64,000 nt of DNA from a virus, in the IMG/VR virus record IMGVR_UViG_3300025085_000010, positions 1 through 64,000 of that record; one strand, 5' to 3'. Below the pieces are notes generated by a model. It made no database searches. It was not told the DNA's origin and saw nothing but the letters and a program-made list of their open reading frames with translations. The translations under genes were made by a program, and so were the position numbers. Below are positions 1 to 64,000 of this stretch, piece after piece (position 1 is the first letter of the stretch; each line of letters starts with the position of its first letter).

Positions 1-195
1 CATAATGATCTGAACGAAGAAGATTATATCACTACATTACTTCATGAGTTGGTCCATGTAGTACAGAATGAGCAAGGAATTACGTCGGATAAAGTAAGAG
101 AAGATCAAGCATATCACATGGAGAAGGTGTTATATAAGAACTATTGTGCCAGTGAGAGAACTGTCCCAAACCCGCTTGATTATTCCCCCGTTTAG
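1..195 (+). CDS. HExxH metallopeptidase-like protein, 3' fragment
   Basis: An open frame runs from base 1 to a TAG at 193-195 and gives the last 64 residues of a protein whose start lies outside the window. It contains HELVH (residues 15-19 of the fragment), the zinc-binding HExxH motif of metallopeptidases. About 17 residues later comes an ExxAY-type segment (EDQAY), which could supply the third, glutamate ligand as in gluzincin-type enzymes. Substrate and family cannot be named from the fragment. Phage proteins of this size with HExxH are often uncharacterised. It is the first gene of the accessory region left of the baseplate cluster. Confidence 0.65.
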   Translation, partial: HNDLNEEDYITTLLHELVHVVQNEQGITSDKVREDQAYHMEKVLYKNYCASERTVPNPLDYSPV

Positions 196-268
196 CCCTA
201 TATTGGCCACATGGGAGGGAAGGCAACCAACCCGACCCGCTTAACTCACCTCACTTCAACTCATCTCC

Positions 269-607
269 ATGCGTAAGATCGAAACCCAAATGAATGCTGC
301 CATTTCTAACAATCAGAACTGGTCATCTGCAAACACAACGGTTCATTTTAACGAAGAAGAAAACCTCTCTATTGTTCGTCTTTATGGCAACAAAATTGCT
401 GAGGTAGGTGATACTTTCATTCGTCTCTTTGATGGCGGTCATCAGTCTAATACAACTAAATCACGTCTGAATGCTATTCTCTCTGAGCACGGTGATTGTG
501 GTGACAAAGTATTCGCAAAAAACTTTGATTGGTTTATTTCGATGAACACTGCCGAAGGAATTACCACCGTTCCTTTCTTCTCTTCTATGCGTCTTGCTAA
601 CTACTGA
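269..607 (+). CDS. conserved phage hypothetical protein (112 aa)
   Basis: This is a 112-residue acidic/neutral soluble protein with no signal peptide, membrane segment or catalytic motif that I recognise. The central part, around residues 37-72, has the look of a small folded domain (IVRLYGNKIAEVGD, then IRLFDGGHQS and a basic helix). Proteins of this type recur in cyanomyovirus early/accessory regions, but I know no function. The ATG at 269 lies 73 bases after the preceding gene. Two long-loop stem-loops follow the stop codon. Confidence 0.75.
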   Translation: MRKIETQMNAAISNNQNWSSANTTVHFNEEENLSIVRLYGNKIAEVGDTFIRLFDGGHQSNTTKSRLNAILSEHGDCGDKVFAKNFDWFISMNTAEGITTVPFFSSMRLANY

Positions 608-617
608 TTAACATTTA

Positions 618-654
618 ATCTGGGCACGTTAGCTTGCATCGGTAAGTCCCAGAT
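618..654 (+). other. stem-loop, 7-bp stem with 23-nt loop
   Basis: ATCTGGG at 618-624 pairs perfectly with CCCAGAT at 648-654 across a 23-nt loop. It lies just after the stop of the 112-aa gene and has no U-run, so it is not a typical terminator. A second similar stem-loop follows at 660-693. The function is unknown; a structured 3' UTR or small RNA is possible. Confidence 0.4.
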
Positions 655-659
655 CAATA

Positions 660-693
660 ACTAGGCAGCACAGTACTCAGCATAAGACCTAGT
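660..693 (+). other. second stem-loop, 6-bp stem with 22-nt loop
   Basis: ACTAGG at 660-665 pairs with CCTAGT at 688-693, and the loop is 22 nt. It follows the 618-654 stem-loop by five bases and has nearly the same loop size, in a 148-base gap between two small genes. Confidence 0.35.
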
Positions 694-755
694 ATTAAAA
701 CAGTCCTGGTGATGACTTAAAACTCACTAATTACAAACTCTATCTAACACTTTTC

Positions 756-848
756 ATGTCTAAGTCTGATCTCTTCTCTGCTCTTGAATCTGCACAGAAT
801 GGTAATGATATTCTTCTCATCCTGGAGGCAATTGAAGCACTCTATTGA
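756..848 (+). CDS. small phage protein (30 aa)
   Basis: ATG at 756 opens a 30-residue frame ending in TGA at 846-848 (MSKSDLFSALESAQNG..., ending EAIEAL Y). It would form one or two amphipathic helices. It lies between a 148-base gap and a strong terminator that begins 31 bases after its stop, as expected for the last gene of a transcript. Very short helical proteins with this N-terminal pattern occur repeatedly in cyanophages, but I can give no function. Translation is plausible, not proven. Confidence 0.5.
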   Translation: MSKSDLFSALESAQNGNDILLILEAIEALY

Positions 849-878
849 TTAGATAGTAAGAACAACTGAATCACACTA

Positions 879-904
879 AGGGGGTACAAAAACCCCCTCT
901 TTTT
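879..904 (+). terminator. rho-independent terminator
   Basis: An A-GGGGG arm at 879-884 pairs with CCCCC-T at 893-898 over an 8-nt loop (TACAAAAA), and a T-rich tail TCTTTTT follows to 904. It ends the transcript of the small genes at 269-848 and isolates them from the 849-1269 regulatory stretch. Confidence 0.85.
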
Positions 905-991
905 ATACCCATATATAAGGATTATGCCTTAAAAAGTATTAAAAAAGGCTTTTTAAATGGCTTTCCTTTGTTTATATCGTTCTTAACAAGT

Positions 992-1051
992 CTGTGGAAA
1001 AGGTATCATTTACCTGTGGATAAAGGTATATTTCTGTGGATAAGTGTGTTT
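992..1051 (+). repeat. three iteron-like direct repeats containing DnaA boxes
   Basis: Three direct copies of a 20-22 bp unit begin at 992, 1014 and 1034. Each starts with CTGTGGA followed by AAAA or TAA, and the first two continue with AGGTAT. Within them, 1015-1023 and 1035-1043 read TGTGGATAA, the exact complement of the DnaA box TTATCCACA. The copy at 993-1001 reads TGTGGAAAA, the complement of TTTTCCACA, the box form reported for cyanobacterial oriC regions. AT-rich DNA (TTAATTAATGATGATTTAAAT) follows. This is a candidate origin or DnaA-responsive regulatory site in the gene-free stretch 849-1269, where I find no plausible gene. Confidence 0.55.
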
Positions 1052-1191
1052 CTATGTGTTAATTAATGATGATTTAAATGTGTCATAGAGTAGTGATCTT
1101 TGCCCGCAGGCTATCACGAACACACAGAAATGTCAAGGGGGCGCTGATAAGTTTTTCTGAGGATTGACATCGCAAATTTATCAGTCTTTCT

Positions 1192-1199
1192 TATAAATA
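1192..1199 (+). promoter_or_regulatory. T4-type late promoter motif TATAAATA
   Basis: This is an exact match to the T4 late promoter octamer, upstream of the 58-aa gene at 1270. It lies 13 bases before the TTGACA of a sigma-70 promoter, so the gene may be expressed in two phases. Confidence 0.45.
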
Positions 1200-1211
1200 C
1201 TGATTGGAAGA

Positions 1212-1240
1212 TTGACAATATCCCTCAGGCAGTCTATACT
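1212..1240 (+). promoter_or_regulatory. sigma-70 promoter for the 58-aa gene
   Basis: TTGACA at 1212-1217, a 17-bp spacer and TATACT at 1235-1240 form a near-consensus host sigma-70 promoter. Transcription would start near 1247, about 23 bases before the ATG at 1270. This is consistent with early expression. Confidence 0.8.
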
Positions 1241-1269
1241 AGTAAAGTCACACCACCAGGACACCACTT

Positions 1270-1446
1270 ATGTCAGTCGCTATCAGTCAGGCACAAAAGC
1301 AACGTTACAGAATCACCCTGGATTTAGAGGTGATGGAAGACTTCAACCCACACAATATTGATTGGGAGAATCTATTTGAACTGGAAGGAAATGAGCAGCT
1401 GATTGATAGTTACGTAGAGGACCTGAGTAATCCTGTCAGGTGGTGA
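1270..1446 (+). CDS. small conserved phage protein (58 aa)
   Basis: ATG at 1270 opens a 58-residue acidic protein ending in TGA at 1444-1446. It contains the segment MEDFNPHNIDWENLFEL, a pattern I associate with small early proteins of cyanomyoviruses, then a C-terminal acidic helix. It directly follows a strong sigma-70 promoter and is probably an early product, perhaps a host-takeover factor, though nothing in the sequence shows a function. AGGA lies about 9 bases upstream of the start. Confidence 0.75.
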   Translation: MSVAISQAQKQRYRITLDLEVMEDFNPHNIDWENLFELEGNEQLIDSYVEDLSNPVRW

Positions 1447-1514
1447 TTGATGGCAGTTACTGACAGTTAGTCTCAGAACAGTTAGTAACACTTAGCAGTC
1501 TTATAACACGGGGG

Positions 1515-1543
1515 TTGACATCAGTTAGTCTCCGTGCTATTAT
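1515..1543 (+). promoter_or_regulatory. sigma-70 promoter with long leader
   Basis: TTGACA at 1515-1520, a 17-bp spacer and TATTAT at 1538-1543. The expected start is near 1550, about 160 bases before the ATG at 1713. The leader contains a GC-rich imperfect hairpin (1563-1602). Confidence 0.75.
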
Positions 1544-1562
1544 ACAGTGAATCGACAGTGTT

Positions 1563-1602
1563 TATGGGCGGCGTTGTTGTGGCGTTGCGCCGCGTGCCCG
1601 TA
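1563..1602 (+). other. GC-rich bulged hairpin in the 5' leader
   Basis: TATGGGC at 1563-1569 pairs with GCCCGTA at 1596-1602 (one G-T pair). GGCG at 1570-1573 then pairs with CGCC at 1588-1591, leaving a 4-nt bulge and a 14-nt loop. The stretch is far richer in GC than its surroundings and lies just inside the transcript expected from the promoter at 1515-1543. It could be a regulatory leader or a small RNA. Confidence 0.4.
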
Positions 1603-1712
1603 TATAAAAACGACCTACTACCCTAACCTACAGAGGTGACAGATCGCGAGAGATATATAAAGCGACTTACGAATACAAAAAGGAAAAAAAAATTCCGCGC
1701 AAAAAAATTCTT

Positions 1713-1931
1713 ATGGAAAAGGTTTATCACATCTATGCGAAACAAGAGTGTTTATACAATAGTTTAAATGAAGAACAATTTATTAATACATGGGAAACCC
1801 TCAAGGGGATGGTTGGTTTAATGCAAACTGATTATCAACTTGAGGATTTAACATATGAGGAGATTGTTTGCGCCCATGGAGGCTCTGGGGTAGGTAATCT
1901 ACATGAACCACCTGGGAGCGATTCATATTAG
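1713..1931 (+). CDS. conserved cyanophage-type small protein (72 aa)
   Basis: This is a 72-residue acidic protein. It starts MEKVYHIYAKQECLYNSL, followed by a helical stretch (EEQFINTWETLKGMVGLM) and an acidic LEDLTYEEI segment. The last 20 residues are Gly/Ser/Pro-rich and probably flexible. I recognise the N-terminal two thirds as a family common in cyanomyoviruses, of unknown function. The ATG at 1713 follows an A-rich leader. The gene is served by the promoter at 1515-1543. Confidence 0.8.
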   Translation: MEKVYHIYAKQECLYNSLNEEQFINTWETLKGMVGLMQTDYQLEDLTYEEIVCAHGGSGVGNLHEPPGSDSY

Positions 1932-1954
1932 AGAACCGCATTAGGTTTCTGATA

Positions 1955-1983
1955 TTGACAACCTACATATAAACTGTTAGAAT
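1955..1983 (+). promoter_or_regulatory. sigma-70 promoter for the glycosyltransferase gene
   Basis: TTGACA at 1955-1960, a 17-bp spacer and TAGAAT at 1978-1983, with a start expected near 1990. The leader to the ATG at 2006 would be about 16 bases. Confidence 0.65.
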
Positions 1984-2005
1984 TGAACTGAAGTTTCTAA
2001 GACTT

Positions 2006-2776
2006 ATGGCAAAAGGATTTACTGTTAAGGCGAATGCCCCCAAACCCAAGAAGACAGAGGAGTGGGACATCGCGGCAATCAAGCAACGTATGCGGGGTAA
2101 GACCATCGTATTCTGTTTACCAGGCCGTGGTTGTTCATTTACGTTTCTGAAGAACTTTGTACAACTGTGCTTTGATATGGTACAGAATGGAATGAGTATT
2201 CAGATCAGTCAAGATTATTCATCGATGGTTAACTTTGCACGTTGTAAGTGCTTAGGTGCGAATGTATTACGTGGTCCCAAGCAAGTTCCCTGGGATGGCA
2301 AATTAGAATATGACTATCAACTATGGATCGACTCAGATATTGTTTTTGATACAAACAAGTTCTGGCAGTTGTGTGACTTAAGTGTTCCGGCAGAAGGTGA
2401 AGAGCGTGGTATTACTGGAGGTTGGTATGCTACAGAAGATGGTGTCACAACATCAGTCGCACACTGGTTAGAAGAGGATGATTTCCGTAAGAATGGTGGA
2501 GTGATGAATCACGAAACTGTCGAATCTATTTCCAAACGACGCAAACCATTCACTGTTGATTATACAGGATTTGGATGGGTTATGATTAAGAAGGGAGTAT
2601 TTGAGGAAATGGAATACCCCTGGTTTGCCCCTAAGATGCAAGTCTTTGAGAGTGGGAATGTCCAGGACATGTGTGGTGAGGATGTCTCATTCTGTTTAGA
2701 TGCTAAAGAGATGGGATATGAGATCTGGTGCGATCCTCGTATCAGAGTTGGTCACGAAAAAACTCGCGTTATTTGA
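2006..2776 (+). CDS. GT-A type glycosyltransferase
   Basis: This 256-residue soluble protein has the pattern LWIDSDIVF at residues 106-114. D109-S-D111 forms the metal/nucleotide-sugar-binding DXD motif of GT-A glycosyltransferases. Upstream, the IVFCLPGRG strand-loop (34-42) and an ARCKCLGANVLRG helix fit the Rossmann-like nucleotide-binding half seen in Anp1-like/GT2-type enzymes. The late FGWVMIKKGVFE segment resembles the acceptor side. It would transfer a sugar to a phage or host target (virion protein, LPS or DNA), which the sequence does not tell. It has its own promoter (1955-1983) and ends 11 bases before a small basic gene. Confidence 0.75.
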   Translation: MAKGFTVKANAPKPKKTEEWDIAAIKQRMRGKTIVFCLPGRGCSFTFLKNFVQLCFDMVQNGMSIQISQDYSSMVNFARCKCLGANVLRGPKQVPWDGKLEYDYQLWIDSDIVFDTNKFWQLCDLSVPAEGEERGITGGWYATEDGVTTSVAHWLEEDDFRKNGGVMNHETVESISKRRKPFTVDYTGFGWVMIKKGVFEEMEYPWFAPKMQVFESGNVQDMCGEDVSFCLDAKEMGYEIWCDPRIRVGHEKTRVI

Positions 2777-2787
2777 GGTACTGAATT

Positions 2788-2922
2788 ATGATGATGAAAG
2801 GCGGCACTTATGTTAAGAGTAAGCCGAAAAAAACTCGCCAAGGAAACTCGCAGTATACGTTGAGATCCGCGACTTCTCGTAATAAAGCGAAAAAGAAGTA
2901 TCGGGGACAAGGAAGAGGTTAA
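2788..2922 (+). CDS. small basic Gly/Lys-rich phage protein (44 aa)
   Basis: ATG at 2788, in a run of three ATG codons, opens a 44-residue, strongly basic protein ending in TAA at 2920-2922. It begins MMMKGGTYVKSKPKKTRQG and ends KKKYRGQGRG. It has no fold I recognise and would be disordered and nucleic-acid-binding by charge. Small proteins with the same GGTYVKSKPKKTRQG start and YRGQG end are a recurring family in T4-like cyanophages. It lies 11 bases after the glycosyltransferase and 25 before the next gene, so it is likely co-transcribed. Confidence 0.7.
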   Translation: MMMKGGTYVKSKPKKTRQGNSQYTLRSATSRNKAKKKYRGQGRG

Positions 2923-2947
2923 ATAGAAGCAGTTATATTAGTTTATA

Positions 2948-3658
2948 ATGGCTGCGTTAATTTGTAACCTCCCCTCGGTTGAAGTATGGGTAAGAAAAGA
3001 ATATCTTACTGATCATCAATCTGGTCATGGTGAATTTGTTAAAGGCGTCTGGGTATCGTGTAAGTCGATACCTGGGCGCACTTTTTATTTTGAGACATAC
3101 TTACCAGAGTATGCTGCTATGTACGATAAACTGCCTATCAGTGCGTTTGTAAGCGCCCCTGAGACGCCTAGTCCTGATATGGACCTACCTAACCTACAAT
3201 TCTGGAATTGCATGGATTACGGCGTTGTGGCTATCACTAAGCAGTTTATTGGTTCGATGGACTATGAACTGTATACAAGAGACCATGGTATACAGAAAGG
3301 CACCTACATTTGTACAATTGACAACTATCATCAGGATCCAGAGGTAGTTGATTATGCAACAAGTGAAAATCCAGCTGAGCACAAGTCTCATAACTTGATT
3401 GAACTTGAAAATGGACAGTATGCACTGTATCCTAATAATAGAATGCGTATCTATGACAACAGTTTGACACCTGTTGAACCTAAAATACCTGATTTTAAGG
3501 TTTCGACTCAATATTATCAAGTTGAAAATGGTTTTGAACGTCTTGGAATGGGTCGTGAAGACGAATATTTCTGGAAAACGTCAAAAGAACGTGAAATTGA
3601 AGAAGAAAAAAATGAAGATATGTACAAATCACAAGAAAATCGCCCTGTAGACCCCTAG
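2948..3658 (+). CDS. conserved cyanophage hypothetical protein (236 aa)
   Basis: A 236-residue protein with a structured N-terminal half (CNLPSVEVWVRKEYL..., GVWVSCKSIPGRTFYFETYLPE, KLPISAFV) and a highly charged C-terminal tail (about residues 205-236, Glu/Lys-rich). It has no catalytic motif, signal or membrane segment. The N-terminal sequence is one I associate with a protein family conserved in cyanomyoviruses next to the baseplate genes. A structural or morphogenesis role is likely from position only. It lies 220 bases upstream of gene 25, with one small gene between them. Confidence 0.8.
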   Translation: MAALICNLPSVEVWVRKEYLTDHQSGHGEFVKGVWVSCKSIPGRTFYFETYLPEYAAMYDKLPISAFVSAPETPSPDMDLPNLQFWNCMDYGVVAITKQFIGSMDYELYTRDHGIQKGTYICTIDNYHQDPEVVDYATSENPAEHKSHNLIELENGQYALYPNNRMRIYDNSLTPVEPKIPDFKVSTQYYQVENGFERLGMGREDEYFWKTSKEREIEEEKNEDMYKSQENRPVDP

Positions 3659-3669
3659 GAAAGAAAAAA

Positions 3670-3831
3670 ATGACTCCAAATCACGATTTTTTAGACAACT
3701 TAGCTAATGATAGTCATCAAAAAATGCTTCGTGAAATCGCAAATGATGATTTAACACCCAAAAAGCGGGATTCTATAGAAGAAACTGAATTTTTTGAAAA
3801 TCAGTTAACTCCAGAACCACTTTATGAGTAA
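3670..3831 (+). CDS. small acidic phage protein (53 aa)
   Basis: ATG at 3670, eleven bases after the previous stop, opens a 53-residue acidic protein ending in TAA at 3829-3831. Residues 7-27 form a likely helix (FLDNLANDSHQKMLREIA), and the C-terminal half is rich in Glu and Pro. An A-rich stretch precedes the start (GGAAAGAAAAAA, with weak GGA). No homologue is recognised. It is the last gene before the late promoter of gene 25. Confidence 0.6.
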   Translation: MTPNHDFLDNLANDSHQKMLREIANDDLTPKKRDSIEETEFFENQLTPEPLYE

Positions 3832-3848
3832 AATCCTGATTATGCCTT

Positions 3849-3856
3849 AATAAATA
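3849..3856 (+). promoter_or_regulatory. late promoter motif AATAAATA before gene 25
   Basis: This is a TATAAATA-like octamer 22 bases before the GTG start of gene 25. It is the probable gp55-dependent promoter for the baseplate operon 25-6-giant. Confidence 0.6.
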
Positions 3857-3877
3857 AGATATAATCGCTGGATTTTT

Positions 3878-4279
3878 GTGCCTTTAGAACGGGTAAGTCA
3901 AGGTTTTAGAGATGTTAGTATGACATTTCAGAGACATCCTCTGAATGATGATATTATTGCGCTCAAAAATGAGCAAGCCATCGCCCGTTCAGTAAAAAAT
4001 ATCGTATTTACAACTCCTGGAGAGAAGTTTTTTGATCAAGATTTTGGATCTAAGATAAGTGCTTCTCTTTTTGAAAATCTTGATGACATTTCTGCAAGTA
4101 TTATTGAACAAGAAATTAGATCATCTATTGGTATATACGAACCAAGAGTTAAATTGGTTTCTGTAAAGTTGAATCCAGACTATGATAGTAATGCATTTAA
4201 TGCAACTATCATCTATAAAATTATTGGTGCGGATGTGCCTCCTCAAGAATTACAATTCGTCTTGCAACAAACTAGGTAA
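3878..4279 (+). CDS. gp25: baseplate wedge protein gp25
   Basis: At 133 residues it matches T4 gp25 (132). It shows the typical signature of the gp25/lysozyme-like wedge family: a DIIALKNEQAIARSVKNIVFTTPGEKFFDQDFGSKI segment containing the conserved EPRV/TTPGE-type motifs. gp25 sits at the core of the baseplate wedge, where it binds gp6 and the sheath initiator and helps trigger sheath contraction. The start codon is GTG at 3878, the first start after the late promoter. Gene 6 follows three bases after the stop, so the two are probably translationally coupled. Confidence 0.92.
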   Translation: MPLERVSQGFRDVSMTFQRHPLNDDIIALKNEQAIARSVKNIVFTTPGEKFFDQDFGSKISASLFENLDDISASIIEQEIRSSIGIYEPRVKLVSVKLNPDYDSNAFNATIIYKIIGADVPPQELQFVLQQTR

Positions 4280-4282
4280 AAA

Positions 4283-6385
4283 ATGCCATTAGCTAATTTC
4301 ACTAACCTAGATTTTAATCAGGTTAAAACAACACTCCGAGAATATCTTAAAGAGAATTCTAATTTTACAGATTATGATTTTGAGGGGTCGAATTTATCGA
4401 CTATTCTCGATGTCTTGGCATATAATACCTACATCACCTCTTATAACGCGAATATGGTCGCGAATGAGGTATTCATCGATAGTGCGACATTAAGAGAAAA
4501 TGTCGTCTCTTTAGCAAGAAATATTGGATATTTACCAAAATCAAGAAAAGCAGCAAGAGGTGTTGTTACATTTCAGGTCAATACTGCCAATATAACTCCC
4601 GTCCCATCAACAATAACTCTTAAAAAAGGTCCAACAGTCACTTCTTCTGGATCTTTTGGCAATCAATCATATGTTTTTTGCATTTTAGAGGATATCACAG
4701 TTCCTGTAGTTAATAATATTGCAACTTTTTCTAATATTTCGGTTTATGAGGGAACATTACTAACGTCTAACTTTACTCAAAACTATAGAAATCCAAATCA
4801 AAAGTTTATTTTAGACAATAATGGTATTGATACCGATTTAATAACGGTTACAGTAAGACCAAATGAGTCATCATCTAGAAGTGTTAAGTATTCGCGTCAA
4901 GATAGTTTATTTGATGTAAAGTCCGATTCAAAAGTTTATTATCTTCAAGAAGTTGATGATGAAAGATATCAAGTAATCTTCGGTGATGGTATTTTTGGAA
5001 ATAGACTCGAAGACAATAATTATATCAGTGTAGACTATATTTCATCTAGTGGTGATGCCGCAAATGGGGTAAGTTCATTTGCTTTTGCTGGAAGATTGGT
5101 CTATAACCGAAATGCACAAGAATATAAGGTAACTTCTGGCATATCCCTCGTATCAACCGGTCTTGGAGCTGGTGGTGGTGAACCAATTGAAAGTGTTGAG
5201 TCAATCAAAAAGTTTGCACCAAGGATTTATGCTTCTCAGAACAGAGCACTGACTGCAAATGACTATGAAACACTGATTCCTGCTAGAATTTACCCAGAAA
5301 CTGAGTCTATTTCTGTTTTTGGTGGCGAAGAGTTGGTTCCACCTCAGTATGGTAAAGTTTTTATAAGCATCAAACCAAGATTTGGGGATTTTCTTCCAAA
5401 TTTGATCAAAGAAAATATCAAACTCAAATTAAAGAAATTTGCAGTTGCTGGAATTGTTCCTGAAATTCTAGATCTCAAATATTTGTATCTTGAGGTTAAT
5501 TCAAAAATTTATTACAACTCAAATCTTGCGCCATCTGCAGCTGCTGTTTCTACAATTGTTCAAAACAACGTCACTAAGTATTCTGAGTCCAGTGAATTAA
5601 ATAAGTACGGAGCAAGATTAAAATATAGTAAATTCTTGAAAGTTGTTGATGACAGTCACGAATCCGTGATGTCAAACATCACAACTATAAGTATGAGAAG
5701 GGATTTGAGAGTTCTCATCAACCAATTTGCAGAATATCAAATTGGTTTTGGTAATGAAATTTATATTAAGAGAATGGATGGGTATAATATTAAATCATCT
5801 GCAATTTTGGTGGCAGGTATTAATCAACCAGTTTATGTTTCGGATGTTCCAGACACAAATAGAGTTACAGGAAGTCTTTTCTTCTTTACGGTTCCAAGTA
5901 TTGGTTCACAAACTCCAACAGTAGTAAGAAGAAACGTTGGTACGATTAATTACGCAACAGGAGTCATTACATTAAATCCAGTTAATATTACTGGCGCAAA
6001 AATCAAAGATGGAGTTCAAACATTAGAAATTTCTGCAAGCCCAACCTCAAATGATGTTGTTGGATTACAGGATCTTTATTTGCAACTAGATATTAGTAAC
6101 AGTAATTTTGAAACTGTTGTTGATGAGATTTCTTCGGGACTTGACCCATCTGCATCCAACTATGTTGTATCGTCAAGTTATGCTAATGGAAATCTGGTTC
6201 GCTCCGGTGGACCAACCACAACCACATCCACGGTTAATAGATCAACTGCAACTACATCCACAACGGCTACAACGGCATCTAGTGGCACATCAGTATCATC
6301 TAGTGGAGCATCAGGAGGTACTTCTTACTCAGGAACTACCACATCTTCATCAGGTACATCAACTTCAGGTTCAACCTCATACTAA
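4283..6385 (+). CDS. gp6: baseplate wedge protein gp6
   Basis: This 700-residue protein (T4 gp6: 660) begins with the gp6/baseplate-J-like pattern: FEGSNLSTILDVLAYNTYITSYNANMVANEVFIDSATLRENVVSLARNIGYLPKS at about residues 33-85. A long beta-rich middle follows, with a YQVIFGDGIFGN motif near 230. gp6 dimers form the inner ring of the baseplate. The last 55 or so residues are a low-complexity Thr/Ser/Gly tail absent from T4 gp6. The gene follows gene 25 by 3 bases and precedes the giant gene by 17. Confidence 0.93.
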   Translation: MPLANFTNLDFNQVKTTLREYLKENSNFTDYDFEGSNLSTILDVLAYNTYITSYNANMVANEVFIDSATLRENVVSLARNIGYLPKSRKAARGVVTFQVNTANITPVPSTITLKKGPTVTSSGSFGNQSYVFCILEDITVPVVNNIATFSNISVYEGTLLTSNFTQNYRNPNQKFILDNNGIDTDLITVTVRPNESSSRSVKYSRQDSLFDVKSDSKVYYLQEVDDERYQVIFGDGIFGNRLEDNNYISVDYISSSGDAANGVSSFAFAGRLVYNRNAQEYKVTSGISLVSTGLGAGGGEPIESVESIKKFAPRIYASQNRALTANDYETLIPARIYPETESISVFGGEELVPPQYGKVFISIKPRFGDFLPNLIKENIKLKLKKFAVAGIVPEILDLKYLYLEVNSKIYYNSNLAPSAAAVSTIVQNNVTKYSESSELNKYGARLKYSKFLKVVDDSHESVMSNITTISMRRDLRVLINQFAEYQIGFGNEIYIKRMDGYNIKSSAILVAGINQPVYVSDVPDTNRVTGSLFFFTVPSIGSQTPTVVRRNVGTINYATGVITLNPVNITGAKIKDGVQTLEISASPTSNDVVGLQDLYLQLDISNSNFETVVDEISSGLDPSASNYVVSSSYANGNLVRSGGPTTTTSTVNRSTATTSTTATTASSGTSVSSSGASGGTSYSGTTTSSSGTSTSGSTSY

Positions 6386-6402
6386 GACGATAAATTCATA
6401 AA

Positions 6403-9400
6403 ATGTCAGAAAATAGAGTTCAATTTAATACTATCGTTGCAAGTCAACTTCCTACTTATGTAAGGGAAGATTTTCCACTTGTAGAGAGTTTTTTAAAGTC
6501 ATATTACCTGGGACAAGAATATCAGGGTGGACCTATTGATTTAATTGAAAATATTGACCGATATATTAAGTTAGACGAAACAACAAATCTTACAGAATCT
6601 GCCGTATTATCTGGAGATATTGTTTTCTATGGAAAAACTATCAACGTTGATCCAGGAAAGTCTCCTGCAGGAACAAAAGGATTTCCAGATTCATATGGAC
6701 TACTAAAAATTGATGATGAAATAATTTCATACACTGGAAAAACAGATTTTTCTTTTACTGGTTGCATTAGAGGATTTGTCGGCATAACTTCTTATAGAAG
6801 TAAAATTAATAAAGAAGAAGTTGTTTTTGAAGAAACTGCATCCGATGATCATAAAGATGGTGCTACCATCACTAACTTAAGTTGCTTATTTTTAAAAGAA
6901 TTTTTAACAAAAGCAAAACACCAGTTAGCTCCTGGATTTGAAAATAGAACATTAACTCCTGAACTTAATCAGAACATTTTCGTAAAACAAGCAAAAGATT
7001 TTTATATTAGTAAAGGAACAAATAAATCTTTTGAAATACTGTTTAAGGCACTTTATAATAAAGATGTAGAGTTAATCACTCCAAGAGATTTCCTTTTTAC
7101 TCCATCAAATGCTGGATATAGAATTGTAAATCAACTTGTTGTTGAGGCAATTGAAGGTGATCCTGAAAATTTAGAAAATGCAACTCTTTATCAGGATGCA
7201 TATAAGTTTGATGATAATTTAAATGCTGCGTATGCTCCCATCACCAGTATTGAAAAGATAGAAGTTGGATATGGAAAGTCTTTTTACAAACTATCATATG
7301 ATGGCGGATTTAACAGAACTAGTGGATCTGCAGGTGGATTGACTTATGGCAATTTTAACATCGAACCATCTACAAAAGTTATAGGTCAAGTTGCTGCAGG
7401 CACGACAGTTCTTGATGTTGACTCTACAGTTGGATTTGGATCTACGGGTGAATTATATGTTTCATATTCAAATGCAACCACTGGAATTGCAAGTTACACC
7501 TCAAAATCATTAACCCAGTTTTTTGGCGTAACTGGTATCAGTACAATTATACTTGATTCGACAACGGTTGGTGTCAATACGTTTACATATGGAAGATCTA
7601 AAATAGATCAAAGTGAAATAATCAAAGTCAGAGTAAATTCTGTCTTAAATTCTCTAAATGCACCAGAGGACACTAAAGGACTTTTAAAAGAAGGAACTGT
7701 AAATATACAAACTCTTGGATGTGCCGATAATACCTTTAAAGCGAATAAGTGGATATATAACGTTTCATCCGTTTATAAAGTTGCAAAAGTAGAACTTACC
7801 GATTCTTCTGACAATACTTATAAACTTACTTTAAATGAGGCAAATTATTTTAAACCTGGCAATTCAGCATCTTTAATTGTTTCTGATGGAACGACAAAAA
7901 AAACAAATATTATTGATGTTACAGGAGAAAAACAATTAACAATAAAAGGTCAAGGACTGTTAGATCTAAACTTAACATATAAAGTTCAAAGAAATAGAAG
8001 AAAGGCTACTTCTAATACTTTTACGAATTTGAGCGAGTATTCTACTGATGTAGAAAATGTCTATAAGAGTTCTGTAGATAATAGTTATTTGGTGTCCTCA
8101 CCCTCTTTACCATATTATAACGCACAACCAATTAATGTATCACCTAAAGAATTTAAATTTAGTGGATCTTTTGTTGGAACTGAATTTGAAATTTCTCCTG
8201 GAGTTGAGCATGGGTTTTACACTGGAGATGCTGTCTATTATTCAGCCGCTCTTGTTGATGAGACTTTTATTGATGACTCTGGAAACAGTGCCACTAGAAA
8301 AGTTAGAGGAGATGCATTATTTGATGATGGACTTTACTTTGTAAAGAGAGTAAACTCATCTACAGTAAAATTTGCAAAAAGCAGAAATGACATTCTTAAT
8401 TCAAAGTTTGTATCTGTCGATTCTGCAGTAACCGTATCCGAAAGTTTAATTAAACCATATAGGTTTAATTCAAAAACTTTAGAACCGCAAAAAATTCTTA
8501 GAAAGGTATCTACACCAAAAACTTCTGAAATAACTGAGACAACCAAACCAGGAACAACTGGTATATTGATTAATGGTGTTGAAATTTTAAATTACAAGTC
8601 AAGGGATGTAATTAGATATGGCAAGATTAATGATATTGAAGTTTTAGCACCTGGAGAAAATATTGATATAATCAATCCACCAAATTTAATTGTTAATGAT
8701 TCGGTAGGAGCAGGAGCTACTGGATTCTTAGCAATTTCTGGATCTTTAAAAGAAGTTAGAATTAAAGATCCCGGATTTGATTACTTGAGAACACCCACCT
8801 TAAAAATTGATGGTGGTAACGGTCAAGGTGCAACTGGATTTGTCAACATGAAGTTGATTGATCACAATCCAGAATTTTTTGCAGATTTGGCCTCGGCAAA
8901 AGTAGTAATTGGAACAGCGTCAACTCAATCTAGAATTGGATTCTCAACATATCACAAGTTTAGAAATGCTGAACAAGTAATATATCGCACATCTGATCAA
9001 AGTGGTATTACTGGTATTGTTACAAATTCCACTTATTTTGTATCGAGTATTGATAACGTCACTGTTAGACTCCACCCAACACAATCCGACGCTATATCTG
9101 GAATTAACACCGTTTATCTCACTGAACATGGTGTAGGAAAGCATTCCCTCCAGTCAGTCAATAAAAAATCAGTAGTAGAATCAATTAATGTTGTTACAGG
9201 TGGTTCTGGGTATCAAACCAAGAAAAGGACCGCTCCTGCCGCTTCTGGAGTTAGTACAGCAAGTGATTCTATCACTATCGCTAACCATGACTACAACTCT
9301 GGAGAAAAAGTAAAGTATACTTGTAACGGAACTATTGCATTTGGACTTACTGCAGATACTGAATATTATGTAACTGTAGTTGATAAGGATTCTTTCAAAC

Positions 9401-12400
9401 TTTCCTCAGTTGGATTATCCTCTGATAGAGAATTTAATTATAGAACTAAGCAATACGTTGATATAACTTCTGTTGGTGTTGGTACTCATATTTTTAATTA
9501 TCCGGCGATAACAGCTACTCTTGTTGGTGAAGTTGGAATAAATTCTATCGGCAATCAAACATTCAAATCAGATATAGAACCAATCTTTAGAGGGCAGGTA
9601 ACATCAGTTCATTTAGAAAATGGTGGTGTTGGATATGGATCATCTGAAATCATTAATTTAGATTTTCAACCTCAGGTTACTATTGAATCTGGTATTGACG
9701 CACAAGTAACTCCAATTGTTAATAATGGTAGAATTGTAAACGTTATTGTTCAAAACTCAGGATCAAGATATATTTCCGTTCCAGACTTAAATGTAAATGG
9801 GGATGGTGTAGGTGCTGTTTTAGTTCCTGTTATTGAAAATGGATCAATAACATCAGTGACTGTTGTAGAATCAGGTGGTGGATATAATCAATCCTCAACT
9901 ACAATTGATGTTATAAATGCAGGATCAACCTTTAACGTACCTGTGTTTAGAGCAAATCTTCAAAATTGGAGAGTTAATCTTTTTGAAAAAAATCTACCAT
10001 ATTTTTCTGCAGATGATGGATCAATTGTTGATTCTGATAATCAAGAAAATTTACAATATGTGCATTTATATGCACCTAGAAAACTTAGAGAAAATACATT
10101 TGCAATCAACCAATCTGGTGCCACAGCATTTGGAGAATCTGATTTAAAACGAACTAATGGTGCGGAGTCTCCGTCATCAAAACACTCACCAATTCTGGGA
10201 TTTGCATACGACGGGAATCCAATTTATGGTCCATATGCATATAGAACTAAGAGTGGTGGAGTTGTAACTCAGATGAAATCTGGGTACACTTTAGATCTTA
10301 AAGCAAATAGACCATCAACGTCAACTTTCCCTGAAGGATTTTTTGTAGAAGATTACATCCACACTAATTCAACTGATGAAAGTTTTCTTGATGAAAACAA
10401 CGGTAGATTCTGCATAACTCCAGATTATCCAGAAGGAACTTATGCATATTTCATGACTATTGATGAAAAGGATGTATCTACCTCAGGAATATTCAAAAAC
10501 TATAAAGCTCCAAAATTTCCATATATTATCGGAGACAATTATCACTCTATTCCAGATGATTTTAATTTCTCTTTAAGTTCATCTGCAGATTCTTTTGAAA
10601 ACTTGCAGAATGAGTATAGAAGAAACACCCATCCGTATAACTTGATTGAAGATGATTCCGAATATCCATATATTTACATTCCAAATAAGTTATCTCAAAC
10701 ATCTGAGGTAACCGCTTCTTCTAGGGGAACTATTTCATCTATTGGAATTGTTACTGGTGGAACTGAGTATCGAATGAATGAAACCCTGGTATTTAATAAT
10801 ACTGGGACTGGTGGCGACGGTGTTTTTGCAAAAGTTTCAAGACTTCAAGGTAAATCTGTTACTAGCGTAAGTGTTGCTACTAGTTCAATAGAAAACTTAG
10901 AAATTTATCCTGGAGAATCTAAGGGACAATATATCTTATATGCGAATAATCCACACAATTTTAAAAACCTTGATGTTGTAACTATATCTGGACTTTCTAC
11001 AACTTCATCTAAAATTGAAGGATCTTATTCTGTTGGAATTCAATCGAATAGACTTGCATTTGCTGGGATCGGAACTACTGGTGTTGCCATAGGGGCCACA
11101 TCCGTAACTGGCATAGTTACCTTCTTCAAAGTCACCGGAGACTTATCTCCTTTCAAGATTAGAGAAAATGACATCTTGATGACTGGCGATGAAAAACTAA
11201 AAGTACTGAATGTAGACAAAATTAACTCTAGAATAAGAGTTCTTAGAGAAGCTGAGGGAACAACTGGTTCATCTCACACTATTGGTAAATTTATTTTTGA
11301 AGTCCCTAGAAAGTTTACGATTAATAGTGGATTTAAAACAGATTATACTTATAGACAAAACGAACAGATTTACTTTAATCCAGTAAATGTCGTTGGACTT
11401 GGAACTACTGCTGGAGTTGGAATTGGAACTACAATCACATTTGCAAATCCTGGTGTTGGAGTCACTCAAAAGTTTATTCAGACAAAAGCACTTTATATTA
11501 GAAATCATAATTTCCAGACTGGTGATCAGGTAACATATTCTCCTGGAACTAGTGGAAGTGGTATTATCGTACAGGATGAAACAAATGTTGGAGTAGGAAC
11601 TACTCTTGCAGATGGACAATCACTGTTTGTTGCTAAAATTAATGACGACTTGATTGGAATTGCAACAATAAGAGTTGGTCTTGGATCTACTGGAACTTTT
11701 GTAGGTCTTGCAAACACAATATCTACTACTCTGTTCTTTAGAAGTGTTGGAACTGGAGACACTCATAGTTTCACCACTAATCACACAGTTCTGATTGGTA
11801 ATGTTGATAGAAACTTAGTTACCGTGGCTACTGCATCAACACATGGATTAAGTGAACCTCACAATATTGCATTAAATGTAAATCCAAAAAATACAAAATC
11901 AATTGCATTTAAGTATGATGACTACAACAGAAGAGTCCTGGTCGATCCTATCGATTTCACGGGTTCTGAAGTTAGCACAACAAATAGTGAAATAACTTTA
12001 ACATCTCATGGATTGAAGAGTGGTGATAAAGTCTTACATACTGCAACGGTTCCTTCTGTAGGATTATCCAGTGACAAACTCTATTATGTAAATCGTGTTG
12101 ATCAAAATACAATCAAACTTTCAGACACTTATTTTGATTCAACTCAGGAAAAACCAGTCGTAGTTGATATTACCAGTGCTTCCTCTGGAACAATATCTCC
12201 AATCAATCCTCCAATTAAACTCTATAAGGATTCTACAGTAACATTTGATTTGTCGGATTCTTCTCTTGGATTTATTGTGCAAGGCAAATCTTATCCTGCC
12301 TTTGAACTGAATTTCTATAGAGATAAAGATTTTAAGATAATTTGGGAAAAATCAGACAATAGCAAAGTTTTTGAGATTGTTAGATCTGGTTCAGTTGGAT

Positions 12401-15400
12401 CTTCTGGTGCAAAAGTTACTCTTGAAGTTAATGACAGTACACCAGAGTTTTTATATTACAAACTTGATTTAATTGATGCAAATCCTGATGTAGATACCCC
12501 TGAGGTAAAGAAACAAATAATTGTAGATACTGAGATTGTAAACTCAAGTCAACTGGAAATATCAGAAAGTAATTATCAAGGAACTTATAAGATTGCTACA
12601 CCTTCAACAACATCATTTACTTATACTATAAAAGATGTTCCAGAAGCGTCTTCATATACTACTGCAGCCGGTGCTTTAATTGACTATACGACTGATTGTA
12701 CCCATACATATGGTCCAATAGCAAAAATTGATATTACTGGTGTTGGTAGAAACTATGAAACTCTTCCTGGGATTACAACTGTTAATAGTGTTTCTGGAAG
12801 AGGTGCTATTTTAGAGGCAAAGAGTTCTAATATTGGAAAAGCACTTAGCACTAAAATTAAAGATATTGGATATACTTATCCATCTGATCCAACTTTATCA
12901 CCATCTTTATTATATCCACAAATAGTAAAAATAGAACCTTTAGCCGTTTTTAATTCTATTGGTATAACATCTTTTGGAAAAGGATTTGCTATTCCACCAA
13001 AACTAGTTGTTCTTGATGGCAAAACCGAAAAACTAGTTTCTGATGTTGACCTAAAAGTAACACCTGGATCTCCAACTGTGGAAATCTTGAAGAATACAAA
13101 AGGAATTAATAATGTAGAACCAACAATTATTCCAACCCAAAGTGGTGCTGGTGTTGGAATTGGAACTATTTCATACGACTCTTCTACCAAAAATGTAACA
13201 GTTCAACTTGCTGTCGGATTTAGTACGGTAAATTCATTCCCATTTACAGTTGGTGATAAAGTTCTGATCGAAAATGTCAGTGTTGGTGTTGGATCAACCG
13301 GAAAAGGATTTAACTCAGAAAATTATGATTACAAATTATTTGAACTGACTGCGGTTAATGAGAGACTGGGTGGTATTGGTATCGTTACTTATAGTATGTC
13401 TGGACTTCTGAAATCTAATGAAATAGTTGGAGTGTTTGATGATGTAAATTCTTCGGCAAGAATCGTCGCAAAGAAGAGTTTCCCATTATTTGAACCACTA
13501 TTAACCACAAGAGAATATTTTAAAGGAGAAGTTGTAACTTCGGATTCTGCTACAGGAATAGTTGATTCTTGGAATTCAAGTTCGGATACATTAATAATTT
13601 CTTCTAATGTTAATTTTGTCGTTGGCGAAAAAATCATAGGCGAATCATCAGATTCTCATGGATTGGCCTCGTCAATTACATCTTATAATAATTATTACAA
13701 TTTAGACTCATCCTCTAAAGTAATAAAAGGATGGGATAATGATTCTGGAGAACTTAACTTTGAACTTCAGAGAATGCCTGATAATTTCTATTACCAGAAT
13801 TTCTCATATTCACTGAAATCGTCCGTACCATTTGAGACTTGGAATGAACCTGTTTCTTCCCTTAATCATACTTTAGGATTTAAAAAGTTCTCTGACTATC
13901 AGTTAGAGACGACAAATTCTAATAGTATGTCTGTTGGACTATCTACTGCTCTGACAAGTTTCTCCGTTGTTAATGATCTACAGGGATTTGCTAGCATTAA
14001 TTGCTTCTATGATTTTGATCTTGTAACCGAAAACAATTTGAATCTTAATTCAAAAGTTGTTTCTGATGAAATAGTATTCTCAAATAGAATTTTGACTGAC
14101 TATTTTGAATCAGTTGGAAACAGAGTTCTGTCGATTGACGATATTAGTGGTCAATTTAATAGTAATCCAAGACCTACGGCTTTCAGTGTCGTCGATACAT
14201 TTACTCTTGCTTCTACTAGATTTCAAAAATACATCACTTATGTAAGAGATAGGAGATTTACTGCACAAAGGCAACTTATGTTAGTTGATGTTATGCATGA
14301 TAATGCTCGCGGATATATCAATCAATATGCAAGAGTTGAAACACAATATGATCAAGGATCATTTGATTTTAGTATTTCTGGATCTGATGGACAACTTTTA
14401 TTCTACCCAACACGTTCGTCTATAAATGATTATAACATTATTACCATGTCATACGACATCGATGATGAGGTCTTAGGAACAGGAAATACAAGTTTTGGTG
14501 GAGTTGTTACTGTAAACACTGATAGCGTTGAAGTCGAGTCTGGAGTAACGAAAACTATCGTCTCTATCGCTGCTACACATTCTAGTTTAAAAGTTCTTGT
14601 TAATATCAATCCAGATATTGGATCAAATACAGAATTTGAGGCGGTTGAACTTAATATTACTAATAATGGCAGTGATGTTGCGATCACAGAATACGGAAGA
14701 CTTACTACAAATATTGATGGTGTTTCTGCTATAGGTCTTGGAACCTATCATGCATATGTTGATGGGGCAAATCTTAAAGTTGACTTTATTCCAACTGCAA
14801 CTGGTATCGGAACTACTGGTGCAATTAATACTGTACAAGTTGGTCTTGCCACCAATTCAGTTACTGGAATAGGAACTCTTGATCTGAGACATGCTCAACT
14901 TGAGGGAAGAACAACAAGTATTTCTGCATCTGGTTCTCCAGGAATTACAACTGTTGCAGAATATACTGATGTATATGATGGAGCATACTTCTTAGTCCAG
15001 GTTGCAGACACAACTAATGAAGAGATACAACTTTCTGAACTCGTCATCGTTGATGACTATGTTGATGGAACAGGAAGTTATGATGTTGATATGACTGAAT
15101 ATGGAAACGTTGAAACTTCTTCTGGACTAGGAACATTTGGAGCAAGAGTCTCTGCTGCAGGAACTGTATCGTTGGTATTCACTCCAAATGTAAGTATAGA
15201 CGCAGTAGTTAACGTGTTTAAAAACGCGCTGAGTATTAATGATGATGCAACTTTACCATCAACAGTGGCATTTACTAACTCTTCAATTACAACAAAACTA
15301 GGAGAATATACAGGAACCGATAGCGACATTAAGAGAGAGTTCATGCTTGAGCATGAAAATAAACAAATCTTTGAAAGATATTTTGAAGGTGACAGTAGCT

Positions 15401-18400
15401 CTGTCGTTGATATTAGTGCAAACACTATCAAGATTCCAGACCATTTCTTCGTAAGTGGAGAAAAACTGAGGTATGTTCATGTTGGAACTGCATCATCTGC
15501 AGTTGGAATTGCTACAACCAGTTTCGTTGGTGTGGCAGATACTACTTTCCTCCCAGGAGAAAATCTCTTTGCAGTCAAGGTTGATGACAATCTCATCAAG
15601 ATTGCATCTAGTGCAGAGAATGCACTGAAGTCAATTCCACAAGTTGTTCAGTTGGAAAGTGTTGGTATTGGCACATCTCATAGATTTATTTCTACGAATC
15701 AAAATGCCAAAGCGATTGTTGCTATCGATAATGTAATTCAGTCCCCAGTTGTTTCTACTGCTGTTACATCGCATCTAGCAAATCAGATGTCGGATACCGA
15801 TAATCTATTGACGTTTAGCGGAATAACCTCATTCTTTGGATCTGACTTAATTCAGATTAGTGATGAGATTATGAAGATCGAAGGTATTGGTATTGGAAGC
15901 ACAAACGTTATACGAGTTCGTAGAGAGTGGTTAGGAACTAAGATTGGAACTGCAGGAACTGGAGAACTAATTACAAAAGTTGCTGGCAATTATAATATTG
16001 TTGATAATCATCTCAACTTCGTTGAGGCTCCTTTTGGAAATACTCCAATTGGATCTACTACTAATCCTCCTGATGAAAGAGACTGGACTGGTATTACAAC
16101 GTCTTCTAGTTTCCAAGGAAGAACCTTCATAAGGTCTGGTATTGAAAACACATCAAATGAGTCCTATCATAAAAATTACATCTTTGATAATATTTCAAGT
16201 CAATTTAATGCAACTGAAAATGAATTCACTCTGAAGCAAAATGCCTCAGATGTTCCTGGTATTTCTACTGAAAATGCAATCATTCTTGTTAATGATGTAT
16301 TCCAAACTCCAGGACTTCTGAATCAGTATACTTTAGATGAAGCAGCTGGAATTACTACTATTACATTCCAAGGAACAGAAACAACTCCTCTGGGTTCTGA
16401 TGTTGGAATCTCTAGTTATCCAAAGGGTGGAATTATTGTTTCCGTTGCTTCTGTTGAAGGTCTTGGATATCAATCTCTTATTTCTGCTGGTGGAACCGCA
16501 GTTGTATCTGGAGCAGGAACTGTTTCTTCGGTTAGTATTGCCAATACTGGAACTGGATATAGAGGAAGAAACCAATATGAAATTTTAACTGACACATCCA
16601 GCCCTGTTGGAGTTGGATCTACTGAAATTTATTTGGAAGATTCAAATAGTGTTTATGATATTATTAGTTTGTTGAATACCGGCGATAACGTTACTATTGG
16701 TGTTGGAACATTCTTAAAATCAAATGTAACGGTTGTTTCTACTGCATCTACTTTCGTTAGAATTGGAGTTGGTTCTACAAGTGCTCTTGAAATTCCAACT
16801 GGAACTCAAGTTAGCATCGGTGTTACAAATCCAACTCTTGGATATGTTAACGTAAGTGTTGCCAATAGCGATATTGGTGCAACTACTTCAATATTCCATG
16901 TTGGTTTTGCAACCATTATGACTGGAACTGGCAACATCTCCACAGAGGTGACTGTCACAAATGATGGGGCAGAATTTAATTCGTCATCTTATGTTGTTGT
17001 AGATGATCCAGATTCTTATTCAAACCTCGACCTTACTTATTCCGCTTCTTCATCTGGAGTTGGAACTCATGCAACAATTGATGTTGTTGTTGGTCAAGGA
17101 TCTAGTGTAATTGATTTTGAACTCAAAAATAACGGATATGGTTATGGTAACGGAGATATTTTAACTGTTCCTATTGGAGGATTGACAGGAATTCCAACAA
17201 CATCATCTTTCAGTGAATTTACTTTAACTGTTGACAAAACTATTTTTGATAAATTCTCTGGATGGTCTCTTGGAACTCTCCAAGTTCTTGATGATGTTGG
17301 GAGATTTATCGATGGTGCAAGAAAAGATTTCCCACTTTCTCTTGCAGGCGGCACAGTTTCTATTGTTGCTGCAAAAGGATCGAATATCAACGTTCAGGAC
17401 GTGCTTCTTATTTTTGTTAATAATACACTTCAAGTTCCAGGAGAAGGATACACATTTGCTGGCGGAAGCACATTAAACTTTACAGAGGCACCTAAACTTG
17501 GAGATATAATCGAAATTGTGTTCTATAAAGGAAGTGGTGACACAGACGTTATTTTCAGAAACATTATCGAAACTGTGAAAAAAGGTGACTCTTTACAAAT
17601 TAAAAATGATTCTTCCAGAAATCAAGCATCTTCACTTATTGAAGATGAAAGAATTGTTGATAATATTAAATCTACAAGCACTGTTTCCACAAATCCATAC
17701 TTTGGACCAGGAAATACAAATGATATCACTTTAGATAGACCCGTTGTTTGGTGCAAACAAACTGAAGATGTCTTTGTCGATGAAATTGCTATTGGTAAAG
17801 ATCGTGAACTTTATGAACCAGTCATTAACCCTAGTGCTTATATTATTAAGTCTGTTGGTGTTGGATCAACTGCAATTTACGTGGACAACCTGAGACCCAT
17901 GTTTAATCCACAGAATGAAAATGATACTGATCTAACCTTCCAGAAGAAAGTTAAATTCGTCGCTCAGGAGTCCAAAACGGCAGCTGCAGCAACTGCAATT
18001 GTCTCTGGTCTTGGAACCATTTCTTCGATATCAATTTCTGACGGTGGTTCTGGATATGCATCAGCACCAGTCGTAACGATTGGAAGCACGGTTCAGGCAG
18101 TTGGTGTTGGAACCACTGCTCTTGCAACAGCATCCATTACCGCTGGGGTGGTAACAAACATTACTATTTCTAATGCTGGAACTGCCTATACAAACGTAAG
18201 TCCACCACCAGTTCTCATCGCACCTCCAACATATTCTGAAGAAGAGATTGCTGTCGATTCATATCAGGGTGATAATGGTATCATCGTTGGATTTGGAACT
18301 ACGGCTGTTGGAGTTGGAACCACTCAGTTAGTTCTTGACCTACATATTCCATACGACTCTTTCCTCAGAGAGTCTGCTATCGCAGGAACTGCTATTACAG

Positions 18401-18825
18401 TAAGTTCTCTTGCAGCGAATGATTATTTTGTTGTAAGAAATTCAAATGGTGGTGTTGGATCTACCTCAGTCACTTCTCTGGATACATCTGGAAACACTGT
18501 TGGTGTTGGAACATCCTTCATAGATAATGTCTACTACGTCTCCAGTGCTGAATTTATCTCAACCAGTGTGTCTGGAATAGACACTACTGTTAAGAGAGTC
18601 TTTGTCAAGGTTGACGATTACGCAAGTGGATACTCTGGTATTAATACATCAGACTTCTTTGGATCATTTAGTTGGGGAAGAATTGATGTCACTGGAAGAA
18701 CAGAGACAAACTCTTATTCCGCATATACCGAATCTGGAATCGGTGCAACTGATGGAACTGGCATTTCAACATCAACCATGGTTGTCAGATCTAACTTCTT
18801 GAAATTCAAAAACTATATCGTCTAA
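6403..18825 (+). CDS. giant baseplate/virion structural protein (gp7 position)
   Basis: This is a 4140-residue intact frame of 12.4 kb. Residues 1-290 form a conserved-looking N-terminal domain (PLVESFLKSYYLGQEYQGG, FLTKAKHQLAPGFENRTLTPELNQN, FYISKGTNKSFEILFKALY) that probably anchors it in the baseplate wedge. The rest is beta-repeat material: GGxGYxxxPxV units, at least six H-x(4)-G-(D/E)-x-V...YYV..VD..T(I/V)KL units, two tandem ITEYG/MTEYG...FTP modules (about nt 14590-15230) and many VGVGST linkers. A YHYH domain (AYDGNPIYGPY...NGR...YPEGTYAYF) lies at residues about 1258-1358. Its place between 6 and 8 is that of T4 gene 7, but it is about four times longer. The exact role (wedge, fibre attachment or receptor binding) is inferred. 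Confidence 0.85.
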   Translation: MSENRVQFNTIVASQLPTYVREDFPLVESFLKSYYLGQEYQGGPIDLIENIDRYIKLDETTNLTESAVLSGDIVFYGKTINVDPGKSPAGTKGFPDSYGLLKIDDEIISYTGKTDFSFTGCIRGFVGITSYRSKINKEEVVFEETASDDHKDGATITNLSCLFLKEFLTKAKHQLAPGFENRTLTPELNQNIFVKQAKDFYISKGTNKSFEILFKALYNKDVELITPRDFLFTPSNAGYRIVNQLVVEAIEGDPENLENATLYQDAYKFDDNLNAAYAPITSIEKIEVGYGKSFYKLSYDGGFNRTSGSAGGLTYGNFNIEPSTKVIGQVAAGTTVLDVDSTVGFGSTGELYVSYSNATTGIASYTSKSLTQFFGVTGISTIILDSTTVGVNTFTYGRSKIDQSEIIKVRVNSVLNSLNAPEDTKGLLKEGTVNIQTLGCADNTFKANKWIYNVSSVYKVAKVELTDSSDNTYKLTLNEANYFKPGNSASLIVSDGTTKKTNIIDVTGEKQLTIKGQGLLDLNLTYKVQRNRRKATSNTFTNLSEYSTDVENVYKSSVDNSYLVSSPSLPYYNAQPINVSPKEFKFSGSFVGTEFEISPGVEHGFYTGDAVYYSAALVDETFIDDSGNSATRKVRGDALFDDGLYFVKRVNSSTVKFAKSRNDILNSKFVSVDSAVTVSESLIKPYRFNSKTLEPQKILRKVSTPKTSEITETTKPGTTGILINGVEILNYKSRDVIRYGKINDIEVLAPGENIDIINPPNLIVNDSVGAGATGFLAISGSLKEVRIKDPGFDYLRTPTLKIDGGNGQGATGFVNMKLIDHNPEFFADLASAKVVIGTASTQSRIGFSTYHKFRNAEQVIYRTSDQSGITGIVTNSTYFVSSIDNVTVRLHPTQSDAISGINTVYLTEHGVGKHSLQSVNKKSVVESINVVTGGSGYQTKKRTAPAASGVSTASDSITIANHDYNSGEKVKYTCNGTIAFGLTADTEYYVTVVDKDSFKLSSVGLSSDREFNYRTKQYVDITSVGVGTHIFNYPAITATLVGEVGINSIGNQTFKSDIEPIFRGQVTSVHLENGGVGYGSSEIINLDFQPQVTIESGIDAQVTPIVNNGRIVNVIVQNSGSRYISVPDLNVNGDGVGAVLVPVIENGSITSVTVVESGGGYNQSSTTIDVINAGSTFNVPVFRANLQNWRVNLFEKNLPYFSADDGSIVDSDNQENLQYVHLYAPRKLRENTFAINQSGATAFGESDLKRTNGAESPSSKHSPILGFAYDGNPIYGPYAYRTKSGGVVTQMKSGYTLDLKANRPSTSTFPEGFFVEDYIHTNSTDESFLDENNGRFCITPDYPEGTYAYFMTIDEKDVSTSGIFKNYKAPKFPYIIGDNYHSIPDDFNFSLSSSADSFENLQNEYRRNTHPYNLIEDDSEYPYIYIPNKLSQTSEVTASSRGTISSIGIVTGGTEYRMNETLVFNNTGTGGDGVFAKVSRLQGKSVTSVSVATSSIENLEIYPGESKGQYILYANNPHNFKNLDVVTISGLSTTSSKIEGSYSVGIQSNRLAFAGIGTTGVAIGATSVTGIVTFFKVTGDLSPFKIRENDILMTGDEKLKVLNVDKINSRIRVLREAEGTTGSSHTIGKFIFEVPRKFTINSGFKTDYTYRQNEQIYFNPVNVVGLGTTAGVGIGTTITFANPGVGVTQKFIQTKALYIRNHNFQTGDQVTYSPGTSGSGIIVQDETNVGVGTTLADGQSLFVAKINDDLIGIATIRVGLGSTGTFVGLANTISTTLFFRSVGTGDTHSFTTNHTVLIGNVDRNLVTVATASTHGLSEPHNIALNVNPKNTKSIAFKYDDYNRRVLVDPIDFTGSEVSTTNSEITLTSHGLKSGDKVLHTATVPSVGLSSDKLYYVNRVDQNTIKLSDTYFDSTQEKPVVVDITSASSGTISPINPPIKLYKDSTVTFDLSDSSLGFIVQGKSYPAFELNFYRDKDFKIIWEKSDNSKVFEIVRSGSVGSSGAKVTLEVNDSTPEFLYYKLDLIDANPDVDTPEVKKQIIVDTEIVNSSQLEISESNYQGTYKIATPSTTSFTYTIKDVPEASSYTTAAGALIDYTTDCTHTYGPIAKIDITGVGRNYETLPGITTVNSVSGRGAILEAKSSNIGKALSTKIKDIGYTYPSDPTLSPSLLYPQIVKIEPLAVFNSIGITSFGKGFAIPPKLVVLDGKTEKLVSDVDLKVTPGSPTVEILKNTKGINNVEPTIIPTQSGAGVGIGTISYDSSTKNVTVQLAVGFSTVNSFPFTVGDKVLIENVSVGVGSTGKGFNSENYDYKLFELTAVNERLGGIGIVTYSMSGLLKSNEIVGVFDDVNSSARIVAKKSFPLFEPLLTTREYFKGEVVTSDSATGIVDSWNSSSDTLIISSNVNFVVGEKIIGESSDSHGLASSITSYNNYYNLDSSSKVIKGWDNDSGELNFELQRMPDNFYYQNFSYSLKSSVPFETWNEPVSSLNHTLGFKKFSDYQLETTNSNSMSVGLSTALTSFSVVNDLQGFASINCFYDFDLVTENNLNLNSKVVSDEIVFSNRILTDYFESVGNRVLSIDDISGQFNSNPRPTAFSVVDTFTLASTRFQKYITYVRDRRFTAQRQLMLVDVMHDNARGYINQYARVETQYDQGSFDFSISGSDGQLLFYPTRSSINDYNIITMSYDIDDEVLGTGNTSFGGVVTVNTDSVEVESGVTKTIVSIAATHSSLKVLVNINPDIGSNTEFEAVELNITNNGSDVAITEYGRLTTNIDGVSAIGLGTYHAYVDGANLKVDFIPTATGIGTTGAINTVQVGLATNSVTGIGTLDLRHAQLEGRTTSISASGSPGITTVAEYTDVYDGAYFLVQVADTTNEEIQLSELVIVDDYVDGTGSYDVDMTEYGNVETSSGLGTFGARVSAAGTVSLVFTPNVSIDAVVNVFKNALSINDDATLPSTVAFTNSSITTKLGEYTGTDSDIKREFMLEHENKQIFERYFEGDSSSVVDISANTIKIPDHFFVSGEKLRYVHVGTASSAVGIATTSFVGVADTTFLPGENLFAVKVDDNLIKIASSAENALKSIPQVVQLESVGIGTSHRFISTNQNAKAIVAIDNVIQSPVVSTAVTSHLANQMSDTDNLLTFSGITSFFGSDLIQISDEIMKIEGIGIGSTNVIRVRREWLGTKIGTAGTGELITKVAGNYNIVDNHLNFVEAPFGNTPIGSTTNPPDERDWTGITTSSSFQGRTFIRSGIENTSNESYHKNYIFDNISSQFNATENEFTLKQNASDVPGISTENAIILVNDVFQTPGLLNQYTLDEAAGITTITFQGTETTPLGSDVGISSYPKGGIIVSVASVEGLGYQSLISAGGTAVVSGAGTVSSVSIANTGTGYRGRNQYEILTDTSSPVGVGSTEIYLEDSNSVYDIISLLNTGDNVTIGVGTFLKSNVTVVSTASTFVRIGVGSTSALEIPTGTQVSIGVTNPTLGYVNVSVANSDIGATTSIFHVGFATIMTGTGNISTEVTVTNDGAEFNSSSYVVVDDPDSYSNLDLTYSASSSGVGTHATIDVVVGQGSSVIDFELKNNGYGYGNGDILTVPIGGLTGIPTTSSFSEFTLTVDKTIFDKFSGWSLGTLQVLDDVGRFIDGARKDFPLSLAGGTVSIVAAKGSNINVQDVLLIFVNNTLQVPGEGYTFAGGSTLNFTEAPKLGDIIEIVFYKGSGDTDVIFRNIIETVKKGDSLQIKNDSSRNQASSLIEDERIVDNIKSTSTVSTNPYFGPGNTNDITLDRPVVWCKQTEDVFVDEIAIGKDRELYEPVINPSAYIIKSVGVGSTAIYVDNLRPMFNPQNENDTDLTFQKKVKFVAQESKTAAAATAIVSGLGTISSISISDGGSGYASAPVVTIGSTVQAVGVGTTALATASITAGVVTNITISNAGTAYTNVSPPPVLIAPPTYSEEEIAVDSYQGDNGIIVGFGTTAVGVGTTQLVLDLHIPYDSFLRESAIAGTAITVSSLAANDYFVVRNSNGGVGSTSVTSLDTSGNTVGVGTSFIDNVYYVSSAEFISTSVSGIDTTVKRVFVKVDDYASGYSGINTSDFFGSFSWGRIDVTGRTETNSYSAYTESGIGATDGTGISTSTMVVRSNFLKFKNYIV

Positions 18826-18830
18826 TCACT

Positions 18831-18838
18831 AATAAATA
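18831..18838 (+). promoter_or_regulatory. late promoter motif AATAAATA before gene 8
   Basis: A TATAAATA-like octamer in the 31-base gap between the giant gene and gene 8, 18 bases before the ATG at 18857. Confidence 0.55.
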
Positions 18839-18856
18839 AAGAAAAACTCTGTTAAA

Positions 18857-20410
18857 ATGGCCGCAATAATTACGGATCAGATTAGAATATTGAATGCAAA
18901 GAATTTTGTTGCGGGGGTAAACAATTCCTCTAATGCATATTATTCTTTTGTTGGTTTGCCAAACCCAGCAGATTATCAATCTACTTGGGATTCTGATCCC
19001 CCTTCACCAAAAGATAATTTTACCGAAGAGGATGATTATTGGGATACCATGATCGCTTTGAAGAAAATTAATTCTGCAGATGCAAAGCAGGTTGTTCCCA
19101 AGAGAACTTGGTCCTCAGGAACGACCTATGACATGTATCGTCATGATTACAGCAGATCAAATACCGCTGTAATTTCTGGATCTACGTCACTGTATCTTGC
19201 AAACTATTTTGTATTAAATAGCGACTTCAGAGTTTATCTTTGTTTGCAAAATGGTATTGATCCCGATAATCCATCGGGAAGACCATCCTTGGACGAACCA
19301 ACTTTTACTGATTTAGAACCTAAGGCGGCTGGCACTAGTGGTGATGGTTATATCTGGAAGTATCTTTACACTATTGCTCCAAGCGATGTAACAAAATTTG
19401 AATCGACTGATTATATGCCAGTTCCTGCAGACTGGTCAACTGCAACTGATAATGCTGCAGTAAGAGATAATGCCGTTGATGGATCTATTAAGATTGTCAC
19501 GATTACTAATAAAGGTGTTGGTCTTGGCACTGCAAACTCGACTTATACTTCCGTTCCAATTAGAGGAGACGGCACAGGAGCAGAGTGTACCATAGTAATT
19601 GATGCTGATTCTAAAGTTAGTTCTGTAACAGTTTCTGCTCAAGGTTCAGGTTACACCTATGGAAATGTTGATTTAGTTGCTGGTGGAGTTCCAACAGGAA
19701 CCACTAGACCAGCATTTGATGTAATTATTCCACCACAGGGTGGTCATGGTGCTGACATCTACAGAGAATTGGGTGCATATAATGTTCTCCTTTATTCAAG
19801 AATTGAAAATGATAATGAAAACCCAGACTTCATTACAGGTAACCAAATTGCCAGAGTCGGTGTTATAGAAAATCCACAACAGTTTGGATCTACAACTTTT
19901 CTTTCAGCAGATAAAGCAAGTGCTCTTGGGGCATTAAAATTAGTTGGGACAGGATATAGTACAGCAACATTTACTGCTGATGCATATTTCATTCAAACAG
20001 TTTCCACAGGAACAACTGCTGTAGGAAGAGTTATTAACTATGATCAGAATACTGGAGTATTGAAATTCTGGCAAGATAGATCTCTTGCTGGATTTAACAC
20101 CGTTGGAACTGCACAAACTCAACCAACATATGGGTTTGATTTGACAGAGTTTACATCATCTCCTGGGACTGGTGGAGCACTGACTATCGTACCATCAACT
20201 GGACAAGATTTGACTATTGATAGTGACTTTACGGGTATATCTACAGTAATAAATAATCGTACATACTATCTTGGTCAAACTTTTACGAGTGGTATTTCTA
20301 ATCCTGAGGTCAAAGCGCATTCGGGAAACATCATTTACGTTGACAACCGACCAGCCATAACTCGATCAGCGAGTCAAAAGGAAGACATAAAAGTTATTTT
20401 GCAGTTCTAA
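18857..20410 (+). CDS. gp8: baseplate wedge protein gp8
   Basis: This 517-residue protein is recognised as gp8 by its N-terminal domain: AAIITDQIRILNAKNFV, YYSFVGLPNPADYQSTWDSDPPSPKDN, YDMYRHDYSR, YFVLNSDFRVYLCLQNG and DGYIWKYLYTI, all in residues 1-185. T4 gp8 (334 residues) dimerises in the baseplate wedge and contacts gp10, gp7 and gp6. The extra length comes from inserted beta repeats after residue 200 (VSSVTVSAQGSGYTYGNVDL), of the GGxGY type also found in the giant and in gp14. It follows its own late promoter motif; the next gene starts six bases after its stop. Confidence 0.9.
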   Translation: MAAIITDQIRILNAKNFVAGVNNSSNAYYSFVGLPNPADYQSTWDSDPPSPKDNFTEEDDYWDTMIALKKINSADAKQVVPKRTWSSGTTYDMYRHDYSRSNTAVISGSTSLYLANYFVLNSDFRVYLCLQNGIDPDNPSGRPSLDEPTFTDLEPKAAGTSGDGYIWKYLYTIAPSDVTKFESTDYMPVPADWSTATDNAAVRDNAVDGSIKIVTITNKGVGLGTANSTYTSVPIRGDGTGAECTIVIDADSKVSSVTVSAQGSGYTYGNVDLVAGGVPTGTTRPAFDVIIPPQGGHGADIYRELGAYNVLLYSRIENDNENPDFITGNQIARVGVIENPQQFGSTTFLSADKASALGALKLVGTGYSTATFTADAYFIQTVSTGTTAVGRVINYDQNTGVLKFWQDRSLAGFNTVGTAQTQPTYGFDLTEFTSSPGTGGALTIVPSTGQDLTIDSDFTGISTVINNRTYYLGQTFTSGISNPEVKAHSGNIIYVDNRPAITRSASQKEDIKVILQF

Positions 20411-20416
20411 AGAATT

Positions 20417-23400
20417 ATGCCCCAACAAACGAACCTCAACGTAGCTCCATACTTTGATGATTTTGATGCAGCTAATGATTACCATAAGGTATTATTTAAA
20501 CCAGGATATCCTGTTCAGGCAAGAGAGTTAACAACTCTGCAGTCTATACTGCAAAATCAGATTGAAAAGTTTGGGCAGCACTTTTTTAAAGAAGGTGCAA
20601 AAGTAATACCAGGAAATATTGGGTATAGTCAATTATATTACTGCGTACAGTTAGAAAATACATATCAGGGTGTTCCAGTATCGGCGTATGCTGATCAGTT
20701 GGTTGGAACAAAAATTACTGGGCAGACTTCTGGGGTAACTGCTTTTGTTGATAATGTTCTGTTGCCTGAGGACTCTGAAAGAGGTAATTTAACACTTTAT
20801 ATTAATTATCTTACATCAAGCACGGGAAATAATTCTACACAAACTTTTTTTGATGGAGAATTGCTGACATGTAATGAAGTAGTAACTTCTGGATTACTTG
20901 GAAATACTACAATTGCTGCAGGATCACCTCTTGCATCTACTTTAACTAATGCTGCGACTGCGACTGGATCCTCTTTCCAAATTGAAAATGGTGTTTATTT
21001 TATTCGTGGAAATTTTATAAACGTTGATAGAGAAAATCTCCTTCTTGATCAATATGGAACAACTCCAAGTTATAGAATTGGTCTGTTTATTAATGAAGAG
21101 ATTGTTAATGCAGATTTAGACGAAACTCTTAATGATAACTCTCAGGGATTTAACAACTATGCAGCACCAGGTGCTGATAGACTTAGAATTTCTACAAGTC
21201 TTTTCAAGAAACCTCTTGACGATTTTAACGATGATAACTTTATTTTACTCGCCACAGTAATCAACGGAGTTCTCCAATCTCAGCAGAAGAAGAAAAAGAA
21301 CTATGGTGGAGTATTTTACGATGATTTAACTGATGTTCTTGCAAGAAGAACTTTTGATGAGTCTGGACATTATTTTGTAAAAGCATTTAATATTAGTGCA
21401 GTCAACTCTTTAAACGACGGACTTGGGAATGATGGTATTTTTGAAACAGGACAGTTTACTCCTAGTGGAACAACTCCAACAGATGATTTAGCTCTTTATA
21501 AGATTGGTCCTGGAAAAGCATACGTAAAGGGATATGAGATTGAAACTTTGAGTGCAAAGTATCTTGATGTAGATAAACCAAGAACAACCAAAACTATTGA
21601 AAATCAAAATATTGCCTATAATACTGGTCCAACATTAAAGATAAACAGAGTATTCAGATCACCAACAGTCGGATTTGGAACTTATGTTGTAAGTCTTAGA
21701 GATCAAAGAGTTGGATCTAATCAACAAACAACTCCTGGAAATGAAATTGGAGTTGCTAGAGTATATGACTTTAAATTAGAGTCTGGGTCATATGATGCTG
21801 CAAATGGAAATGTTAATGAATGGAATCTTGCACTATATGATGTCCAAACTAATGTAGAGATTGCTGTAAACCAGTCAACAACACTTTCTGTTCCTACATT
21901 TGTAAAAGGTGCAAATAGTGGTGCAACTGGATTCTTAAGACATGCAGTTTCTGCGGGAACTGCAGTTACTGTTTATGAAACTGAAGGATCTTTTGTTCCT
22001 TTTGAGAAACTTATCTTTAATGGTATTGAAGGTGGTAGAGTTGCTATTGCCATCACGGAACATGGTATTGCTGACGTTAAATCTGTCTATGGAATGGATG
22101 GATATGATGGAACTTCTACAACCGTTGGCATCAATACATTTAGTGCCGACGTAATTCAATCCACTAAGTTTAGTGCAGGTATTGCCACTGTTAGTGCTCT
22201 GTCTGGTGGAATTAGCACTATTACTGCTAAAAAGACTGCTTTCCCTGGAACTCTTGTAAAAGAGAATGATTTGATTGAATATACTGATACTACAGCAGGA
22301 CTGAGAAATGATCCTATTGTTGCAAGAGTTGTAGGTGTCGCAACAACAACTATCACTGTAGCTGCAGTAGAAGATGTTGTTGGTGTTGCTAGTGCATTTT
22401 TACCAGCAGCAACTTTAGACGTAACAGATTTAAAAGTTCTTAAGACAGACCTTGCATCTATTTCTGATTCGTCTTTATACACACCTTTAGCAAAAAGAAA
22501 TGTTTCTAATGTTGATATTTCAGAAGCGACATTAGTAATCAGAAAAACTTTTAGCGTTGATATTGCTAATAATCAACTATCTTCGCAAGTAGTAGCAGGA
22601 ACTAACGAAACATTCTTGCAATTTGATGAGGAAAGATATTTGTTAACAAGATCAGATGGATCTACAGAAGTTCTTACTGCAGATAAGTTTGATGTTGGTG
22701 CTGACGGCAAAACCTTACAAATCCGCAATTTAAGCACAGATGATACCGGTGCGACTTTAGTTGCTACTCTGAATAAAACCAGTCCAAAAGCAAAAGTTAA
22801 GATCAAGAATAGAGTTAACTCTATTATCGTTGACAAATCTAAATTGGCAGGATCTGGTATTGGATCCACGACTTTAAATAATGGACTTACTTCTGGAAAC
22901 TATCCATTTGGAACCAGAGTTGAAGACGAAATTGTTTCCTTAAACTTCCCAGATATTATTGAAATTCATGGAATCTATGAATCTGCAGACACTTCTGCAG
23001 CTTCTGCTCCAAACATGACTCTACAGTCAATTAATAGTGCATCAACAACCACGACGGAACTATTGATTGGTGAGCAAATCGTTGGTCAAACTAGCGGTGC
23101 AAGAGCAATTGTATCCGAAAAACTTAATGACTCTACAATTACCTTTATTAGAAAAACAGAAACTGTTTTTGTTGAGGGAGAAACTATAGAGGCACAAGAG
23201 TCAAATATTGGCGCAATAATCTCCAGTATTGGAACTCCAAGTTTTAACATTTCTGCAAATTATAAATTTAAAACCGGTCAGGAAGAAACCTTCTATGATC
23301 ATGGTCGCCTTAAAAGAAAAAAAGGAAAATCATCTCCTGCAAAACAATTAAAAATATATTTCTCTAGTGCATTTTTTGATTCTACTGATACTGGAGATGT

Positions 23401-26400
23401 AGTAACAGTAAATTCGTATAATAATTTTGATTATGCTGATGAAATTAGATCTGTAGAAACCTATAGAACCTCAGACATTATTGATATTAGACCTAGAGTT
23501 GCTGAATATACAGTAGATGCTGATGTGAGATCTCCGCTTGAATTCTTTGGAAGATCTTTTAACACATCTGGCCAGACTGCTGCAAATACTTTGGCATCTG
23601 ATGAATCTATTATTCTGGACTATTCATATTATCAAGGAAGAATTGATAGAGTGTATTTGTCTAAGGATGGTAGATTCCAAATCATTTATGGAACTCCATC
23701 AGATGATCCACAAAGACCAGAACCAATTGATGATGCAATTGAACTTTGTACAGTAAGTTTACCACCATATCTCTATGCTCCATCCGATGCAAAACTTGCA
23801 TTCTTGGATTATAAGAGATATCAAATGAAAGATATCAAGAAACTTGAGGATAGGATTAAGAGTCTTGAATACTACACTACATTATCACTTTTAGAAAAAG
23901 AAACTGCAAACTTCTTTGTTCCTGATGCAGAAGGACTGAATAGATTCAAGTCGGGATTCTTTGTAGATAATTTTAATGATTTCTCTGCACAAGAAGATAG
24001 AATCGATATTAATAATGCTATTGATAGAAAGTATAATGAATTAAGACCAAGACATTATACTAACGCCGTAGATATGATTTTTGGACCAGTGGTTGACACT
24101 GATGCATCAGATGATGTCAACTTTGCTGCTATTGAAGGTAATAATGTAAGAAAGGAGAATGATGTTTTAACTCTTGATTATTCGGAAGTTGAATACATAT
24201 CTCAAACTTTTGCAACTAGAACTGAAAGCGTTACTCCTTTCTTAATCAGTTTCTGGAATGGAACTCTTGAACTTACTCCAGCATCCGATAACTGGGTTGA
24301 TACCGCAAGACTTCAAGCTAAAATTATTGATGTTGAAGGTGATTATGCATCTACATTTAATAGACTTGCAGATAATGGGACTATTGATCCACAAACAGGA
24401 TTTGGTCCTATGGTTTGGGATTCTTGGGAAACCAACTGGACAGGTGTTGAAGTTGTGGATGCAACTAGAACAAGAGTTATTAATAATGGACCTGATGTTA
24501 TTCATCAAGGTGAAAGCTGGAGACCAGGAAGAAGCACATCAACTAGAACGGTTACTGACCAAGTAATTGAAGAACAACTCAGAACAACTAGAGAGTTTGG
24601 CACTGTTTCTAGAAATGGTGTTAGAACTATCGTAACAGAACAGTTTGATCAGGAGTCTGTTGGAGATAGAACTGTTAGCAGAGATCTTATTCCATTCATG
24701 AGATCTAGAAACGTTGAGTTTGTTGCTAAGAAAGTTAAACCACTTACTAGACTTTATGCTTTCTTTGATGGTGTTGATATTTCTAAGTATTGCGTACCAA
24801 AACTGTTAGAAATTACTATGTCCTCTGGAACTTTCCAGGTTGGAGAAACAGTTAGTGGTACTAGTGGAGTAATTGCTGGACTTATTGATCAATTCCGTCC
24901 AGACGCACAACCAGCTATAAAATTTAGAGTTGCACAATCTAATCATAGAGAAGGTCCATATGATTCCCCAACTAAAACATATCCACAAAATCCATATTCT
25001 AATATTGACCTAGCATCGACATATTCTTCTACTGCCACGATTTTGAATGTTGATACAGCATCACTTTCGTCAGAAGTAAGAGGAGACTTCTTTGGATATA
25101 CTGCAGCAGGAATGACTCTTGTAGGAGAAACAAGTGGAGCATTCGCACAAGTAACTAATGTAAGACTTGTTTCAGATCTTTCCTCGACCTTGATTGGAAG
25201 TTATTTTGTTCCAAACGGCAACAACATAAATCATCCAAGATTTGAGTGCGGAACTAAAACATTTACTCTTGTAAATGATATTGATAACAATCAGGATGAT
25301 GCAACAACGATTGCTGAAGAATCATTCAGTGCTGAAGGAACTCTAGAAACGGTTCAAGAAAATATTGTCTCTGTTAGAAATGCAAGAGTTGAACTTAAAA
25401 ATGAGTTCCAGAGCAGGAACGTTAGTAGAGATCTTGGAACTGAAGTTGTAAGTTCTGAAGTTATTGGATCTAGAACCAGAACACAAACAATCATTTCTTA
25501 CTATGACCCACTTGCACAGTCTTTCTTAGTTGAGGATGAGACTGGAGTATTTCTCACTAGTTGTGATGTTTTCTTCAGATCTAAGGATGACATGGACATT
25601 CCTGTCGTCTTCCAACTTAGATCTATGAAGAATGGACTCCCAACTTCAAAAGTTCTTCCATTCTCAGAGATTGTTCTTGATCCTGGTGATGTTATTACCT
25701 CTGCAGATGGATCAATTGCAACAAATGTTCAATTTAAAGCTCCTGTTTATTTGGAAGGTGGAACTGAATATGCAATTTGTTTAGCATCTAACTCAACCAA
25801 ATATAGTGTCTATATTTCTAGAATTGGTGAGAATGATCTCTTAACAGATACGTTCATTTCTAACCAACCCTATCTTGGATCTCTGTTTAAATCGCAAAAT
25901 GCTTCTACATGGGAACCAAGTCAGTGGGAAGATCTTAAGTTTACTCTGTATAGAGCAGACTTTATTGAGAATGGATCTGTTGAATTCTACAGTCCTGAAC
26001 TAACGGAAGGTAACAGACAGATTCCTAATCTTCTTCCTGATTCAATTAATCTCAATTCCAGACAAATTAGAGTTGGTCTTGGAACCACAGTGGCTGACTC
26101 TGGATATGAAATTGGCAATACCTTCTATCAACTGGGTACAAACGCCACAGGAGACCTTGTAGGCACCGCTGGATCCGCTACAGGCAACCTTTCGATCACT
26201 AATGCTGGTCTTGGACTTACACCTGCTGATGGAAGTTTCACCTTTGCTGGTGTAAATCTTGTAACTATTACAGGCAACGGTAGAGGAGCAACGGCAGAGG
26301 TTAGTGTCAATAATGGAGCTATTGTTGCAAGTGGAGCAACAATAGCAACAGGTGGATCTGGGTATCAAATCGGAGACGTTCTTGGTATTACCACTATCGG

Positions 26401-27958
26401 TATTGCATCGATGGGTAGAAACGTCAGGTTGACTGTTGCTGGAATTGGAATCACTAACGAAATTATTCTTAATAATGTTCAAGGCGAATTTGTTGTTGGT
26501 GCTGCTAAGACTCTTGGATACTTTACAAGTGCTGGTGCAGCTACAACGTTGAATAATGATCTTCCAGGAGCACCTGGAGGAGATGTTCAGATTTCCTCAA
26601 TAAATGTTGATAATGATGGAATGCACTTTACCGTGGACCACAAAAACCATGGAATGTATTTCTCCGATAACCAGGTGAAGATTTCTGGCGTTCGTGGTGA
26701 TGTTAAGCCAACTAAACTTACAGTTGAACTTCCTTTAGGATCTACAGATGGTGTTACTGTTTCTTCAGCATCCTCATTCACAACATTTGAAAATGTTGGA
26801 GTTGGAACAACCAACGTAGGTTATCTACAGATTGGCGATGAAATCATTACCTATACTCAAGTTGCCGGAAACACACTTAGTGGAACCATTACAAGAGGGG
26901 CAAATCCCAGAACGTATCCTGTCGGTACTCCAATTTACAAATATGAACTTGGTGGCGTTAACTTACAGAGAATTAATAGAACTCATGATTTGAGTGATGT
27001 TACGCAAACAGATCCATTTACGTTCGACTCTTATAAAGTCAAACTGGATATGAGCAGCACTACTGGGACTGAAAGAAGCACTGATGTTGGATATCCTAAA
27101 CTATACATGGGAGCTACAAGATCTGCTGGTGGATATGGTATCAAGGCTACACAAAATATGCCTTTTGAAATTATCACTCCAAACGTTCAAAATCTCACTG
27201 TTTCTGGCACATCTATTTCTGCTGAAGTTAGAACTGTTTCAAGTAAGAGTTTCAGTGGAAATGAAATCCCTTACGTTGATAAGGGATTTGAAGACATTAC
27301 CATCAATAAAAAGAATTACTTTGATTCTCCAAGAATGATTGCATCTAAGGTTAACGAAGATGCTAATCTCACAACGATTGAAGGTAATAAGTCTATGAAC
27401 ATGAGACTGTTCCTCACGTCAACTGATACTCGTATTAGTCCTGTTATCGACTCTCAAAGAGTCAGTGCAATTCTAACATCAAACAGAGTTAATAATATTA
27501 TCACTGATTATGCAACCGATTCTAGAGTTGATACAGTTGACGAAGATCCAACTGGATGTCAGTATATCTCTAAAGAGATTGTTTTGGAAAATCCAGCATC
27601 TTCCCTCAAGATTATTCTTGCAGGACATTTTACTGACGTGAATGATATTAGATCATTCTACTGTGTCAGTAACAAACCAGGTCTTGAGCCTATCTTTACT
27701 CCGTTTCCTGGATACACTAATCTTAACTCTAGAGGTCAGATTATTGCTCCAGAAAATAGTAATGGTGAACCAGATGTATTTGTTCTCAAATCAAATACAT
27801 ATGGATATGACAGCAGAGATCTAGATTATAGAGAGTATACGTTCACTATTGATCAATTACCATCATTTAGAACGTATAGAGTGAAATTGAATCTGACTTC
27901 TACAAGTCAGTGCTTTGTCCCAAGAGTCAAAGAACTTAGAGTTATCGCCTTAGCATAA
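20417..27958 (+). CDS. large DUF4815-type virion structural protein
   Basis: A 2513-residue protein. The N-terminus (NVAPYFDDFDAANDYHKVLFKPGYPVQARELTTLQSILQNQIEKFGQHFFKEGAKV, residues 6-61) is the start of the DUF4815 domain of phage structural proteins, which continues for several hundred residues. A helical segment near residues 1137-1170 (DYKRYQMKDIKKLEDRIKSLEYYTTLSLLEKE) could trimerise. A YDPLAQSFLVEDETGVFLTSCDVFF motif near 1695 is typical of T4-like fibre/baseplate proteins. GGSGYQIGD and an IGDEIITYT...TITRGANPRTYPVGT module follow. It occupies the position of T4 genes 9-12 and probably forms the peripheral baseplate or fibre base. The gp9/10 equivalence is not certain. Confidence 0.85.
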   Translation: MPQQTNLNVAPYFDDFDAANDYHKVLFKPGYPVQARELTTLQSILQNQIEKFGQHFFKEGAKVIPGNIGYSQLYYCVQLENTYQGVPVSAYADQLVGTKITGQTSGVTAFVDNVLLPEDSERGNLTLYINYLTSSTGNNSTQTFFDGELLTCNEVVTSGLLGNTTIAAGSPLASTLTNAATATGSSFQIENGVYFIRGNFINVDRENLLLDQYGTTPSYRIGLFINEEIVNADLDETLNDNSQGFNNYAAPGADRLRISTSLFKKPLDDFNDDNFILLATVINGVLQSQQKKKKNYGGVFYDDLTDVLARRTFDESGHYFVKAFNISAVNSLNDGLGNDGIFETGQFTPSGTTPTDDLALYKIGPGKAYVKGYEIETLSAKYLDVDKPRTTKTIENQNIAYNTGPTLKINRVFRSPTVGFGTYVVSLRDQRVGSNQQTTPGNEIGVARVYDFKLESGSYDAANGNVNEWNLALYDVQTNVEIAVNQSTTLSVPTFVKGANSGATGFLRHAVSAGTAVTVYETEGSFVPFEKLIFNGIEGGRVAIAITEHGIADVKSVYGMDGYDGTSTTVGINTFSADVIQSTKFSAGIATVSALSGGISTITAKKTAFPGTLVKENDLIEYTDTTAGLRNDPIVARVVGVATTTITVAAVEDVVGVASAFLPAATLDVTDLKVLKTDLASISDSSLYTPLAKRNVSNVDISEATLVIRKTFSVDIANNQLSSQVVAGTNETFLQFDEERYLLTRSDGSTEVLTADKFDVGADGKTLQIRNLSTDDTGATLVATLNKTSPKAKVKIKNRVNSIIVDKSKLAGSGIGSTTLNNGLTSGNYPFGTRVEDEIVSLNFPDIIEIHGIYESADTSAASAPNMTLQSINSASTTTTELLIGEQIVGQTSGARAIVSEKLNDSTITFIRKTETVFVEGETIEAQESNIGAIISSIGTPSFNISANYKFKTGQEETFYDHGRLKRKKGKSSPAKQLKIYFSSAFFDSTDTGDVVTVNSYNNFDYADEIRSVETYRTSDIIDIRPRVAEYTVDADVRSPLEFFGRSFNTSGQTAANTLASDESIILDYSYYQGRIDRVYLSKDGRFQIIYGTPSDDPQRPEPIDDAIELCTVSLPPYLYAPSDAKLAFLDYKRYQMKDIKKLEDRIKSLEYYTTLSLLEKETANFFVPDAEGLNRFKSGFFVDNFNDFSAQEDRIDINNAIDRKYNELRPRHYTNAVDMIFGPVVDTDASDDVNFAAIEGNNVRKENDVLTLDYSEVEYISQTFATRTESVTPFLISFWNGTLELTPASDNWVDTARLQAKIIDVEGDYASTFNRLADNGTIDPQTGFGPMVWDSWETNWTGVEVVDATRTRVINNGPDVIHQGESWRPGRSTSTRTVTDQVIEEQLRTTREFGTVSRNGVRTIVTEQFDQESVGDRTVSRDLIPFMRSRNVEFVAKKVKPLTRLYAFFDGVDISKYCVPKLLEITMSSGTFQVGETVSGTSGVIAGLIDQFRPDAQPAIKFRVAQSNHREGPYDSPTKTYPQNPYSNIDLASTYSSTATILNVDTASLSSEVRGDFFGYTAAGMTLVGETSGAFAQVTNVRLVSDLSSTLIGSYFVPNGNNINHPRFECGTKTFTLVNDIDNNQDDATTIAEESFSAEGTLETVQENIVSVRNARVELKNEFQSRNVSRDLGTEVVSSEVIGSRTRTQTIISYYDPLAQSFLVEDETGVFLTSCDVFFRSKDDMDIPVVFQLRSMKNGLPTSKVLPFSEIVLDPGDVITSADGSIATNVQFKAPVYLEGGTEYAICLASNSTKYSVYISRIGENDLLTDTFISNQPYLGSLFKSQNASTWEPSQWEDLKFTLYRADFIENGSVEFYSPELTEGNRQIPNLLPDSINLNSRQIRVGLGTTVADSGYEIGNTFYQLGTNATGDLVGTAGSATGNLSITNAGLGLTPADGSFTFAGVNLVTITGNGRGATAEVSVNNGAIVASGATIATGGSGYQIGDVLGITTIGIASMGRNVRLTVAGIGITNEIILNNVQGEFVVGAAKTLGYFTSAGAATTLNNDLPGAPGGDVQISSINVDNDGMHFTVDHKNHGMYFSDNQVKISGVRGDVKPTKLTVELPLGSTDGVTVSSASSFTTFENVGVGTTNVGYLQIGDEIITYTQVAGNTLSGTITRGANPRTYPVGTPIYKYELGGVNLQRINRTHDLSDVTQTDPFTFDSYKVKLDMSSTTGTERSTDVGYPKLYMGATRSAGGYGIKATQNMPFEIITPNVQNLTVSGTSISAEVRTVSSKSFSGNEIPYVDKGFEDITINKKNYFDSPRMIASKVNEDANLTTIEGNKSMNMRLFLTSTDTRISPVIDSQRVSAILTSNRVNNIITDYATDSRVDTVDEDPTGCQYISKEIVLENPASSLKIILAGHFTDVNDIRSFYCVSNKPGLEPIFTPFPGYTNLNSRGQIIAPENSNGEPDVFVLKSNTYGYDSRDLDYREYTFTIDQLPSFRTYRVKLNLTSTSQCFVPRVKELRVIALA

Positions 27959-27959
27959 T

Positions 27960-28187
27960 ATGGATTTTTATGGATTAGAGGGTCATAAGGATCTCGCAAG
28001 AGATCCTGATACAAATGCAGTTGTTAATGTTAATACCTTAGAGTATCAACAGTATCTTTCAAGACGTAATGTGAAAACTGAAAAGAATTATAAGGTACAG
28101 AACATGGAGCAAGAACTTGCTAACATGAAGGGCGATATTGATGAAATTAAGTTTTTACTAAAGGAGTTATTACATGGACCCAAATGA
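27960..28187 (+). CDS. small coiled-coil phage protein (75 aa)
   Basis: A 75-residue protein starting one base after the previous stop. Residues 1-35 are polar (MDFYGLEGHKDLARDPDTNAVVN). Residues 48-72 form an amphipathic helix suited to a coiled coil (MEQELANMKGDIDEIKFLLKELL). This N-terminal pattern recurs in cyanomyoviruses between the large structural proteins and gene 13. Function is unknown; an oligomerising accessory virion or assembly protein is likely. Its last 14 bases overlap the next gene. Confidence 0.75.
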   Translation: MDFYGLEGHKDLARDPDTNAVVNVNTLEYQQYLSRRNVKTEKNYKVQNMEQELANMKGDIDEIKFLLKELLHGPK

Positions 28188-28356
28188 TATAGAACTTTCA
28201 AATCTATCAAAAAGTTTTGCTTATCAAAAACTTGCTGCTGAAATAGATAATTGTGAGGATCGTGATGAACTTAGAAATATTGCAAAATCTTTCATTAAAC
28301 TATATTATAAACAACAAGAAACTATGGCAGTAATAGGTATTCCAAATGGCATCTAA
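28174..28356 (+). CDS. small helical phage protein (60 aa)
   Basis: A 60-residue, mainly helical protein (MDPNDIELSNLSKSFAYQKLAAEIDNCEDRDELRNIAKSF...). It overlaps the upstream gene by 14 bases and the downstream one by 11, a sign of translational coupling in a compact operon. The DRDELRNIAKSFIKLYYKQQETM helix is a pattern seen in small conserved cyanophage proteins at this place. No function is known. Confidence 0.7.
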   Translation: MDPNDIELSNLSKSFAYQKLAAEIDNCEDRDELRNIAKSFIKLYYKQQETMAVIGIPNGI

Positions 28357-28744
28357 AACAATTACCTTTGATAAAAGTTCTGGAGTTGCATACGGACTCA
28401 ACTTGACGATGTATGGTGGATCTGATTTTGAGGTTACTTTGAATGTAAAAACTACATCAAGCGGTGCATTTGATTTAACTAATTACAGCGGGGCGGGAGC
28501 TATGTCTAAGAGTGTTGCCGTTGGAGCAACACTTGGAATAACTTCTGCATTTACTGTGGGATTTACAAGTGCATTTGATGGTGTAATGAAATTGTCTTTG
28601 GCTGCGGTTAATACTAGAGCAACTACAGAGGGTAGATACGTTTACGATGTATTAGTAAAAGAGTCTGTTGGTGGAGGAGCAACCACATATCCTCTGGTTA
28701 GCGGCAACGTGACAGTAATTAATCCAGTATCGTCAGCACCCTAA
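28346..28744 (+). CDS. small beta-rich virion protein (132 aa)
   Basis: A 132-residue beta-rich protein, rich in Gly/Ser/Thr/Val and without charged clusters. It ends in an Ig-like last strand pair (GRYVYDVLVKES...YPLVSGNVTVINP). This resembles the N-terminal beta-sandwich domains of phage baseplate/fibre accessory proteins, though I cannot name a family. It starts within the end of the preceding gene. Its stop codon lies inside the late promoter motif of gene 13, CTAAATAC. Confidence 0.7.
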   Translation: MASKTITFDKSSGVAYGLNLTMYGGSDFEVTLNVKTTSSGAFDLTNYSGAGAMSKSVAVGATLGITSAFTVGFTSAFDGVMKLSLAAVNTRATTEGRYVYDVLVKESVGGGATTYPLVSGNVTVINPVSSAP

Positions 28745-28748
28745 ATAC
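28741..28748 (+). promoter_or_regulatory. late promoter motif CTAAATAC before gene 13
   Basis: The octamer contains the TAA stop (28742-28744) of the upstream gene and lies 23 bases before the ATG of gene 13. Confidence 0.45.
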
Positions 28749-28770
28749 ACTTAGGAAACTTGTGAAATAA

Positions 28771-29619
28771 ATGGCAAAACCAGCAAGTAGGACAGATCTA
28801 GTAAATTATTGCAAAAGGCAACTAGGGGCTCCTGTCCTAGAAATTAATATTGCTGATGAACAAGTAGATGATTTAGTGGATGATGCTCTGCAGATATTTC
28901 ATGAACGTGATTATGATGGAGTAACGCAAGCATTTTTAAAATATAAAATAACTCAGGATGATATTGATAGAGGAAGAGCTAGAGGCGGAACCAATAATGC
29001 TGCTGGAATAACAACCACTACAAATACTTCTACAATTGATGGTGCTACTGTAACTTTTTCTTTTGAAGAAAATAGTAACTATCTTAAGGTTCCCCCTGAA
29101 GTTCTTGGCGTAAATAAAATATTTAAATTTGATGGATCAAACACTGTAACAAATAACATGTTTAGTGTTAAGTACCAGTTATTCCTCAACGATATCTATT
29201 ATTGGGGATCGACTGAAATTTTGACTTATAATATGACAAAACGATATCTTGAGGATATTGATTTTGCTTTAAGTACTGAAAAGATGATTCGATTTAATCA
29301 AAGATCGGATAGACTTTATTTGGATATTGATTGGGGATCTGTAAACGTTGATGATTATATTATAATTGATTGCTATCGTTTGTTAGATCCAGATACTCAT
29401 ACAAGAGTTTGGAATGATTCATTCTTAAAACGATACTTAACTGCTTTGATGAAGAGACAGTGGGGTCAAAATCTTATTAAATTCCAAGGAGTAAAACTAC
29501 CAGGTGGAATCGAACTAAATGGTCGTCAAATTTATGACGATGCTGAAAAAGAATTACAAATAATAAGAGAGCAGATGTCAAATACTTATGAACTCCCCCC
29601 ATACGATATGATAGGTTGA
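28771..29619 (+). CDS. gp13: neck protein gp13
   Basis: This 282-residue protein (T4 gp13: 309) has the gp13 family pattern at both ends. Residues 4-50 read like ASRTDLVNYCKRQLGAPVLEINIADEQVDDLVDDALQIFHE. The C-terminal end shows a KRQWGQNLIKFQGVKLPGGIELNG segment followed by a helix and PPYDMIG. gp13 and gp14 close the filled head and form the neck to which the tail joins. A short Gly/Thr-rich insert lies at about residues 73-90. The gene follows a late promoter motif and is followed after four bases by gene 14. Confidence 0.92.
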   Translation: MAKPASRTDLVNYCKRQLGAPVLEINIADEQVDDLVDDALQIFHERDYDGVTQAFLKYKITQDDIDRGRARGGTNNAAGITTTTNTSTIDGATVTFSFEENSNYLKVPPEVLGVNKIFKFDGSNTVTNNMFSVKYQLFLNDIYYWGSTEILTYNMTKRYLEDIDFALSTEKMIRFNQRSDRLYLDIDWGSVNVDDYIIIDCYRLLDPDTHTRVWNDSFLKRYLTALMKRQWGQNLIKFQGVKLPGGIELNGRQIYDDAEKELQIIREQMSNTYELPPYDMIG

Positions 29620-29623
29620 TATC

Positions 29624-31078
29624 ATGGTATTAAATCCTTTCTTTACACAAGGCACATCCTCTGAACAAAACCTTGTTCAGGATTTGATAAATGAGCAGCT
29701 CAGGACTTATGGTATAGATATCTTTTATCTACCCAGAAAATTTATGACAGAAAATACTGTCATAAGAGAAGTTGTGCAGTCAAAGTTTGATATGGCACTT
29801 CCTCTTGAGGCATATGTCGACAACTATGATCAGTATTCTGGTGCAGGAAATATTCTTTCAAAGTTTGGAATTGAGTCAAAAGATGAAGTAAGACTTATTA
29901 TCTCAAGGGATAGGTTTGAAAACTATATTACCCCTTTGATTGAAGATCAGGCAAATGTAAAACTATCAACCAGACCAAAGAGTGGAGACCTTATTTGGTT
30001 CCCTCTTGACGATAGGATCTATGAGATCAAAGATATTGAATATGCAAAACCATATTATCAGTTACAAAATCTCTATGTTTATGAATTATATTGCGAACTC
30101 TTCCGTCTTGAGGATGAGGTTATTGCAACTGGTATTGATGATATCGATAACAACCTTATCGGTGAAGAATATGATGGTCTTACTGATGATGGTATCAACA
30201 CCATTCAAGGTCCAACACAAACACTTACTCTAGTTGGTGCTGGCGTAACGGCAACTGCGACTGCTGCTATCTTTGATGGTGGTATTAGATCGTTTACTGT
30301 AACAAATAGAGGCGGTGGATATAGTGTTGTTCCAACAGTGGGCGTTACATCAGCTCCCGCTGGAGGAATCACTGGTGTTGGTATCGCCACTATGATTGGT
30401 GGTATAAATGTATGTAATCAAAATACAAATGCAAAATTACAATCAGTCCAAGCAGTAAATGTAGTAAAATCTGGTGCTGGTTACACAGTTGCTCCTGGCG
30501 TAAGATTTGGTGTTCCATCAAATCAAACAGGAAGCGGTGCTACTGCAACGGCAACGATTGGTGATGGTGTTGTTGGTATTATCACCGTCACATCTGGTGG
30601 TGGAGGATATATAGATGCACCAACAATCACGTTCACTAATCAAATATTTGATGTGGGTGTAACCACTGCAGTTGCTGTCGCATATCCAATTGTAAGTGCT
30701 GCTGGAACCATTTCAGCAATTCACCTTTCAAATACTGGTGTTGGATATTCTATTGCACCTACTATTGTTGTGAGTGATCCAGAAAGTTCTGGGTCAGGAA
30801 CCTTTACATTTAATGAAATCGTGACCGGATCTTCTAGTGGAACAACAGGAAGAGTTCGAGTTTGGAACTCTGAGACAAGCACTCTTGAAGTTGGAACAGT
30901 CACTGGAGAATTTACCGTTGGAGAAAATATTGTTGGATCTACATCTGGAGCATCTTATGCTTTACGTGTTGCAGATACTAATCCAGCAGATGATGGATTT
31001 GCAGATAATATCAATATTGAAACCGAAGCTGATTCAATTCTCGACTTTAGTGAAAGGAACCCCTTTGGTATTCCCTAA
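29624..31078 (+). CDS. gp14: neck protein gp14 with C-terminal repeat extension
   Basis: The first 190 or so residues are gp14 (NPFFTQGTSSEQNLVQDLINEQLRTYGIDIFYLPR, then IEDQANVKLSTRPKSGDLIWFPLDDRIYEIKDIEYAKPYYQLQNLYVYEL). This protein works with gp13 at the neck. At 484 residues it is nearly twice T4 gp14 (256). The extra part, from about residue 200, is a run of GGGYxxxPTV beta repeats (at least four: RGGGYSVVPTV, GAGYTVAPGV, GGGGYIDAPTI, GVGYSIAPTI), then a VTGSSSGTTGRVRVW module. These repeats match those in the giant baseplate protein. The stop codon is inside the late promoter motif for gene 15. Confidence 0.9.
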   Translation: MVLNPFFTQGTSSEQNLVQDLINEQLRTYGIDIFYLPRKFMTENTVIREVVQSKFDMALPLEAYVDNYDQYSGAGNILSKFGIESKDEVRLIISRDRFENYITPLIEDQANVKLSTRPKSGDLIWFPLDDRIYEIKDIEYAKPYYQLQNLYVYELYCELFRLEDEVIATGIDDIDNNLIGEEYDGLTDDGINTIQGPTQTLTLVGAGVTATATAAIFDGGIRSFTVTNRGGGYSVVPTVGVTSAPAGGITGVGIATMIGGINVCNQNTNAKLQSVQAVNVVKSGAGYTVAPGVRFGVPSNQTGSGATATATIGDGVVGIITVTSGGGGYIDAPTITFTNQIFDVGVTTAVAVAYPIVSAAGTISAIHLSNTGVGYSIAPTIVVSDPESSGSGTFTFNEIVTGSSSGTTGRVRVWNSETSTLEVGTVTGEFTVGENIVGSTSGASYALRVADTNPADDGFADNINIETEADSILDFSERNPFGIP

Positions 31079-31082
31079 ATAA
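31075..31082 (+). promoter_or_regulatory. late promoter motif CTAAATAA before gene 15
   Basis: The octamer contains the TAA stop of gene 14 (31076-31078). An 8-bp perfect AT hairpin (31084-31105) follows directly and would form at the 5' end of the transcript. Confidence 0.55.
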
Positions 31083-31083
31083 A

Positions 31084-31105
31084 AATATCTTAATATAAAG
31101 ATATT
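31084..31105 (+). other. perfect 8-bp AT hairpin in gene 15 leader
   Basis: AATATCTT at 31084-31091 pairs with AAGATATT at 31098-31105 across the 6-nt loop AATATA. It begins two bases after the late promoter motif, so it lies at or next to the RNA 5' end; it ends 13 bases before the ATG. Confidence 0.45.
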
Positions 31106-31118
31106 GTAGGACTTAAAA

Positions 31119-32117
31119 ATGTTTGAGTATTTTTACAACGAAGTTTTGAGGAGGACCATTATATCTTTTGGTACTCTATTTAACAACATTTCGATTAAGC
31201 ACGAAGATTCTTCGGATAACGTTGTTAGCGTTGTAAAAATTCCTCTGGCATATGGTCCTACTCAGAAATTTCTGGCAAGAATAAACCAGTCGCCAGATCT
31301 CAACAAGCCATTTGCCATCACTTTGCCAAGGATGTCATTTGAGTTTACTGGATTGACTTATGATCCTTCACGTAAGGTTTCTACAGTTCAAAACTTTACT
31401 ATAAAAGATCCTAATGATGGATCTATTGTAAAAAAACAGTATATGCCTGTTCCTTACAATATGCAATTTGAGTTGGCAATCATGTCAAAATTAAATGATG
31501 ATGCTCTTCAAATTATTGAACAAATCTTACCATACTTTCAACCAGCATATAATCTTACGGTTGAATTAGTAGAGTCAATTCAAGAGAAAAAAGATATTCC
31601 TGTGATATTAGAAAATATCACCATGCAAGATGATTATGAGGGAGATTTCACTTCTAGAAGAGTTCTTCTTTATACCCTAAGATTTACGGCAAAAACATAT
31701 CTGTTTGGTCCAGCAACTACTGCAACCAAGGATATCATCAAGAGGGCTTCTATCAGTTACCTCACTGGAACCGACACCTCCAACACCACCAGAGAGGTTA
31801 CTTACACAGCAACACCAAGAGCAACTCAAAATTATACTGGAGATGCTGCTACTACTCTCACAGCAGACATTACCAAGATAGCAAAAACCTTTGAAGTTGC
31901 TGATGGTAGCACACTGACTGCTGAAACTTATATTAATATTGAGGGTGAGCAGATGTTCTTGAAATCTATCAGTGGAAATAATATCACTGTTAGACGTGGA
32001 GAAGATAAAACAACGGCTACAATTCACCTCGGTGGAACAGAAATTCACGAAATCACTGCTGCTGATAATGCACTTATTGAATCAGGCGATAATTTTGGAT
32101 TTGATGGTTCGTTCTGA
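31119..32117 (+). CDS. gp15: tail terminator/sheath stabiliser gp15
   Basis: This 332-residue protein (T4 gp15: 272) starts with the gp15 signature MFEYFYNEVLRRTIISFGTLFNNI, then VVKIPLAYGPTQKFLARI and ITLPRMSFEFTGLTYD. gp15 forms a hexameric ring at the top of the tail that binds sheath and tube ends and joins the neck. Residues about 235-332 are an extension made of a YINIEGEQM...NNITVRRGEDKTTATIHLGGTEI module. The same module type is found in the giant protein and in the 2513-aa protein. The stop overlaps the gene 16 ATG by one base. Confidence 0.9.
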   Translation: MFEYFYNEVLRRTIISFGTLFNNISIKHEDSSDNVVSVVKIPLAYGPTQKFLARINQSPDLNKPFAITLPRMSFEFTGLTYDPSRKVSTVQNFTIKDPNDGSIVKKQYMPVPYNMQFELAIMSKLNDDALQIIEQILPYFQPAYNLTVELVESIQEKKDIPVILENITMQDDYEGDFTSRRVLLYTLRFTAKTYLFGPATTATKDIIKRASISYLTGTDTSNTTREVTYTATPRATQNYTGDAATTLTADITKIAKTFEVADGSTLTAETYINIEGEQMFLKSISGNNITVRRGEDKTTATIHLGGTEIHEITAADNALIESGDNFGFDGSF

Positions 32118-32545
32118 TGAAAATGACAAAAAACTTTGACGATCTAAATGACACATTCAATACCTCTGGTGACGTTATCAAACCAGAAGTTGTTGAAAGT
32201 AAAATTGAAAGAGTAAAAGAAGGTGTAGATGATATAAAAAAAGATTACGAATATACTAGAGGCAACTTATATTCGATTATAGAAAAAGGACAAGAAGCTC
32301 TTAATGGTGTTCTTGAACTTGCTCAAGAGAGTGAGATGCCTAGAGCGTATGAAGTCGCAGGTCAGTTGATCAAAAACGTTGCTGATGCAACTGATAAATT
32401 ATTAGATCTTCAAAAGAAACTGAAAGACGTTGAAGCAGAAGAAAAGATTAAAGGACCATCTACAGTCAATAATGCTTTGTTTGTTGGATCGACTGCAGAT
32501 CTTGCAAAGATGTTAAAGGATGGACTGAAAGAAGATCCTAAATAA
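32117..32545 (+). CDS. gp16: terminase small subunit gp16
   Basis: A 142-residue mainly helical acidic protein (T4 gp16: 164). The central segment (YEYTRGNLYSIIEKGQEALNGVLELAQESEMPRAYEVAGQLIKNVADATDKLLDLQKKLKD, about residues 41-105) has the pattern of the gp16 oligomerisation core. Its charged N-terminus and C-terminal NNALFVGSTADLAKMLK segment also fit. gp16 forms rings that recognise DNA and stimulate the gp17 motor. The start overlaps the gene 15 stop (TGATG). The large subunit is two genes downstream; in T4 it is adjacent. Confidence 0.88.
   Translation: MKMTKNFDDLNDTFNTSGDVIKPEVVESKIERVKEGVDDIKKDYEYTRGNLYSIIEKGQEALNGVLELAQESEMPRAYEVAGQLIKNVADATDKLLDLQKKLKDVEAEEKIKGPSTVNNALFVGSTADLAKMLKDGLKEDPK
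32538..32545 (+). promoter_or_regulatory. late promoter motif CTAAATAA before the fibre-like gene
   Basis: The octamer ends with the TAA stop of gene 16 (32543-32545). It is followed by a 6-bp perfect hairpin (32548-32565). Confidence 0.5.
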
Positions 32546-32547
32546 TA

Positions 32548-32565
32548 TCGGGAGAGAAATCCCGA
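32548..32565 (+). other. 6-bp hairpin in the fibre gene leader
   Basis: TCGGGA at 32548-32553 pairs with TCCCGA at 32560-32565 around the loop GAGAAA. It has no U-run behind it, so it is more likely a 5'-leader structure of the late transcript than a terminator. Confidence 0.4.
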
Positions 32566-32586
32566 AGTATTTAAGTTACTAATAAA

Positions 32587-35025
32587 ATGTCGAAAGAAGA
32601 CTTGCCTTCTATTGATGATTTGGTCAATAACGATCTACCATCAATTGAAGATTTTATAACAGAAGAGAACGCAGAGGAACTCCCTTCTGTTGAAGACTAT
32701 ATTGAGTTAGAAGAAAGCACTCAAACCATAGAAGATGCAGACGGAAATACATTTGCAGAAATACAAGATATAATACCACCTTGGCCAGAACTGGTCAGAA
32801 TGATTAATGATGTTAGATCAGATATTCCTGACATTCCAGAAGTAAAATATTATGATAAAGAACTTGAGGAACTTGCAGAACAGATTAGTAATCTTCCTGA
32901 AGTCAGATACTATGATAGAGAAGTAGAAGCAATATGTGATCAGGTAGATCTTGTAAGGGAACAGATCAAAGTTCTACCTGAGGTCAAGTATTATGATGAG
33001 CAAGTTGATGCTATTGAAGATAGAATTGACACTCTTCAAACTGAGGTAACAAACTTACCAGAGGTCAAATATTATGATGCTGAGATCGCAGCAATTTGTG
33101 AGGCTATTGATACGGTAAAAGCATCTATTCCACAGTTTCCTAAGTGGGTTAATGAAATAAATGAAGTTCCAGACTTCTCATGGATTGGTAAAACTTTTAG
33201 TGTTATTGATGATGACTTTGTAAAGGTTAACGATACTATTGAAGGACTAAGAGGAAAGGTTGAATTTGATCTTGAACAACTTTCTGAAGATGTTGAAACA
33301 AAGCATTTTAATAGCACGATCAAGATTGAGAATGACATCTCCAATCTGAGTGAAAAAGTAGATACTCGTATTGATGAAGAGAAAGATAAGATCTGGAAAG
33401 AACTCAGATCATCATCTCTCAAGATGTGGGAGTACCATAAAGAGTTTAAAGACGATGATCGCAAACTCAAGAAACAAATTCTTGGGGAATATAATACTCT
33501 CAAGCAAAACATTAATAAAGAACTTAAGGAGATTAATTACACCAGCACCAAGACTGATGAGTTACTTCTAAAGTATTTTACTGAGCTAAGAGAAGAGATC
33601 TCAGGACTTCCAGAAGTTAAGTATTATGATAAAGATATTGACTATGTAAAATCTGATATCAAAGGACTCTATAAAATTATAGAGGAAATTAAATCATCTC
33701 AAAAACAACTGAAAGAAGAGCAAGAACTCCTAGCAGAGACAAATGTTCCTCTTGGGATGGACTCCCCAGATACAAATAATCCAGACCCTCTTACGCCACT
33801 TGATCAGAACTTTGTTACTCTGGATCAGTTGCAGACACACTACAAGAGATTTGTAGAGAGGGTACAGTATCAACTCGGATCTATCGGTGGCGGTGGTGCA
33901 GGATTTATTAGAGATCTTGATGATGTAACCTTTGATGCTACAGATGGTCAGTTACTGATCTATAACTCATCTACATCAAAATGGGTTGGTATTGCCAGCA
34001 CTGCAGTTGGTGGTGGAGATGCATCTACATTAGCAGAAAATACAACAGGAACGAACCTTGTACTTTCAGGAAATTTAACAGTTGCAGGTATTGCAACATA
34101 TGAAGATGTAAGAAATATAGATTCTATCGGTATTGTTACTGCAAGAAGTGGAATTAAAGTTCTAGATGGTGGCATCAACGTAGTTGGTGTTTCCACGATT
34201 AGCACTGGTGTTGGTACAATTCATGTTGGTGTTGGATCGACAGCACTTTTGGTTGAAGGTGATGCAAGAGTAACTGGTATCCTTACAATTGGACAAGGAT
34301 CAATTACTTTAGATCCAAACACAAAACAAGTCACTGGTATTGATGAAATCGTTGTTGGATCTGGAGCATCTTTATCATTAGCACCTCTATTCGCCAGTTC
34401 AGCCAAGTTTGTTATTGATTATTCTTCATTAACTTTACAAGGATATAACTCAAATAATGAAGGAACTTATGAAAGGCAAAGCACTTCTTTTGTACTAAGC
34501 ACTGCACCAACTACATCTGGTAGTGCTAGATTCCAAGAGACAAGTGGATTTTATTACTTCTTACATGAAAGTGATAATTCAAAAATAATTATTTTCAATA
34601 TAGTTACTGGAAACTGGGACGCAGTTCATAGTTTTGGATCTGATTTTTCTTCTCCAAGTAGTGGGACACTAGTAAATCCAGTATCAAATTATTCTTTTGT
34701 TACTCCAGTTAGAGCTAATTTTGATGACACTGGCAGAGCATATCCAGGATCTGGTTTTGGAGTTGTATATAAAACGACAGTTAGTGAGCAAACACAATCT
34801 ATTGGTATTGCAACTGCAAGTTCTTTAGTTGTATCTGGTATTGCAACTGTTTCAACGGCATTCTATATGCCACAATACACAACATCGGCAAGAGATGCAG
34901 CTACCTTTGCTGAAGGTGCGATGATATACAATACAACAACTAAGAAAATGGAGTTCTATAATGGATCATCCTGGCAGTCGTTGCCTGGAATGTCGCTTGG
35001 TCTTACTGTGGCACTTGATGGATGA
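32587..35025 (+). CDS. coiled-coil fibre-like virion protein
   Basis: An 812-residue protein. Residues 6-40 carry three LPS(I/V)(D/E)D acidic repeats. Residues 83-348 carry five (I/L)PEV(K/R)YYD motifs (starting at 83, 103, 130, 157 and 341), separated by heptad-rich helices. A Gly linker (GGGGAGFIRDLDDVTFD) follows near 440. The C-terminal half is beta-rich with VGVGST/GIATVS repeats and ends in the fibre-type segment ARDAATFAEGAMIYNTTTKKMEFYNGSSWQSL (a common tail-fibre C-terminal motif). It is probably a trimeric fibre or whisker-like appendage. The receptor is unknown. It follows a late promoter motif and a hairpin. Confidence 0.8.
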   Translation: MSKEDLPSIDDLVNNDLPSIEDFITEENAEELPSVEDYIELEESTQTIEDADGNTFAEIQDIIPPWPELVRMINDVRSDIPDIPEVKYYDKELEELAEQISNLPEVRYYDREVEAICDQVDLVREQIKVLPEVKYYDEQVDAIEDRIDTLQTEVTNLPEVKYYDAEIAAICEAIDTVKASIPQFPKWVNEINEVPDFSWIGKTFSVIDDDFVKVNDTIEGLRGKVEFDLEQLSEDVETKHFNSTIKIENDISNLSEKVDTRIDEEKDKIWKELRSSSLKMWEYHKEFKDDDRKLKKQILGEYNTLKQNINKELKEINYTSTKTDELLLKYFTELREEISGLPEVKYYDKDIDYVKSDIKGLYKIIEEIKSSQKQLKEEQELLAETNVPLGMDSPDTNNPDPLTPLDQNFVTLDQLQTHYKRFVERVQYQLGSIGGGGAGFIRDLDDVTFDATDGQLLIYNSSTSKWVGIASTAVGGGDASTLAENTTGTNLVLSGNLTVAGIATYEDVRNIDSIGIVTARSGIKVLDGGINVVGVSTISTGVGTIHVGVGSTALLVEGDARVTGILTIGQGSITLDPNTKQVTGIDEIVVGSGASLSLAPLFASSAKFVIDYSSLTLQGYNSNNEGTYERQSTSFVLSTAPTTSGSARFQETSGFYYFLHESDNSKIIIFNIVTGNWDAVHSFGSDFSSPSSGTLVNPVSNYSFVTPVRANFDDTGRAYPGSGFGVVYKTTVSEQTQSIGIATASSLVVSGIATVSTAFYMPQYTTSARDAATFAEGAMIYNTTTKKMEFYNGSSWQSLPGMSLGLTVALDG
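32833..33630 (+). repeat. five-copy (I/L)PEV(K/R)YYD coding repeat
   Basis: Copies begin at 32833, 32893, 32974, 33055 and 33607. Copies 1-4 are 20, 27 and 27 residues apart, so the repeat unit is one short helix plus the motif. The DNA copies differ at third positions, so the peptide and not the DNA is conserved. Confidence 0.75.
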
Positions 35026-35031
35026 TAAATA
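35024..35031 (+). promoter_or_regulatory. late promoter motif GATAAATA
   Basis: It overlaps the TGA stop (35023-35025) of the fibre gene and lies 22 bases before the ATG at 35054. AAGGAG at 35034-35039 may be the ribosome site, with a long spacer. Confidence 0.45.
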
Positions 35032-35053
35032 ATAAGGAGTAATCACTCTTTTG

Positions 35054-36829
35054 ATGGCTAAGAACGGACGCTGCCCTGCAGGACAATACTACTGTTATAC
35101 TGATAAAGTATGCAAACCAATTCCTAAGGGATTTAGGGTTGTAGGACCTTCTGGAATGCTTCGTAAAGAAAATGGTCATTCTGTGGATGACAATACCGAA
35201 ACCAAAAAGAATGGTAACGGTAATGGAAATGGTAATGGTAATGGTGGAGGAGTAAGTGAATCGAAAAGTGGTGATTCTTCTCTGCGTGACTGGTTTGGCA
35301 AGAGTAAGTCTAGTGATGGCAAGCCTGGTTGGGTTCAACTGGGTGGGAAATACTCTGGAAAACCTTGTGCCAAGCAACCAGGACAAACCACAAAGCCAAA
35401 GTGCGGTTCTTCAAAAATGAAACGCAATCTCTCTAAAGATGAGGAACAAGCAGCGTTTCGTAGAAAGAATAAAAAAGATCCAAATCCAAATAGATCAGGG
35501 AAGGCAATTAACGTGAATACTGAAGAATTTACAACACTACCTTTACAGATAGAAATCCCAGATAATATTAGAGATTTCAATCTTGGACTTATGTTCCGTG
35601 AAAGTTTGGATATAAACAGTGGTATGCTCTTTATTTTTAATGAAGTGGCAGACCAGTCATTTCATATGACTGAAACAAAAATTCCTCTTGATATTGCTTT
35701 TATTAGAGAGGATGGCATAATCGAAAGTATTAAACAATTAGAACCATATGACGAGAACCCAGTTGCCTCAGATGGAGAGGTTCTGTGTGCATTAGAAGTA
35801 AATCGTGGATGGTTCGCGGAAAATAATGTAGAAGTGGGTGACGTGATTGATATTGAGGAAGGCGAGAAAGATGCTTGCTACCATAAAGTCAAATCACGTT
35901 ATAAAGTTTGGCCAAGTGCATATGCGTCAGGAGCACTAGTCAAATGTCGTAAGAAAGGTGCTGCTAATTGGGGTAATAGCACAAAGAAGGAAGAAACTGA
36001 AATTAAAGAGAGTCACAAGAATCCTGAAAGTGTGAAAGGTATTGCCAAGGAACTTGATAAGGCTGTCGAGATGCACAAGAGTCAGGCAAAAAGACTCAGA
36101 AAATCTGGTGTATCTGAAGCATGTTGGAAAGGTTATGAAAAGAAAGGTATGAAGACCATGTTTGGAAAGAGATATCCAAACTGTGTTAAGAAAACCAAGA
36201 AAGAAGAAGTTGAACTTATTGATGAAAAGAAAGGATGCAACCACACTCATGAAGGTAAAGACTGTCCTGTTCATGGAATGTCTCCATGTGATGGACCTCA
36301 AGGTGGAAATGGAGGAAAACCAGGTCCAGATAAAAATTATGTAAAACCTATGGGCGAATCCATAGATGAGGCAGTTAGAGTTCCAGCAAAGACTGGAAAC
36401 ATCATCGATACTTATTTCAACTATAGAGGTAAGTATTATGCTTTAAAGATGTTCTTCCCTCAAATCTCAGTACCCAAAAAATCTGATGTTCAAGATCAGG
36501 TTTCTAAAGTATATCCTGGCGCGAAACTATTAACTTTTAACGTTTCAAGCTATGTACCAGGGCAACCACTCCTTCACGTCGAAGGAGCAGCATGGACGAA
36601 AAAATCAGGAAAAAATAAAGAAGGTGGACTCAACGAAAAAGGACGAAAGTCTTATGAAGCGCAAAATCCAGGATCTGACCTTAAAGCACCAAGCAAGAAG
36701 GTTGGAAATCCCAGGAGGGCATCCTTCTGCGCTAGAATGAAGGGAATGAAAAAGAAACTGACTTCATCGAAAACTGCAAACGATCCAGATAGCAGAATCA
36801 ATAAGTCACTTAGAAAGTGGAATTGCTGA
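35054..36829 (+). CDS. multi-domain basic Cys-rich protein with DUF192 domain
   Basis: A 591-residue protein with several modules. An N-terminal Cys module (GRCPAGQYYCYTDKVCKPIPKGFR) is followed by an NG-repeat linker near 55-65 and a basic module (GKPCAKQPGQTTKPKCGSSKMKRN, about 100-125). A DUF192 domain covers about 158-265 (LGLMFRESLDINSGMLFIF...PLDIAFI...EVNRGWFAENNVEVGDVI). Then come a CWKGYEKKGMKTMFGKRYPNCVKK module (about 355-380), a His/Cys metal-binding-like CNHTHEGKDCPVHG (about 395-408), and a basic C-terminus (RASFCARMKGMKKKLTSSKTANDP, ending RKWNC). Charge and position suggest a DNA-contacting or packaged virion protein; this is inference. ATG 35054 is preferred over the TTG one codon earlier. 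It is followed seven bases later by gene 17. Confidence 0.8.
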   Translation: MAKNGRCPAGQYYCYTDKVCKPIPKGFRVVGPSGMLRKENGHSVDDNTETKKNGNGNGNGNGNGGGVSESKSGDSSLRDWFGKSKSSDGKPGWVQLGGKYSGKPCAKQPGQTTKPKCGSSKMKRNLSKDEEQAAFRRKNKKDPNPNRSGKAINVNTEEFTTLPLQIEIPDNIRDFNLGLMFRESLDINSGMLFIFNEVADQSFHMTETKIPLDIAFIREDGIIESIKQLEPYDENPVASDGEVLCALEVNRGWFAENNVEVGDVIDIEEGEKDACYHKVKSRYKVWPSAYASGALVKCRKKGAANWGNSTKKEETEIKESHKNPESVKGIAKELDKAVEMHKSQAKRLRKSGVSEACWKGYEKKGMKTMFGKRYPNCVKKTKKEEVELIDEKKGCNHTHEGKDCPVHGMSPCDGPQGGNGGKPGPDKNYVKPMGESIDEAVRVPAKTGNIIDTYFNYRGKYYALKMFFPQISVPKKSDVQDQVSKVYPGAKLLTFNVSSYVPGQPLLHVEGAAWTKKSGKNKEGGLNEKGRKSYEAQNPGSDLKAPSKKVGNPRRASFCARMKGMKKKLTSSKTANDPDSRINKSLRKWNC

Positions 36830-36836
36830 GTAATTT

Positions 36837-38486
36837 ATGTCTGATAATGTATACCTTGGCAATCCCAATCTAAAAAAAGCAAATACTGCAATTGAATTTA
36901 CTCAAGATCAAATCTATGAGTTTATGAGATGCAAAGAGAATCCTGTTTATTTTGCTAATAACTATGTTAAGATTATTTCTCTTGATGAGGGTCTGACTCA
37001 ATTTCACCCATATCACTTTCAAGAGAAGTTAATCAATAACTTCCACAATAACAGATTCAATATCTGTAAGATGCCACGTCAGACTGGTAAGTCTACTACT
37101 GTGGTATCGTATCTTTTGCACTATGCAGTATTCAACGATAGTGTTAATATTGGTATCCTTGCAAACAAAGCAGCAACTGCTAGAGAACTTCTAGGAAGGT
37201 TACAGACTGCATATGAGAACTTGCCCAAATGGATGCAGCAGGGTATTATTGCATGGAACAAAGGATCTCTGGAGTTAGAAAATGGCAGTAAGATATTGGC
37301 AGCTTCTACGTCTGCAAGTGCTGTCCGAGGCATGTCGTTTAACATTCTCTTCCTCGACGAATTCGCATTCGTTCCAAACCATGTTGCAGACTCGTTCTTT
37401 GCATCTGTTTATCCTACTATTACTTCTGGTAAAAACACCAAAGTAATTATCGTATCCACCCCACATGGTATGAATCACTTCTACCGTTTGTGGCATGATG
37501 CAGAAAAGAGTAAAAATGATTACATTCCCACAGATGTCCACTGGTCAGAAGTTCCAGGTAGGGATGAAAAGTGGAAAAAGACCACTATTAAAAACACTTC
37601 AGAAGCACAGTTTAAAGTTGAGTTTGAATGTGAGTTCCTAGGATCAGTTGATACACTGATTGCACCAAGTAAATTGAGGACTCTTATCTATGATAATCCA
37701 ATCAAAAAGAATGCTGGATTAGATGTATATGAACCATCTCAAGAGAAGCATGATTATGTGATGACAGTTGACGTTGCAAGAGGAGTTGGAGAAGACTACT
37801 CTGCATTTGTTGTTGTTGATATCACAGAGTTTCCTCATAGAGTCGTAGCAAAATATAGAAATAATGATATTAAACCGATGTTATTTCCCAATATCATCTA
37901 TGAAGTAGCAAAGAGTTATAATAGTGCCTTTATCTTATGTGAGGTAAATGATATTGGAGATCAAGTTGCAAGTATTCTTCAATATGATTTGGAATATCAG
38001 AACCTATTGATGTGTTCTATGAGAGGTAGAGCAGGTCAGATTGTTGGACAGGGATTCTCCGGTAAGAAAACACAACTTGGCGTCAAAATGTCCAAGACTG
38101 TAAAAAAAGTTGGATCACTTAATCTCAAGACTCTTATTGAAGAAAATAAACTTATCTTTAATGACTATGAGATTATTTCCGAGTTAACAACATTCATCTC
38201 AAAGCATAATTCATTTGAAGCAGAAGAAGGTTGTAATGATGACTTAGCGATGTGTCTTGTCATTTATGCATGGTTAGTCCAGATGGACTACTTCAAAGAA
38301 CTGACAGACCAAGATGTTCGTAAAAGATTATATGAAGAACAAAAGAATCAAATTGAACAGGACATGGCTCCATTTGGATTTATAGATGATGGTTTAGACG
38401 ATGAGAGTTTCTCTGATGGTAATGATAGATGGTTTAAAGCAGATGAATATGGAGATAGATCATTTATGTGGGAATACCTTTCTTAA
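36837..38486 (+). CDS. gp17: terminase large subunit gp17
   Basis: This 549-residue protein (T4 gp17: 610) is the packaging motor ATPase and headful nuclease. Walker A is MPRQTGKST (residues 79-87, K85). Walker B is ILFLDEFAF with D174 and catalytic E175. The nuclease half shows VDVARG with D312, CEVNDIGD (E369, D372) and a C-terminal DDLA with D468-D469, which are the RNase-H-fold metal ligands. It acts at the portal on concatemeric DNA with gp16 and gp20. The stop overlaps the start of the zinc-ribbon gene (TAATG). Confidence 0.96.
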   Translation: MSDNVYLGNPNLKKANTAIEFTQDQIYEFMRCKENPVYFANNYVKIISLDEGLTQFHPYHFQEKLINNFHNNRFNICKMPRQTGKSTTVVSYLLHYAVFNDSVNIGILANKAATARELLGRLQTAYENLPKWMQQGIIAWNKGSLELENGSKILAASTSASAVRGMSFNILFLDEFAFVPNHVADSFFASVYPTITSGKNTKVIIVSTPHGMNHFYRLWHDAEKSKNDYIPTDVHWSEVPGRDEKWKKTTIKNTSEAQFKVEFECEFLGSVDTLIAPSKLRTLIYDNPIKKNAGLDVYEPSQEKHDYVMTVDVARGVGEDYSAFVVVDITEFPHRVVAKYRNNDIKPMLFPNIIYEVAKSYNSAFILCEVNDIGDQVASILQYDLEYQNLLMCSMRGRAGQIVGQGFSGKKTQLGVKMSKTVKKVGSLNLKTLIEENKLIFNDYEIISELTTFISKHNSFEAEEGCNDDLAMCLVIYAWLVQMDYFKELTDQDVRKRLYEEQKNQIEQDMAPFGFIDDGLDDESFSDGNDRWFKADEYGDRSFMWEYLS

Positions 38487-38707
38487 TGGATTTAGATGGT
38501 CAGATAAAACTTGGACATCTTCTTTTGCAAGATAGAAAATGTAGATCGTGTGGTGAGATAAAAAATTTAGTAGAAGATTTTTATAGAACAAGAAAGGATA
38601 GAGGACCAGTTGCCTCATCATATTCTTATGAATGTAAAGACTGTACAATAAAAAGAATCATGGCAAACAAAAGATCAGACAATCGATGGGAATACCCAGA
38701 TTGGTAG
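38486..38707 (+). CDS. small zinc-ribbon-like protein (73 aa)
   Basis: I place the start at the ATG in the TAATG overlap with gene 17 (38486) and not at the in-frame ATG at 38468 inside it. The 73-residue product has CRSCG (about residues 19-23) and CKDC (about 51-54), a CxxC...CxxC arrangement that would bind one zinc ion, and a basic helix after it. This resembles the zinc-ribbon segment found next to phage HNH endonucleases, but no HNH residues are present. Coupling to the terminase suggests a role in packaging or DNA binding; that is inference. Confidence 0.75.
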   Translation: MDLDGQIKLGHLLLQDRKCRSCGEIKNLVEDFYRTRKDRGPVASSYSYECKDCTIKRIMANKRSDNRWEYPDW

Positions 38708-38743
38708 TTCACGTCACGTTTCCCCTGTGAAAACACTCTTTTT

Positions 38744-38751
38744 AATAAATA
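38744..38751 (+). promoter_or_regulatory. late promoter motif AATAAATA before gene 18
   Basis: It lies in the 77-base gap before gene 18, 33 bases upstream of the ATG; GGAGAG at 38775-38780 is the ribosome site. Confidence 0.55.
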
Positions 38752-38784
38752 TTTTGAGATACACTGAGATCCACGGAGAGAAAC

Positions 38785-41004
38785 ATGGCGACTCCTCAAT
38801 TATCTCCTGGCGTACTAGTCAGGGAAGTTGACCTTACAGTAGGGAGAGCTGATAATGTCTTAGATAACATAGGTGCAATTGCTGGACCATTCAGAATTGG
38901 ACCTGTTGATGAACCAATTGATATTACTACTGAGCAAGAACTGATTGCAACCTTCGGTAAGCCTCTTTCAACTGACACTCAATATGAGTATTGGATGAGT
39001 GCTGCCAATTACCTCTCTTATGGGGGAATTCTAAAGGTAGTAAGAACAGGAAATACGAGCGACACCTTAATGGTGAACGCAAACGCAGGTGTTGGTATTG
39101 CATCAACTACCACACTTAAAATTAACAACTACGATGATTATCAGGAAAATCATAAGGAATCTGATACATCGTTCACATATGCAGCAAAGAACCCTGGAAC
39201 CTGGGGTAACGGACTGAAGGTTTGCTACATCGATGACTTTGCAGATCAGACTGTTGGTATCGCAACCACAAGTCTTGCAAACATCGGCGCAACTATCGGA
39301 TTCGGTGTTACTGCATCTCTTGATAATCAGGTTATTCCTGGTGCTGGTACAACTTCTGGATTCACTGGATTCCTGAAAGGTATCGTTGTTGGTCTTACCA
39401 CAGATGCAACAGGGGGAGACAGTAAGGTAGATGTCAAAATTGTTTCTCGCGTAGAAACAGTCGGTGGTGGTTCAACTGAAACAAAGATCGAATATCAAGA
39501 AGGTTTTGGTGGTGCATCATTTGGAACATCTGTTGCACTGAACTTCGTTGCTAATACTGGTGTTAATAGCACGGGCCCTGGCGCTGGCGCTATGACTCCT
39601 GGAACCTCAGTTGACTGGTATGATCAACAAACTCTTAATCTTACCAACGCAACGATTTCTTGGAAGTCAATTGCTCCAAGACCTACAACTAATATCTATG
39701 TTTCCGATAGAAACGGATATAATGATGGTATTCACATCGTTGTAGTTGACGATAAGGGATCAATCACAGGAATCAAGGGTAACTTGATTGAGAAGCACGT
39801 CAACCTTTCTAAGGCTGGAGATGCAATCTCTAACGTCAACGCTCCTCAGAGAATCTACTACAAGGATTACCTTCAAGACTTCTCTGATAACATTTATGCG
39901 GGTGCTAACCCATCTGAAGCATTTGATGCATACTACTTAACCAATCCAAGAGCAACCGGATTCTCAACTGACTTCACTGCAGTTACGACAGCAGACGGTC
40001 TGTTCGGTCTCGATGCACAGAACACAACGTATTCCGCACTTGGAAATGTTTCTTACACCTTCGGTGGAGGAAAAGATTATTCCGCAACTGGTGGAATGAG
40101 TGCATCTCTCGCAAGTTTGATCACTTCCTACAACCTCTTCGAGAACAAAGATGAGATCGAAGTTGATTATCTGATCATGGGTCCTGGATGTTCTACTAAG
40201 GAACAGTCTCAAGCAAAAGCAAACAAACTGATTGCACTTGCTACTGGCAGAAAGGACTGCATGGCTCTCATCGGACCACACAGAGGAGATCTGGTTGGTG
40301 TTACTAACACAAACACTCAAACCGATAATCTGATTGATTACTTTACAACCCTCACGTCTTCCTCCTACGCGGCATTTGACTCAGGTTATAAGTATCAATA
40401 TGATAGATTCAACAATCAGTTCCGCTATGTCCCTGCTAACGGAGACGTTGCTGGAATGATTTGTAGAACTGGAATCACAGCATTCCCATGGTTCTCGCCC
40501 GCAGGTCAGCAACGCGGCGTTATCAATAACGCTGTTAAACTGGCATACAATCCAACCAAGGCACAAAGAGATCGTCTCTATCCACAGAGAATTAACTCTT
40601 TCGTCACAACACCCGGTGTCGGAACGATCCTCTTCGGAGATAAGACCGCACTTGGTTACGCATCCGCCTTTGACAGAATCAACGTTCGTCGCTTGTTCCT
40701 CACTGTTGAGCAAGCCCTGGAGAGAGCAGCACAAGCACAACTCTTTGAACTGAATGATGATATCACAAGAGCAAACTTCAGAAACATCGTCGAACCATAT
40801 CTCCGCGATATCCAAGCGAAGAGAGGTCTCTACGGATTCCTGGTTGTTTGTGATACCACCAACAACACTCCAGATGTTATTGACAATAATGAATTCAGAG
40901 CAGACATCTTCCTGAAGCCTGCTAAGTCCATCAACTACGTCACCCTCACATTTGTCGCCACTAGAACTGGCGTCAGTTTTGAGGAAGTAGTTGGTAGAGT
41001 TTGA
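38785..41004 (+). CDS. gp18: tail sheath protein gp18
   Basis: This 739-residue protein (T4 gp18: 659) has the sheath N-terminal signature: ATPQLSPGVLVREVDLTVG...DNIGAIAGPFRIGPVDEPIDITTEQELIATFG (residues 2-57). The C-terminal sheath domain contains FPWFSPAGQQRGVINNAVKLAYNPTKAQRDRLYPQRIN, FGDKTALGYASAFDRINVRRLFLTVEQAL and YVTLTFVATRTGVSFEE. Sheath subunits contract around the tube at infection. Codons ending in C are much more common here than in the baseplate genes, as expected for an abundant protein. Confidence 0.96.
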   Translation: MATPQLSPGVLVREVDLTVGRADNVLDNIGAIAGPFRIGPVDEPIDITTEQELIATFGKPLSTDTQYEYWMSAANYLSYGGILKVVRTGNTSDTLMVNANAGVGIASTTTLKINNYDDYQENHKESDTSFTYAAKNPGTWGNGLKVCYIDDFADQTVGIATTSLANIGATIGFGVTASLDNQVIPGAGTTSGFTGFLKGIVVGLTTDATGGDSKVDVKIVSRVETVGGGSTETKIEYQEGFGGASFGTSVALNFVANTGVNSTGPGAGAMTPGTSVDWYDQQTLNLTNATISWKSIAPRPTTNIYVSDRNGYNDGIHIVVVDDKGSITGIKGNLIEKHVNLSKAGDAISNVNAPQRIYYKDYLQDFSDNIYAGANPSEAFDAYYLTNPRATGFSTDFTAVTTADGLFGLDAQNTTYSALGNVSYTFGGGKDYSATGGMSASLASLITSYNLFENKDEIEVDYLIMGPGCSTKEQSQAKANKLIALATGRKDCMALIGPHRGDLVGVTNTNTQTDNLIDYFTTLTSSSYAAFDSGYKYQYDRFNNQFRYVPANGDVAGMICRTGITAFPWFSPAGQQRGVINNAVKLAYNPTKAQRDRLYPQRINSFVTTPGVGTILFGDKTALGYASAFDRINVRRLFLTVEQALERAAQAQLFELNDDITRANFRNIVEPYLRDIQAKRGLYGFLVVCDTTNNTPDVIDNNEFRADIFLKPAKSINYVTLTFVATRTGVSFEEVVGRV

Positions 41005-41013
41005 TCACGATAT

Positions 41014-41021
41014 CTAAATAA
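41014..41021 (+). promoter_or_regulatory. late promoter motif CTAAATAA before gene 19
   Basis: It lies in the 35-base gap between genes 18 and 19 and is followed by a strong ribosome site AAGGAGG (41025-41031), ten bases before the ATG at 41040. Confidence 0.6.
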
Positions 41022-41039
41022 CAAAAGGAGGATCAAAAA

Positions 41040-41648
41040 ATGGCCCAGTACAACACAATCGCTGATATCAGGAAGTCTCTTAATGGGGGCGGCGCACGCC
41101 CCAATCTATTTGAGGTTGACATTCCTGAGAACAGTCTCTTCAAATATATTGGAAGTGACTCCCAGTTAGATTCAAGAGTTCTTGTAAAAGCAGCTCAACT
41201 TCCTGCATCGAACGTTGCTTCAATCGACGTTCCTTTCAGAGGAAGAATCATGAAGGTTGCAGGTGATCGTACATTCGACACCTGGACAGTTACAGTTATT
41301 AACGACACTGACTTCAACCTTAGAACTGCATTCCAAAACTGGATGCAGGCTATTGCACAATATGCTGACGCATCTGGTGAAGCAGATCCACAGGCATATA
41401 AGTCAACCGCAACTGTTACCCAGTTGAAGAGAAAGTCTTCTAACTTAGGTCAGACATCTGACTCTGGTCTGGAAGCAGCATACACCTATGACTTCTTCGG
41501 TATTTTCCCAACTAATATCAGTGCTATCGACCTTTCATACGATACTGCTGATACGATTGAAGAATTCACTGTTGAATTCCAAGTCGATTATTGGGCACCT
41601 AAGGGTGTTAATGATACAATTGACGGAGCTCCTGGCGCAGGTGGTTGA
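41040..41648 (+). CDS. gp19: tail tube protein gp19
   Basis: This 202-residue protein (T4 gp19: 163) has the tube pattern: GGGARPNLFEVDIPE, RVLVKAAQLPASNVASIDVPFRGRIMKVAGDRTFDTWTVTVIND, then YDFFGIFPTNISAIDLSYDTADTIEEFTVEFQVDYW. Hexameric rings of gp19 stack to form the tube through which DNA leaves the head. It has its own late promoter motif and one of the best ribosome sites in the window, in keeping with high expression. Confidence 0.95.
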   Translation: MAQYNTIADIRKSLNGGGARPNLFEVDIPENSLFKYIGSDSQLDSRVLVKAAQLPASNVASIDVPFRGRIMKVAGDRTFDTWTVTVINDTDFNLRTAFQNWMQAIAQYADASGEADPQAYKSTATVTQLKRKSSNLGQTSDSGLEAAYTYDFFGIFPTNISAIDLSYDTADTIEEFTVEFQVDYWAPKGVNDTIDGAPGAGG

Positions 41649-41660
41649 TAATTTTGTCCC

Positions 41661-41668
41661 TAAATAGT
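41661..41668 (+). promoter_or_regulatory. late promoter motif CTAAATAG before gene 20
   Basis: It lies within a perfect 5-bp inverted repeat: CCCTA at 41659-41663 and TAGGG at 41669-41673. The ATG of gene 20 is at 41691. Confidence 0.5.
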
Positions 41669-41690
41669 AGGGCCAAATAAATTTGTAATA

Positions 41691-43358
41691 ATGTCGGGTA
41701 AGTTATTTGGGTTCTCGATAGAGGACACAGAACCACTATCTCCATCAGCGGTCAGTCCCGTTCCTCCTAATAATGAGGATGGGTCTGACCACTACATGAG
41801 TAGTGGTTTTTTTGGTTCTTATGTAGACATCGAAGGTGTATATCGCACTGAATTTGATCTCATCAAAAGATATCGTGAAATGGCACTTCATCCAGAGACG
41901 GATAGTGCTATTGAAGATATTGTTAACGAAGCTGTTGTTTCAGACTCCAACGATAGTCCAGTAGAGATTGAACTTTCAAATCTTAATGCTAGTGATGGTA
42001 TTAAGAGCAAGATTCGTAAAGAGTTTAAGTACATTCTTGATCTTTTAGATTTTGATAAAAAAGCGCACGAAATTTATAGAAACTGGTATATTGACGGGCG
42101 TATTTACTATCATAAAATTATCGACTTAAAGAAACCCGAAGACGGTATTCAAGAGTTGCGTTATATTGACGCTATGAAGATGCGTTATGTAAGGCAGCAA
42201 AAGAAGAAACCAAACGATGGAAAAAATAATCAATTAGTAAATCTTAGAAGTAATGATCCTATGGATTATGACTTTCCTGAGATCGAAGAATATTTCATCT
42301 ATAATCCAAAATCTCAATATCCAACTGGCAACCCATCAGCAACCGGTGCAAGTCAAGGAATTAAAATTGCAAGAGATGCAATCACGTATTGTACATCTGG
42401 TCTTGTAGATCGTAACAAAGGATCAACGCTTTCGTATCTTCATAAAGCCATTAAATCCATCAATCAACTTAGAATGATTGAGGATTCACTGGTCATCTAT
42501 AGATTGTCCCGTGCTCCAGAGCGTAGAATCTTTTACATCGATGTTGGTAATCTGCCTAAGATGAAGGCAGAGCAATATCTACGTGATGTGATGATGCGTT
42601 ATCGCAACAAACTAGTATACGATGCAAACACAGGAGAAATCCGTGATGACAAAAAATCCATGGCGATGCTTGAAGACTTCTGGCTTCCCAGGCGTGAGGG
42701 TGGAAGAGGAACTGAAATCACCACTCTCCCTGGCGGACAAAACCTGGGCGAAATCACTGATATTGAGTATTTTAAAAAGAAACTCTACCGTTCACTTAAC
42801 GTCCCTCCATCTAGAATGGATGGAGAAGGTGGGTTTAACTTGGGGAGATCTTCTGAGATCTTAAGAGATGAACTTAAGTTCACCAAGTTTGTTTCTCGTT
42901 TAAGAAAGAGATTCTCCAACATGTTTAATGACATGCTGAAGACCCAATTGATCCTAAAGAATGTAATTACTCCTGAAGATTGGGAGGTTATGAGTGAGCA
43001 TATTCAGTATGATTTCCTTTATGATAATCACTTCTCTGAACTGAAAGAAGCAGAGTTGATGAATGAAAGATTGACTCTAGCTGCAACTGCAGAACCATAT
43101 ATTGGTAAGTATTACTCACAAGATTATGTTCGCCGTAAGATTCTGCGTCAAACTGATGTGGAAATTATTGAACAGGATAAATTGATTGAGGATGAAATCA
43201 AAAAAGGTATCATTCCTGATCCAAGTATACCTGTAGATCCTGAAACTGGGCAACCTTTGGATGCAGCAACTATGGATTTAGGAAAACCTCAAATGGAACC
43301 TGATATTGATGGATCTTCGACTGAAGCACCAGAGATGCCCAAGGGTGGTGAAATATAA
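41691..43358 (+). CDS. gp20: portal protein gp20
   Basis: This 555-residue protein (T4 gp20: 524) shows typical gp20 segments: YRTEFDLIKRYREMALHPETDSAIEDIVNEAVVSD, YYHKIIDLKKPEDGIQELRYIDAMKMRYVRQ, RAPERRIFYIDVGNLPKMKAEQYLRDVMMRYRNKLVYDANTGEIRDDKK, LPRREGGRGTEITTLPGGQNLGEITDIEYF and KLYRSLNVPPSRM. The dodecameric portal sits at one head vertex, nucleates head assembly and binds the packaging motor. It carries an acidic, Pro-rich C-terminus. Confidence 0.96.
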   Translation: MSGKLFGFSIEDTEPLSPSAVSPVPPNNEDGSDHYMSSGFFGSYVDIEGVYRTEFDLIKRYREMALHPETDSAIEDIVNEAVVSDSNDSPVEIELSNLNASDGIKSKIRKEFKYILDLLDFDKKAHEIYRNWYIDGRIYYHKIIDLKKPEDGIQELRYIDAMKMRYVRQQKKKPNDGKNNQLVNLRSNDPMDYDFPEIEEYFIYNPKSQYPTGNPSATGASQGIKIARDAITYCTSGLVDRNKGSTLSYLHKAIKSINQLRMIEDSLVIYRLSRAPERRIFYIDVGNLPKMKAEQYLRDVMMRYRNKLVYDANTGEIRDDKKSMAMLEDFWLPRREGGRGTEITTLPGGQNLGEITDIEYFKKKLYRSLNVPPSRMDGEGGFNLGRSSEILRDELKFTKFVSRLRKRFSNMFNDMLKTQLILKNVITPEDWEVMSEHIQYDFLYDNHFSELKEAELMNERLTLAATAEPYIGKYYSQDYVRRKILRQTDVEIIEQDKLIEDEIKKGIIPDPSIPVDPETGQPLDAATMDLGKPQMEPDIDGSSTEAPEMPKGGEI

Positions 43359-43361
43359 ATA
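43354..43361 (+). promoter_or_regulatory. late promoter TATAAATA before gene 67
   Basis: An exact T4 late consensus octamer that overlaps the end of gene 20; the ATG of the gp67-like gene is 26 bases downstream. Confidence 0.7.
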
Positions 43362-43387
43362 TATCTAGTTGTTTACTATACAATTAA

Positions 43388-43597
43388 ATGGATGACCTTT
43401 TAGATATGATTATTGCGGATGAGTCACCATCTCAAATCAGTGATGCACTTAAAGATGTTCTTTATGCAAAATCAGCTGAGAGAGTTGATGCATTTCGCCC
43501 TATGGTAGCTAATGCTTCTTTTGGTGGAGAAGATATTGAAGTCGAAACCGAGATCGAAGTTGATGATGAATCTATTGAAACCACAGATGGTGTCTGA
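43388..43597 (+). CDS. gp67: prohead core protein gp67-like
   Basis: A 69-residue acidic protein. It has an N-terminal amphipathic helix (LLDMIIADESPSQISDALKDVLYAKSAERVDAFRPMVA) and an acidic tail rich in Glu/Asp (EDIEVETEIEVDDES). Size, charge and place between portal and protease match T4 gp67 (80 residues), a minor prohead core protein degraded during head maturation. The sequence match itself is weak, so the call rests mainly on context. Confidence 0.75.
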   Translation: MDDLLDMIIADESPSQISDALKDVLYAKSAERVDAFRPMVANASFGGEDIEVETEIEVDDESIETTDGV

Positions 43598-43601
43598 TAA
43601 T

Positions 43602-43609
43602 TATAAATA
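43602..43609 (+). promoter_or_regulatory. late promoter TATAAATA before the 89-aa gene
   Basis: An exact T4 late octamer in the 37-base gap; the ATG is at 43635. Confidence 0.7.
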
Positions 43610-43634
43610 ACTCATATTAGGAATTTATAAGAAA

Positions 43635-43904
43635 ATGGCTACCAGAGCATTAGTACTTGGTAATGAGATTGCAGTTCCAACTGTAGCGGGATCAGCAACT
43701 TCTTTTACACAGGCAACTGTGATCAGAGTTGTTAATGTTTCTGGGAGCAGTGGAACCATCGGAGTATGTACCGTTGTTGGTGCTGCCACTACTAACTTTA
43801 TAACTGTTCCAGATGGAACTGTTGAATATGTTGAAAAAAAATCAACCGATGTTTGTTATGGTACAGGAACTTTAAGAGCTGCAAAAGTAGGATTCACAGG
43901 TTAA
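43635..43904 (+). CDS. small beta-rich head-region protein (89 aa)
   Basis: An 89-residue Val/Thr/Gly-rich protein predicted to be all beta (VIRVVNVSGSSGTIGVCTVVGAATTNFITVPDGTVEYVEKKSTDVCYGTG...). It lies where T4 has gene 68 but looks nothing like that acidic core protein. A compact beta-barrel at this position, with its own exact late promoter, suggests an abundant virion component such as a head decoration protein. That is an inference from fold class and context only. Confidence 0.7.
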   Translation: MATRALVLGNEIAVPTVAGSATSFTQATVIRVVNVSGSSGTIGVCTVVGAATTNFITVPDGTVEYVEKKSTDVCYGTGTLRAAKVGFTG

Positions 43905-43908
43905 TCAA

Positions 43909-44559
43909 ATGAAACTTATCAGGGAAGAAATAGAATCAGTAGAGTTTCTTGTCGAACAAAAGAACGGCAAGAAATCTATGTATATTGAGGGAGTTTTCCT
44001 TCAGGGTAACATCAAGAACCGTAATGGTCGTATGTATCCTATGGAAACTCTACGCCGTGAGGTTGGTCGTTATAATGAGTCGAATGTTCAGTCTGGTAGA
44101 GCACTCGGTGAACTTGGTCATCCTGATGGTCCTACCGTTAATCTCGATAGAGTCTCCCATAAAATCGTATCTCTGAAAGAGAGTGGATCCAACTTTGTTG
44201 GAAAAGCAAAGATTTTAAATACACCTATGGGTAAAATTGCATCTGCTTTGATAGAAGATGGCGTAAAACTCGGTGTTTCATCTCGTGGTATTGGTTCATT
44301 AAAGCAGACCCGTGAGGGTGTTAACATAGTCGGTGACGATTTTATGTTAGCAACTGCTGCTGATATCGTTGCTGATCCTTCTGCACCTGATGCTTTCGTT
44401 GAAGGCATTATGGAAGGTAAGGATTGGGTATGGGATGGAGGCATTCTTCGTGAGAAGTATGTAGAAAAAACTTACAGAGAAATCAACACTCTTGTAACTC
44501 AGAAACAACTTGACGAGAAAAAGTTAAATTTATTTAATGATTTCCTTGCGAATCTTTAG
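43909..44559 (+). CDS. gp21: prohead core protease gp21
   Basis: This 216-residue protein (T4 gp21: 212) is the serine protease that cleaves the scaffold and capsid N-termini during head maturation. The family signature is clear: GVFLQGNIKNRNGRMYP (29-44), GRALGELGHPDGPTVNL with catalytic H71, and LGVSSRGIGSL with the catalytic Ser at 124/125. AADIVADPSAPDAFVEGIMEG follows. It begins four bases after the 89-aa gene and is presumably co-transcribed with it. Confidence 0.95.
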   Translation: MKLIREEIESVEFLVEQKNGKKSMYIEGVFLQGNIKNRNGRMYPMETLRREVGRYNESNVQSGRALGELGHPDGPTVNLDRVSHKIVSLKESGSNFVGKAKILNTPMGKIASALIEDGVKLGVSSRGIGSLKQTREGVNIVGDDFMLATAADIVADPSAPDAFVEGIMEGKDWVWDGGILREKYVEKTYREINTLVTQKQLDEKKLNLFNDFLANL

Positions 44560-44562
44560 TTT

Positions 44563-44570
44563 TATAAATA
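44563..44570 (+). promoter_or_regulatory. late promoter TATAAATA before gene 22
   Basis: An exact T4 late octamer 37 bases before the ATG of gene 22; CGGAGAG just before the start is the ribosome site. Confidence 0.75.
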
Positions 44571-44607
44571 AATATAGTTTTAATACGGAAACAAACGGAG
44601 AGTTAAA

Positions 44608-45714
44608 ATGTCTCGTGGCAAAAAATTACAAGAAATGGAAGTAAAGACACAGCAATCCCGCACCGCTGTTAATGCTGGGGCAAAACCTGCCGATCCCATG
44701 CCTAAAATGGGAGATCCAGGTACTCAGTTAGCAGGTGTGGAGGATCTTGGTGGTCCTACCCCAGAAAACTACAAACCCGATGATGATTCAGCTAAGCTGA
44801 AGACTCCAGGAGGAACCCTTAAGCAAGTTAAGGATGTAGTAACTAAAGGAGCAAAAGCTGCAGACCCCATGAAAGGTATGAAGGAAGAAGAAGAACTCTC
44901 CACCGAAGAGACCATCGAAGAGGAAGAAGTTTCCACTGAAGATGTTGTCGCTGAGGAAGAATCCGTAGAAAAAACTGCAGAATACGACATCGAAGAGGAC
45001 GTTAACGCTCTCCTCGGTGGCGAAGATCTCTCTGAAGAGTTCAAAAACAAAGCAAAAACCATCTTTGAAGCAGCAATTAATGCAAAGGTTGCTGAAGTCA
45101 AAGAAGGACTAGAAGCACAATACCAAGATAAGCTCGCTGAGGAAATCGAAGCAGCAAAAGAGTCACTCGCTGAACGTGTTGATTCTTATCTTGAGTATGT
45201 TGCTGACGAGTGGTTTGAAGAAAACGCACTCGCAGTAGAAGCCGGTCTCAAGACTGAGATGACCGAATCATTCCTTGAAGGAATGAAGGGTCTTTTTGAA
45301 GAACATTATGTATCAATTCCTGAAGATAAGTATGATGTGCTTGAGAGCATGGTAGAAAAATTAGATGATATGGAGACAAAACTCAACGAGCAAATTGAGA
45401 AGAATATCTCCCTCAACGGTCGTCTCTCAGAGGCAACTGCTGATGGAATCCTGGATCAAGTCTCTGAAGGTCTAGCGCAGACTCAGAAAGAGAAGCTCGC
45501 CTCACTTTCCGAAAGTGTAGAGTTTGAAAGTGAAGCACAATATCGTGAAAAGCTGGAAACACTCAAGGAGTCGTATTTCAACTCCAGGAAAGAGTCTTCC
45601 GCTGCTAAGACCGAAACCCTCTCTGAGGGTGTAGATCACTCTGGATCAGAGTCTCACTCTGATACCATGGCTGCATACCTGAGAACTCTCGGTTCTTTTA
45701 GCAAGAACAACTGA
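44608..45714 (+). CDS. gp22: prohead scaffold protein gp22
   Basis: A 368-residue, very acidic, almost entirely helical protein (T4 gp22: 269). Residues 1-85 are Pro/Lys-rich. Residues 90-135 are nearly a Glu run (EEEELSTEETIEEEEVSTED...). The rest is predicted coiled coil (AINAKVAEVKEGLEAQYQDKLAEEIEAAKESLAERVDSYLEYVADEWFEENALAVE). The DEWFEENALAVE segment is typical of T4-type scaffolds. It forms the inner core of the prohead and is cut to peptides by gp21. It lies directly between the protease and the major capsid gene. Confidence 0.93.
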   Translation: MSRGKKLQEMEVKTQQSRTAVNAGAKPADPMPKMGDPGTQLAGVEDLGGPTPENYKPDDDSAKLKTPGGTLKQVKDVVTKGAKAADPMKGMKEEEELSTEETIEEEEVSTEDVVAEEESVEKTAEYDIEEDVNALLGGEDLSEEFKNKAKTIFEAAINAKVAEVKEGLEAQYQDKLAEEIEAAKESLAERVDSYLEYVADEWFEENALAVEAGLKTEMTESFLEGMKGLFEEHYVSIPEDKYDVLESMVEKLDDMETKLNEQIEKNISLNGRLSEATADGILDQVSEGLAQTQKEKLASLSESVEFESEAQYREKLETLKESYFNSRKESSAAKTETLSEGVDHSGSESHSDTMAAYLRTLGSFSKNN

Positions 45715-45756
45715 ATTTAACATTAAATCAAACGTAAACATTACCCTTTAAAGCAA

Positions 45757-47151
45757 ATGTTCCAATCTGAACATCTGCAGGAAAAGTGGGCACCTCTCCT
45801 CAATCATGAGGGTCTTGATTCAATCAAAGACAATCACAAGAGAGCAGTGACCGCAGTCCTGTTAGAAAACCAAGAAAAATTCCTCCGTGAGCAATCCTCC
45901 TTCGAGCAAGGTGGAATGCTTACTGAGCAACCAACCAACCAAGTAGGAAACGGTGGATTCACCGGTTCCGCAACCGCAACAGGACCTGTTGCTGGTTTCG
46001 ACCCCGTACTGATCTCCTTGATCAGACGCTCCATGCCTAACTTGGTCGCATATGACCTGGCTGGCGTCCAACCTATGAGTGGACCTACTGGACTCATCTT
46101 CGCGATGCGTTCCCGCTACACCAACCAGTCTGGCACCGAAGCATTCTTCGATGAAGCAGATACCGCATTCTCTGGACAACCTAAGGGTCTTGATGATGCT
46201 AATGGTTTCAGTGGTGCTGCTGCTGGTTTAGGTACTACTTCACAGACAGGTACTAACCCTTCAGTCCTTAACCCAACCGGTAGTGCAGATAAGACTGCAT
46301 ACAACGTCGGTCAGGGTATGCGTACCGACTCCGCCGAATCACTCGACGGAACAGGTGCTAACGCATTCAACCAGATGGCATTCTCGATCGAGAAAGTCAC
46401 TGTAACCGCTAAGTCCAGAGCACTCAAAGCAGAGTACTCCTTGGAACTGGCACAAGACCTTAAGGCAATCCACGGTCTGAACGCTGAAGCAGAACTTGCT
46501 AACATCCTCTCTACTGAAATCCTTGCGGAAATCAACAGAGAAGTCATCAGAACCATCTATAAGGTTGCTGAACCAGGTGCTGCTGCTAACACCGCTACTG
46601 CTGGTGAGTTTGACCTGGACATCGACTCCAACGGACGTTGGTCTGTTGAGAAGTTCAAGGGTCTTCTTTTCCAAATCGAGAGAGATGCGAACGCAATCGC
46701 ACAAAGAACTCGTCGCGGGAAGGGCAACATCATCATGTGTTCTGCTGACGTAGCGTCTGCACTGACCATGGCTGGTGTGCTCGATTACACCCCTGCACTC
46801 AACGCTAACCTGAACGTTGATGACACCGGTAACACCTTCGCTGGTGTTCTCCAAGGTAAGTATCGTGTATACATCGATCCTTATTCGGCAAACGTCGCTG
46901 CTAACCAATACTACGTTGTTGGTTACAAAGGTTCTTCACCTTACGACGCAGGTATGTTCTACTGCCCATACGTTCCCCTTCAGATGGTTCGTGCCGTTGG
47001 CGAGAACAGCTTCCAACCAAAAATTGGATTCAAGACCCGCTACGGTATCATCGCAAACCCATTTGCACAGGGTACTTCCCAGGGATCTGGTGCTCTTACG
47101 AGCAACAGCAACCGCTACTACCGTCGCGTTACTGTCAAGAACCTTATGTGA
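45757..47151 (+). CDS. gp23: major capsid protein gp23
   Basis: This 464-residue protein (T4 gp23: 521) has the conserved blocks of the T4-type capsid: LISLIRRSMPNLVAYDLAGVQPMSGPTGLIFAMRSRY, FNQMAFSIEKVTVTAKSRALKAEYSLELAQDLKAIHGLNAEAELANILSTEILAEINREV, and RRGKGNIIMCSADVASALTMAGVL. It ends with YRVYIDPYSAN...YYVVGYKGSSPYDAGMFYCPYVPLQM, the region used as the standard g23 marker. The N-terminus is presumably removed by gp21. Codon choice is strongly biased to C-ending codons. A strong terminator follows 23 bases after the stop. Confidence 0.98.
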   Translation: MFQSEHLQEKWAPLLNHEGLDSIKDNHKRAVTAVLLENQEKFLREQSSFEQGGMLTEQPTNQVGNGGFTGSATATGPVAGFDPVLISLIRRSMPNLVAYDLAGVQPMSGPTGLIFAMRSRYTNQSGTEAFFDEADTAFSGQPKGLDDANGFSGAAAGLGTTSQTGTNPSVLNPTGSADKTAYNVGQGMRTDSAESLDGTGANAFNQMAFSIEKVTVTAKSRALKAEYSLELAQDLKAIHGLNAEAELANILSTEILAEINREVIRTIYKVAEPGAAANTATAGEFDLDIDSNGRWSVEKFKGLLFQIERDANAIAQRTRRGKGNIIMCSADVASALTMAGVLDYTPALNANLNVDDTGNTFAGVLQGKYRVYIDPYSANVAANQYYVVGYKGSSPYDAGMFYCPYVPLQMVRAVGENSFQPKIGFKTRYGIIANPFAQGTSQGSGALTSNSNRYYRRVTVKNLM

Positions 47152-47174
47152 TCCATTTTCACAAGGTTATACTG

Positions 47175-47199
47175 GAGGGTCTTCGGACCCTCTTTTTTT
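47175..47199 (+). terminator. strong rho-independent terminator after gene 23
   Basis: GAGGGTC at 47175-47181, a TTCG tetraloop, GACCCTC at 47186-47192 and seven T (47193-47199). It ends the head gene transcript. Confidence 0.95.
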
Positions 47200-47201
47200 G
47201 T

Positions 47202-47209
47202 CTAAATAA
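47202..47209 (+). promoter_or_regulatory. late promoter motif CTAAATAA after the gene 23 terminator
   Basis: It sits three bases behind the terminator T-run and 22 bases before the ATG at 47231, restarting late transcription. Confidence 0.6.
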
Positions 47210-47230
47210 GCATGTAGAGAACTAAGTAAG

Positions 47231-47443
47231 ATGCCTTTTCATATTAAAACCTCAAGCGTTTTGAATCCAACTATTGGTGATGTATATTATAAGGGTGGTA
47301 ATGCTTGGACCGATCTGTACGATGACAGAAAAGTCTATGTAAACGAAGCAGATGCTAATGCGGATAAAGCAACCACTGTTACCAAGAATGGTGTAACTTA
47401 CACTCCGAAGCATTTTGCCAACGCCACTATTGTTAGTGAATAA
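47231..47443 (+). CDS. small conserved phage protein (70 aa)
   Basis: A 70-residue soluble protein (MPFHIKTSSVLNPTIGDVYYKGGNAWTDLYDDRKVYVNEADA...), rich in aromatic and polar residues. It reads like a short all-beta domain. It lies directly downstream of the capsid gene and its terminator, and two bases before the next gene. Proteins of this pattern are common in cyanomyoviruses at this locus. The late promoter and the neighbour suggest a minor virion or tail-assembly protein. Confidence 0.75.
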   Translation: MPFHIKTSSVLNPTIGDVYYKGGNAWTDLYDDRKVYVNEADANADKATTVTKNGVTYTPKHFANATIVSE

Positions 47444-47445
47444 TT

Positions 47446-48030
47446 ATGGCTGCTAGAGACGGTATATCTGACACTAGATTTGGAACTCCTATTTTAAATA
47501 GGAACTTTCTATCACCCACTGGATTTAAATTTGCTCTTAAGAGAAGTCCAGGGGTTGCTTTCTTCTGTAATCAGGCAAACATACCATCTCTGGATCTTGG
47601 TATTGCAGTTCAACCATCTTACCTCAAGGACGTTGATGTCCCTGGAGATAAGATTCAGTTTGGAGATTTAACACTAAGATTCTTGGTTGATGAGGATCTT
47701 ACAAACTATATGGAACTGCAAAAGTGGATCCGTGGACTTGGTTATCCAGAATCAGAAAAAGATATTAGAGATTTTCAAAGACTTGGAAGGGGTGATGTTG
47801 GTGGAGCATACACCAGAGAAGGATTAAACATCTATTCAGATGCTACACTACAAATCCTCAGCAATAACCTTGTTCCTAAATTTCAAGTTACTTTTAAAGA
47901 TGTATTTCCATATACACTATCAACTGTTACTTTTGATGCAACTGATACAGATATCGAGTACTTTACAGCAGACGTAAGTTTCAAGTATACTATCTATGAT
48001 ATAATAGATATGAGTGGCAATCCTTTATGA
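47446..48030 (+). CDS. gp3: tail completion/tail-tube-fold protein (gp3-like)
   Basis: A 194-residue protein with a tube-like pattern: LSPTGFKFALKRSPGVAFFCNQANIPSLDLGIAVQPSYLKDVDVPGDKIQFGDLTLRFLVDEDLTNYMELQKWIRGLGYPE (residues 22-101), then a final beta segment FTADVSFKYTIYDI. In cyanophages the gene between 23 and uvsY is usually named gp3 (tail tube terminator). The sequence would equally suit a tube initiator of the gp54/gp19 fold class, and direct similarity to T4 gp3 is not evident to me. The stop overlaps the uvsY start (ATGA). Confidence 0.7.
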   Translation: MAARDGISDTRFGTPILNRNFLSPTGFKFALKRSPGVAFFCNQANIPSLDLGIAVQPSYLKDVDVPGDKIQFGDLTLRFLVDEDLTNYMELQKWIRGLGYPESEKDIRDFQRLGRGDVGGAYTREGLNIYSDATLQILSNNLVPKFQVTFKDVFPYTLSTVTFDATDTDIEYFTADVSFKYTIYDIIDMSGNPL

Positions 48031-48461
48031 TCGACCTTGATGCACTTCAAGGAATGTGGGAAAAAGATTCTAAGATTGATATGGATAACCTCCATACAGA
48101 GTCCACAAATGTTCCCACCCTCCATGCGAAGTACTTTGAATTATATAATACCATCTTTCTTATGAGAAAGAAAGCAGAGCAACAAAGAAAGAATATCAGA
48201 CACGAACGATATGAATACTTCAGTGGTAAAGCTGACCCTGATGTGTACATAGATAATCCTTTTCCCAAAAAAATTCGTGACAAAGATACGATGCAAAAGT
48301 ATCTTGACGCTGACGAAAAATTGTCTACAGTATGTTTGAAAATAGACTACTATGATACGATGTTAGTATACATCGAAAGTATTCTAAAACAAATTACTAA
48401 TCGCACATATCAAATCAAAAACGCAATAGAGTTTATGAGATTTAATTCAGGATTGGGATGA
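48027..48461 (+). CDS. uvsY: recombination mediator UvsY
   Basis: A 144-residue, mainly helical protein (T4 UvsY: 137). It has the UvsY pattern in LHTESTNVPTLHAKYFELYNTIFLMRKKAEQQRKNIRHERYEYFSGKADPDVY and a C-terminal helix pair (KIDYYDTMLVYIESILKQITNRTYQIKNAIEFMRF). UvsY loads the recombinase UvsX on gp32-coated single strands during recombination-dependent replication. It overlaps its neighbours by ATGA on both sides. The halogenase gene separates it from uvsW, which is its close neighbour in T4. Confidence 0.9.
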   Translation: MIDLDALQGMWEKDSKIDMDNLHTESTNVPTLHAKYFELYNTIFLMRKKAEQQRKNIRHERYEYFSGKADPDVYIDNPFPKKIRDKDTMQKYLDADEKLSTVCLKIDYYDTMLVYIESILKQITNRTYQIKNAIEFMRFNSGLG

Positions 48462-49564
48462 AAAAATTATCCATCATAGGTGCAGGATCTGCTGGTTTAC
48501 TCTCCGCAGTTCAAGGATATTATGCATTTGTTAATAGACCTGATTGGGAAGTAGAACTTATTCATGATCCTAATGTACCGCCAGAGAAGGTGGGGCAAGG
48601 AACTGTTCCTGGAATAATGAATTTATTATCTACAGTCTTTGATGTTGATTGGGCAGACAATCCATTTGAAGCCACGATAAAGCATGGAATTATGTATAAA
48701 AACTGGGGAAAGAAGAAAGACAAATTCTTTCATCCTTTTGGTATGGGTTATTCTGCAGCGCACTATGATGTAAATAAGTTTAGAGAGTTTATTCTTTCGT
48801 CAAACAAATTTAAAGTAATAGAAAAAAATATAAAAGATTATAATGATGTAGATTCGGATTACATTATTGATTGTTCTGGTAAACCAACATCTTTCGATAA
48901 CTATACCACGCTAACTAATCCGATTAACTCTGTATTGCTGGGTAGATCTGAAAAAGAAGATAACCTTCACTGGACAGATTGTGTTGCTACTCCAGATGGA
49001 TGGTGTTTCAGAATTCCAAATATAGATTCTGTTTCTCATGGATATCTCTTCAATAAAGATATAACAACAGTAGAGCAAGCAAGAGAAAACTTTAGAGATA
49101 TATTTGGAATTGATTCTACTGATAATTTAAATTTTTCAAATTACATATCCAATCAATTTATAATTGACGATAGAATTTTTTTAAATGGTAATAAATTAAT
49201 GTTTATAGAACCTTTAGAAGCAAACTCAAATCCAGCATATGTACAGGCAACTAACAGATATTTGAGTTATATGTTAGGAGGAATGTCTAAGAAGCAAACG
49301 TATGATGAAATATTTTCGTACATAATTAAAATCCAAAATTATTTACTATGGTTGTATCAGTCTGGATCTAAATATAACACCCCTTTTTGGGACTATGCAA
49401 CCTCATTAGAGTTTGATGATACTTTATTTGATGCATTAGTCAACGTGTGTAGCAATAGATCTATGGAATCTGTATGGTCTTTGATAGATAATGAATCTGT
49501 TCCTGAAAAATATGGTCAGTGGGATTTATCAAGTTTCAAAACATGGATACAAAACACTAAATAA
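48458..49564 (+). CDS. flavin-dependent (tryptophan) halogenase-like protein
   Basis: A 368-residue flavoprotein. Residues 5-13 are the FAD-binding GxGxxG (IIGAGSAGL). GQGTVPGI (47-53) follows, and TIKHGIMYKNWG aligns with the segment around the catalytic lysine of PrnA/RebH (here K75). IEPLEANS (E251, E254) matches the conserved EPLE(S/A) motif. The family hallmark WxWxIP is altered to W182-C-F-R-I-P187. The protein is shorter than the 500-plus residues of tryptophan halogenases, so the C-terminal substrate part is reduced. It would chlorinate or brominate an aromatic substrate or act as a related FAD monooxygenase; a reduced-flavin partner would be needed. It overlaps uvsY by ATGA. Confidence 0.82.
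   Translation: MKKLSIIGAGSAGLLSAVQGYYAFVNRPDWEVELIHDPNVPPEKVGQGTVPGIMNLLSTVFDVDWADNPFEATIKHGIMYKNWGKKKDKFFHPFGMGYSAAHYDVNKFREFILSSNKFKVIEKNIKDYNDVDSDYIIDCSGKPTSFDNYTTLTNPINSVLLGRSEKEDNLHWTDCVATPDGWCFRIPNIDSVSHGYLFNKDITTVEQARENFRDIFGIDSTDNLNFSNYISNQFIIDDRIFLNGNKLMFIEPLEANSNPAYVQATNRYLSYMLGGMSKKQTYDEIFSYIIKIQNYLLWLYQSGSKYNTPFWDYATSLEFDDTLFDALVNVCSNRSMESVWSLIDNESVPEKYGQWDLSSFKTWIQNTK
49557..49564 (+). promoter_or_regulatory. late promoter motif CTAAATAA
   Basis: It includes the TAA stop of the halogenase gene (49562-49564). The next ATG follows after four bases (49569), so this promoter could only give a leaderless or very short-leader transcript of the 61-aa gene; it may serve uvsW. Confidence 0.35.
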
Positions 49565-49568
49565 TCAG

Positions 49569-49754
49569 ATGGAAAACGAAGAGCAGTATTATCAATTAGA
49601 ACTGCCAATTCAAGCAGTTCGTATTATCCATACTGGGTTATCGCAGGCCTGTCAAAAATGGTCCGGTGGTCCTCCACATGAGCAAGAAGATTTATTTGCT
49701 ATGCGTGATCACTTCTATAGAATCATGCTAGAACATAGGTTTAGCAATATGTAA
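49569..49754 (+). CDS. small conserved phage protein (61 aa)
   Basis: I take the start as the ATG at 49569, just after the halogenase stop, in place of in-frame starts further upstream inside that gene. The 61-residue product is a helical protein (YYQLELPIQAVRIIHTGLSQACQKWSGGPPHEQEDLFAMRDHFYRIMLEHRF). Small proteins with the same QAVRII...W.GG/GSP..EQE.L pattern are common in cyanomyoviruses near uvsW. No function is known. Confidence 0.75.
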   Translation: MENEEQYYQLELPIQAVRIIHTGLSQACQKWSGGPPHEQEDLFAMRDHFYRIMLEHRFSNM

Positions 49755-49760
49755 TAAATA
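49753..49760 (+). promoter_or_regulatory. late promoter motif AATAAATA before uvsW
   Basis: It overlaps the TAA stop of the 61-aa gene and lies 21 bases before the GTG start of uvsW. Confidence 0.45.
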
Positions 49761-49781
49761 TTCGTAGATGAATGGATCTAC

Positions 49782-51257
49782 GTGATTGACACTAGTGTAA
49801 ATCTTGTTATATCAAAATCCAACGAAGTATTTCTTAAAATTAATACTGAACCTCATATAGAATATGAACTTAGAGATCACTTTAAGTTTGAGGTTCCTAA
49901 TGCAAAATTTATGCCACAGTATCGTGGTAGAAACTGGAACGGAGAGATACATCTCTTTGATATGCGTTCCAAGCAAATCTATGTCGGTCTGTTAGATAAG
50001 ATTGTATCTTTCTGTGAGAACTACGGATACAGTTACAAGTTTGAAGATAATAAATTCTACGGAACTCCTTATGAGGAGAATGAATTTATTTCTTTTGAGG
50101 GAGTAAAGGATTATATAAAATCTATTTCGGTCCACGAGCCACGACAATACCAAGTCGAGGGAGTATTCGATGCTCTAAAACACAACCGAAGACTATTGAT
50201 ATCTCCCACTGCGTCAGGCAAATCTCTGATGATTTATTCATTAGCAAGATATTACGCTGAGCATGGGAAAAATATTCTGGTAGTTGTTCCCACGACCAGT
50301 CTGGTAGAGCAGATGTATAAGGACTTTGAGGAATATGGCTGGGACGTTGAGACCCACTGCCATAAAATCTATAGTGGTCGTGAGAAGAATGATACTCGTC
50401 CAATTGTCATAACAACATGGCAATCTATCTATAAGTTAGAAAGAAGTTGGTTTGAAAGATTTGAAGTTGTGATCGGTGATGAAGCACATTTATTCAAGTC
50501 TAAGTCACTAATACAGATCATGACCAAGTTGCATCATGCAAAGTATAGATTTGGATTTACTGGAACTTTAGATGGCACACAGACGCACAAGTGGGTGTTA
50601 GAGGGACTGTTTGGACCATCATATAAAGTAACAAGAACTGATGAGTTGATGAGACAGGGACATTTATCTCAGTTAGATATTCAGTGCCTTGTTCTTAAAC
50701 ATGCGCCACAGACGTTTGAAACATACAACGATGAGATTGAATATCTTATCTCTCACGAACAACGTAATAGGTTTATTAAAAATCTTGCATTAGATCTAAA
50801 AGGCAATTCACTTATCCTTTATGCAAGAGTTGAAGCTCATGGACAGGTACTCTACGATCAGATAAATAAAGACAAGCGAGATGACCGTAAGGTATTTTTT
50901 GTACATGGTGGCATAGATGCAGAAGAGAGGGAATTAGTAAGAGAGATTACAGAACGAGAAAACAACGCTATCATCGTTGCCTCCTATGGAACTTTTAGTA
51001 CAGGTATCAATATTAAAAAACTCCATAATGTTATCTTTGCCTCTCCAAGTAAGTCCAGAATCCGCAATCTTCAAAGTATTGGACGAGTTCTTAGAAAAGG
51101 AAAAGATAAAGTAAAAGCAACTCTGTATGATATATCAGATGATTGCTCTACAAAAAACAGAAGAAACTACACACTCAATCATTTTATAGAAAGAATTAAA
51201 ACATATAATGAAGAAAACTTTAACTATGAAATAATCACTATTCAATTAAAGATATGA
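49782..51257 (+). CDS. uvsW: recombination helicase UvsW
   Basis: A 491-residue SF2 helicase (T4 UvsW: 587). An N-terminal DNA-binding domain (residues 1-105, with the FMPQYRGRNWNGEIHLFDMR pattern) is followed by motif I SPTASGKS (141-148, K147), motif Ia VVVPTTSLVEQM, motif II DEAH (233-236), motif III FTGTLDG, and motif VI SIGRVLRKGK. UvsW remodels forks, R-loops and Holliday junctions and drives the switch from origin- to recombination-dependent replication. The start is GTG at 49782. The stop overlaps the next gene by ATGA. Confidence 0.95.
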   Translation: MIDTSVNLVISKSNEVFLKINTEPHIEYELRDHFKFEVPNAKFMPQYRGRNWNGEIHLFDMRSKQIYVGLLDKIVSFCENYGYSYKFEDNKFYGTPYEENEFISFEGVKDYIKSISVHEPRQYQVEGVFDALKHNRRLLISPTASGKSLMIYSLARYYAEHGKNILVVVPTTSLVEQMYKDFEEYGWDVETHCHKIYSGREKNDTRPIVITTWQSIYKLERSWFERFEVVIGDEAHLFKSKSLIQIMTKLHHAKYRFGFTGTLDGTQTHKWVLEGLFGPSYKVTRTDELMRQGHLSQLDIQCLVLKHAPQTFETYNDEIEYLISHEQRNRFIKNLALDLKGNSLILYARVEAHGQVLYDQINKDKRDDRKVFFVHGGIDAEERELVREITERENNAIIVASYGTFSTGINIKKLHNVIFASPSKSRIRNLQSIGRVLRKGKDKVKATLYDISDDCSTKNRRNYTLNHFIERIKTYNEENFNYEIITIQLKI

Positions 51258-51658
51258 TAGAAGACGATTTTTACTGCACAGTTAAATTAAAATCAGGTGA
51301 AGAAATCTTTGCCAAAATAGCTGCTTCCGAAGAGGAGGATAGAACCATGCTTTTGGTTTCTCATCCTATCATCGTAAATGAAATTAAAGGAAGAATGGGA
51401 GTAGTAGGATACAAAATTGAACCATGGTTAAAGACAACCACTGATGATATGTTTATTGTTAATCTATCTGACGTACTTACTCTATCAGAATCATCTGATA
51501 TTGATATGATTATGATGTACCAAGATTACATTCGATCATCTGAATCTAATAAAAACTCAACAAATCAATCAATCATCGATCGTAAGATGGGTCGTCTAGG
51601 AAATGTAAATGATGTAAAAGAAATCCTAGAGAAGATCTATAACAAAACTCAAGAGTAA
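51254..51658 (+). CDS. Sm-like small phage protein (134 aa)
   Basis: A 134-residue protein. The first 75 residues read as a small beta-barrel (DDFYCTVKLKSGEEIFAKI...RTMLLVSHPIIVNEI...YKIEPWLKTTTDDMFIVNLSDVLTL). This is of the same LSm/Sm-like type as the 97-aa protein at 63372 (VKLFRITTGEEVVAELV). The C-terminal 55 residues are a helical tail. It might bind RNA, or serve as a small assembly platform; this is inference from fold class. It overlaps the uvsW stop and precedes the promoter of gene 55. Confidence 0.7.
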   Translation: MIEDDFYCTVKLKSGEEIFAKIAASEEEDRTMLLVSHPIIVNEIKGRMGVVGYKIEPWLKTTTDDMFIVNLSDVLTLSESSDIDMIMMYQDYIRSSESNKNSTNQSIIDRKMGRLGNVNDVKEILEKIYNKTQE

Positions 51659-51722
51659 TATAGCCTCCTTATCAAACCCCACAAAGGTATTCTATCTGGT
51701 ATTTGAAATGTGTCAAGTCCTC

Positions 51723-51751
51723 TTGTCACTTTGGCACTAAGGTGATATAAT
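51723..51751 (+). promoter_or_regulatory. sigma-70 promoter for gene 55
   Basis: TTGTCA at 51723-51728, a 17-bp spacer and a perfect TATAAT at 51746-51751. Expected start is near 51758, about 18 bases before the gene 55 ATG. The late sigma factor is thus made by host-type transcription before late genes switch on. Confidence 0.8.
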
Positions 51752-51775
51752 CTATACATATTATGAGATAAACTT

Positions 51776-52309
51776 ATGATACCAAATATGACCAAACGAA
51801 AAAGGTCTGAACACTACGTTAACAATAAGGAATTTCTCGCCGCACTGATTGAATATCGTAATGATGTTGAAAATGCATTCATTAAGAAGTATGGTAGAAT
51901 TCCTGAGAAAGCTGATCGTGCTACAAGATGGGATACAAAACCACCAATTCCACGCTATATTGGTGAGTGTTTCTTGAAGATTGCAAATCATCTATCATTC
52001 AAACCAAACTTCGTCAACTACATGTTCAAAGAGGACATGATCTCTGACGGAATTGAGAACTGTGTTCAGTACATACATAACTTTAACCCAGAGAAATCCC
52101 AGAATCCCTTTGCGTATTTCACTCAGATTATTCATTACGCTTTTCTGCGTCGTATTCAGCGAGAGAAAAGACAGTTAGAAATCAAGAATAAGATTATTGA
52201 AAAGTCTGGGTACAGTGAGGTGTTTGATGATAACAATACCCTTGACGGATCAAACTATTCCGACTACAATCAAATCAAAGATAACGTTCATTCCAAACTG
52301 CGTGGTTAA
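51776..52309 (+). CDS. gp55: late-transcription sigma factor gp55
   Basis: A 177-residue protein (T4 gp55: 185). The sigma-70 region 2-like core is IENCVQYIHNFNPEKSQNPFAYFTQIIHYAFLRRIQREKRQ (about residues 101-141), which binds the core polymerase and melts and reads TATAAATA. The N-terminus (KRKRSEHYVNNKEFLAALIEYR) is typical of cyanophage gp55. I keep the ATG at 51776 because GAG at 51765-51767 gives it a ribosome site; ATG 51788 (MTKRKRSEHY) is the alternative. Sixteen late-promoter-like octamers in this window are its probable targets. The stop overlaps the oxygenase start (TAATG). Confidence 0.95.
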   Translation: MIPNMTKRKRSEHYVNNKEFLAALIEYRNDVENAFIKKYGRIPEKADRATRWDTKPPIPRYIGECFLKIANHLSFKPNFVNYMFKEDMISDGIENCVQYIHNFNPEKSQNPFAYFTQIIHYAFLRRIQREKRQLEIKNKIIEKSGYSEVFDDNNTLDGSNYSDYNQIKDNVHSKLRG

Positions 52310-52851
52310 TGAAAGTAAGGTCTTACTGCGACGTTGTAGTTGGTAATTACCCTGATGCAAAAAGTTTTGCTGAAGAATTAAAACCAATACTAGAAAACGA
52401 AACAATCACAGTAGGACATACTAATGTCAAAGCTACGATTCATACCGTTTGGAATTATCTACCAGATCACCCTGAGGTGATAAATTTTAAAAAATTTATT
52501 ACTAAAGAAGTTGATAAACATTTTAATCCTCTAGGAATAGAAGGAGAGAAAGCAAATGTTGTTCAAAATGAATTTTGGGGAAATGTATACACTAAAGGTG
52601 ATTATGCACAATCCCATCATCACATTCCAAATTCAATTTCTTTAGTATATTTTTTAAAGGCAAAATGGTACGATTCTCCACTCGTCTTTTCTGATTTCAA
52701 CGAAAAGGTAGAACCAGAAGAAGGTAAATATGTTTTGTTTCCTTCTCACATTCATCATCATGTTCCAATACATAAGTTTGAACACAAAAGAATAACGTTG
52801 TCCTCAAACTTTGTAATTTGTATGCCTCACCTTTCTCATCTTTACGAATGA
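52309..52851 (+). CDS. 2-oxoglutarate/Fe(II)-dependent oxygenase-like protein
   Basis: A 180-residue double-stranded beta-helix protein. It follows the TIGR02466-like pattern FWGNVYTKGDYAQSHHHIPNSISLVYFLKA, with H103 and H105 as probable metal ligands. SPLVFSDF, then EPEEGKYVLFPSHIHHHVPIH, with a distal His at 149-151 and a basic residue in HKRITLSSNF (for 2-oxoglutarate) complete it. Such enzymes hydroxylate proteins, nucleic acids or small molecules. The target is unknown. It is inserted between 55 and 47 with a TAATG overlap upstream and an ATGA overlap downstream. Confidence 0.82.
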   Translation: MKVRSYCDVVVGNYPDAKSFAEELKPILENETITVGHTNVKATIHTVWNYLPDHPEVINFKKFITKEVDKHFNPLGIEGEKANVVQNEFWGNVYTKGDYAQSHHHIPNSISLVYFLKAKWYDSPLVFSDFNEKVEPEEGKYVLFPSHIHHHVPIHKFEHKRITLSSNFVICMPHLSHLYE

Positions 52852-53885
52852 AAATTGCAATCATCACCGATCAACACTTTGGGGCTCGTAAGAATTCAAA
52901 GTTGTTTCATGATTACTTTCTAAAGTTTTATAATGATGTCTTTTTTCCATATCTAGAAGAGAATGGCATCACTACCATCGTTGATATGGGTGATACTTTT
53001 GACAGTCGTAAAGGTATTGATTTTTCTGCTCTAGCATGGGCAAAAGATAATTATTATGATCGCCTTAAAAGTATGGGCATTAAAATCCATACTATTGTAG
53101 GTAATCATACAGCATATTACAAAAATACTAATGAAGTAAATGCAGTTGATCTTCTGCTTCGTGAATATAGTAATGTAATTGTTTACTCTGAAACTGTTGA
53201 AGTTAAACTGGATAAACTGAAGGTATTGTTTATTCCGTGGATCAATAAAGAAAATGAAGAAAGCACTTTTAAACTCATTAAAGGTTCAACTTGCAAGTGT
53301 GCGATGGGGCACCTTGAGCTCAACGGATTTAGAGCTCATAGAGGGTGCGTCATGGATCATGGTCATGCAAGCGAACTATATTCAGAGTTCGAGAAGGTCT
53401 TCTCCGGTCACTATCACACTCGATCGGATGATGGACGAATCTATTACTTGGGCAATCCCTATGAGATGTTCTGGAACGATGTCGATGATCGGAGAGGATT
53501 CTCCATCTTTGATACAGAAACTCTTGAACATTTTCACGTAGATAATCCTTATCGCATCTTCTACAATATCTACTACGAAGATACTCCACATCAACTCTTT
53601 GATGCGAGTGAGTATGAAAATAAAATTGTAAAGGTTATTGTTCGCAAAAAAACTAATACAAAGAACTTTGAGAAGTTTGTTGATAAAATTACTGATGTAG
53701 CTGCAGATATTAAAATTGTAGAAAACTTTGATTTAAACGATCCTGAAGAGTTTGAAGTTTTTGAATCTGAAGATACTATCTCTATTTTGAATAGGTACAT
53801 CGAGGAGGCAGAAATTGAACTTGATAAGTCTAGAGTACAAAATATTATGAGACAAACTTATCAAGAGGCATGTGAGTTGATTTGA
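52848..53885 (+). CDS. gp47: recombination nuclease subunit gp47
   Basis: A 345-residue Mre11/SbcD-type calcineurin phosphoesterase (T4 gp47: 339). Metal ligands are visible in ITDQHFG (D8, H10), DMGDTFDSR (D46, D49), VGNHT (N86, H87), GHLELNG and SGHYHTR. I place the start at ATG 52848, in an ATGA overlap with the oxygenase; an in-frame start 30 bases upstream lies within that gene. With gp46 it processes DNA ends for recombination and degrades host DNA. Confidence 0.95.
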   Translation: MKIAIITDQHFGARKNSKLFHDYFLKFYNDVFFPYLEENGITTIVDMGDTFDSRKGIDFSALAWAKDNYYDRLKSMGIKIHTIVGNHTAYYKNTNEVNAVDLLLREYSNVIVYSETVEVKLDKLKVLFIPWINKENEESTFKLIKGSTCKCAMGHLELNGFRAHRGCVMDHGHASELYSEFEKVFSGHYHTRSDDGRIYYLGNPYEMFWNDVDDRRGFSIFDTETLEHFHVDNPYRIFYNIYYEDTPHQLFDASEYENKIVKVIVRKKTNTKNFEKFVDKITDVAADIKIVENFDLNDPEEFEVFESEDTISILNRYIEEAEIELDKSRVQNIMRQTYQEACELI

Positions 53886-53886
53886 G

Positions 53887-54159
53887 ATGTATATTTTAAC
53901 AATTTATGGAAAAGAAACGGATGGCGCATATTCGGTAACTGATGAGGAAGGTGATCAAATTTTATATTTGTTCAAAGGCGAAGACGATGCGATGAGGTAT
54001 GCTATGATGTTGGAGGACGGTGGAAGTCCAGAAATGCATGTCATAGAAATTGAAGATGATATAATGATTAAAACTTGCGAGTTGCATGACTATAAGTATG
54101 CAATCATAACTGAAAACGATCTTGTAATTCCTCCCGAAACTACACATGATTTTATTTGA
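53887..54159 (+). CDS. DUF3110-like small protein between 47 and 46
   Basis: A 90-residue acidic protein (YILTIYGKETDGAYSVTDEEGDQILYLFKGEDDAMRYAMMLEDGG...VIEIEDDIMIKTCE...ITENDLVIPP). The FxxEDDAxRYAxMLE pattern is that of DUF3110, a family found mainly in cyanobacteria and their phages, function unknown. Its place between the two subunits of the 46/47 nuclease, one base after 47 and overlapping 46 by 14 bases, suggests co-regulation with or action on that complex. Confidence 0.75.
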   Translation: MYILTIYGKETDGAYSVTDEEGDQILYLFKGEDDAMRYAMMLEDGGSPEMHVIEIEDDIMIKTCELHDYKYAIITENDLVIPPETTHDFI

Positions 54160-55855
54160 GAAAATTCGTTGGAAAAATTTTCTATCCACTGGTAATCAGT
54201 ATACTGAGATAGGATTTACACAACACCCAACAAATCTGATTATTGGAACTAATGGAGCTGGCAAGAGCACTTTACTTGATGCTCTCACCTTTTCTCTGTT
54301 TGGGAAACCATTTCGTAAAATCAACAAACCTCAACTAGTCAATTCAGTCAACGAGAAGGACTGTATTGTTGAGGTAGAGTTTTCTATTGGGAATACTAAT
54401 TGGAAAGTTGTTCGTGGTATCAAACCAAATGTTTTTGAGGTGCATCGTGATGGCACTCTTCTAGATCAGTCTGCAGCTGCACTTGATCAGCAGAAGTGGT
54501 TTGAGCAAAACGTCATCAAGATGAACTATAAATCTTTTACTCAAATTGTAATTCTTGGTAGTAGCACGTTTGTTCCTTTTATGCAACTGACTGCTACAAA
54601 TCGTAGAGATGTGATTGAGGATCTTCTTGATATTCGTATCTTCTCCTCTATGAATAATCTGATGAAGGATAAGATTCGTCAGGTCAAAGAGGATATTAAA
54701 GTTTTAGATCTTAAGAAAGAATCTTTGAGCGATAAAGTTAAGATGCAAACTAACTTTATTGAAGAGATTGAGAATAAGAGTCAGGAAGATATTGCCATCA
54801 AAGAAAAGAATATTGGTTATATCTTGAATGAAGAGAACAATTTGATGAATCATGGCGAGAGACTGAATGAGGAACTCATTTCTCTTGAAAAGAAACTTGA
54901 AAAGTATTCTGGAGCTACAGAGAAACTCCGTACACTGGGTAATCTGAAAGGTAAGATCTCTAATAAGGTAGCGACGATTACGAAGGAGCATAAATTCTTC
55001 ACACAAAATACGGTTTGTCCTACCTGTGATCAAGCGATTGAAGAGACCTTCAGAATAAATAGAATTACCGACGCTCAAAATAAAGCAAAAGAGTTGCAAT
55101 CCGGTTATAAAGAACTGGAACAGGCGATTAATAAGGAAGAAGAGCGAGAGCGTCAATTCACCACTCTATCGAAGGAGATTACTACCCTAACACATGGCAT
55201 TTCTCAAAACAATATTAAGATCGCTGGATGTCAACGACAGGTCAGAGATCTGGAATCGGAAATTCAAAGAGTTACCGATAACCTTGCAAATAGAACTACT
55301 GAGAATGACAAGTTAGCAACCTTCAAGGATAATCTAAAAACTACATACGACGAACTCGTTCAACGTAAGGACACGATCAACTATTACGATTTTTCGTATA
55401 GTTTACTTAAAGACGGTGGAGTCAAATCTAAAATCATCAAGAAGTATTTGCCGCTGATAAATCAGCAAGTCAATAAGTACTTGCAACTTATGGACTTCTA
55501 TATTAACTTCTCTCTTGATGAGGAATTTAACGAAACCGTCCAGTCCCCAATTCACGACAATTTTTCTTATTCTTCTTTCAGCGAGGGAGAGAAGATGAGA
55601 ATCGACCTGGCCCTACTCTTCACTTGGCGTGAAGTGGCACGGATGAAGAATTCTGTAAATACAAATCTACTTATTATGGATGAAGTGTTTGACAGTTCTC
55701 TTGACGGATTTGGAACAGAAGAATTTTTAAAGATCATTCGGTTCGTTATCAAGGATGCGAATATCTTTGTTATCTCTCATAAGGAATCTTTGCACGATAA
55801 GTTTGCAGATGTGATTCGATTTGATAAGGTGAAAGGATTTAGTAGGATGGTTTGA
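54146..55855 (+). CDS. gp46: recombination nuclease ATPase gp46
   Basis: A 569-residue Rad50/SbcC-type SMC-like ATPase (T4 gp46: 560). Walker A is GTNGAGKST (34-42, K40). A long coiled coil surrounds the zinc hook C291-P-T-C294. The ABC signature is FSEGEKMRIDLALLF, and Walker B is LLIMDEVFD (D512, E513). With gp47 it resects DNA ends for recombination-dependent replication. The start overlaps the end of the DUF3110-like gene. The stop overlaps the next ATG by one base. Confidence 0.96.
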   Translation: MILFEKIRWKNFLSTGNQYTEIGFTQHPTNLIIGTNGAGKSTLLDALTFSLFGKPFRKINKPQLVNSVNEKDCIVEVEFSIGNTNWKVVRGIKPNVFEVHRDGTLLDQSAAALDQQKWFEQNVIKMNYKSFTQIVILGSSTFVPFMQLTATNRRDVIEDLLDIRIFSSMNNLMKDKIRQVKEDIKVLDLKKESLSDKVKMQTNFIEEIENKSQEDIAIKEKNIGYILNEENNLMNHGERLNEELISLEKKLEKYSGATEKLRTLGNLKGKISNKVATITKEHKFFTQNTVCPTCDQAIEETFRINRITDAQNKAKELQSGYKELEQAINKEEERERQFTTLSKEITTLTHGISQNNIKIAGCQRQVRDLESEIQRVTDNLANRTTENDKLATFKDNLKTTYDELVQRKDTINYYDFSYSLLKDGGVKSKIIKKYLPLINQQVNKYLQLMDFYINFSLDEEFNETVQSPIHDNFSYSSFSEGEKMRIDLALLFTWREVARMKNSVNTNLLIMDEVFDSSLDGFGTEEFLKIIRFVIKDANIFVISHKESLHDKFADVIRFDKVKGFSRMV

Positions 55856-56481
55856 TGCCGACATTTGTACATAAGGAAACGGGAAAGAAAATATTCTTCG
55901 CGCATATTCCTAGAACAGCAGGAAGATTTGTAGAAGCTAATCTGTTAGAAAATGGGTTTGATTGGGGTGATAGTCACCTTGATACTGGGTTAGGCGTGAT
56001 GTCTGTTGTGAATAATATTGAGATAGCACACTATCATCGCAAGTATTATCAAAAGTATTTGAATGTAGAAGAAGATACCCCTCAGTTCTCTATTGTTAGA
56101 AATCCTCTCACTCGATTTATTTCTGGCTCAATTTATCTAAAGAGAACATACGGTAACGATATACAATCGCAGATGGAAGATCCTATGTTGTTTGGGTCGA
56201 TGATACAAAATCTTCCTTTTGAAGGATCATGGAATTGGTATCGACCACAAGTAGATTTCTTGAGCAATCAAACTCACATTTGGAAATTTGAAAATAAGAT
56301 TGGAGATGAGTTTGCTGTTTGGTTAAGTGATATCATCGGCATTAATTTAAAGTTTGATGATAAGGTAGAGTATCCAAAATCTCATGATGAAGGAAATAAA
56401 TTAAAGATGTCTCCTGCTTTGGAGGTAAATATTAGAGGTGCCTATAATAAAGACTTTGAAGTATTGTATCAAAATAGATAA
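55855..56481 (+). CDS. sulfotransferase-like protein
   Basis: I start it at ATG 55855, which shares its A with the TGA of gene 46, and not at the TTG one codon upstream. The 208-residue product has FFAHIPRTAGRFVE (residues 14-27), the 5'-phosphosulfate loop of carbohydrate sulfotransferases (usually HIPKTAGT; here Lys is Arg). FSIVRNPLTRF (78-88) is the 3'-phosphate motif (RNPxxR). It would move sulfate from PAPS to a sugar or other acceptor. The Lys-to-Arg change makes activity less sure. It is appended to the 47-46 operon. Confidence 0.78.
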   Translation: MPTFVHKETGKKIFFAHIPRTAGRFVEANLLENGFDWGDSHLDTGLGVMSVVNNIEIAHYHRKYYQKYLNVEEDTPQFSIVRNPLTRFISGSIYLKRTYGNDIQSQMEDPMLFGSMIQNLPFEGSWNWYRPQVDFLSNQTHIWKFENKIGDEFAVWLSDIIGINLKFDDKVEYPKSHDEGNKLKMSPALEVNIRGAYNKDFEVLYQNR

Positions 56482-56498
56482 AACATATTAAATATAAC

Positions 56499-56518
56499 GC
56501 TAACTTCATTAAGTTAGC
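56499..56518 (+). other. perfect 8-bp hairpin in the 56482-56608 gap
   Basis: GCTAACTT at 56499-56506 pairs with AAGTTAGC at 56511-56518 over the loop CATT. No T-run follows, but TATAAT is at 56531-56536. It could be a weak terminator of the 55-46 operon or an operator next to a promoter. No convincing -35 element accompanies this TATAAT. Confidence 0.4.
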
Positions 56519-56608
56519 ATACGCTGACTATATAATATAGAATTGAGAGAGAATCTTATGTAACGAAAGTCTCGTTGTTATTTCTCGATTGTATTATTAG
56601 GAGACATT

Positions 56609-56791
56609 ATGCACAATCTCATTTCACACAATCAATTAGCGGGTTGGAAACTAAGCGTTGAACGGTTGAATCATACATTAGACAAAGCGATGGATGAATC
56701 AGATGTTTTAAACGATTACTATAACTGTTTAATTGAGTGTGATGATGATCAGTCTACCTGTAAACGAGTTTGTAGGAGCATTCTTTCATAA
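56609..56791 (+). CDS. small conserved Cys-containing phage protein (60 aa)
   Basis: A 60-residue acidic helical protein (WKLSVERLNHTLDKAMDESDVLNDYYNCLIECDDDQSTCKRVCRSIL) with four Cys near the C-terminus (Cx5C...Cx3C). They could bind a metal or form a helical hairpin. The pattern is familiar from cyanomyoviruses, function unknown. A good ribosome site (TTAGGAGACATT) precedes the ATG. A hairpin follows 35 bases after the stop. Confidence 0.75.
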   Translation: MHNLISHNQLAGWKLSVERLNHTLDKAMDESDVLNDYYNCLIECDDDQSTCKRVCRSILS

Positions 56792-56826
56792 CCAACCATA
56801 GACACTTAAGAAACTGTCACTGAGGG

Positions 56827-56849
56827 CCCTCACCGAAAGGTGGGGGTTT
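56827..56849 (+). terminator. hairpin with GAAA tetraloop, possible weak terminator
   Basis: CCCTCACC at 56827-56834 pairs with GGTGGGGG at 56839-56846 (one G-T pair) around GAAA, followed only by TTTA. It lies 32 bases before the next gene, so it may end the 60-aa gene transcript in part or structure the leader of the protease gene. Confidence 0.5.
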
Positions 56850-56880
56850 AGTATTATGGGTACATACAAGAGAAACCACC

Positions 56881-59016
56881 ATGGCAGTCAAGCACGAAAT
56901 CAAATCCCAACTTGCTAAACTGCTTGCTACTGAAGACTTGATCGTGGAGCACAAGCAAGTGCAGACCGCTTGCTTCAACGTCCACACCCGTGTCCTGACC
57001 CTTCCTATGTGGGAGAAGGCAAGCAACACCGTCTATGACCTGCTGGTGGGACATGAGGTTGGCCATGCACTCTTTACTCCTGATGAGAACTGGTTAGAGA
57101 AGGTTGCAGTTCCTCCCCAGTTTGTGAACGTGGTTGAGGATGCGCGAATTGAGAAACTGATGAAGCGCAAATATGCCGGACTAGCAAAAACTTTCTACCA
57201 TGGGTACAAGGAATTACAAGCAGAAGACTTTTTCTCTATATCTGACAGCAGTATTGCTGATCTTAATCTTGCTGATCGTGCAAATCTATACTTTAAGGTC
57301 GGTAATTTTGTAGATATTTCTTTTGATTCTGAAGAGAAAGTATTGATTCAGAAAATCGCAGATGTAGAAACATTTGATGATGCGTTAAGAGTTGCTGAAG
57401 AATTATATCTTTATTGTAAGAAAGAAAAAGAAGAGAAAGTAACTGATATGCCTATGCCACCTAATGAGATGGGTGGTGAATCTGAACAACCTGCAAATGA
57501 ACCAGTACAGGAGCAGCAGGAATCTGCTGGAGAGGGTGCTGGTGACTTTATGACTCATGAGGAGATGCTTGAGGAAGCAGCACGTAGAGAGACTGGTGCT
57601 CCTCTTAAAGATGAACCAGAGGTGCAGACTGCTGATGCTCTAGAATCAAATCTGCAAGATCTTGTAGACACTGATAGTCGTGAGAATGTATACGTGGAGA
57701 TCCCTAAAGTTGATCTGAAGTATATTATTGCCAAGAACGATGATATCCATAAAGATATTGATGCTTGGTTTAATCATCAGAAGAATAACTGTTCTCTAGG
57801 TATTTTTGAGATAGCTGATGAAGAGTTTGTTAAGTTCAAACGTAATGCACAGAAAGAAGTTAACTATCTGGTGAAAGAGTTTGAGTGTCGCAAGGCAGCA
57901 GATTCCTATGCCCGTGCTACCACTGCTCGTACAGGCATTCTTGATACTTCTAAACTGCATACCTACAAGTACAACGAAGATCTATTCAGGAAAGTCTCTG
58001 TGATTCCTGATGGTAAGAACCATGGACTGATCTTTGTTCTTGACTGGAGTGGTTCTATGAGCCGTGTGATGCTTGACACAATCAAGCAACTCTATAATCT
58101 GATCTGGTTCTGTAAGAAAGTCTCCATTCCTTTTGAGGTGTATGCTTTCACGAATGAGTGGAAGAAACCTGAAATCAATTATGAAACTAATGAACTTGTG
58201 AAATCTGCAGACTGGACTTCTTCTTATGTGAAGAAAGAAAATCTCCTTGCTGTTCATGAGCAGTTCTCTATGATGAATCTTCTGACCAGCAAAACAAATG
58301 GTAAGCAACTAGAACATCAGTTGATTAACATCTGGCGTATTGCAAAATCCTTCAGTAATTTCTACGGATCTCCTTATTCTGTTCCTACTCGTTTGGGTCT
58401 GTCTGGCACTCCTCTAAATGAAGCATTTGTGTGTCTTCACCAGATCCTTCCTCAGTTCCAGAAGCAGAACAAACTGCAGAAGGTTCAGTGTATTGCCTTG
58501 ACCGATGGTGAAGCAAATCATCTTTGTCGCCATGTTGAAGTACAGCGTCGTTGGGAAGATGAACCTTACATGGGAACTCGTCAGTTGTCTGGTGGTGTTA
58601 CTTTCCTTCGGGATCGTAAGACTGGCAATACCTACCAGGTTCCCTATGGTTATCACGGATTCTCTGACTTGATGCTACAGAATCTACGTGATAACTTTCC
58701 GTCTGTAAATTTTGTGGGTATTCGTGTTCTTGAGGGTCGCGATGCAAACCATTTCATGAAATTGTATTATGATCAGAATTCTAATGAGTTCCGTAAGATT
58801 CAAAGTGAATGGAAAAAGCAGAGGAGTTGTATTATTAAGACCTCTGGTTATCATGCATACTTTGCGATATCTGCTGCTTCTCTATCTCAAGATGCAGACT
58901 TTGAAGTTGATGATGGTGCAACCAAAGCAAAGATTAAGTCTGCATTCATCAAGTCTCTTAAGACTAAGAAACTAAATAAGAAGGTTCTTGGTGAATTTAT
59001 TTCTCTAGTAGCATGA
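56881..59016 (+). CDS. CobT-like VWA protein with HExxH protease motif
   Basis: A 711-residue protein with two functional halves. The N-terminal part has GHEVGHALF with the zinc motif H58-E-V-G-H62. 24 residues after H62 comes NVVEDARIE (E86), a likely third ligand, which fits a gluzincin-like metallopeptidase. An acidic low-complexity stretch covers about 185-255. The C-terminal half is a von Willebrand A domain with MIDAS residues DWSGSMS (D388) and ALTDGEA (D542). VWA plus MoxR-type ATPase pairs, including CobT-CobS, act as metal-chelatase or remodelling machines. The CobS ATPase is only 204 bases downstream, with one 48-aa gene between. The two halves in one protein suggest ATPase-controlled proteolysis. 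Confidence 0.82.
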   Translation: MAVKHEIKSQLAKLLATEDLIVEHKQVQTACFNVHTRVLTLPMWEKASNTVYDLLVGHEVGHALFTPDENWLEKVAVPPQFVNVVEDARIEKLMKRKYAGLAKTFYHGYKELQAEDFFSISDSSIADLNLADRANLYFKVGNFVDISFDSEEKVLIQKIADVETFDDALRVAEELYLYCKKEKEEKVTDMPMPPNEMGGESEQPANEPVQEQQESAGEGAGDFMTHEEMLEEAARRETGAPLKDEPEVQTADALESNLQDLVDTDSRENVYVEIPKVDLKYIIAKNDDIHKDIDAWFNHQKNNCSLGIFEIADEEFVKFKRNAQKEVNYLVKEFECRKAADSYARATTARTGILDTSKLHTYKYNEDLFRKVSVIPDGKNHGLIFVLDWSGSMSRVMLDTIKQLYNLIWFCKKVSIPFEVYAFTNEWKKPEINYETNELVKSADWTSSYVKKENLLAVHEQFSMMNLLTSKTNGKQLEHQLINIWRIAKSFSNFYGSPYSVPTRLGLSGTPLNEAFVCLHQILPQFQKQNKLQKVQCIALTDGEANHLCRHVEVQRRWEDEPYMGTRQLSGGVTFLRDRKTGNTYQVPYGYHGFSDLMLQNLRDNFPSVNFVGIRVLEGRDANHFMKLYYDQNSNEFRKIQSEWKKQRSCIIKTSGYHAYFAISAASLSQDADFEVDDGATKAKIKSAFIKSLKTKKLNKKVLGEFISLVA

Positions 59017-59159
59017 CAAAAGAAAATTGGAGAGAAATTGCAAAGGCATCTGAAAAGGACCCTAAGGTGATTAAAATCCTTGAGGATGGTCCTAGATCTC
59101 TTGGTCAGGCATATCTACTCCAAGCCATGCGATACAAGTATGGACAGTCTGGAAAGTGA
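59013..59159 (+). CDS. small phage protein coupled to the VWA gene (48 aa)
   Basis: ATG at 59013 overlaps the TGA of the VWA gene (ATGA). It opens a 48-residue, helical, slightly basic protein (MTKENWREIAKASEKDPKVIKILEDG...QAYLLQAMRYKYGQSGK) ending at TGA 59157-59159. A strong terminator follows directly. No homologue is recognised. Translational coupling supports that it is real and acts with the VWA protein. Confidence 0.65.
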   Translation: MTKENWREIAKASEKDPKVIKILEDGPRSLGQAYLLQAMRYKYGQSGK

Positions 59160-59164
59160 CACGC

Positions 59165-59188
59165 GGGGGGTTTGAGACCTCCCTTTTT
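59165..59188 (+). terminator. rho-independent terminator before cobS
   Basis: GGGGGGT at 59165-59171, loop TTGAG, ACCTCCC at 59177-59183 (one G-T pair) and TTTTT at 59184-59188. It separates the VWA transcript from cobS, 33 bases before the cobS ATG. Confidence 0.85.
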
Positions 59189-59220
59189 CGTTTATAATAA
59201 CTTCAGTTCAAACAAACCAC

Positions 59221-60285
59221 ATGTCCCTCTCACCTGAGTTCATTCGCACTTCCCTTCAGGGATTGTATGGTGAGTCTGTTGCTGCTGCTGATATTCGTGC
59301 CTGGTGTGCTATGAATGGTGCGAACTATCAAACTGTCACCAACAAACTTACTGATTACAAAACTAGTCGTGGAAAGTGGAACTTGACCGTACAAGAAAAA
59401 CTAGAGCAAACCTATCAGGCACCAACTGCTATGCCTGCCGTTGAACAAAACCTTATTCCTGCAAAAGATGATACCTTCGTCAGCTTTGGTAACTTCGCTG
59501 ATGTTAAAAAGATTATTAAGTCCAATCTATTTTATCCTACGTTCATTACGGGTCTTTCAGGTAATGGTAAGACGTTCTCTGTGGAGCAAGCATGTGCTCA
59601 ATTGGGTAGAGAACTTATCCGAGTCAACATTACAGTAGAAACCGATGAAGATGATCTTATTGGCGGTTTCCGTCTTGTTGGTGGAGAAACCGTTTGGCAC
59701 AACGGACCAGTTATCGAAGCACTGCAACGGGGTGCTGTGCTGCTCCTTGATGAGATCGACCTTGCCTCAAACAAAATTCTCTGTCTTCAATCTATTCTCG
59801 AAGGAAAAGGAGTTTTCCTCAAGAAGATTGGCAAATGGGTTACTCCCGCAGAAGGTTTCCAAGTATTCGCAACCGCAAATACCAAAGGTAAAGGTTCCGA
59901 CGATGGAAGATTCATCGGAACTAACGTGCTCAACGAAGCATTCCTTGAGCGATTCCCTGTGACCTTTGAGCAAGAGTATCCTGCTGCTGTCACAGAACAG
60001 AAGATCCTTGGTAAGATTTGTGAGGATGCAGATTTCTGTAAGCGTCTCTCTGACTGGGCTGACATCATCCGCAAGACCTTCTATGATGGTGGTATTGAGG
60101 AGATCATCAGCACCCGTCGTTTGGTCCATATCGTGAAGGCATACAGTATTTTTGGAGACAAGGCAAAGGCAATTCAAGTTTGTGTAAATCGTTTTGATGA
60201 TGAGACAAAACAAGCATTCCTTGAATTGTATGATAAAGTTGACGCAGACTTCGTGATGCCCGTTGACGAAACCCCTACAATTTGA
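59221..60285 (+). CDS. cobS: CobS, MoxR-type AAA+ ATPase
   Basis: A 354-residue AAA+ protein. After an N-terminal domain of about 90 residues come Walker A GLSGNGKT (111-118), ETDEDDLIGGFRLVGGETVWHNGPVIEALQRG (the MoxR/CbbQ-type pre-sensor loop) and Walker B LLLDEID (174-180). A sensor-1 region FATANTKGKGSDDGRFIGTNVLNEAFLERFPVTFE follows. Cyanophage homologues are annotated CobS, the ATPase subunit of aerobic cobaltochelatase (cobalamin pathway). The same fold powers MoxR-VWA protein machines. The CobT-like VWA/HExxH protein just upstream is its obvious partner. No CobN is in the window. Confidence 0.85.
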   Translation: MSLSPEFIRTSLQGLYGESVAAADIRAWCAMNGANYQTVTNKLTDYKTSRGKWNLTVQEKLEQTYQAPTAMPAVEQNLIPAKDDTFVSFGNFADVKKIIKSNLFYPTFITGLSGNGKTFSVEQACAQLGRELIRVNITVETDEDDLIGGFRLVGGETVWHNGPVIEALQRGAVLLLDEIDLASNKILCLQSILEGKGVFLKKIGKWVTPAEGFQVFATANTKGKGSDDGRFIGTNVLNEAFLERFPVTFEQEYPAAVTEQKILGKICEDADFCKRLSDWADIIRKTFYDGGIEEIISTRRLVHIVKAYSIFGDKAKAIQVCVNRFDDETKQAFLELYDKVDADFVMPVDETPTI

Positions 60286-60291
60286 TATAAT
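60263..60291 (+). promoter_or_regulatory. sigma-70-like promoter at the end of cobS
   Basis: TTGACG at 60263-60268, a 17-bp spacer and perfect TATAAT at 60286-60291. It lies partly inside cobS and could serve the replication genes 45-44-62. The start near 60298 would fall just inside the DUF3310 gene's ATG at 60293, so for this transcript the ATG at 60326 would be used. Confidence 0.4.
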
Positions 60292-60292
60292 T

Positions 60293-60883
60293 ATGACGAA
60301 CTCTTGGAGTCTACTTTACGATACGATGACTGAACATTCAAAGTATTATTATGATTATGATCGTAATGATCCAAACAGAGAAAACCCATTTGTAGAAGAT
60401 CAAAGTTTTTGGGAAGAGGATGGATTTAGTTTGACTGGTAATCCGATGGCAGCTCAAGATACCATTTGTATGGGATCAGGATCTGATACGATTACCTTTG
60501 GTGCTGCTCAATCAGTTCCTATGGATTATCTCTCCCTTGGTGGCGAAGACCACATTACCTTTGATCTAACTATGGATAAAAAATCCGAATCTAATAATAG
60601 ACAGAAGTATAGTGAAGATGTAATTATTAAAGAACTGAAAGACTATATCACTAGAACATATGACCAGCACTATTCTGCTGGAGATGATAAGATTCAAACC
60701 TTGGATCTTATTGAAGCTTGTGGTGATGGTGAGGCATTCTGTCGCAGCAACATCCTCAAGTATGCCTCTCGTTACGATAAGAAAGGCACTGCACGTCGTG
60801 ACATTATGAAGATTCTGCATTATGCTGTGCTTCTGATGCATTTCAACGATAAGAATGCACAACGTGAAACCTACCCCCAGTGA
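60293..60883 (+). CDS. DUF3310 domain protein
   Basis: A 196-residue protein from ATG 60293, seven bases after the cobS stop; an upstream in-frame start at 60263 lies inside cobS, and a shorter form from 60326 is possible. The C-terminal 70 residues (YITRTYDQHYSAGDDKIQTLDLIEACGDGEAFCRSNILKYASRYDKKGTARRDIMKILHYAVLLMHF) are the DUF3310 domain. The domain is found in T7 gp1.7, a nucleotide kinase, and in many phage proteins. The N-terminal 100 residues are acidic and of unknown fold. A role in nucleotide metabolism near the replication genes is possible. Confidence 0.82.
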   Translation: MTNSWSLLYDTMTEHSKYYYDYDRNDPNRENPFVEDQSFWEEDGFSLTGNPMAAQDTICMGSGSDTITFGAAQSVPMDYLSLGGEDHITFDLTMDKKSESNNRQKYSEDVIIKELKDYITRTYDQHYSAGDDKIQTLDLIEACGDGEAFCRSNILKYASRYDKKGTARRDIMKILHYAVLLMHFNDKNAQRETYPQ

Positions 60884-60903
60884 AACTGAGACCTTCTAAT
60901 ACT

Positions 60904-61569
60904 ATGAAACTGTCCGATAAAACTATCTCTGTCCTGAAGAACTTTTCTTCGATCAACCAATCGATTCTCTTTAAGGAGGGTAGTAAACTTCGCACTATTA
61001 GTGTGATGAAAAACATCCTTGCAGAGGCAACTGTTACTGAAGAGTTCATGAAGGATTTTGGTATCTATGATCTTAACCAATTCCTTAATGGTTTGAGTCT
61101 GCACTCTAGTCCTGAACTTGACTTCCAAAATGATGGATATGTGATGATCCGTGAAGGTAAATCACGTTCTAAGTATTTCTTTGCAGATCCTAACGTGATT
61201 GTTACTCCTCCTGAGAAAGACATTACTCTCCCTTCTGAAGATGTTTGCTTTGAAGTGAGCACCGATCAATTGGAGAAATTGCTTAAGGCATCGGCTGTGT
61301 ACCAATTGCCAGATCTTTCTGCTGTTGGTGATAATGGTGTTGTTAAACTTGTTGTTCGCGACAAGAAGAATGATACCTCTAATGACTATGCTGTAGTCGT
61401 TGGTGAGACTGAAGCAACATTCTCTTTCAACTTCAAAGTTGAGAACATCAAAGTCCTTCCTGGAACTTATGAAGTGGTCGTGTCACAAAAACTTTTGTCA
61501 CGATTTACCTCTAAGAACCATGATCTGACTTATTATATTGCTCTAGAGCCTGATTCTACTTTCGGATGA
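60904..61569 (+). CDS. gp45: DNA polymerase sliding clamp gp45
   Basis: A 221-residue protein from ATG 60904 (T4 gp45: 228). A GTG start 24 bases upstream would overlap the previous gene. The start MKLSDKTISVLKNFSSINQSILFKEGSKLRTIS and the later GYVMIREGKSRSKYFFADPNVI, LEKLLKASAVYQLPDLSAVGD and FSFNFKVENIKVLPGTYEVVVSQKLLSRF are typical of gp45. The trimeric clamp tethers polymerase gp43. In T4 it also activates late transcription with gp55 and gp33. The stop overlaps the next gene by ATGA. Confidence 0.95.
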   Translation: MKLSDKTISVLKNFSSINQSILFKEGSKLRTISVMKNILAEATVTEEFMKDFGIYDLNQFLNGLSLHSSPELDFQNDGYVMIREGKSRSKYFFADPNVIVTPPEKDITLPSEDVCFEVSTDQLEKLLKASAVYQLPDLSAVGDNGVVKLVVRDKKNDTSNDYAVVVGETEATFSFNFKVENIKVLPGTYEVVVSQKLLSRFTSKNHDLTYYIALEPDSTFG

Positions 61570-62093
61570 ACATCTTTGTGACCTCTCCCAGTCCTTGGGA
61601 GTCTGCCAGGGTTCTCCCTGACAAGCACATCGTCAAGATGCCCCTAGAGACCTGTCAGATGCTTGCTATTGTATGCTCTGACAAGTGGGGTCATAACTTC
61701 GGCACTCTTCCTAGAGCAGATGGTACTCCCTATGCTACTGAGAAGGGTGCTTTTCGTAATCACCCTTGCACTATCTGGGCAAATGAGTTTGTGATTAACT
61801 GGCAGTGGCTTCTTGCTCATGGACTTGCTATGTGTGATGAGTATACTGCTCGTTATGGTAAGGTTCACACTTGCCAGAAGACGCTTCTAGCAGCAAAGGA
61901 GATACTTCCTACCGCAGACCCTCAAGGTCGCAGTGGAAAGGATACAACACCCTTTGTCTTTGCAGGACCTGATGAGTTCAAGTTAGATACTTCAATATCC
62001 ATCTTTGAAAAATATAAGATGTATATTGCATCTAAACCATGGGTATGTGATAATTATCTTCGTATCCCAGATCGTAAACCTGAGTGGGTGTAA
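61566..62093 (+). CDS. conserved phage hypothetical protein (175 aa)
   Basis: A 175-residue protein that starts within the gp45 stop (ATGA) and whose stop overlaps speD. Notable segments are ARVLPDKHIVKMPLETCQMLAIV, KGAFRNHPCTIWANEFVINWQWLLAHGLAMCDEYTARYGKVHTC and the ending KPWVCDNYLRIPDRKPEW. The conserved-looking H, N, C and W residues suggest an enzyme or nucleic-acid-binding fold. The DKHIVKMPLET start faintly recalls bacterial relatives of the pyrimidine-dimer glycosylase family, but I would not assign that. Position in the replication operon suggests DNA metabolism. Confidence 0.75.
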   Translation: MNIFVTSPSPWESARVLPDKHIVKMPLETCQMLAIVCSDKWGHNFGTLPRADGTPYATEKGAFRNHPCTIWANEFVINWQWLLAHGLAMCDEYTARYGKVHTCQKTLLAAKEILPTADPQGRSGKDTTPFVFAGPDEFKLDTSISIFEKYKMYIASKPWVCDNYLRIPDRKPEWV

Positions 62094-62428
62094 TGAAACA
62101 TATTCTTTTTACCTTGAAAGGATGTCCATTTGATTTACTTGATGATAAAGAGTTTATACGAATGGTTTTGTTCAGAGCATCAAAAGAATGCAAATCAACA
62201 CTGCTTGATTTGACAGTACATAAGTTTGAACCACAAGGTGTAACTGGAATTGCTATGCTTGCTGAGAGTCATCTCAGCATCCATACTTGGCCAGAGAATG
62301 GCATGGCAGTTTGTGATGTCTTTACTTGTGGGGATACTGCTATACCTGAAAATGGTGTAGAATATATGAAAGAACAATTGAAGGCAACTGATATTGTGTC
62401 TCATGAATTTGTTCGACCTTTGGAATGA
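62093..62428 (+). CDS. speD: S-adenosylmethionine decarboxylase SpeD
   Basis: A 111-residue prokaryotic-type AdoMet decarboxylase from ATG 62093 (TAATG overlap). The self-cleavage site is in MLAESHLSIHTWPENGMAVCDVFTCG: cleavage between E58 and S59 makes the pyruvoyl cofactor, and H60-x(3)-H and the CG motif complete the active site. It supplies decarboxylated AdoMet for spermidine synthesis, possibly to aid DNA packaging or host translation. It is a well-known cyanophage auxiliary metabolic gene. Here it lies between the clamp and clamp-loader genes. Confidence 0.93.
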   Translation: MKHILFTLKGCPFDLLDDKEFIRMVLFRASKECKSTLLDLTVHKFEPQGVTGIAMLAESHLSIHTWPENGMAVCDVFTCGDTAIPENGVEYMKEQLKATDIVSHEFVRPLE

Positions 62429-63375
62429 TTATGCGTAATGAATTTTTGTGGGTAGAAAAATATCGCCCCAAAACTATTGAAGATTGTATTTTACCAACAA
62501 ATATTAAGAAGACTTTCCTAGACTTCCTAGATAAAGGTGAGATACCTAACATGCTGCTCGCAGGTCCTGCAGGGTGTGGTAAAACAACTGTCGCTAAAGC
62601 ACTCTGTAACCAACTAGGGGTAGATGTATATGTCATCAACGGATCCGATGAGGGACGCTTTCTTGATACGGTCAGAAATACTGCAAAGAATTTCGCTTCG
62701 ACCGTCTCACTTCAAGCAACTGGCAAACACAAAGTCATCATCATCGATGAGGCTGATAACACAACAAACGACGTACAACTCTTACTTAGGGCGTTTACAG
62801 AGGAGTTTTCTGGAAACTGCAGATTCATCTTTACCTGCAATTTCAAAAACAAAATTATCGAACCTCTCCACAGCAGATGCGCCTGTATTGATTTTTCAAC
62901 CAACTCCAAAAGCAAACCTCAACTTGCCGCCCTCTTCTTCAAAAGACTCCAAGAAATCTTGGCTACAGAATCTATTGAATATGATAACAAGGTCCTGGTA
63001 GAATTAATCAACAAACACTTCCCTGATTGGCGACGTGTTCTGAATGAATGCCAACGCTACTCTGTCAGTGGTAAAATTGACTCTGGTATTCTTGCAACCT
63101 TTAGTGATGTAAAAGTAAATGACCTGGTTAAGAAACTTAAGGAGAAAGATTTTCCCGAAGTACGTAAATGGGTTGTCAATAACCTGGACAACGATACTTC
63201 TGTCCTACTGCGTCGTATTTACGATGCTTGTTATGATTCCATGGTTCCGAATAGTATTCCTGCTGCTGTGCTTACTCTTGCTAAGTATCAGTATCAAATG
63301 GCGTTTGTGGCGGATCAAGAAATAAATATGCTTGCTTGTCTAACTGAAATTATGGTGGAGTGTGAATTCAAATGA
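62425..63375 (+). CDS. gp44: clamp loader large subunit gp44
   Basis: A 316-residue AAA+ ATPase (T4 gp44: 319). It begins EFLWVEKYRPKTIEDCILP. Walker A is GPAGCGKTT (47-55, K53). Walker B is VIIIDEADN. The SRC motif is EPLHSRC, the clamp-loader arginine-finger site. With gp62 it loads gp45 on primer ends. It overlaps speD by ATGA upstream and the Sm-like gene by ATGA downstream. Confidence 0.96.
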   Translation: MIMRNEFLWVEKYRPKTIEDCILPTNIKKTFLDFLDKGEIPNMLLAGPAGCGKTTVAKALCNQLGVDVYVINGSDEGRFLDTVRNTAKNFASTVSLQATGKHKVIIIDEADNTTNDVQLLLRAFTEEFSGNCRFIFTCNFKNKIIEPLHSRCACIDFSTNSKSKPQLAALFFKRLQEILATESIEYDNKVLVELINKHFPDWRRVLNECQRYSVSGKIDSGILATFSDVKVNDLVKKLKEKDFPEVRKWVVNNLDNDTSVLLRRIYDACYDSMVPNSIPAAVLTLAKYQYQMAFVADQEINMLACLTEIMVECEFK

Positions 63376-63665
63376 TTAATGTAAAACTGTTTCGTATTAC
63401 TACTGGTGAAGAAGTGGTTGCAGAACTTGTTTCTGAAACTGATGATACTATAACCGTTCAGAATGGTTTAGTTGTTCTTCCTACAAATACTGGTGTGGGA
63501 TTTGCACCATGGGCCACTGTGATTGATCAGGAAAATCCAGAGATTACAGTGTCTAAACACCATGTCGTTTATATTGCTCCTGTGCAAGAAGATGTGGCCA
63601 AACGCTATAATGAAATGTTTGGTAGCAAGTTAATTACACCTGATAAGAAAAAACTGATTGTCTGA
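63372..63665 (+). CDS. Sm-like small protein (97 aa)
   Basis: A 97-residue protein with a small beta-barrel pattern: INVKLFRITTGEEVVAELVSETDDTITVQNGLVVLPTN, then ENPEITVSKHHVVYIAPV. This is the Sm1/Sm2-like arrangement of LSm proteins, followed by a short basic helix. It is related in type to the protein at 51254-51658. Fused by ATGA overlap to gene 44, it could act with the clamp loader or on RNA; neither is shown by the sequence. Confidence 0.75.
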   Translation: MINVKLFRITTGEEVVAELVSETDDTITVQNGLVVLPTNTGVGFAPWATVIDQENPEITVSKHHVVYIAPVQEDVAKRYNEMFGSKLITPDKKKLIV

Positions 63666-63667
63666 TT

Positions 63668-63871
63668 ATGAAAAACCAAAAAGTAAAAGCACAAGTTAAA
63701 TCTAAGTGGTACTACATTTTCTGGGGTACTGCCACTGTGTCAGTTGTTTTAGGTCAACTATATGTTGGCACTGGATATCGTTACATGTATAGTGGTATGC
63801 AAGAACTACTTAATAAAGTTGATGGAGTTCTTCTTCATACAACCCCTGATAATGAATCTAAATTTTATTGA
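63668..63871 (+). CDS. small single-pass membrane protein (67 aa)
   Basis: A 67-residue protein with a basic start (MKNQKVKAQVKSK), one hydrophobic segment at about residues 14-31 (WYYIFWGTATVSVVLGQLYV) and a short polar tail. By the positive-inside rule the N-terminus would be cytoplasmic. This pattern recurs in cyanomyoviruses between 44 and 62. A membrane protein inside the replisome operon could tether replication to the membrane; this is conjecture. The stop overlaps the gp62 start by one base (TGATG). Confidence 0.75.
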   Translation: MKNQKVKAQVKSKWYYIFWGTATVSVVLGQLYVGTGYRYMYSGMQELLNKVDGVLLHTTPDNESKFY

Positions 63872-64000
63872 TGATCATATCTAATGATGATGCCGTTTGG
63901 GCCGCAGATGAATTCATCAAGTATTTCTCTCAGATGGGAAATATTGAGGACTATCTGCGTTTTGTGAAAAAAGAAGTAATCAAGTCTACAAGTTCTCTTG
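63871..64000 (+). CDS. gp62: clamp loader small subunit gp62, 5' fragment
   Basis: ATG at 63871 opens a frame that continues past the window end; 43 residues are visible (IISNDDAVWAADEFIKYFSQMGNIEDYLRF...). They show no motif by themselves. The call comes from the order 45-44-62 shared by T4-like phages, where gene 62 follows gene 44, here with two small genes inserted. Confidence 0.6.
   Translation, partial: MIISNDDAVWAADEFIKYFSQMGNIEDYLRFVKKEVIKSTSSL

What the first reader, a model, noticed from the sequence alone, without database searches (positions are those of the whole stretch)
56881..60285. CobS ATPase paired with a VWA protein that also carries an HExxH protease motif
In cyanophages cobS is usually read as a cobalamin gene. 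Here its neighbour is a 711-aa protein combining an N-terminal HEVGH zinc motif, a likely third ligand in NVVEDARIE, and a C-terminal VWA domain with intact MIDAS residues (DxSxS, TDG). No CobN lies in the window. The arrangement is that of a MoxR-VWA machine with its own protease, so the pair may be an ATP-driven protein remodeller or protease used against host or phage proteins, and not only a chelatase. A 48-aa gene coupled by ATGA overlap may be a third component.
Basis: partly seen in the sequence, partly recalled or inferred. Interest (0 to 1): 0.8.

Follow-up and report, generated by a model that had tools for sequence, protein, structure and literature searches.

The report
Phage ATPase-VWA pair with intact protease site
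A gene pair that nearly every T4-like cyanophage carries, usually labelled as vitamin B12 genes, looks like an ATP-driven protein-remodelling machine with an intact zinc-protease site, a site that the true B12 enzyme subunit CobT has lost.

Summary
The 711-aa protein carries HEVGH (58-62), NVVED (83-87, E86 the likely third zinc ligand) and a VWA domain with a complete MIDAS; the gene two downstream is a CobS-like MoxR-clade ATPase. The zinc motif is intact in 106 of 106 N-terminally complete viral relatives, DxSxS in 115 of 115. The protein is a remote CobT homologue, reached only through intermediates: CobT-like proteins of other phages, phage-plasmids, an IncC plasmid and probable integrative elements that keep HExxH and N..ED. 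None of 80 chromosomal CobTs has HExxH; they read D-S-M-A-L-R there. A VWA-only tree puts chromosomal CobT in one clade, so loss in CobT is the simplest reading. CobN is absent from 10 of 10 phage records. The pair lies inside DNA replication and recombination modules, not beside virion genes. Two published readings compete (mis-annotated CobT; MoxR-vWA with a peptidase domain): the descent of the first and the domain reading of the second both fit. I favour an ATP-driven metalloprotease or remodeller acting on DNA-associated proteins; catalysis and substrate are inferred. The 48-aa gene is not a conserved third part; a recurrent terminator separates it from cobS.

The parts
56881..59016 (+). 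711-aa VWA protein with N-terminal zincin-like domain; remote CobT homologue; PHROG 459 'peptidase'
56881..57435 (+). N-terminal zincin-like domain (residues 1-185)
   Evidence: model pLDDT 88; zincins fill most of the weak top Foldseek matches; profile match to the bridging mobile-element domain, E 8.6e-17
57052..57066 (+). HEVGH (H58-H62), predicted zinc site, in helix 49-65
   Evidence: 106 of 106 N-terminally complete relatives
57127..57153 (+). NVVEDARIE (N83-E91), likely third zinc ligand E86, in helix 79-97
   Evidence: invariant N83, E86, D87
57442..57609 (+). acidic low-confidence linker (residues about 188-243) between the two halves
   Evidence: pLDDT under 50
58021..58899 (+). VWA domain with inserts (residues about 381-673); MIDAS D388, S390, S392, T510, D542
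   Evidence: best Foldseek match is the NorD chain of NorQD
59013..59159 (+). 48-aa protein, PHROG 869, ATGA overlap; found in close relatives only
59165..59188 (+). intrinsic-terminator-like hairpin plus T run between the 48-aa gene and cobS; such a hairpin in 66 of 114 relatives, with changed stem sequences
59221..60285 (+). CobS-like MoxR-clade AAA+ ATPase, PHROG 249, AAA_5

Best explanation
The pair is a MoxR-type AAA+ ring (the CobS-like protein) with a VWA partner whose N-terminal half is an intact zincin-type metalloprotease domain. Shown here: the two genes are linked and co-inherited, both metal sites are conserved, and the N-terminal domain is homologous (through intermediates) to the N-terminal domain of CobT, which lacks the zinc site. 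Inferred: by analogy with NorQ-NorD, the VWA domain sits on the ATPase ring, the MIDAS holds a target, and ATP hydrolysis moves the VWA half against the N-terminal half through the acidic linker; the zincin domain then cuts, or is gated by, the remodelled target. From its place in replication and recombination modules of unrelated mobile elements, the target is most likely a protein bound to DNA or part of the replisome or nucleoid (the weakest step). It is not a cobaltochelatase in its main role.
For: Zinc and MIDAS residues invariant in 34 viral relatives; zinc motif in 106 of 106. In ten N-domains from phages, phage-plasmids, an IncC plasmid and probable integrative elements, 17-36% identical to the first, six of the nine invariant columns are H74, E75, H78, E106, D107 and E111. 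Chromosomal CobT: 0 of 80 with HExxH, same place by two aligners. In the VWA-only tree chromosomal CobT is one clade, SH-aLRT 99. cobS follows in 75 of 80 first-scan loci, the other 5 have too little sequence downstream. CobN absent from 10 of 10 phage records and this contig. Best fold match of the whole model is NorD bound to NorQ. N-domain top Foldseek ranks are mainly zincins. Context: uvsW, gp55, gp47, gp46, pair, gp45, gp44 in T4-like phages; dnaE in Rhizobium, enteric, Pseudomonas, Stenotrophomonas and Acinetobacter elements; primase in ICP2 and three probable integrative elements; ssb, bet, exo in IncC.
Against: No metal binding, protease or ATPase activity measured; no substrate known. 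Phages nickie and ANB28 lack HExxH yet keep the pair and the dnaE context, so proteolysis is not essential everywhere. Zincin Foldseek E-values are weak (0.12 upward). The context argument is qualitative: no chance rate was computed, and T4-like synteny may be passive. A terminator-like hairpin lies between the two genes. CobS-VWA contact in this phage was not modelled.
Confidence: 0.55

Rival explanations
1. Viral CobST joins the host CobN and raises cobalamin or pseudocobalamin synthesis (published reading, PMC8651126).
For: Real homology to CobS (NCBIfam PD_CobS E 2.8e-17; PDB CobS E 2e-19) and, through intermediates, to CobT. Cyanobacteria encode CobN but no CobS or CobT (PMC9227772); CobN rings in Synechococcus elongatus.
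Against: No CobN in 10 phage records. Relatives occur in Pelagibacter phages and E. coli phage-plasmids, whose hosts are believed not to make corrins (own knowledge; for E. coli also the abstract of PMC6249242). Zinc site invariant in the virus, absent in chromosomal CobT. The cyanomyovirus P-HM2 uses NrdA and NrdB (PMC5082946), class I enzymes that need no B12 (own knowledge).
Confidence: 0.1
2. Virion assembly and maturation machine: chaperone plus protease for structural proteins (proposed for group 2.2 jumbo phages, PMC7824862).
For: Intact protease site; precedent of a MoxR-vWA pair in Acidianus two-tailed virus cited in that paper.
Against: This genome already has a head maturation protease (43909-44559). 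The pair lies in the replication block, away from the structural block. The family is also on an IncC conjugative plasmid and in probable integrative elements that appear to make no virion.
Confidence: 0.13
3. Anti-host or anti-defence protease-remodeller.
For: Carried by many mobile elements; weak fold resemblance to the antirestriction protein ArdC.
Against: No match in the defence library apart from one weak DrmE hit to the Cyrano protein; core and nearly universal in T4-like cyanophages, not patchy.
Confidence: 0.1
4. Metal-insertion chaperone: HExxH holds a metal that the ATPase-VWA machine delivers into a client, as NorQD and CobNST do, with no proteolysis.
For: Known MoxR-VWA relatives insert metals (PMC13036017); several 2OG-Fe(II) oxygenases lie nearby.
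Against: The relative with an established metal-insertion role, chromosomal CobT, is the one without the site; the glutamate of HExxH (E59, E75) is invariant, as expected for a catalytic base rather than a mere metal ligand.
Confidence: 0.12

Closest known systems
CobS-CobT of aerobic cobaltochelatase CobNST
   Same: AAA+ and VWA subunits, adjacent genes, homologous N-terminal domain (bridged); E of N..ED kept in CobT. CobT N-terminal and CobS C-terminal fragments share PDB entry 21vu.
   Different: CobT has no HExxH (0 of 80); CobN missing from the viruses; direct cyanophage-CobT profile match is weak.
MoxR-vWA-metallopeptidase pair of group 2.2 jumbo phages (PMC7824862)
   Same: Same architecture in words: MoxR ATPase and a vWA protein with an N-terminal metallopeptidase.
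   Different: Described for another phage group with a virion role; I could not find its example proteins (ASV44728/9) here, so identity of family is untested. Cyanophages, plasmids, the CobT link and the replication context are not in the passage.
NorQ-NorD
   Same: MoxR ATPase with VWA partner; best Foldseek match is the NorD chain.
   Different: The cyanophage protein has a zincin-like N-domain; NorD was not checked for one.
IncC and integrative-element module: AAA ATPase + DUF3150 + VWA-HExxH + primase or ssb-bet-exo
   Same: HExxH and N..ED in a VWA protein, with an AAA ATPase nearby in two of the loci read.
   Different: Extra DUF3150 gene, not seen in the cyanophages.
Zincins ArdC, PprI/IrrE, Wss1, mini-gluzincins (selecase, jannalysin)
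   Same: Helix with HExxH followed by a helix with a glutamate; top, weak Foldseek matches.
   Different: No VWA or ATPase partner known to me; no sequence match found.

Membership tests
Aerobic cobaltochelatase subunit CobT | Pfam CobT / CobT_C match | tested here: not met
   No Pfam match for the 711-aa protein even at E 1; NCBIfam Cob-chelat-sub only E 0.07. Bridging relatives do match.
Aerobic cobaltochelatase subunit CobT | N-domain without HExxH, as in all chromosomal CobT read | tested here: not met
   0 of 80 chromosomal CobT have HExxH; this protein and 106 of 106 relatives do.
Aerobic cobaltochelatase subunit CobT | Works with CobN in the same cell | tested here: inconclusive
   No CobN in the virus; cyanobacterial hosts have CobN (PMC9227772).
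CobS | NCBIfam PD_CobS above cut-off | tested here: not met
   62.9 bits against a cut-off of 558.55: homologue, not an equivalog by that rule.
MoxR-clade AAA+ with VWA partner | AAA+ of the AAA_5/CbbQ/CobS group beside a VWA gene with intact MIDAS | tested here: met
   AAA_5 E 6.7e-17, CbbQ_C weak; NorQ and CobS matches; MIDAS invariant; adjacency.
MoxR-clade AAA+ with VWA partner | Helix-2 insert of the MoxR clade | not tested
   the ATPase was not folded
MoxR-clade AAA+ with VWA partner | Physical ATPase-VWA complex | not testable with these tools
   Only single chains could be folded.
Zincin metallopeptidase | HExxH plus downstream third ligand, conserved | tested here: met
Zincin metallopeptidase | Zincin fold | tested here: inconclusive
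   Confident 185-aa model; zincins dominate the top Foldseek ranks but all E are above 0.1.
Zincin metallopeptidase | Zinc binding and peptide cleavage | not testable with these tools
   needs purified protein

The most novel reading that the evidence does not exclude
CobT of the B12 enzyme is a retired protease: its N-terminal domain descends from the zincin domain of an AAA+-VWA-metalloprotease machine that still works in phages, phage-plasmids, IncC plasmids and integrative elements, where it acts on DNA-bound proteins during replication or recombination.
Probability: 0.33. Interest if true: 0.85.

Novelty: new variant of a known kind. Interest (0 to 1): 0.62.

Why it matters
cobS is a core gene of T4-like cyanophages and is routinely listed as a vitamin B12 or nucleotide-related auxiliary metabolic gene in ocean surveys (for example PMC9983427, PMC7029224); if the pair is a protease-remodeller, those assignments are wrong. 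The same kind of protein sits on IncC plasmids and phage-plasmids of clinical bacteria. The CobT link gives a testable origin for a subunit of a classical enzyme.

Tried and rejected
Direct cyanophage-to-CobT profile comparison gave no usable match; bridging sequences were needed. Profile search of A2 against PDB sequences found nothing real. A scan with the Roseobacter phage protein in viral contigs found no relative. PHROG 1576 in Atu_ph07: no match, so the jumbo-phage example was not reached. The 48-aa gene as third component: rejected (P-RSM4 and P-SSM2 have unrelated genes there, and no homologue was detected in many relatives). 'Pair as one simple operon': qualified by the recurrent hairpin. 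The RNA fold of the intergenic region is not unusual against shuffles (z -0.33); the case for the terminator rests on its recurrence with changed stems. Expression timing of cobS and peptidase was not found in the main texts read; the virion proteome table is in a supplement that could not be read.

Full report
Observation. The ORFs and motifs are as described. The 711-aa protein has an N-terminal domain with HEVGH and NVVED, an acidic low-confidence linker and a C-terminal VWA domain with a complete MIDAS. The 354-aa protein is an AAA_5 ATPase whose nearest solved relatives by sequence are midasin modules, CobS and NorQ. HExxH alone would not be remarkable (4% of shuffles). Conservation is: 60 of 711 residues are invariant in 34 viral relatives, and they include all zinc-site and MIDAS residues. 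Of 125 relatives read from viral contigs, 106 are complete at the N-terminus; HExxH plus N..ED is present in all 106, and DxSxS in all 115 that hold the C-terminal part (one search used a pattern that was too strict and missed a few, as one search shows).

Linkage. In the first scan cobS follows the gene in 75 of 80 loci and the other 5 have too little sequence downstream; over all scans 114 of 125 loci hold it. GenBank phages: 463 records hold the 711-aa homologue and 471 hold CobS over 80% of its length, with the same counts for records named Synechococcus, Cyanophage and Prochlorococcus. The 48-aa gene was found by BLAST in most close relatives but not in most of the more distant loci, and is replaced by unrelated genes in P-RSM4 and P-SSM2. 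A hairpin followed by a T run lies between it and cobS (59165-59188); such a hairpin recurs in 66 of 114 loci with different paired stems, so the two genes are probably not one simple transcript.

Relation to CobT. Cyanophage and chromosomal CobT profiles do not match usefully. The bridge is a set of CobT-like proteins in other mobile elements: E. coli phage-plasmid Cyrano, Rhizobium phage X66, Roseobacter phage CRP-810, an IncC plasmid, an Acinetobacter phage-plasmid, and bacterial loci that look like integrative elements (L265, L266, L268, L270, L271). They match Pfam CobT to varying degree, keep HExxH and, in nearly all, N..ED, and their N-domain profile matches the cyanophage N-domain at E 8.6e-17 and the chromosomal CobT N-domain at E 8e-10. 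At the HExxH position chromosomal CobT reads D-S-M-A-L-R or similar, and at N-x-x-E-D reads D-A-V-E-Q or similar: 0 of 80 have HExxH. A tree built from the VWA part alone puts 17 chromosomal CobT and CobT-like proteins in one clade (SH-aLRT 99), with HExxH lineages outside it and at least three state changes in all. Since rebuilding a whole zinc site is unlikely, loss in CobT is the simplest reading; the root is not established and several end branches are long. The 237 matching genomes were not all read for the motif: of 50 loci taken from them, mostly the best matches and the oddest, 7 have HExxH in the right place.

Exceptions. Phages nickie and ANB28 have lost HExxH while keeping a CobS-like partner or AAA-type neighbour and the dnaE neighbourhood. 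ICP2 and GMA3 have HExxH but a changed or uncertain third-ligand region; L268 has it with G-I-L-E-D. L279 has an HExxH elsewhere in the chain, counted as absent.

Structure. The full model has mean pLDDT 76; the 185-aa N-domain model 88. HEVGH sits in helix 49-65 and NVVED in helix 79-97. Foldseek's best match for the whole model is the NorD chain of the NorQD complex. For the N-domain no match is significant by E-value, but ArdC, jannalysin, selecase, abylysin, PprI/IrrE and Wss1 make up most of the top thirteen. PDB entry 21vu holds a CobS C-terminal and a CobT N-terminal chain, which suggests that this domain meets the ATPase; I did not see the structure.

Function. No CobN in ten phage records or in this contig. 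11 of 15 genomes carrying chromosomal CobT have CobN; the four without include two Bartonella, so CobT without CobN exists in bacteria as well. Hosts of relatives include Pelagibacter and E. coli, which I take from general knowledge not to make corrins (for E. coli also the abstract of PMC6249242); I did not test those host genomes. Cyanobacteria have CobN (PMC9227772), so the chelatase reading is not excluded for cyanophages. The pair sits among replication and recombination genes in every T4-like genome read and near dnaE, primase, or ssb-bet-exo in most of the other elements; Gordonia phage GMA3 shows no such neighbour in the annotation and CRP-810 only an endonuclease V gene. No chance rate was computed. 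In the window the structural block, with its own head maturation protease, ends before uvsY and uvsW.

Prior work. PMC7824862 reports a MoxR-vWA pair with an N-terminal metallopeptidase in group 2.2 jumbo phages and proposes a virion role; cyanophage P-SSM2 is there called group 2.1. PMC8651126 regards the cyanophage peptidase as mis-annotated CobT that hijacks host CobN. My evidence joins the two: descent shared with CobT, protease site intact. I found no paper in the library that states the loss of the site in CobT, but the library lacks most subscription journals and no search was made for that statement alone.

Noticed in passing
window 59165-59188: Terminator-like hairpin between the 48-aa gene and cobS; such hairpins recur in 66 of 114 relatives with differing but paired stems, some with UUCG-type loops.
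   Followed up: partly
L095:6001-7797: VWA protein with HEAAH and NVLEDCRIE on an IncC plasmid, near an AAA ATPase, DUF3150, ssb, bet and exo; over a thousand plasmids hold some relative of the Cyrano protein.
   Followed up: partly
L096:3974-6058 and L098:3992-5977: Phages nickie and ANB28 carry CobT-like proteins with the zinc site lost, apparently apart from the chromosomal CobT clade.
   Followed up: no
L199, L208 (Bartonella), L170, L211: Genomes with chromosomal CobT and no CobN match: another role for CobST, or an incomplete genome.
   Followed up: no
L090:5971-6855: Staphylococcus phage 812 (and, by search, Listeria phages) have a CobS-like ATPase called porphyrin biosynthesis; in 812 the next gene shows no evident VWA motif.
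   Followed up: no
window 55852-56481: Sulfotransferase-like gene between gp46 and the pair (Pfam Sulfotransfer_2, PHROG 3347).
   Followed up: no
window 48458-49564: Tryptophan halogenase homologue (PHROG 2928) between uvsY and uvsW.
   Followed up: no
window 6403-18825: 4140-aa protein matching baseplate wedge PHROG 2885 over its first 3408 residues.
   Followed up: no
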